Shown: piece by piece, positions 1 to 25,507 of the stretch
Numbering within the stretch: position 1 is the first letter of the stretch
How the letters are laid out: each line of letters opens with the position of its first letter
Source: a virus
DNA: 25,507 bases
Virus record (IMG/VR): IMGVR_UViG_3300007541_000192
Coordinates: 1-25,507 of that record
Reading direction: 5' to 3' (one strand)
The notes under the pieces: model-generated
The model's database searches: none
What the model was told of the DNA's origin: nothing
What the model saw: only the letters and a program-made list of their open reading frames with translations
Program-made: the position numbers and the translations under genes

Positions 1-1
1 A

Positions 2-1669
2 TATTCATTTAACGATAGTATTCCATTTTTCAAAGTGACCACTACTGCCACTTTAGGTGAGATGTGGGCATTTTCAGATACCCTTAGAACTGATTTGCAA
101 ATAAGTTTCTTATACGACTCAACTCAAAAAGCCGTAGAAGATCTAGTAGTAACCTATTTAAAAGGTTTGGGTATAAAAAATGTTTTACTATGCTTTAGAG
201 ATATACCTAGAGCTTTTGAAGATATAGTTATAGATACACCTGATACTATAGCGAGAGGGGAATCAGTAGATTATGTTCTTAGTAATAGGCCCACGGATTC
301 GTCCTACTTTATTCAAGGAAGCAACCCAGTCCTAGAGTTCGGTAGACTACAGAATTATTTCAATATTTTAGGTATAAGTTTCACAATGAATAATTCTGAT
401 AATACCAGACTTTATTCATTAGGAGAAGATGTTAATAATCTTACTAGAACTTCCATATCGTATCAAGAAAATACTAGAAGTGATATGCCTGAGCTTTCCC
501 TCTACCCAGGTAACAATATAAATAACCCTTTGGTAGACACTAGCCAAGAGAAAATAGTAGAAGAATGGTCTTTGGCTCTAGACACTTCAAAAGTTGAAGA
601 AACTGGTGAGACTATAGCTCCTGTCATGAGTTTATTAAAATCATTACAGTCTAGCTCCAGTAAACTTCTAGATCCAGTATTTAGATTTGAGAACAATGCT
701 GAAACGGTAAATAAGCTTCACGAAGTTTACCCTGAGTATGTTACAGATCCTGGTGAATCTGTACTTATCATAGGAGAGAACTTTTTAATACAGAGTGTTC
801 TTTATGGAAAAGAAATTAATGTCGATACTGCTGAATATATGCAGGGAACTGACGGAAGCATTGTATCAACAGTAGAGTCTCGAAAGGGTGATATGAAAGG
901 CTTCTTTAATGACAGGAAAGTGAGAAAGCCTTACATATCTATTTTTGATGAAAGGGCTCAACTCGTTCCTGACGAGTTTGCTTTGGCTCAATCTGTTGTA
1001 GACAATATTAGAAAATATAATATTCCAACATTCAGAGTAGGTACTACGAATCCTAATGTTACAAGGATGACTGTAACTAGCGACGGGTTCCTTATAAGCA
1101 CCATATCAGAAACCTGTAGACAGATAGCACAGTATGTAGCTCAACAAGTTTCTGATACTTATAACCAACAGCTTTTAAGTCCCGATAACGAAAGCACTCT
1201 TAGAAACTCTATAGAGAGAATACTATCGTCATTTCATGAAGAAAACTTCATTAATAATGTCGAGGAAGTAATAGACGCAGGAAATCCAGATTTTGCTAAC
1301 ATAGCATCAGAGGTTACGCAGCTAATTATAAACTCTCCGTCATTAAGATCACACCCTATTACAACTAAAAACACATCAGCTTCGTTAGTTGCCTATCTTT
1401 ACAACTTCTACAGGCTGTTCAGCTTCTCTCACAAAGCAATATTGAAAACACTACCCCAGTTTAACTTCTCAGAGACTGACTTGTTAGGAGATAACTGTAT
1501 ATTATTCAAGGATATAAATAAGACCTTACTAGGAGATACCTCAATAACTAGAAGTATTTATACAGGAGTTTGGACAATATTAGGGTTTAAGCATGTTATT
1601 AGTTCTAACGATGCTTACTCTGAGTTCTCTGTTGTAAAGAAGCCTTTTTCATTGGAGAGTAACACATGA
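2..1669 (+). CDS. Baseplate hub-like structural protein (5'-truncated)
   Basis: The reading frame is open from base 2 to the TGA at 1667-1669, giving 555 visible residues. A GTG at 35 could start it, but the frame continues upstream without a stop and residues just before it (IPFFKVTTTATLGEMW) read as normal protein. I therefore treat the gene as cut by the window edge. No enzyme motif or membrane segment is seen. The C-terminus (ILKTLPQF near nt 1440-1460, then GVWTILGFKHVIS and AYSEFSVVKKPF at nt 1567-1650) resembles the end of large-phage hub or structural proteins, where a compact beta domain closes the chain. Its position directly before the spike gene is where P2 gene D or a T4 gp27-type hub is expected. 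The hub role is inferred mainly from this position. It could instead be another tail-tube or baseplate structural protein. The last bases overlap the next start (ATGA), implying translational coupling. Confidence 0.5.
   Translation, partial: YSFNDSIPFFKVTTTATLGEMWAFSDTLRTDLQISFLYDSTQKAVEDLVVTYLKGLGIKNVLLCFRDIPRAFEDIVIDTPDTIARGESVDYVLSNRPTDSSYFIQGSNPVLEFGRLQNYFNILGISFTMNNSDNTRLYSLGEDVNNLTRTSISYQENTRSDMPELSLYPGNNINNPLVDTSQEKIVEEWSLALDTSKVEETGETIAPVMSLLKSLQSSSSKLLDPVFRFENNAETVNKLHEVYPEYVTDPGESVLIIGENFLIQSVLYGKEINVDTAEYMQGTDGSIVSTVESRKGDMKGFFNDRKVRKPYISIFDERAQLVPDEFALAQSVVDNIRKYNIPTFRVGTTNPNVTRMTVTSDGFLISTISETCRQIAQYVAQQVSDTYNQQLLSPDNESTLRNSIERILSSFHEENFINNVEEVIDAGNPDFANIASEVTQLIINSPSLRSHPITTKNTSASLVAYLYNFYRLFSFSHKAILKTLPQFNFSETDLLGDNCILFKDINKTLLGDTSITRSIYTGVWTILGFKHVISSNDAYSEFSVVKKPFSLESNT
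1654..1659 (+). promoter_or_regulatory. Ribosome binding site of the spike gene
   Basis: GGAGAG lies six bases before the ATG at 1666, inside the end of the upstream gene. It is one of the better Shine-Dalgarno sequences in the window and supports the ATGA-overlap start. Confidence 0.65.
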
Positions 1670-2685
1670 TAGCGATAGGAACAATTAGAAGCGAGATTGA
1701 TTTCCTTGAGAGTGGAACCATCAAGGTATTAATAGACAATATAGGCGAAGAACCAGTTGAGTACACTAGTCCTATGAAAGGGACCTCTGCTGGATTTGTA
1801 GCAGTGCCTAAAGCAGGTGCTAGGGTTATTGTATGTAAACCAGATAATATATCCAGATGGTACTATGTAGCAACAATATCAGGACCCAGCAGAGCGTTTG
1901 AAAAGGGTAGCCTAGACACAGTTGATAGCGTTCTAGGGGGAGATATACAACCTTACTGGTCCATGGAGAACCCCTACTTGCGGAGTATCGTTCCTCAAGT
2001 AATTGGAATGGTAACTTCTTTAGGGGCTGGAATGGTGTGTAGCGATTCATCTACCCCAAATGTAATACGAAGGTATACCACTTTAAAGTCTGGAGGAGAT
2101 CATTGTGTTGTTTTAAGCGATGACCCAAAGAATCAAGGCGTTACCATAAAAACAAACCAAGGAACCCCAGGACAGTTTAACGACCCCGAAACAAAGATCG
2201 TTTTAACTGGAAAGGATACTGAAGACCTTCTAGGGCCAAACGGAATAAACATTCAAGCTAAAAGAAATATTTGGTTTGAAAGTAGGTTTGGTAACTGGAT
2301 ACAAAGAGTATTTAATGGGGGTCGTATGTTAATCTCAAACAGTTCTAGATCTGATAGTTCTGACGCTGAGAAAAAACAAGACGGTGAAATACAAATACAA
2401 ACTTACCATAACGACATTCATATCTGCGTAAAGAACAATAAAAAGAATGTAATCATAGAATCCTGGGGTGACGGTAAAGTTCAGGTGTATGCTCACGATG
2501 TTCAAGTTAGAGCAGACGGGAATATTCATTTAGATGCTGAGGATGATATTCATATTAATGCTGGAGGTAATGTAAATATTGATGCAGGAAGCGACATATA
2601 CCTGAACTCACAGAGAGCAGAGCCTGGAGATAGGATAAAATCTAATGACGAGCAACTAAACGGCTCATTAACCTTAAGACCTTAA
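1666..2685 (+). CDS. Baseplate central spike protein, gpV/gp5-like, no lysozyme domain
   Basis: This 339-residue protein is predicted to form the trimeric membrane-puncturing spike under the hub. Residues 1-75 have the beta-rich pattern of the gp5/GpV OB-fold (IGTIRSE, TIKVLIDN, AGFVAVPKAGARVIVC, WYYVATI). Residues about 238-310 form a regular beta-helix stem. Four perfect eight-residue repeats run from 279 to 310 (VQVRADGN, IHLDAEDD, IHINAGGN, VNIDAGSD) and are followed by IYLNSQRA, like the octads of the T4 gp5 and VgrG needle. The middle part (about 80-235) shows no lysozyme catalytic pattern that I can recognise, so any wall degradation would come from another protein. The C-terminus is a short polar tail with no PAAR motif. 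The ATG overlaps the previous stop and has a good GGAGAG site. The family call is strong. The absence of muralytic activity is inferred from inspection only. Confidence 0.85.
   Translation: MIAIGTIRSEIDFLESGTIKVLIDNIGEEPVEYTSPMKGTSAGFVAVPKAGARVIVCKPDNISRWYYVATISGPSRAFEKGSLDTVDSVLGGDIQPYWSMENPYLRSIVPQVIGMVTSLGAGMVCSDSSTPNVIRRYTTLKSGGDHCVVLSDDPKNQGVTIKTNQGTPGQFNDPETKIVLTGKDTEDLLGPNGINIQAKRNIWFESRFGNWIQRVFNGGRMLISNSSRSDSSDAEKKQDGEIQIQTYHNDIHICVKNNKKNVIIESWGDGKVQVYAHDVQVRADGNIHLDAEDDIHINAGGNVNIDAGSDIYLNSQRAEPGDRIKSNDEQLNGSLTLRP
2500..2619 (+). repeat. Octad repeats coding for the spike beta-helix stem
   Basis: Five consecutive 24-base units encode eight-residue repeats with the pattern hydrophobic-x-hydrophobic-x-A/S-x-x-x. 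Alternating small and Asp/Asn positions mark the turns of a triple-stranded beta-helix. The repeat is at protein level; the DNA copies are diverged. Confidence 0.7.
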
Positions 2686-2689
2686 TACA

Positions 2690-5404
2690 ATGACAAAATT
2701 CAATCCAAGTATATTATCATCTCCATTAGAATATGCAGAACTTGAATGGGGCGTTCCAGGATGTTTAATGGACCTTACGAGAGATATTATCTCATTACTT
2801 CCATCAGATCTGCTAGGAACATATCAAAGTAGCGTGGCTGAGGGTAGAGAATCAGCACGGTGTTGGATGGCTACTAAGACAAAGGAGTTCTTTGGAGACA
2901 GCGGATTCCTTACATACAACACCACTACAGGTAAGCTAGAATTCTTTTCACCTACCTCAAAGGCATCTACTTTGGCGGGGTTAGATACTCTAGGGTATTA
3001 TGCTGGAATAGGACAGGCTGCGTGGCAAGCAGTAGAGGGTGCTTTAGATCAGATAGAAGAGATATCAAACTGTATTGATTCTGTTAAACAGTACTTTGAT
3101 GATCTTAACGACACTAACAAACCGACAGGAAACGCCACCGTAGCACCTCCTGTTTTCCCAAGTGCAGCCGTAGCAGCAGGGTTTTCAGAGTCTTACAATA
3201 GAACTGTAGACTTTGATAACAGGGCCAGTGCCGTAATCAATGATATTAAGGACGAGCTTGATTTAAGAAGAAGAGATCCTTCAAGAGAGCCTGTCCTCAT
3301 AACTGATCCTACAGACCCCGATACTTCAGGAGTTGTAGAAACCCCTGCCATCTTTAGATTAGTATACGGACCCCCTAAATCTAAGTCAGGGCAGTTCTTA
3401 CTATCAATAGATGGTATTTATTACAACAGTCAGACTTCCTCTTATAGCATGGGTGATGTCCCCACTGCCGCAGATATAGGCATGGTCCCATCTCCTGAGA
3501 AGTGGAAAATGGAACATCCTGCTAACTTGGGTGGTAAGGGAGATGGGTTCTCTCTAAAACAAATTAACAGATATGTAGGAACACTGTTTGATATAGACAT
3601 TATTGATGATTCCACGGCCATGGAGACTTATTACAGTAGCGATAACATGTTAAGAACCTTGATAGGTCAGAAGAATGTTGCTGTCAATAAGTTAAGAGAT
3701 GATAGGCTTGAATACATTGCCTCTGGGTATTCTGAAGATTCTGCGATAGTGTCCAATCTTAATAATCAAGTTTACTCTGTAGTATCTGAATTCGACTACA
3801 AGATTAGCAAGAGAAAGAAGCAGATAGAAGTCGCGGTTAAAGCACCAGACTTCTTTGGTATAGGTCAGGTGTTTACCCCAGGGCACATTCCTATCAACGA
3901 CTTCACCTACTTAAGCTCATTAAATCTTCCAGTAGAAGTAGCCAGACAACGGAACTTAACCTTTGATCACGGAGAGGTTGAAGATATTATTCTTCCTCTA
4001 GTTCCACGGTTTGTAAAAGCTAAAGATTCTGAATGGAGAGTTACTTTAACACCTCTAGAGATTGCTGAGGTAGGAACGGGAGATATTATAGATGTTAACG
4101 ATACCTCCGCTAACGCCGCCCCAGTTTTAAGAGTTACAGAAGGTATAGTAAAGGATGATACACTTGAGGCTTCTTACTCTTTCCTAATACCTTCAGTTGA
4201 GACTAATGGAAAATCTGGAACTTTTAGGGCTCTGAATGATGATGACGATGGGGGATACCATGACGCACAGTTAGTAGGGAACAATGTTTCTTCTGTATTC
4301 GCAAGCGGTGTTTCCATTCCAAAGTTAGATGGCATTGTTAGATACAAGTACAATATAAACGGAAACACAAGTAGTGTCGATTTTGATAAGCTAGGTTCAT
4401 ATGTAAGGCTTCCCGATTCACCTAAGATGCAGAACCTGATGTACAACTCAAAGGGTTGTTCATTTGATTTCTGGATTCATATGCCAAACTTAGGGGCAGC
4501 CTCAAACTTTGCAGAACAGGATCCTGCTGTTGTCCCAAACTTCGCTGCATCAGATTCATCCTGGACTGACTACAACTACTACAAGATAATTCTTGCAAAC
4601 GAGAATATAGGTGGGTCATACCAAGAGGACGACATTACTCTAATGACTGACAACTTTGGAACAACGAGTGTCAGGGGTATGCTAATGGGCTTTACAAGAG
4701 ACCCTCAGATAACACAAAATAGCATAGTGGGCAGGGGTTCAGATTTTGATATAGGAGATACCCTTGGAGTTACTACGGCGGATACTGTAAATACTACCCA
4801 CTTCTTTATAGCTCCAACACAGTCTGCAAATGGAACTGATGTAGATTTTATAAGGAAGGGAGATTGTAATGTTCAGGGGGATGAGTATAGAGCAATGTCA
4901 GTTTCAATATCATCCACAGTAGGTATTGGAAACAATACTGTAGCTTTATCAGACGCCTCTGAGACCTTTGTACATGTTAGCGTATCCTTTGATGTTACTA
5001 ATGATGAGGTTTGCATTAGATTAAATGGAAAAGACTTAGCAACAAGTAGCTATTCCGAACTGTTTGGAACACAACCTGGATTCCCAGCAAAGATACCAAC
5101 CTTTATATCGCCTGAGGATTCTCAAAACCCAAGTTATAGTTATTCAAATATTAGCAAGGGTCCTAAAACCAATACTTATTTCACACCTTGGATTATAGGA
5201 GGTGGATATACTGATGGTATAGCTGTAAATCTAACAGGCTCGAACACAGGATCTGGAGGCTTTATGGCTACATCGCACGGGCTTTACAGCGGTCTAACAG
5301 GTCATGTTGGAAGTTTCAAGATTTACTCTAGACCTCTAGATACTACTGAGGCTTTAAAAAACTACGAAGCTCACAAAGGATATTACGAGGATATTAGAAC
5401 ATAA
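2690..5404 (+). CDS. Large baseplate-associated protein with C-terminal LamG/concanavalin-like domain
   Basis: This protein of 904 residues starts four bases after the spike stop, with no clear Shine-Dalgarno site, so translation probably depends on coupling. Residues 1-200 look mostly helical and are not recognised. A segment with Pro/Asp-rich flanks (about 195-225) leads to a beta-rich part (FRLVYGPP, GQFLLSIDGIYYNSQT). Residues about 330-385 are charged and helical, ending in a basic stretch (KISKRKKQ). From about 465 the chain becomes all-beta. From about 565 to 902 it fits a LamG/laminin-G jelly roll: SYVRLPDSP, CSFDFWIHMP, FVHVSVSFD, EVCIRLNGKDL, WIIGGGY and a closing GHVGSFKIYSRPLDTTEALKNY. 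Such domains often bind glycans. Its place between spike and gp25 genes suggests a virion baseplate component that may contact the cell surface. The domain call is firm; the exact baseplate location is inferred. Confidence 0.7.
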   Translation: MTKFNPSILSSPLEYAELEWGVPGCLMDLTRDIISLLPSDLLGTYQSSVAEGRESARCWMATKTKEFFGDSGFLTYNTTTGKLEFFSPTSKASTLAGLDTLGYYAGIGQAAWQAVEGALDQIEEISNCIDSVKQYFDDLNDTNKPTGNATVAPPVFPSAAVAAGFSESYNRTVDFDNRASAVINDIKDELDLRRRDPSREPVLITDPTDPDTSGVVETPAIFRLVYGPPKSKSGQFLLSIDGIYYNSQTSSYSMGDVPTAADIGMVPSPEKWKMEHPANLGGKGDGFSLKQINRYVGTLFDIDIIDDSTAMETYYSSDNMLRTLIGQKNVAVNKLRDDRLEYIASGYSEDSAIVSNLNNQVYSVVSEFDYKISKRKKQIEVAVKAPDFFGIGQVFTPGHIPINDFTYLSSLNLPVEVARQRNLTFDHGEVEDIILPLVPRFVKAKDSEWRVTLTPLEIAEVGTGDIIDVNDTSANAAPVLRVTEGIVKDDTLEASYSFLIPSVETNGKSGTFRALNDDDDGGYHDAQLVGNNVSSVFASGVSIPKLDGIVRYKYNINGNTSSVDFDKLGSYVRLPDSPKMQNLMYNSKGCSFDFWIHMPNLGAASNFAEQDPAVVPNFAASDSSWTDYNYYKIILANENIGGSYQEDDITLMTDNFGTTSVRGMLMGFTRDPQITQNSIVGRGSDFDIGDTLGVTTADTVNTTHFFIAPTQSANGTDVDFIRKGDCNVQGDEYRAMSVSISSTVGIGNNTVALSDASETFVHVSVSFDVTNDEVCIRLNGKDLATSSYSELFGTQPGFPAKIPTFISPEDSQNPSYSYSNISKGPKTNTYFTPWIIGGGYTDGIAVNLTGSNTGSGGFMATSHGLYSGLTGHVGSFKIYSRPLDTTEALKNYEAHKGYYEDIRT

Positions 5405-5844
5405 TGGCACTTTACGGAAGTAATATATCCACTGAGATAAAGGATGCGTCCATACAAAAAATACAGCAGAAGTATTATGGATGCGGCTTTCCTACAGGTA
5501 AGAATAGCAAAAACATATTTAATAAGGAATATGGCTCTGAGCTTGTAAAGTCTCAAGTGAAGCAGCTTCTTCTTGTAGATAAAGGTGAGCGGGTTATGCT
5601 TCCTAACTATGGGATAGGATTGAGGAGCTACCTCTTCTCTAACATAACACCTGAGGATGTTTCTGTAATAAGGACTGACATAAAGGATGCGATTGTTAAG
5701 TATATTCCAAACTGTGATGTTCTTGATATAGATGTCGTGCTCGCACAGAATTATAAGTATGGAGGAATGGATGGACTCCTTATAAAACTAAAGTTGAAGC
5801 ATTTACAGCTTAATCAAATATTAGATTTCAATGTAGAACTATGA
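5404..5844 (+). CDS. Baseplate wedge protein, gp25/GpW-like
   Basis: At 146 residues this has the normal size of the GPW/gp25 family. These small proteins sit in the inner baseplate and share the fold that joins wedge to sheath in T4, P2 and injection systems. The hallmark region is residues about 48-110: a helix (LVKSQVKQLLLV), then GERVMLPNYGIGLRSYLF, where the family has its conserved GER...P-x-x-G-x-G...LF core, then an Asp-rich helix (TDIKDAIVKYIP). The C-terminus is a beta segment (LLIKLKLKHLQL) ending in FNVEL. The ATG shares its A with the previous TAA (TAATG), and a GAGG lies 13 bases upstream. Its stop overlaps the next start (ATGA). The call is secure from motif, size and neighbours. 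Confidence 0.9.
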   Translation: MALYGSNISTEIKDASIQKIQQKYYGCGFPTGKNSKNIFNKEYGSELVKSQVKQLLLVDKGERVMLPNYGIGLRSYLFSNITPEDVSVIRTDIKDAIVKYIPNCDVLDIDVVLAQNYKYGGMDGLLIKLKLKHLQLNQILDFNVEL

Positions 5845-7433
5845 GTAACATACCTTACACAACAGCAGCATCAGATTTCCTTAAAAAGAATATTGTTGAT
5901 ATTGAGAGTCGCGGGGAATTAGTTGATTTCACAGCTACAGACTTTGCAACACTTAGATCAGCACTGCTGGATTATATTAAAGCTGTATACCCATTCGATT
6001 ACCAGAACTTCACTGAGTCAGACTTCGGTGTAATGTTCGCTGAACTCGTAGCCTACATGGGTTCGATAATGTCATACAAGGCTGATATGCTCGCTCATGA
6101 GGGGTTTATTAAGACAGCAAAGAGTAGACATAATGTAAAGAAGCTGTTGGAGTTAATAGGTATAAGACTTAGGGGTCCATCTGGAGGTGCTGGATCTTGC
6201 AGAGCCACCGCTAACATAGAGCTAACCACAGAGTCTTACTCTATTCCAGTACAGAACCGCGTGGTTAGCGTAGCATCACCTACTGACGGCGGACCAGTAA
6301 ACTACACTTTGTATACTGTTGAAGGTGGTGTATTAAACCCACCAAGCTCTGATGGCTCAATAAGCCTTTTAAGTTCAACAGCGGATAACCCAAATGCGCC
6401 TCTAGTCTGGAGTAACTTAGCTTTAGTAGAAGGCGCATTAGGAGAGGATGTAGGAACCTTTACAGAGCTAGGTGCTTTGAAGCAGGTTACTCTTCAAGAA
6501 GGCCCCGTTATTGAGAATAGTATTCAGGTACTTGTAGAAAGCACGGATAGTGAAGCAAGCGGAGTGTACACCGAGGTTGAAAGTCTTTTCTCTGCCTCGG
6601 GCGCAGATCATAGAGTTTTTTCTGTAGTATACGATGATGATTATAACGCTACAGTATTATTTGGGGATGGTACAAACGGTGCGGTTCCACCAACTAATGC
6701 AACATACAGAATTTACTATAGAGTAGGTGGAGGTGAGCGGGGAAACGCTCCAACAAGCTATATAAACACCACGGTTCAAAACAGCACAGGCGGTGTATCC
6801 TTTGTTATAGAAAATGTCGCTGCTATAACCGGGGGTGCTGATGCTGAAACCGTACAGAGAGCCAAGGTTTACGGCCCTCTAGCATTCAAGTCCCAGGACA
6901 GGCTAGTGACTCTAGAGGACTACAAAACCTTCGCTACGCGCTTCGTAGGGCCTACAGGATCAACTGCTAAGGCAGTAGCATCTACAAGGAAAGGGTTCTC
7001 ATCTGCAAATGTTATAGATGTGTTTGTTCTAGAAAAGGCTAATAACCTACAACTTCAAAAATCATCTGCTGCATTTAAAACATCATTACTAGAGGCGATG
7101 AATCAAAAGAAGATGCTCACTGATGAGTTAGTTGTAGTGGACGGTTTGGTAAGAACTGTAGATTTATCCATGACGGTTTTCGTAGACAGATTCTTCCTTA
7201 AGAAGGAGATTGAAATATTACAACGATCCTCAGACATGGTTAAGAACTACTTCAATGTAGACAATCGAGAGTTTGGAGAAAGAATATGGTTAGATGATAT
7301 TAACAGGGCCGTATTCAACGGAGTTCAGGAAGTTAAAATAGCAACTATAGATAACCTAGATAAGGACATACAACTGAACTATAACGAAATTATTCAATTG
7401 AACAACTTAGTTATTAATGTAAGCTATGTATAA
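5841..7433 (+). CDS. Baseplate wedge protein, gp6/GpJ (Baseplate_J) family
   Basis: This 530-residue protein should dimerise around the hub to form the inner baseplate ring, as gp6 does in T4. Residues about 50-111 carry the characteristic N-terminal block: NFTESDFGVMFAELVAYMG, then a Y-K-A-D-M-L-x-x-E helix and a ‘TAKSRHNVKKLLELIG’ helix. The middle is a beta-rich insertion ending in YNATVLFGDGTNG and YRVGGGERGNAP, typical of J-like proteins. Residues about 335-400 contain the conserved AKVYGPLAFKSQDRLVTLED stretch, followed by a C-terminal domain (LSMTVFVDRFF, WLDDINRAVFNGVQEV). The start overlaps the preceding stop (ATGA), and its own end overlaps the next gene by eight bases. Placement right after gp25 is the conserved W-J order. 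No oddities were seen. Confidence 0.9.
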   Translation: MSNIPYTTAASDFLKKNIVDIESRGELVDFTATDFATLRSALLDYIKAVYPFDYQNFTESDFGVMFAELVAYMGSIMSYKADMLAHEGFIKTAKSRHNVKKLLELIGIRLRGPSGGAGSCRATANIELTTESYSIPVQNRVVSVASPTDGGPVNYTLYTVEGGVLNPPSSDGSISLLSSTADNPNAPLVWSNLALVEGALGEDVGTFTELGALKQVTLQEGPVIENSIQVLVESTDSEASGVYTEVESLFSASGADHRVFSVVYDDDYNATVLFGDGTNGAVPPTNATYRIYYRVGGGERGNAPTSYINTTVQNSTGGVSFVIENVAAITGGADAETVQRAKVYGPLAFKSQDRLVTLEDYKTFATRFVGPTGSTAKAVASTRKGFSSANVIDVFVLEKANNLQLQKSSAAFKTSLLEAMNQKKMLTDELVVVDGLVRTVDLSMTVFVDRFFLKKEIEILQRSSDMVKNYFNVDNREFGERIWLDDINRAVFNGVQEVKIATIDNLDKDIQLNYNEIIQLNNLVINVSYV

Positions 7434-10400
7434 GTACTTCCCTAGAAACTACCATGAGATCTTAGATACAATAACCCCTAAGATCTATATTGAAGAGGAT
7501 CTTAATATAAGCTCTCTTAAGAGCCAAGATTTATTAGATTCAATTCTTCAAAGCATAATCTATTACTCAGAGAATAGTTTTAAATTCTCTGATCCTGCTG
7601 ATTATTATAAAAACCCTCTTCTAGTTTCTGGAGTAGGTGCCCTTTCAGGTATCAATTCTCCATCGGGTATGCTCAAATACTTTGAGCCTCACTCTGAACT
7701 TAACACTATTAGACCTGATGATTTTGAGCTTGAGATTCTAAAGCCGTTAGGTTATTCCTTAAAGGATTTTGATACTTCCACTGCGTTATTTACATTCATT
7801 AGAGGAACAATTTACAATAAGATAGGAAGCACCCCCACGGATTTCGCAGACCTAGCAGATAAAACAGCAAGCGCATTCGGATCAACACCAGAAGAGACCC
7901 ATGAATATCTAGCCAACTCTATGGGTCTTTGGTATTTTCTAGCTTATCAGCCTACAAACACTTACTCTAAGGCACCTAGAAACTATACATCAGAGACGAT
8001 TGCGAGAAAACTATCTCAAGGTCAGACCTTAACAACAGCAGACGCCGTTAAGGATTACTTCAGATATCTGTGGAATAACTATGAAACCCTAATAGATCCT
8101 GTAATTGATTTAGGCGCTCTGATTCCATCTTTCGGGGTTTCTGGTACTGGCATTCATACTAGCGGGACTCAAGGTCTTGATCGTATTCTTACTTTAGTAG
8201 ATGTTCTTTACAAAGAAGGTGAGTTAAGAGAGAAGGACAGGTATGTAAAGGATGTCTTCGACCAATATGTTCAAACAGGATATGTACCAAACACCTTGGT
8301 AAGACAAGGACCTTTCTCTAAGTTCATGAGAGCAGTCTCCTATATGATGGGAGATATTGATGAGTACAACGCCAAGATAAAAGCATCAAAAGCTATAGAC
8401 GATTGCCCAGAGTATCTACTACCGTATCTTGGAGATATTATTGGATGGAAATTCTATGGTGCCAATTCGGCATCTTGGAGAAGACAGCTTAGGTCTGCGA
8501 TAACTCTTTACAAAAAGAAGGGAACTAAAGACGGTCTTATAAAAGCATTTACAGCCGTACTCCCAGGAGTTCCAATTGATTTGGATACTAGCATCACAGA
8601 GATGTATGAATCATACATTCCTAACCTGATGTACTATCTTCTTGTAACTGAGTCTCCAATGCTAAGTAGTCTAGAGGCTTGGACTTTTAACAGGGCTCTA
8701 AAGTTTAATCAAGGAGAGTATGCTCCAAATAACCTAGACACCAACATCAGATATTGCGTAGATCATATTATGCTCCGCGCAGTAGAGAAGTTTCCTGAAA
8801 TCTTTAACATTAAAGGTTATCCTTTTGATGTTAAGGATCCGAACTTCCTTTTCAATTATAGAGATCGTGATTTCCATATACCACCTTGGGAAGAAGAGAA
8901 GTTCTATATGTCATGCGATCTCCATGAGGAGGTTGTTAAATTCTTTAGAGACGAGATCGTATGTTTAGGAGTTCCTGATTATTACGGAGATTACTTTGAG
9001 AATTATGTTCTTGACAGGACAATACGAGGGTTTCAACCAACAAAGAGATACGAGAACACTTTCTTATTCTTCACAGACACTGTTCAGTTCGCACCAAACT
9101 ACGAAAGGATTACAAAGTATTCTTCAGTAGACTTATTGAAGTACCTAACTCTTTGGAGTGGAAAATCTTCTCACTTTGATTTCACTCTTTCAGGGTCATC
9201 CTTTGAAGAATCCACCTTACTTGACAATTTAAATTACAGCAAGGAAGACTTCTTCGCAGCTTTGGGAGTTGTTAACGACTTCACTCCCGCTAAAGCTGTA
9301 CCTAGAGTACACTTTGATCTTACAGCCTTAGAGCTTGCGAAGGATGCTGACCACTTATATCCAAAGGTAAAGTATTCACTAGTAGACTTCCCTACAAGCG
9401 GTGTCATGGCATCTCAGGCATATTCTGGTCTAGACATGAGACACCCTGATCTAGGGTTATTAGGGGCATATAGAATACCTTCCTTCACTGAAGACCCACA
9501 CAGAACCCATGTCAGCCACCAGGACTTACCAGTTTTCAAAAGAGAGCAATCTGATTACTGGCAATACGGTGTAAAGAACAACTGCTATTCGTTTGATACA
9601 ACTATATCATCAGGACCTTTAACAGTCTCCGGTCCTTATGACGCAGAAGCACAGAGAACATCCATAAGAAGAAGGGACTTCTCACAGAAGCTTTCAAAAG
9701 GAGAGAATTACTTAAAGAACCATACAGCGGGTCCTAACTTCTATCTGTCTATGTCGGGAGGTGAAGTATACGAATCCCTAGAATCTTCCGCTGGAGACCC
9801 TCCTTATAATTACTTAACGCTTGGACTTGATCCAAGAAGCGGATTGTTCGCAGAACCAGATATCCATAATTTAAAAAACACTGTATGGGACAGGTGTGAA
9901 AACATTTATTCTCCAAATATTTATGGAGGTGCGTCAACCTCTGCTACTTACGAAATACGAGGACCTCTTGAATGGGATACTAGTGCGATAGATGTAGAGA
10001 GGGAGCATCATTTTGTAGACAGAAGTAATACTAGTGAGGTAAGATACCTTCTCTTTAAATTAATTGATCAGAAGATAGAAGGAGAGGCTGAGGCGATTTT
10101 TGGAAATGCTCCTGTTCTATTTTCCAAAGATTTAAACAGTCATGATATTATTGGGTCAATAAAGGCTCGTCTTTGGGAAGATAAGGATTTATCAGAAGAA
10201 GATTACTTCGAGTTTGCGTTTAATACTTGGAAACCTTCTTGTAGGCATATGTTCTACACGGTACACAGGCTATACGATTTCTATATGAGGAGCTTTGATT
10301 ACCACAGGCTTTCAGATAAGGAACTTGAAAAGCTAGTTGACGGAGGAGGTTCTATAATTTCACACGCATATGGACCCATAGCACATAACGCAGGGTTTAG

Positions 10401-12009
10401 AGTCCTAGGTCCTTCTAGTCTTTTATTCGGTGCAGGCTTAGTACCACCAGCCCCAGACAGAAGAATAACAACAGATGTAGCTAACGAGTATGAAAATGCT
10501 GTAAGATCAGGAACCTTCGCAAATATTAATGGAATATATAATCAAGTTTCTAGAGAGCGAGATTTAGTTCCAGGTAAATACAGAGAGGGTAGAACCTTTG
10601 GTAACATTAGCGGAGTTGAACTAGTAGATAAAGATTCAGAGATAGACTCCGTGGGCTATACTTCTAAAAACAAGTTTATGTTATTGAACTTGTCAGATGA
10701 TAACAACAGAATAGAAGAGCCTAACTTCCTCCATAACAGATACTCCATAATTATGAAAAGCCTTGAAAACTTCCCAAGGCTTAGATTTAATATAGGAAGT
10801 AATATTTACGAACCCCTACTAACTCAACCTAATGTTCCTCAATATTACGGTGATAGGATTAATAAGCTGCTTCCAGAACATGAGTTTACCTTAACATTAA
10901 GTTCTCAGTTTTTAAGAGAGTTTTCTAATGTAGCTGGTGGAGGTTCTGTTGGAGTCTGGATTCATACAATTCCTGAATTAGATACATGGGGTAACTATGT
11001 TTTCTGGAACTACATGCCTGATGGAAAGTGGAAACTTATAAAAGCATCAACCGTACATCAAAAAAAGGAAGGGGTTAAGATTGTAAAGAACGAGTTGTCT
11101 CATAGAAAGTATATTGATCTTCTCAATGTAGATGAGCTTGTTTGCTATGAAAACTTAAGTGCTCCGAAATCTGTTCTCTTATCCCTTAAAGAAACTGATT
11201 TAGATCAGTTTACTATAAAATTTAATACTAAGAATAGAAACATTAAGTGCCCTCCCGAGTATTACAGAAACCATAAACAAGTCCACAGAGAAGATCAAAA
11301 TTATGTCATAGAGGTATTCCCTGAAAACTCTTCTGACACTTCAAGATTTTGGATAACGACTGGAATAAATGTTAGAGATGAGGATCTATACAAGTGTACT
11401 TTCTTAAACCATTACTTTAAGCATGATGACTATTCAAGGATCACAACTCCAACTACAGAATCTTCTCAGTTCATACGACCAGATAATACAGTAGTTCCAT
11501 TCGGAACCTTGTTGTGGGCTGATTCTAGCGGAGGTGTGTATGAGGGAGATACTAGATTAACATTAGCTCATACTTTAAAGAACAACCTTAATGATGAGCT
11601 TCCTAAGCTTTATAAGACGGCTGAGATTTATACTGACTCAAAGTGGATAATAACTGAAAACATTATTGTTAATGTTGGAAAGGACATTCATGAAGGATAC
11701 TTTAGCCAGTTAAGTGAGGACGAATTCTCCCCCTCCTCTGTTAAAGTATTACCTAAGGACTTAGGAACCCATATAATCAAGGATGGTGAGTATCATACTT
11801 CAATATCTCCACAGGATATGATGGTTATTCTAAGGTTCTTTAAATCAATGAGTGATGATGATCAATCAAGATTTATAGGATTGTCTGAAAGAGTTCATGG
11901 TGAATACGGGGGTAGTAGACTAAATTACAGAATCCACCCAGGAAGCTATGAGACAACCACCAGCTATGAGACAAGAGGTGTCTATAATACATTGGAGTTT
12001 ACTAACTGA
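7426..12009 (+). CDS. Giant baseplate wedge protein with P2 GpI-like tail-protein-I core
   Basis: This is a 1527-residue protein; P2 GpI is far smaller and T4 gp7 is about 1030 residues. Residues about 300-382 match the tail-protein-I pattern: MRAVSYMMGDID, then CPEYLLPYLGDIIGWKFYG (327-345), then WRRQLRSAITLYKKKGTKDG (351-370). This is the CP-x-x-LLP-x-L...W-R...Y-x-x-KGT signature. The N-terminal 130 residues (MYKYFPRNYHEILDTITP) look helical and may contact the GpJ-like ring. The remaining 1100 residues are not recognised. They are Tyr/Phe/Asp-rich, mixed alpha/beta, low in cysteine and without obvious enzyme motifs or sequence repeats. The gene follows gpJ as in P2, and its final TGATG starts the first adhesin gene. 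I infer that it forms the outer wedge to which fibres attach. Confidence is high for a GpI relation in the N-terminal third and low for the rest. Confidence 0.75.
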   Translation: MYKYFPRNYHEILDTITPKIYIEEDLNISSLKSQDLLDSILQSIIYYSENSFKFSDPADYYKNPLLVSGVGALSGINSPSGMLKYFEPHSELNTIRPDDFELEILKPLGYSLKDFDTSTALFTFIRGTIYNKIGSTPTDFADLADKTASAFGSTPEETHEYLANSMGLWYFLAYQPTNTYSKAPRNYTSETIARKLSQGQTLTTADAVKDYFRYLWNNYETLIDPVIDLGALIPSFGVSGTGIHTSGTQGLDRILTLVDVLYKEGELREKDRYVKDVFDQYVQTGYVPNTLVRQGPFSKFMRAVSYMMGDIDEYNAKIKASKAIDDCPEYLLPYLGDIIGWKFYGANSASWRRQLRSAITLYKKKGTKDGLIKAFTAVLPGVPIDLDTSITEMYESYIPNLMYYLLVTESPMLSSLEAWTFNRALKFNQGEYAPNNLDTNIRYCVDHIMLRAVEKFPEIFNIKGYPFDVKDPNFLFNYRDRDFHIPPWEEEKFYMSCDLHEEVVKFFRDEIVCLGVPDYYGDYFENYVLDRTIRGFQPTKRYENTFLFFTDTVQFAPNYERITKYSSVDLLKYLTLWSGKSSHFDFTLSGSSFEESTLLDNLNYSKEDFFAALGVVNDFTPAKAVPRVHFDLTALELAKDADHLYPKVKYSLVDFPTSGVMASQAYSGLDMRHPDLGLLGAYRIPSFTEDPHRTHVSHQDLPVFKREQSDYWQYGVKNNCYSFDTTISSGPLTVSGPYDAEAQRTSIRRRDFSQKLSKGENYLKNHTAGPNFYLSMSGGEVYESLESSAGDPPYNYLTLGLDPRSGLFAEPDIHNLKNTVWDRCENIYSPNIYGGASTSATYEIRGPLEWDTSAIDVEREHHFVDRSNTSEVRYLLFKLIDQKIEGEAEAIFGNAPVLFSKDLNSHDIIGSIKARLWEDKDLSEEDYFEFAFNTWKPSCRHMFYTVHRLYDFYMRSFDYHRLSDKELEKLVDGGGSIISHAYGPIAHNAGFRVLGPSSLLFGAGLVPPAPDRRITTDVANEYENAVRSGTFANINGIYNQVSRERDLVPGKYREGRTFGNISGVELVDKDSEIDSVGYTSKNKFMLLNLSDDNNRIEEPNFLHNRYSIIMKSLENFPRLRFNIGSNIYEPLLTQPNVPQYYGDRINKLLPEHEFTLTLSSQFLREFSNVAGGGSVGVWIHTIPELDTWGNYVFWNYMPDGKWKLIKASTVHQKKEGVKIVKNELSHRKYIDLLNVDELVCYENLSAPKSVLLSLKETDLDQFTIKFNTKNRNIKCPPEYYRNHKQVHREDQNYVIEVFPENSSDTSRFWITTGINVRDEDLYKCTFLNHYFKHDDYSRITTPTTESSQFIRPDNTVVPFGTLLWADSSGGVYEGDTRLTLAHTLKNNLNDELPKLYKTAEIYTDSKWIITENIIVNVGKDIHEGYFSQLSEDEFSPSSVKVLPKDLGTHIIKDGEYHTSISPQDMMVILRFFKSMSDDDQSRFIGLSERVHGEYGGSRLNYRIHPGSYETTTSYETRGVYNTLEFTN

Positions 12010-14390
12010 TGAAAGGAGAAGTTCAGGTATTTGCCATGGGCAATAACGGGGAGCAAAGACTCCTAAAAGAATCCAACCTAATAATGGACGGGTTCGGTGA
12101 GTGTGTAGCTACAATATTAACCACTCCTTCGTCAATTGTTTCAAATGCGGAACATGGTGTATCAGATGATGTTTTACAAAGGCTTGATACCTCTAACTTT
12201 ACAATAGGTTCTATAGCGTTTGGCAAGGGGACTAAAGGTTTCATGCATAACGCACATGATATTAAGAATGTGAATATGCTAGGGTTCTCCGAGAACCTAT
12301 TTGAGAACTTCGATGCTACTGCTACCTGGGTAGCTGGAAACTGGGGTAACACTCCCACATGCTTGCTTTCAGTAACCTCATCCACCGAGACCGCTGGAGA
12401 CTTGAGTAGTTCCGTTACTCACTTAAACGCAAGCTCTGCTTCCACAAGCAGGGTGGCTAATAATCTTTCCCAGTTCGTTACGACTAAGCCTTTAAACGCT
12501 CTTTATGATTCACTGAACTTCTCAGTAGATTTCAAGTTTGATTTTGAAAATGCTTCACAAAGTTGTAACGCTGACAATGAGAGGTTTTCAGCTATTAGCA
12601 TATCACAAACAAGTAGTACAGCGACTCCTTATGATTTAATATCTCAAAGGTTTAATACTATAAAGTGGGATGTAAGTGGAAACGGAACTCTTCTAAACTC
12701 TTCAGAAGACCCTAACGGAGATTTCTCACACGGTTACATAAAGAAGCTTGGAAATGGTTGGCACCGATTAACATGTGTTCTTGAGCCTGCATATTATCAA
12801 GCCTTACCTTCTACAGATATACTTTACCCTTACTGGTTCGAACAAGGTAGTATAACTTCGTCGTTAGACTATAACGGACATCCTTTATACAATGATCAGG
12901 ACTATGAAACTGAGGAGATTGTGGGATCAGATCCTGTCACTGATAGAGTTGGGTATATCTATGGAACCAATGGGATAGACTTAGATACTCTAGATTTCGG
13001 ATATGGTCCTAACACCACCGCACAGTTTAGTTTCTTTTTAAAGAAAACAGATTCACATGTTAGGGTATCCCTAACCAAGTATTCTCCAGTAGAGGAAGTA
13101 CTTGACCTGACCCTTTCTGCAACTAACGGAGATTTAATAACAACGACTGCTTCGTCTATAAACCATAGCTACGAGGTAATTGATTACAGCAGTGAGTGGT
13201 TTAAGATAAATTTCAACATAGTTGATACAGTGGGAGACGCAGAAAGATATCGTATATTAATATATCCAAAAGGAGATGCGTCTGCTCCTACTAATAGTTG
13301 TGTTGTATGGGGTCCAAAGCTATTCCTAAAGAGGGATGCGGGGTTCATGCCTTCATTAAATCATGACATCACCTGCACAATATATCCAACATTACCCATA
13401 CCTGCAAAAGCTTTATCTGGAAGTGATAGATTAAACCTTACTGTAGATCCTTCCGACTTAACTGGAGGTATTTATATATCAAGACCTAGCTTGTCATACG
13501 GTACTTCTCCAGCTATATACACCCCAACGACAGGGTACGATAGCGACTACCCAGTGGATCCACTTCATGCATACCTAGTCGAGATGTCTGTTAATTTCTA
13601 TGGATTATCAGGACAAGGTACGCTATATTCTGACACCTCTTCTGTACACCCTATAAGCAATCCTCCTAGAATACCGAACCCTAAGGACAAGCTTCTTGAG
13701 TATGGTGTTAGACTTCCTGTGGAATCTTATAAAGATTATGTTTTTGATATTGATAAGAACTTAAACTACTTAGGGTTCCCTACTCATGAATTACCTATTG
13801 AAGGGGTGGAGTCTTCTGATAGCATTGATGGTTTTGGTCTTAGAGGAGACGCTAGGCACTTTGGAGCCTATTGCCCCTCTGCTGGTGCAGTAATCTCTCT
13901 TCTTTCTGGAACAGGTGCCGCAGACTACAGAACACCAGCTTCTTCTGTTGAGTATAGTGCTGGTGTAAATCATCCTGATAGAAGAACCATGGATAAGAAC
14001 GGCCATATAAATGCTTATTATCCAACCAGAGGAGAAACCCAGGATGCATTTGGAAGACTAATAGTGTCAGCCAACCCAGACTTCTCTTCCACAGGAGAGC
14101 TTTCCTGCATATGCATTATACCTTCAGGGGATGCTGCTGTATCAAACATGTATGGTGGCATATTTGAAGCAGGACTGTACGCCATGGACCACGAAGAACT
14201 TCTTAAAAATGCCGTCATACCTTTTGGAGTGGCTTCAAAAAGTGTGGATATTGGGAAAGACTTCAACTATAAGTTGATAGCTAAGAAGACCTTTAATGAT
14301 AATATAGTTGTTGCAAGAGATTATCTTACATCAGCAGGGATAGCCCTTCACGGAAATATAAAATTAGTTTGGAGATTGAAGTTCCTATGA
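12009..14390 (+). CDS. Adapter/adhesin A: framework domain split by jelly-roll carbohydrate-binding-like inserts
   Basis: This 793-residue protein starts in a TGATG overlap, with GGAG 11 bases upstream (11994-11997). The start is supported because its first residues (MKGEVQVFAM) align with the starts of the next two proteins. The framework begins at 1-80: GEVQVF, then SNLIMDGFG, then FTIGSIAFGKGT. It seems to be resumed near 715-793, with a beta segment (ELSCICIIPSGDAAV), then IFEAGLYAMD and the closing HGNIKLVWRLKFL. Between them lie about 650 residues. Two segments resemble the jelly-roll modules of phage adhesins. The first starts ENLFENFDATATW (about 95) and has the NGWHR signature at 249-252. 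The second has TAQFSFFLKK (about 338), SEWFKINFNIVD and VVWGPKLFLKRDAGFMPS (about 434-452). Residues 530-700 are unrecognised. It is likely a baseplate-proximal fibre or receptor-binding protein. It could instead be non-adhesive decoration. Confidence 0.65.
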   Translation: MKGEVQVFAMGNNGEQRLLKESNLIMDGFGECVATILTTPSSIVSNAEHGVSDDVLQRLDTSNFTIGSIAFGKGTKGFMHNAHDIKNVNMLGFSENLFENFDATATWVAGNWGNTPTCLLSVTSSTETAGDLSSSVTHLNASSASTSRVANNLSQFVTTKPLNALYDSLNFSVDFKFDFENASQSCNADNERFSAISISQTSSTATPYDLISQRFNTIKWDVSGNGTLLNSSEDPNGDFSHGYIKKLGNGWHRLTCVLEPAYYQALPSTDILYPYWFEQGSITSSLDYNGHPLYNDQDYETEEIVGSDPVTDRVGYIYGTNGIDLDTLDFGYGPNTTAQFSFFLKKTDSHVRVSLTKYSPVEEVLDLTLSATNGDLITTTASSINHSYEVIDYSSEWFKINFNIVDTVGDAERYRILIYPKGDASAPTNSCVVWGPKLFLKRDAGFMPSLNHDITCTIYPTLPIPAKALSGSDRLNLTVDPSDLTGGIYISRPSLSYGTSPAIYTPTTGYDSDYPVDPLHAYLVEMSVNFYGLSGQGTLYSDTSSVHPISNPPRIPNPKDKLLEYGVRLPVESYKDYVFDIDKNLNYLGFPTHELPIEGVESSDSIDGFGLRGDARHFGAYCPSAGAVISLLSGTGAADYRTPASSVEYSAGVNHPDRRTMDKNGHINAYYPTRGETQDAFGRLIVSANPDFSSTGELSCICIIPSGDAAVSNMYGGIFEAGLYAMDHEELLKNAVIPFGVASKSVDIGKDFNYKLIAKKTFNDNIVVARDYLTSAGIALHGNIKLVWRLKFL
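14371..14376 (+). promoter_or_regulatory. Ribosome binding site that decides the start of adapter/adhesin B
   Basis: GGAGAT lies ten bases before the ATG at 14387. It overlaps the alternative upstream TTG codon (14369), which has no such site before it. This favours the ATG, which also forms an ATGA overlap with the previous stop. Confidence 0.5.
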
Positions 14391-16960
14391 TTGGAGAAGT
14401 TACAGTTACTAAAGTTTATAAAGATGGCAGACGAGAAGTTGTCATCAAGAACGATAGGAATATGATAACAGATGGCTTAGGTATATCCTTAGTTAATCTT
14501 TTCACATTAAACCCACTAAACCCCAGGTACATTCTTGATAACTTTAAACTAGGTTACTTTCAAGTAGGGACATCAGGAGTTTTTGATAAAGGACCAGTAC
14601 CTTCCGATTTTGAAGATTGGGAATCCTTAGTACCTGATTCAATAGGAAACAATTTCTATGAGTTATCAACCCCATTAACAATAGGAGAATATGGGGAAGA
14701 CACCACCTTAAAACCAGCAACCAGAAAGATTATTACGGTATCTAATCCCTTTGCTGATGCTAAAGATTTAGACTATTACTACAAGGACGCTAACATAGTT
14801 GAATTTGAAGAGGATCCTGTAACTAGGATAACTGAAAGCGCGATTCATGTAAAAATAAACATTGATGAAAAGGGGTGTAATGGTCAAGAAATATCAGAGC
14901 TAGGGTTATTCATTAAGAACCCTGAAGTATTTCAATCTAGAGAGCGTCCATGTTTAGCTGCGTACAAACTTCTTTATGAGCCTATATTAAAGAACGAGGA
15001 ATTTTCTATTGACATTGATTGGGTACTATACTTTTCAGACGCGGAGGCTGGGTATAAGAAGAACACCGACGCGAATCTACTCTACTTTAGCCCTGCCGTA
15101 AAAGCTCAAAATAAACCTGGAAGTGTTTACGCAACCTACATGGAAGAGAGTGAGGTTTATAAAGTTACAATAGAGACACCTGTTCCTTTAGAGGAAGATG
15201 GATACTTGTACTACTCAGTCTCTGGTGATGCTGTTAGTGGTCTTCACTATCAAATAGACAAACCATCTCCCGTATTTATGTCTAAAGGATCAACAAAAGT
15301 AGAGTTACAAGTTTCCTCTCTAGATGTCTTTACTCATTATTTCTCTCCAAAAAAGCTTTACATAAATTTATCTAGATTTACAGGACCGAGAAACTTACCC
15401 GTTAAGGAAAGAGATCTTCTGTCCGATCAGTTCCTTATTCATCTAAGAACTATAAACCCTGCACCTATAGTAAGGTTATTAACCCCAACAGAGGGTGTAT
15501 TAGATGACAACCCTTTCAATCTTTCAGCCGCAATTGAATTTAATAACGGTGTTTTAGGTCCTGAGTATTTAAGCGAGGACATTCAGGTTTACTTACAGTT
15601 ATCTTCAGACAGATCCCTAGAGTTCTCTTCTGGGATATTAACTATACCAGCAGGTGAGCGTGTTGGAAGTATTTCTATACAGACAACGGGGACGGGTCCT
15701 ATAGGCGTTTCTTCATACAATACTCTTTCATCTAATTCTCAGTATAACTACTTTGCACATTCAAATAACTTCGGATTCTCTAAAGCCCTGTCTTCATATC
15801 CTTTAACAGAACCTAGTCAGATTGAAGAGATGATTACTGAAAGGTATTCGTTTGTCCCTATTAACGGAAGCGGGTGGTATTCTGATAAGTTTATGCCCTG
15901 GACTCCTGCCTATGTCTGGTTCCCAGGAGACCCTACCCTTAAAGTACATAGTAATTATGATCTGTGGTCAGCACAACCTCCACTTGAGGTTTTTTCACAG
16001 CTTAGTTCTTTAGATGCAGCAGCGCCTGATGGTGTTCAAGACGCAACCTTATGCTATACTCCGTGCTCAGTGTATGCTTGGTATGCCAGGAAACCTGTAG
16101 ACATAAACAACCCTGGTCTTTTTGCTGGTGCAACTAAAATAAGAAGAGAGTATACAAGTGATGACCCTAATGGATTGAATATATCACCAGGAGGTGATAG
16201 CCAGAGATTCTATTTTGAAAATACTACTGACGGGTCATCAATATCTTTGTCTGTATATTTCAAGAAGATAGAAGGTACAGTTACGGTAGGCGATCAAACT
16301 GTTAAAGCTTCCCCAGTAATTAACATGAGCATCTACTCTAGAGGATTCCCAGGGCTCACTCCCCAAGAAGCACCTAATCACTCAACAGTTGGAAAATCAG
16401 CCACTTTTGTTTGGAACGAGTCCACGGGTGGATTAGAGCTTAGTGGTATTACAGCGGAAGGAGCTTGGACTAATAACGGTCAGCTTAGTGATGCTGGCGT
16501 CTTTTCTGGAGTTGGTTATGATTCCGCTAAATTCGGGTTTGACGATAAGTGGGCGAGCGTAGAAAATGGTTGGTATAGAGCATATATAACTGTATTGGTT
16601 GACAGAGACTTTACAGACCAAGGAATATATGCGCCATTAACCTATGAAGGAACGGGTGCTGTTTCTCAATACTTTATACATTACTCTGTAGATTCTGACG
16701 GGGATTTATCTCAGCTTCCTGGGTACAACGATGGAACTTATGTGAAGAGTGACCTTGGAGATCTTACGATACCTGTTGATATGTCAGGAAGTATTTTGGC
16801 TTGGGGTCAGTGGGAATATGGTATTAATGAACGATCTGGGGTTTATAAAGGATTCCCTAGGCAATATCAGCCTAACGGAGATTCAATATTCTCCCCCCTA
16901 GGAAACTGCTTCATGAATAATAACTTTTCTTCTGTAGAGGTTCCACAAGGGATTAGCTAA
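14387..16960 (+). CDS. Adapter/adhesin B: framework domain, two Calx-beta-like domains, jelly-roll domain
   Basis: I start it at ATG 14387 (857 aa) rather than the in-frame TTG at 14369. The ATG overlaps the previous TGA, has a GGAGAT site, and gives MIGEVTVTKVYKDG, matching the start of its two relatives. Residues 1-225 are the framework domain: NMITDGLG, NFKLGYFQVGTSG, LSTPLTIGEYG, ISELGLFIKNP and FSIDIDWVLYFSD. Residues about 245-355 fit a Calx-beta domain, with the diagnostic SGDAVSGLHY near 277 and SKGSTKVELQV. Residues about 360-450 fit a second one, with GILTIPAGERVGSISIQT. From YNYFAHSNNF (about 450) the chain becomes jelly-roll-like: LSVYFKK near 618, NGWYR at 727-730 and LAWGQWEYGINERSG near 803. 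These domains commonly mediate calcium-dependent or glycan contacts, so a host-binding fibre is the likeliest role. The architecture is clear; the ligand is unknown. Confidence 0.7.
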   Translation: MIGEVTVTKVYKDGRREVVIKNDRNMITDGLGISLVNLFTLNPLNPRYILDNFKLGYFQVGTSGVFDKGPVPSDFEDWESLVPDSIGNNFYELSTPLTIGEYGEDTTLKPATRKIITVSNPFADAKDLDYYYKDANIVEFEEDPVTRITESAIHVKINIDEKGCNGQEISELGLFIKNPEVFQSRERPCLAAYKLLYEPILKNEEFSIDIDWVLYFSDAEAGYKKNTDANLLYFSPAVKAQNKPGSVYATYMEESEVYKVTIETPVPLEEDGYLYYSVSGDAVSGLHYQIDKPSPVFMSKGSTKVELQVSSLDVFTHYFSPKKLYINLSRFTGPRNLPVKERDLLSDQFLIHLRTINPAPIVRLLTPTEGVLDDNPFNLSAAIEFNNGVLGPEYLSEDIQVYLQLSSDRSLEFSSGILTIPAGERVGSISIQTTGTGPIGVSSYNTLSSNSQYNYFAHSNNFGFSKALSSYPLTEPSQIEEMITERYSFVPINGSGWYSDKFMPWTPAYVWFPGDPTLKVHSNYDLWSAQPPLEVFSQLSSLDAAAPDGVQDATLCYTPCSVYAWYARKPVDINNPGLFAGATKIRREYTSDDPNGLNISPGGDSQRFYFENTTDGSSISLSVYFKKIEGTVTVGDQTVKASPVINMSIYSRGFPGLTPQEAPNHSTVGKSATFVWNESTGGLELSGITAEGAWTNNGQLSDAGVFSGVGYDSAKFGFDDKWASVENGWYRAYITVLVDRDFTDQGIYAPLTYEGTGAVSQYFIHYSVDSDGDLSQLPGYNDGTYVKSDLGDLTIPVDMSGSILAWGQWEYGINERSGVYKGFPRQYQPNGDSIFSPLGNCFMNNNFSSVEVPQGIS

Positions 16961-17011
16961 ATGCGCTTAATCTGATAATTGCGATATATACTATTATAAA
17001 AGTAGACATCC
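16961..17011 (+). promoter_or_regulatory. Only intergenic gap; weak candidate late promoter or leader
   Basis: This 51-base, very AT-rich gap is the longest non-coding stretch. It contains TATAAAAG at 16995-17002, ten bases before the next ATG, which resembles the T4-type late box TATAAATA in six of eight positions. No hairpin terminator and no good Shine-Dalgarno site are seen. Perfect TATAAATA matches also occur inside the first gene (517-524 and 1513-1520), so the motif is weak evidence in this composition. Confidence 0.2.
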
Positions 17012-17596
17012 ATGAAAAAAGAAACCACATATAACCCTGTAGGAAGACTTCAAATTTGGAAAGTTTTTAACGACAGGGATAAGGATAAGGAGCTTGTTTG
17101 GGACGAGCACAATGTCATTACATCTGGAATGGGTGTCGGCTTGTCTCATTTATTCTCTGCGTCAGGATCTACATCTATAGCAGATTATCAAATAGTAAAT
17201 TTTCAGATAGGTACTGGAGGTGATTTTGATAATTATGGAGCTTATACTTTTAGATTGAATTCTCCTTTAGATGCATCTGACTATGGTAATGAGTCTAGCT
17301 TTGTTCAAGAGAGTCTTTTCCCTATAGAGAATGGGGCATTAGGAACATCAGGAACTTTTGGAAAGATTCGATTTAGTAACATACATAAAATTAACAAGAC
17401 TGCTGTAAGGTTTACTATTGTATTGGACAGCAATACAGCAAACATTACGGAACAGTTAAGTGAGATAGGGTTGTTTATGAGAAACCCAAGAGGTTTGGTA
17501 ACGCCCTCTCCAATCCTTGTTGCCTACAGACCCTTCGTTGAAATATCAAAAACGAGAGACTTCTCGTTAATCTTTATTTGGACAATACAATTCTAA
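17012..17596 (+). CDS. Adapter C: minimal framework-domain protein
   Basis: This 194-residue protein consists almost entirely of the domain shared with the two preceding larger proteins. Visible blocks in order are GRLQIWKVFND (about 10-20), HNVITSGMGVGLSHLF (about 34-49), NFQIGTGGDFDNYG, RLNSPLDASDYGNESSF, then a beta strand (AVRFTIVLD), LSEIGLFMRNPRG and a final FSLIFIWTIQF. Each block has a counterpart in adapter B at the same order and spacing. The sequence is beta-rich, has no cysteine, and shows no signal peptide or membrane segment. It ends one base before the next gene (TAA, A, ATG). As the shortest family member without added adhesin domains, it may be the adapter that carries the following beta-helix protein. 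That partnership is an inference from gene order only. The ATG at 17012 lacks a good Shine-Dalgarno site. Confidence 0.65.
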   Translation: MKKETTYNPVGRLQIWKVFNDRDKDKELVWDEHNVITSGMGVGLSHLFSASGSTSIADYQIVNFQIGTGGDFDNYGAYTFRLNSPLDASDYGNESSFVQESLFPIENGALGTSGTFGKIRFSNIHKINKTAVRFTIVLDSNTANITEQLSEIGLFMRNPRGLVTPSPILVAYRPFVEISKTRDFSLIFIWTIQF

Positions 17597-17597
17597 A

Positions 17598-20500
17598 ATG
17601 GCTGGATTCGATATAGATGACCTTTACACTGTTAGTGCTGGCGTTCTCTTAAGTGACTACTGGAACCCTTTTGTAACTAAGCACGACACTAGTTCCTTCT
17701 ACAACTGGGAGCAGGACAACCTTCCTCTGTATGATTTAGAGGAGCGCACTGATTACCTATGGGAGAAATTAGGATACCCTACTTCATCTCTTCCTGGAAT
17801 GGTCCTTGCTGTATCATCTTCGATCCCTACTCACTTAGATGTAAGTTGTAACTTCTTCCTAGATCTTTCATCAGCCATTAAAGCCCTACCTGAAGTTCTG
17901 CACATGCCCGTCTTGATTGAGGTCTGTGCTTCAGGGTATCTTGGTGATTTAGAGCTAGACAATATAAAATGCATGGGCGATGGAGCCTTGGAAATTATAA
18001 ACAGGGCTTCTGCTAGAGTTATAGGGTCTGATCCACACAAAACTTCATCTTCTGATTTTTCAGCCGTAACATTTGCCAACGACATTAATGGATATGGAGC
18101 AATACTTGCAATCAGTTCTGGTGATTATCAGAATGTAGTCGCTGATACTTCTTGTTTATTAGCATCTTCTAACGATGTAGAGTTTGTTCAGGACAGTTCG
18201 GAAGGGAAGTGTAGAGGTTTTGCTCAAGTAAGACCTCATCTATACGCTAATTCAATTCAAGGAAGGCACCTAACGGATTCTGTATCCAACACTATGAACA
18301 ATTTAGCTGATCCTAATAGACCTTTAGTAAATCCTATAGGACAAGCAAAGTATCCAACCTCTGTGGTGTTAGACTATACAACTACTTCATTAGATTCTTC
18401 TTGTAATACTTCTTACGATGATACTTTAATTACAAGAAGTAAGCCCCAAAATAATACAACGCCTGCACATGCAATAATCACATCTAACTCATTAAGACGA
18501 GTTCATATAGAGAACTGTGATGGTCCTATTTATATAAGAAACTTTATAGTTGACCCTGCTGAAGATAAAGTAACCGTCCCTTATAATTATTCTCACAGTT
18601 TCGATGAGGGTGTTGTTATTTCTAATAGCTCCAATGTTACTCTAGAAAACTTTGGAGTAATGCGCTCTAGAGGTACGGGCCTTTTACTTAAGAATTCCAA
18701 TGTAGATCTTAGAAGAGGTTTCGCAGCAAGTAGAAATTATTTACATCTAGACGCTAATACCAGAGACGAGTCTTACGGAATAAAATCTTATAATTCAACT
18801 ATTAATATTAAATCTGATAATTATGTTTCTGGTTCGGAATTCTTATTCAATATTCAGGAGCACACTGTAGGACTATACCTACATAATTCAGTTATAACGG
18901 GTGGGGATAGCTTCTCTGAAACCGACAACGGGGTATTTTGTGAACCAACAGTTCTAAACTTCTTTTCTAACAAGACCAACATAGAAGCGGTTAATTCAGA
19001 AATATCAACTAAGGGATTGATAACATGCTACAACGGTGATAAGGGATTAAGAGCAGTAAACTCTACTTTAATTCTAGATGGTATAAACATAGAGGCTAAT
19101 GAAGATGTTGGTATGGAGCTTATAAACTCCCATGTTAGATATGGTGGAAGTAATTCTAGGCAGTCTGGAGACCTGATGGCTTATGGTGCTGAGGCTTCTT
19201 ACTTAGCTCACACCCCCTACACTTATCAAATATCCTTTACTAGTAATGGTCGTCATATGACCATGCATAATTCAACTTTTAAGCTAGATGATGTAGAGAC
19301 TGGAATCGCTCAAGTTGATGTAGCTCCTTTTGTATTCTTTGCAAACCACCACGGATCTGATTCATATAAAGAGGTTGGACACACCCTAGCTCCAGCCGTA
19401 TACTGTAACGGTTCTCTGTTAGAACTGGCTCATGCTAGAATGTTCTCTCCTAGAAGTAGTAGCACTACTTTATCTACAGAGTTTGATTTAGATATAAAGA
19501 GAACGGTTAAAGGTATTCTCATAAAAGCTGAGAATAATTCTACGGTTGATTTCCACGGAAGTCGTTATGGTGCAACTCAACTTGTAGGCCCTAATGAAAT
19601 GGCAAAGCAACGAAAGTCTGTAGGTGTTTATTCTGGTAATAACTCTACTGTACGATTCATGGGTCCAACTTTTATGGGCCAATGCTCAGTAAATGCTTAC
19701 GCAGATAAGAATTCATCAGTTGAGTTTTGTCCTCATAAAACTCAGGAAGGTGGCCTAGCCGTTAGCTCTTGGGAACTAATCAATGGATTGAATCACACTA
19801 TGGTCGAGCTTCATTCCACCAGAGCTTGTTTAGTTGCTGATAACGGTTCTCTTATAAGTATGAGAGATCTTGGGGACTACCACACATCATGGAATAGAGA
19901 CGATATAGGAACTTCGGTATCAGCAGCAGACTACGGCACAGGTACTGATACTCAAGGGTATGAGTCCTCGTCTTACTTTGCAAGCGGTGGTATGATCTTC
20001 TTACCTAATCCAGATGAGACTGTATCTTATCTTAGACGATACGATCTTGACCCTAATTTTAGCAACAAAGTATCTCCAGTCGCAAACCCACATACTTATG
20101 GCGTATTTAGTACACCTTCACTCATAGGTTCATCTACTTATTACTCAACATTCTTAGATCAACCTTATGCTTCTATGAGTGAGGCAGACTTCAGTGCTAT
20201 ATCATTAGGGGGCTTCTGTATAAAGGCTATGAATGGTAGTAAGGTTGATAGTCTTAATGTTCACTTTGTTCCTGGACCAAACAATACAGACAAAGAGTTT
20301 TATTCTCCTGCACACGAAAGTAATAATGCGGGGTGTTATAACTTAAGGATTTGGAATATTGGAGACGGTTCTCACTTAAACGCTGCGTACTGCTCAGTCA
20401 GTGGAACTTACCCAGGGCAAGCCCCATATTGGGGTCCACGATCCGTATGGCAAAAACCAGGAACCGATTGGTATACTAATCAAGGAAGAGCTAACACTTC

Positions 20501-21359
20501 GGCAATAGGAGAAACAGCCTTTAGCGGTATAAACTACGCAACTTCAGGTACTAGATTCGGAACTGCCGTAAAAAGATACGACCCTGAGTTTAAAAACTAT
20601 AGTATTCTAGATAGTTATGGAGAGTCTGTTGCTTTAAATACGAACTACACTCTTAGCTATGCTGCTATATCAAAAGCTAAATCGGAATATTTGATAAACA
20701 ACTCGTTAACAATTAACGATTACTCTGCTGTAGGAGAAATCATGAGATATCCCAATGGTACTGCAATACAGCAACATACGGATACGGGATCACTCGCGGG
20801 TGATTACGAAACACTAGCCTGTAGATGGATTGGTATGAACGGATCTAATGGACCATTCAATAGAGGTCCGTTCAGACTATACTTTTCTACAAAGCCTTCT
20901 GTAAATTACCTGTGTCCTTCTGGATCAACTCCAGGAGATAATACGATTGCACAAGTATTCGCGCAGGGTTATCATGCCTCTGGAGACTGTAGTGCTGTAA
21001 ACGATGAGATTGCCGTACTTAATGCTCCTGACCTTATGGTGGTGTCTGGTTCTTTCTGGGACGAAGTTGAAAATATAGGATTCATAACAAATCAGGACGC
21101 TTGGGGTTTTGAAGGTTACTATCATGTAAAAGACTTCGTAGATCCAACCTTTAGAAACAGGGTTATGCTAGATGAATCTGCAAGTAATACTTTTGCAAAT
21201 GCAAAACACTGTTCATCTGAATTCAACGGAAGACCTGCCCTTCTTAAAATTTACAGGGCAACGACTACAGAAGAAGGTGAAGGTCACTCACCCAGCTTAA
21301 ACGAGATAGGTAGAGGATACAGAACATCCAACCTGTTTGATTTCGATAGGAGAAACTGA
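17598..21359 (+). CDS. Beta-helix tail fibre or tailspike protein
   Basis: This protein has 1253 residues. The first ~65 residues hold a likely docking segment, with FYNWEQDNLPLYDLEERTDY near 34-53; a close copy of its core occurs in the next protein. Residues about 70-150 contain a beta segment with LDVSCNFFLDLSSAIKALPE, like the leading part of pectate-lyase-fold spikes. From about 300 to 930 there is a ladder of short rungs, each with an N-[NG]-S turn followed by alternating hydrophobics: NSSNVTLENF, LKNSNVDLRR, YNSTINIKS, VNSTLILDG, MHNSTFKLDD, NNSTVDFHG, NNSTVRFMG, KNSSVEFCP, NGSLISMRD, NGSKVDSLN. This is the signature of a right-handed parallel beta-helix. The last ~320 residues are different, with several Trp/Gly-rich blocks, and may bind receptor or trimerise. 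No Peptidase_S74 chaperone domain is seen. Depolymerase activity is possible for such folds, but no catalytic residues can be assigned. Confidence 0.75.
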   Translation: MAGFDIDDLYTVSAGVLLSDYWNPFVTKHDTSSFYNWEQDNLPLYDLEERTDYLWEKLGYPTSSLPGMVLAVSSSIPTHLDVSCNFFLDLSSAIKALPEVLHMPVLIEVCASGYLGDLELDNIKCMGDGALEIINRASARVIGSDPHKTSSSDFSAVTFANDINGYGAILAISSGDYQNVVADTSCLLASSNDVEFVQDSSEGKCRGFAQVRPHLYANSIQGRHLTDSVSNTMNNLADPNRPLVNPIGQAKYPTSVVLDYTTTSLDSSCNTSYDDTLITRSKPQNNTTPAHAIITSNSLRRVHIENCDGPIYIRNFIVDPAEDKVTVPYNYSHSFDEGVVISNSSNVTLENFGVMRSRGTGLLLKNSNVDLRRGFAASRNYLHLDANTRDESYGIKSYNSTINIKSDNYVSGSEFLFNIQEHTVGLYLHNSVITGGDSFSETDNGVFCEPTVLNFFSNKTNIEAVNSEISTKGLITCYNGDKGLRAVNSTLILDGINIEANEDVGMELINSHVRYGGSNSRQSGDLMAYGAEASYLAHTPYTYQISFTSNGRHMTMHNSTFKLDDVETGIAQVDVAPFVFFANHHGSDSYKEVGHTLAPAVYCNGSLLELAHARMFSPRSSSTTLSTEFDLDIKRTVKGILIKAENNSTVDFHGSRYGATQLVGPNEMAKQRKSVGVYSGNNSTVRFMGPTFMGQCSVNAYADKNSSVEFCPHKTQEGGLAVSSWELINGLNHTMVELHSTRACLVADNGSLISMRDLGDYHTSWNRDDIGTSVSAADYGTGTDTQGYESSSYFASGGMIFLPNPDETVSYLRRYDLDPNFSNKVSPVANPHTYGVFSTPSLIGSSTYYSTFLDQPYASMSEADFSAISLGGFCIKAMNGSKVDSLNVHFVPGPNNTDKEFYSPAHESNNAGCYNLRIWNIGDGSHLNAAYCSVSGTYPGQAPYWGPRSVWQKPGTDWYTNQGRANTSAIGETAFSGINYATSGTRFGTAVKRYDPEFKNYSILDSYGESVALNTNYTLSYAAISKAKSEYLINNSLTINDYSAVGEIMRYPNGTAIQQHTDTGSLAGDYETLACRWIGMNGSNGPFNRGPFRLYFSTKPSVNYLCPSGSTPGDNTIAQVFAQGYHASGDCSAVNDEIAVLNAPDLMVVSGSFWDEVENIGFITNQDAWGFEGYYHVKDFVDPTFRNRVMLDESASNTFANAKHCSSEFNGRPALLKIYRATTTEEGEGHSPSLNEIGRGYRTSNLFDFDRRN
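21348..21353 (+). promoter_or_regulatory. Ribosome binding site before the 815-residue protein
   Basis: AGGAGA lies five bases before the ATG at 21359, within the last codons of the beta-helix gene. It is the strongest Shine-Dalgarno sequence among the junctions here and suggests high translation of the downstream protein. Confidence 0.7.
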
Positions 21360-23806
21360 TGTCACACAATAATTACGCAGAAGGTCAAGTCCCTGAGCCT
21401 CCAATTCAGTGGAAAGAAAGCCCATACAAGTTCACTGAACCAGTCAGATACTTTAAATCAAACGATCCTTACTACTGGAAAGTTGATAACATTCCAGTAA
21501 AGCAGCTTGAGGAGAATATTCTTTGGCTAAAAGATCAAGTAGGTGGTGGAGGAGGATCCGTAGGACTAACCTCTGGTATAGATCGTGTACAGATAAACGA
21601 GTTAAGACCTTTTGCTACGGAGGCCGACTTCAAGATTAATGTTAAGCCTGGGCGTTACTCTGCAAGAGTTAACGACGCTAGAAACCAAAACATCTACGAG
21701 GCTATTGTAACAAGAGCCGCTGATGTATATGAGCTTGGACTAGACGACTTTGAATTTGATGTAGATATAGATCTTATAAAAGCTATAGCAGGAGACATAA
21801 CATCCAGGGTTGTTAGCAATAACGGTTTATACGATACTGTTCTACATCACATGTGTACTCCATACCAAGGATTTCTTACTGGGTGGAGTGGAACTAAAGG
21901 TGAATATACTCAAAACTTCAAGGTTGGTATTGATAACCTACCAATCCTTAAAAGCCCTACTATTAGACAAGAGAATACAGAAGGTGTTGGAGGAGGTAGC
22001 ACTCCCTCGAATTCTCCTTCATACTCGGACCTACAACAACTCTTCTCATCCTTCATAAAGTATTGGGGTGGTGTAGCAAGAACCGCCATAGTAAATGTAC
22101 CAGAGACTTTATCAATAGATGTCGCACCTTTTGATGCATCTGAGTTTGCTAATAACACAGTGTTCGAGCCTTCTTATAGAATCGACCTTCTATTCGTTTA
22201 TTCACATCCTATTGATGCCTCTTCTAGCACTATTCTGAAGAGAGACGGCAACTCCCTAGCTCAAATTACAGCACCTCAATTAGGTATGTTGAAGGGTGCA
22301 GGCATCATAGGTCTTCAGGGTAGAGGTCCTGAGTTTGAAAACTACAATACTACTGAAGATGGAACTGATTGGATAACAAACTTTGAAGTAGGAGATTGGT
22401 TCAACGGAAAGAACGATATAAGAAATTACTTTGAGTTTGTAAACAACGAGGATTATCAGTATGGATATAAGCAAATCCTCGCTACTGTAAGTGATCAGAC
22501 TCAAGATGTTATAGGAATGGAGGGTTACTACGGTAACTTCCCATCTCCTGATGACCTTCTAAACATAGCTCCTCTTCTACAGATTGGGCTTGAGAAAAAC
22601 AACTTAGCATTAGTAGGCCAGTCTGTTCTTCCAATAGCTTATGTTATAGTTAAGAAAGACTCAACAATAATAACCAACAATGATATTATTGATATCAGAC
22701 CTTTCCTAAGAACAACAGAGCTTGCTTATAATGAGAGAGCGGGAATTGCAGCAGCATTCCCACCACTATCTTTTGCAAACCCTGCCGTTGGAAAAACTGA
22801 ACTAGCCGATACCCTCACTAAGGTTAGAGCCGAGATACTAGAAAGGATACCAATAGTTCCTGATGCACCCGCGCAGACTCCTAGAATTGTAGGTTCTGGT
22901 TTTATATTTGGTGGACTTCGTTATGGTGTTGAAGGTGCTTTATTAAGAATGGCTATCGGTCGTCCAGGAAGCAACCTCAACTTTACAGACTCTGAGGCTA
23001 GGTACGCTTTCCTAAGAAACCAAGGACACCTTCCATATAGTTCTCAGCTTAGAGATCTTCCTGATTGGGAAATAGCTCCTTGGTGTTTATCAAAAAACAA
23101 CCCAGGAACTAAAAGAAACGATAGAACTTGGATTGCTAGACAGAAAGGAAACGGTGAAGTAACTTTAGGAAACGAAAGCACTATAGATGTAAACCTAGAT
23201 CAGACTTTAGGATTCCATGATCCTATTAAGAATATAGGAGCCTTTAGTAAAGATGTTGCTGGAGGTGCTGTAGCTTTCTGTAGAAAGAGAATTGAGATTA
23301 ACAAACAACTAGTTCCTTGGATGAGAGATTTTGAGGTTATCGTTGAATATGTTAACTGTGTACCATCAACTTCTACGGAGTATTATCACAAGTTACAAAA
23401 TGATGCAGATATTTTCTATCCTCGACAATACGCAGGGCTAACTGTTTCTAAAGAAGGAGATTCGTTTACAATTATTTCTGCTCACAACTCATTCTTTAGC
23501 TCAAGAACTGAAGCTTATCCTGGGTCTAACCATCCCTGGGCTGATAACGGTCAAGGATATAACAAAGCTATTTTAAGCTACGGAACGGATTGGTTTAGAA
23601 ACGCTGGTCCAACTTATCCTAACTTCGCTGTATGCCATAGCCTTCTCGACTGGGATCAAAATGATGCTTACACTGGCGATGGAGATAAATCTCCAACTCA
23701 CCCAGTAGTTTCATGTACTTATCCAACAGTTAAGTATACTATAATTGGATACCCTGATACTTACGCTCCAAAAGTAGACGGAGGTTCAACTATCACTCTA
23801 AAGTAA
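21359..23806 (+). CDS. Virion structural protein sharing the docking motif of the beta-helix fibre
   Basis: This 815-residue protein starts in a TGATG overlap behind a strong AGGAGA site. Residues about 38-59 (NDPYYWKVDNIPVKQLEENI) mirror the docking motif of the preceding protein and are followed by a flexible GGGGGS linker (62-67). Residues about 70-200 are mixed alpha/beta, and a second Gly/Ser/Pro linker lies near 208-222. Residues about 421-448 (LPIAYVIVKKDSTIITNNDI, then IDIRPFLR) match a motif I have seen in phage baseplate and tail-fibre proteins, where a strand is followed by ‘DIRPF’. The following segment is Ala/Pro-rich (AAAFPPLSFANPAVG). The C-terminal third contains many Trp/Tyr/Asn residues and looks beta-rich. 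No enzyme motif, LamG or beta-helix ladder is seen. The likely role is a second fibre or short spike docked by the same interface. The precise function is unknown. Confidence 0.55.
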   Translation: MSHNNYAEGQVPEPPIQWKESPYKFTEPVRYFKSNDPYYWKVDNIPVKQLEENILWLKDQVGGGGGSVGLTSGIDRVQINELRPFATEADFKINVKPGRYSARVNDARNQNIYEAIVTRAADVYELGLDDFEFDVDIDLIKAIAGDITSRVVSNNGLYDTVLHHMCTPYQGFLTGWSGTKGEYTQNFKVGIDNLPILKSPTIRQENTEGVGGGSTPSNSPSYSDLQQLFSSFIKYWGGVARTAIVNVPETLSIDVAPFDASEFANNTVFEPSYRIDLLFVYSHPIDASSSTILKRDGNSLAQITAPQLGMLKGAGIIGLQGRGPEFENYNTTEDGTDWITNFEVGDWFNGKNDIRNYFEFVNNEDYQYGYKQILATVSDQTQDVIGMEGYYGNFPSPDDLLNIAPLLQIGLEKNNLALVGQSVLPIAYVIVKKDSTIITNNDIIDIRPFLRTTELAYNERAGIAAAFPPLSFANPAVGKTELADTLTKVRAEILERIPIVPDAPAQTPRIVGSGFIFGGLRYGVEGALLRMAIGRPGSNLNFTDSEARYAFLRNQGHLPYSSQLRDLPDWEIAPWCLSKNNPGTKRNDRTWIARQKGNGEVTLGNESTIDVNLDQTLGFHDPIKNIGAFSKDVAGGAVAFCRKRIEINKQLVPWMRDFEVIVEYVNCVPSTSTEYYHKLQNDADIFYPRQYAGLTVSKEGDSFTIISAHNSFFSSRTEAYPGSNHPWADNGQGYNKAILSYGTDWFRNAGPTYPNFAVCHSLLDWDQNDAYTGDGDKSPTHPVVSCTYPTVKYTIIGYPDTYAPKVDGGSTITLK

Positions 23807-23807
23807 A

Positions 23808-25507
23808 ATGTCAGTATTCCTCAACTGTCTCTTAAGAGCAAAAAACTTATTAACAGGAGGGGGATATGATCCACCTGACTGTTGTGGGGACTTTAATGGT
23901 GACGGTCCTGACGATCCTATAGATGACGGTGATGAAAGCTGTAACCCTTCTGAGGCGGGGTATTCATATTGTACTAGAAGCACTCAAGATGAAACTGGTA
24001 CAACTAAAATAGTTTCATTTAGTGTAACCTTTCAAGAACTTCTAGACAACGGAATTGTTACTGAGGATGATTGCACAGGTGCTGGTAATACCTACACCAA
24101 CTGGCCTCTTCAAATAGGGCCTGGGGCTACGGGAGATAGGGTACATGATTATATACTAGCTGTGTATATGCCAGTGGGCCACGGCGCTCCTGCTCGTTTA
24201 GGAGGTATTGCTGCTAGTGAATGCACAACTTTTGGTTGCAATGCAATAGAATGTGTTGATGCTACCGTAGAGTGTCCGTTAGACGGCTGCCAAACGATTA
24301 CTTATAAGACAGATATATTTAAATGTAGCGAATTCATGCCCCCAGGCGCTTGTTACAACGGGTGTGATAACTACTTCTTCGCAAATCCTTTGATAGATCC
24401 TCTGTTCGAGACTTATGAGGAATGTAGGGCCAAGCCTTGTTGTGATGATAGCGGTGGAGGCGGAGGAGGAAATGGCCCAACCACACCCACCCCTACCAGT
24501 CCAAGACCTACCTCACCTCAAGCACCATGTTATTTATTCAAGTGTAATCAAGTTACTAATGAATGTGACCGCGTTGAAAAAACACCTTTAGAATGGTTTA
24601 CTGAGCTAGGTATCACTACTACTGTAGTAAATCCAAGCTGTCAAACCTTGTTCGCACAAATACAAGGTCAATCCTATGATGCTCCTAATGGAATAACTTA
24701 TTATAAAAGTAAGTTTACTTGTGACTCTGAATGTGGGCCTCCCCCACCTCCTGAATGTGAATTAGATGTTTGCAAATTCTTTGGAACGCCCTTAGCACAG
24801 TGCGGGACTGAATCTAAAACTGTTTCAGAGTGGGCAGCGTTTTTCAACTTTACAGGAAGTTACGACTGTGCAGGAATAATTCAACAAGTATCCAATGGAG
24901 GAGGCATTCAGGTAGGTGTCAACAAGTACATGGCTCCTGGATCTTGTGGACCTACTAACTGTTATCCTACTAACCCTCCTGGAACTGGTATTGACCCAGG
25001 AGATATTGATGGAGGAACAAGACCTATAAATGGTTATATATTCTGTAATCTATGGTATTGCGATGGAGAGGTTCCTAAAAAAGTAAGCCCAACTCTAAGT
25101 CTTCTTGAAATAATAAATCAACTAGGTCCTCCTGTAGCTTCTAATTCTACTAACTGCAATGACCTTCCTCCTATATTCACAGGTAGTGATGGTGTGGTAT
25201 ATGCTACAAGCCCTGGAAATTTAGTATGCGAAGGTCCTGGCGGTGGAGGAGGTGCTGGTCCATTTACTCCTCCTGGAGGAACTGCTGGAGGTAGTCTGTT
25301 TGGTGGAGATGTGGGCGGAGGCGGAGGCGGTGGTGCTCCTAATCAGCAAGGTGGACTAGGTTCTGCTTTAGATGACGAGCCTGCTCCTCCAGGAAACTTG
25401 GGTGGATTTCAAACAGGTATTGATCTTGGAGGAGGTGATACTGGAGGAGGTGGTGGTGGTGCTCCTGGAGGAGGAACCGTTATAGACCCTCCTACAGGAG
25501 TTGCAGA
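23808..25507 (+). CDS. Cysteine-rich, Gly/Pro-rich modular protein of unknown family (3'-truncated)
   Basis: The frame opens at ATG 23808, one base after the previous stop, and runs without a stop to the window end, giving 566 visible residues with 33 cysteines. The other proteins here have few. Residues 28-42 (DFNGDGPDDPIDDGD) look like a calcium-binding Asp/Asn loop of dockerin or thrombospondin-3 type. Residues 51-150 may hold a diverged module. A Cys-dense region (about 140-216) precedes a Gly and Thr/Pro linker (about 217-239). Three modules then start at residues 241, 317 and 413, each with C-x4-C-x31-C-x(23-26)-C and a central helix-like L/W-rich segment (LEWFTELG, SEWAAFFN, LEIINQLG). 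From about 477 the chain is Gly/Pro-rich. No signal peptide or membrane segment is evident. Last in a tail-adhesin cluster, it may be a virion adhesin or fibre tip. I do not recognise the family, so the function is open. Confidence 0.6.
   Translation, partial: MSVFLNCLLRAKNLLTGGGYDPPDCCGDFNGDGPDDPIDDGDESCNPSEAGYSYCTRSTQDETGTTKIVSFSVTFQELLDNGIVTEDDCTGAGNTYTNWPLQIGPGATGDRVHDYILAVYMPVGHGAPARLGGIAASECTTFGCNAIECVDATVECPLDGCQTITYKTDIFKCSEFMPPGACYNGCDNYFFANPLIDPLFETYEECRAKPCCDDSGGGGGGNGPTTPTPTSPRPTSPQAPCYLFKCNQVTNECDRVEKTPLEWFTELGITTTVVNPSCQTLFAQIQGQSYDAPNGITYYKSKFTCDSECGPPPPPECELDVCKFFGTPLAQCGTESKTVSEWAAFFNFTGSYDCAGIIQQVSNGGGIQVGVNKYMAPGSCGPTNCYPTNPPGTGIDPGDIDGGTRPINGYIFCNLWYCDGEVPKKVSPTLSLLEIINQLGPPVASNSTNCNDLPPIFTGSDGVVYATSPGNLVCEGPGGGGGAGPFTPPGGTAGGSLFGGDVGGGGGGGAPNQQGGLGSALDDEPAPPGNLGGFQTGIDLGGGDTGGGGGGAPGGGTVIDPPTGVA
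24528..24722 (+). repeat. Cys module A (C-x4-C-x31-C-x26-C)
   Basis: This is the first of three tandem protein modules. Cysteines fall at module positions 1, 6, 38 and 65, with an additional one at 13. The central segment is TPLEWFTELG at positions 19-28. A proline-rich linker (GPPPPP) follows. Confidence 0.7.
24756..24947 (+). repeat. Cys module B (C-x4-C-x31-C-x25-C)
   Basis: In the second module, cysteines fall at positions 1, 6, 38 and 64, with an extra one at 16. The central segment is TVSEWAAFFN. A Pro/Gly/Asp linker (about 30 residues) follows before module C. Confidence 0.7.
25044..25229 (+). repeat. Cys module C (C-x4-C-x31-C-x23-C)
   Basis: In the third module, cysteines fall at positions 1, 6, 38 and 62, with no extra cysteine. 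The central segment is SLLEIINQLG, whose last residues coincide with those of module A. It leads directly into the glycine-rich tail. Confidence 0.7.
25233..25507 (+). repeat. Glycine/proline-rich low-complexity coding tract
   Basis: The last ~90 codons are dominated by Gly (GGA, GGT, GGC), Pro and Ala, with runs of five or more glycines interrupted by short variable segments (APNQQ, DLGGGD, APGGGT). The reading frame is kept throughout. The layout recalls the glycine-rich motifs of T-even gp38 adhesins, but no direct match is claimed. Confidence 0.5.

Follow-up and report, generated by a model that had tools for sequence, protein, structure and literature searches.

In exchangeable-tip tail fibres and receptor-binding proteins of phages, one conserved domain is joined to a hypervariable modular region. 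The genes of the T4-like myovirus baseplate and fibre block follow the order gp25, gp6, spike, PAAR, prohead protease and gp23-like capsid protein. Among small disulfide-bonded folds, Kunitz/BPTI domains (PF00014) have the Cys pattern C-x8-C-x15-C-x7-C-x12-C-x3-C, with Cys30-Cys51 as one of their disulfides, while in the inhibitor cystine knot the 1-4, 2-5 and 3-6 disulfides thread a ring. The window analysed here is the 25,507-base virus record IMGVR_UViG_3300007541_000192, which ends within the gene of a Cys-rich protein. With moderate confidence, we interpret this protein as a structural tail protein of a T4-like myovirus that carries a disulfide-stapled, fast-changing array serving host contact or stiffening. 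It shares with exchangeable-tip fibres the combination of one conserved domain with a hypervariable modular region, but in the opposite orientation: here the C-terminus is conserved, and the N-terminal part is variable and probably rich in disulfides.

The open reading frame of the Cys-rich protein (23808-25505, plus strand) remains open to the contig end and codes for 566 amino acids with 33 Cys, the count given in the earlier note; the truncated gene as a whole spans 23808-25507 (plus strand) and includes 566 of about 1,273 codons. The 3' end, which that note had wanted recovered, was obtained from a near-identical strain, L002 (IMG/VR 3300034374_004182, a 46.8 kb contig), where the full gene lies at 6001-9822. 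The L002 protein has 1,273 amino acids, with all 33 Cys within the first 474 residues, followed by a repetitive Gly-rich linker and then by a Cys-free C-terminal domain of about 570 amino acids. Upstream of the gene, on one strand, are homologues of gp25 and gp6 and a spike-like protein. Directly downstream in L002 is a gene in the PAAR slot with a weak PAAR match (E 0.028), a slot that has clear PF05488 matches in several relatives, and this is followed on one strand by a prohead protease (Peptidase_S77) and a gp23-like capsid protein. All of the T4-like marker genes (gp25, gp6, S77 prohead protease and gp23-like capsid) are present, and by gene content the locus corresponds to the block of tail and head genes in a T4-like myovirus. 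The gene order is that of the T4-like baseplate and fibre block, but the Cys-rich gene had no counterpart that we could find in annotated phages. From this order the protein would be located in the baseplate, fibre or tip region of the tail, and the placement at a fibre tip made in the earlier note is plausible. The tail role is drawn from gene order because fold searches with the model of the C-terminal domain (pLDDT 80) gave no usable match, and such absence of a family proves nothing.

Two pairs of neighbouring proteins in the window share features of their own. The adjoining proteins of 14369-16957 and 17012-17593 have weak matches to phrog_5417 (E 0.32 and 0.002), which suggests a common N-terminal domain. 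The proteins of 17598-21359 and 21359-23806 both carry, near the N-terminus, a motif like (Q/V)DN(I/L)P(V/L)..LEE, perhaps a shared attachment segment of fibre proteins.

Within the window, the Cys-rich protein begins with a short N-terminal peptide conserved in relatives (MSVFLNCLLRAKNLLT; 23808-23855) that contains one lone Cys at residue 7. Residues 45-139 (23940-24224) form a possible diverged module-like segment. A fourth module copy had been proposed at residues 51-140, but this region was not matched by the module profile described below; in the L028 orthologue, a similar segment occupies the same region with its Cys placed differently and with two more of them. A dense Cys cluster of different layout follows (residues 139-212; 24222-24443), with 11 Cys in 74 residues, and then a Gly/Pro/Thr-rich linker (24444-24527) that precedes module 1. 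Modules 1 (24528-24734; profile E 9e-11) and 2 (24756-24962; profile E 4e-6) have six Cys each, and module 3 (25044-25229), assigned from the alignment and a profile E of 0.087, has four, lacking the third Cys and one of the two at the end. A repetitive Gly-rich linker (25230-25507) completes the truncated gene; all of these features are on the plus strand. The contig ends at a repeat that is matched in the L002 contig: the Gly-rich coding repeat of 25385-25507 matches two places there, and the 185-260 or so bases between those places are absent from the window through either a real deletion or an assembly collapse.

Cys at positions 1, 6 and 38 were confirmed in the segments that begin at residues 241, 317 and 413. 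A fourth Cys is present at 65, 64 and 62, respectively, as the earlier note had stated, but its description of four-Cys modules applies to module 3 alone, which retains C1, C2, C4 and one terminal Cys. Module 1 has Cys at 1, 6, 13, 38, 65 and 69 and module 2 at 1, 6, 16, 38, 64 and 69, so that the third and sixth Cys of both had been missed. When Cys were placed at random, three copies of this exact pattern arose in 27 of 100,000 trials; at least three copies of some three-Cys pattern arose in about 43 % of trials, and exact spacing by itself is thus weak evidence for a module. This last figure is what could be said for a chance or compositional origin of the regular Cys in a Gly/Cys-rich low-complexity protein. 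Such an origin is scarcely credible, however, given that a module profile significantly matches tandem arrays of other phages and that the fold predicted for module 1 is confident and compact.

The tandem arrays were found in related phages, whose contigs were fetched with the capsid proteins of L002 and of a second contig, L029; a few further contigs were fetched with an alignment of the C-terminal domain. The L029 protein has 13 tandem copies of a module, C1-x4-C2-x(4-7)-C3...C4...[YF]-x(4-6)-C5-x(3-5)-C6, in which hydrophobic and aromatic residues separate C1 from C2. The six-Cys module in general reads C-x4-C-x(4-10)-C...C...[YF]-x(4-6)-C-x(3-5)-C. A module profile of 57 positions found 13 copies in L029, 11 in L096, nine in the truncated L031 and one or two in several other relatives. 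In the window it detected modules 1 and 2 significantly and module 3 marginally (E 0.087). The modules are therefore real, as tandem arrays in relatives and two modules of the window are found by one profile. The exact C-x4-C-x31-C spacing does not define the domain: the gap from the second to the fourth Cys is 17 to 38 in relatives, C-x4-C being invariant in full modules and the C2-C4 distance not. The exact spacing is a coincidence of the window protein alone.

A total of 33 genes in the same slot were listed, two of which are partial copies of L002, leaving 31 distinct genes that share the C-terminal domain. Among complete genes, the region before this domain ranges from 60 to 1,258 amino acids and from 0 to 101 Cys, and module number varies likewise (13, 11 and at least nine). 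The lone early Cys (residue 7-10, in the short N-terminal peptide) is present in 26 of 28 complete relatives. The N-terminal regions consist of 6.8 % Cys and 0.36 % His, and the C-terminal domains of 0.2 % Cys. In L090 and L143 the Cys region is almost wholly absent, which indicates that it is an accessory part. The genes thus have a fixed C-terminus and a variable N-terminal region, and the short N-terminal peptide appears to be fixed as well, with the array between the two fast-changing. The Cys-free form in L143 comes from a contig of the single-cell genome Prochlorococcus AG-409-P03; as a pointer to the host, this distant member is only a hint. In L066, a long Thr/Pro run (TTTTTTTTP repeats, L066 1-200) replaces much of the Cys array. 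The N-terminal regions of L084 and L131 have tandem four-Cys modules, Y-x-C...G-x-C...G-x-Y-x-T-x3-C-x3-C, apparently smaller relatives of the six-Cys form.

The earlier note had left open whether the Cys bind metal or form disulfides. Among N-terminal regions with at least five Cys, 22 of 26 had an odd total (P=5e-4); the 26 counts are not independent, and by cluster 17 of 21 were odd (P about 0.007). This bias is expected if one lone N-terminal Cys is accompanied by pairs. Between close orthologues, Cys tended to be gained or lost in twos (L022/L027 and parts of L002/L028). CxxC was depleted (52 observed against 104 expected, z -6.1) and C-x1-C even more so, whereas C-x4-C, C-x6-C and C-x3-C were enriched. 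Taken together, parity, paired changes, depletion of CxxC and scarcity of His favour disulfides over metal, making them the better of the two readings on statistical grounds.

The reducing cytoplasm in which the protein is made, and its high and modular Cys content, would suit zinc or iron-sulfur sites in metal-stabilised structural or nucleic-acid-binding units folded in that compartment. Nevertheless, the CxxC or Cys/His pairs typical of Zn ligands are under-represented (z -6.1 for CxxC; His at only 0.36 % of N-terminal regions), C-x1-C is rarer still, Cys tend to change in twos and the odd totals fit pairs plus one; we therefore regard metal binding as very unlikely. No thioredoxin, glutaredoxin or DsbA genes were found in 17 related fragments, although such a gene could lie elsewhere in these genomes, and the simplest route is hence oxidation that follows lysis and needs no phage enzyme. 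A search for Erv1/Alr was uninformative, as its control matched nowhere.

The pairing of the Cys was approached through modules that have lost some of them. The four-Cys modules of L084 and L131 align over their full length with the six-Cys module and lack C1 and C4, and this joint loss suggests a C1-C4 bond. Five modules lack C3; by eye, four of these (window module 3 and modules of L022, L018 and L100) end in a single Cys, located at C6's distance from the aromatic residue, and the fifth, in L027, keeps C5 and has an extra Cys. As loss of C3 thus mostly goes with a single terminal Cys, a C3-C5 bond is suggested. A first automated test of Cys co-loss was null, owing to an ambiguous anchor rule, and a stricter scripted rule gave P=0.027. 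With C1-C4 and C3-C5, C2-C6 follows by elimination. Co-loss, in few cases, thus suggests the bonds C1-C4, C3-C5 and C2-C6, which differ from the 1-4, 2-5, 3-6 arrangement of the inhibitor cystine knot.

The structure of module 1 was predicted by AlphaFold with 41 module sequences (pLDDT 92.3), giving strands at 3-9, 14-20, 51-53 and 59-61 and helices at 22-28, 40-46 and 64-71. Nearly all of the top structural matches (Foldseek, VIA-align) were Kunitz/BPTI domains, with 42-43 residues superposed on BPTI 16-58 at about 2 Å; the scores were modest, Z reaching 4.1 at best and the Foldseek E being 0.56. The offsets of the strands and helices place C3 at BPTI Cys30, C5 at Cys51 and C6 at Cys55, and the C3-C5 bond suggested by co-loss agrees with the position of the Kunitz disulfide Cys30-Cys51. 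The likeness would consist of the predicted hairpin and C-terminal helix with [YF]-x(4-6)-C-x3-C. However, the module has no counterpart of the N-terminal segment with the inhibitory-loop residues Cys5 and Cys14, would have C1-C4 as an additional pair together with a helical insertion, and differs in Cys spacing (C-x4-C-x6-C-x24-C-x26-C-x3-C in module 1), only the last interval agreeing with that of Kunitz domains.

No match to PF00014 was obtained at E up to 1. Profile-profile homology between the six-Cys module and Kunitz domains was not upheld, the score of 10.8 (with manually entered Kunitz sequences) being within permuted controls, and for the four-Cys modules of L084 and L131 only a 15-column helix motif rose above permuted controls. 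AlphaFold could have been drawn to the Kunitz fold by the C-x3-C helix motif. Given the modest fold scores and the lack of supported sequence homology, the module is described as Kunitz-like and not as Kunitz. The claim that no named domain has this spacing accordingly stands for sequence families and needs qualification for structure, as the fold predicted for module 1 resembles the Kunitz/BPTI core.

That closest predicted fold would be expected if the array consisted of working Kunitz-type inhibitors shielding the particle from proteases of the host, grazers or the medium. Since the alignment covers BPTI 16-58 only, Cys14 has no counterpart and the protease-binding loop with its Cys14-Cys38 bond is not reproduced; with Cys5 and most of the inhibitory loop also unmatched, no Pfam Kunitz match and no profile homology, a role in inhibition is highly improbable.

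For the window protein and its relatives, no significant match was found in Pfam, PHROGs, NCBIfam or PDB sequences, which supports the earlier view of a structural phage protein, modular and rich in Cys, that had not been described before. Searching 50,697 annotated phages by tblastn with L029, L090, the window protein and its C-terminal domain gave no match, and a profile search of cyanophage S-RIM32, Flavobacterium phage immuto and two huge phages, run with no positive control, found none. No species genome carrying the C-terminal domain was found. No account of arrays of Cys-rich modules in phage tails, or of Kunitz domains in tailed phages, was found in the open-access literature. The Cys-rich tail proteins of the huge phage LR756511.1 are alike by composition but were rejected as relatives, because neither the C-terminal nor the module profile matches them; one tail-region protein of this phage (L010, 28553-30574) has tandem FDCISFCHPPS-type repeats with 31 Cys and is unrelated by profile. 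The module and the C-terminal virion domain would thus both be new families, missing from Pfam, PHROGs and NCBIfam.

Under our preferred interpretation, the C-terminal domain (about 570 amino acids) and the short N-terminal peptide probably anchor the protein in the virion. Between them would lie small modules, stapled by disulfides and connected through Gly/Pro-rich linkers; every full module is predicted to form a beta-hairpin and C-terminal helix, resembling a Kunitz core that lacks the inhibitory segment. Oxidation to disulfides most likely takes place once lysis has released the particle from the reducing cytoplasm. This would give the particle a rigid and exchangeable surface, resistant to proteases, for contact with the host cell or for stiffening of the assembly; we infer host contact as the first choice and a stiff stalk as its main rival. 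It is unexpected, given assembly in a reducing cytoplasm, that an uncultivated T4-like phage group spends a long, fast-changing gene on a Cys-dense virion region. Should the disulfides be confirmed, phage tail diversification would gain a further route, an exchangeable surface module held by disulfides, and post-release oxidation of the virion would become directly testable. A further, tentative possibility is that the array acts as a maturation device timed by redox state: floppy and reduced during assembly in the cell, it would fold on post-lysis oxidation, which would switch on adhesive or mechanical competence, with the Kunitz-like family having evolved separately in phages.

A purely mechanical Cys region would be a stiff stalk or collar of stapled beads between two virion anchors, with receptor binding left to other fibre genes. 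The conserved N-terminal peptide and C-terminal domain suggest that both ends are held, and the neighbouring genes (1,253 and 815 amino acids) look like separate fibre proteins. However, a length of 60 to 1,258 amino acids and absence from some members are unlike a fixed spacer, and amino-acid change between near-identical strains is concentrated in the Cys-rich region, so that this alternative seems rather doubtful. The window and the L002 contig are 99.86 % identical over 25.5 kb, with five amino-acid changes in the first 500 residues of the Cys-rich protein and three in the remaining 7,900 or so residues of the window. This gene has many silent changes as well, and recombination as well as selection may therefore act on it. 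A second hot spot of difference from L002 was observed at 7426-12006, with nine silent and two amino-acid changes, while most other genes had none.
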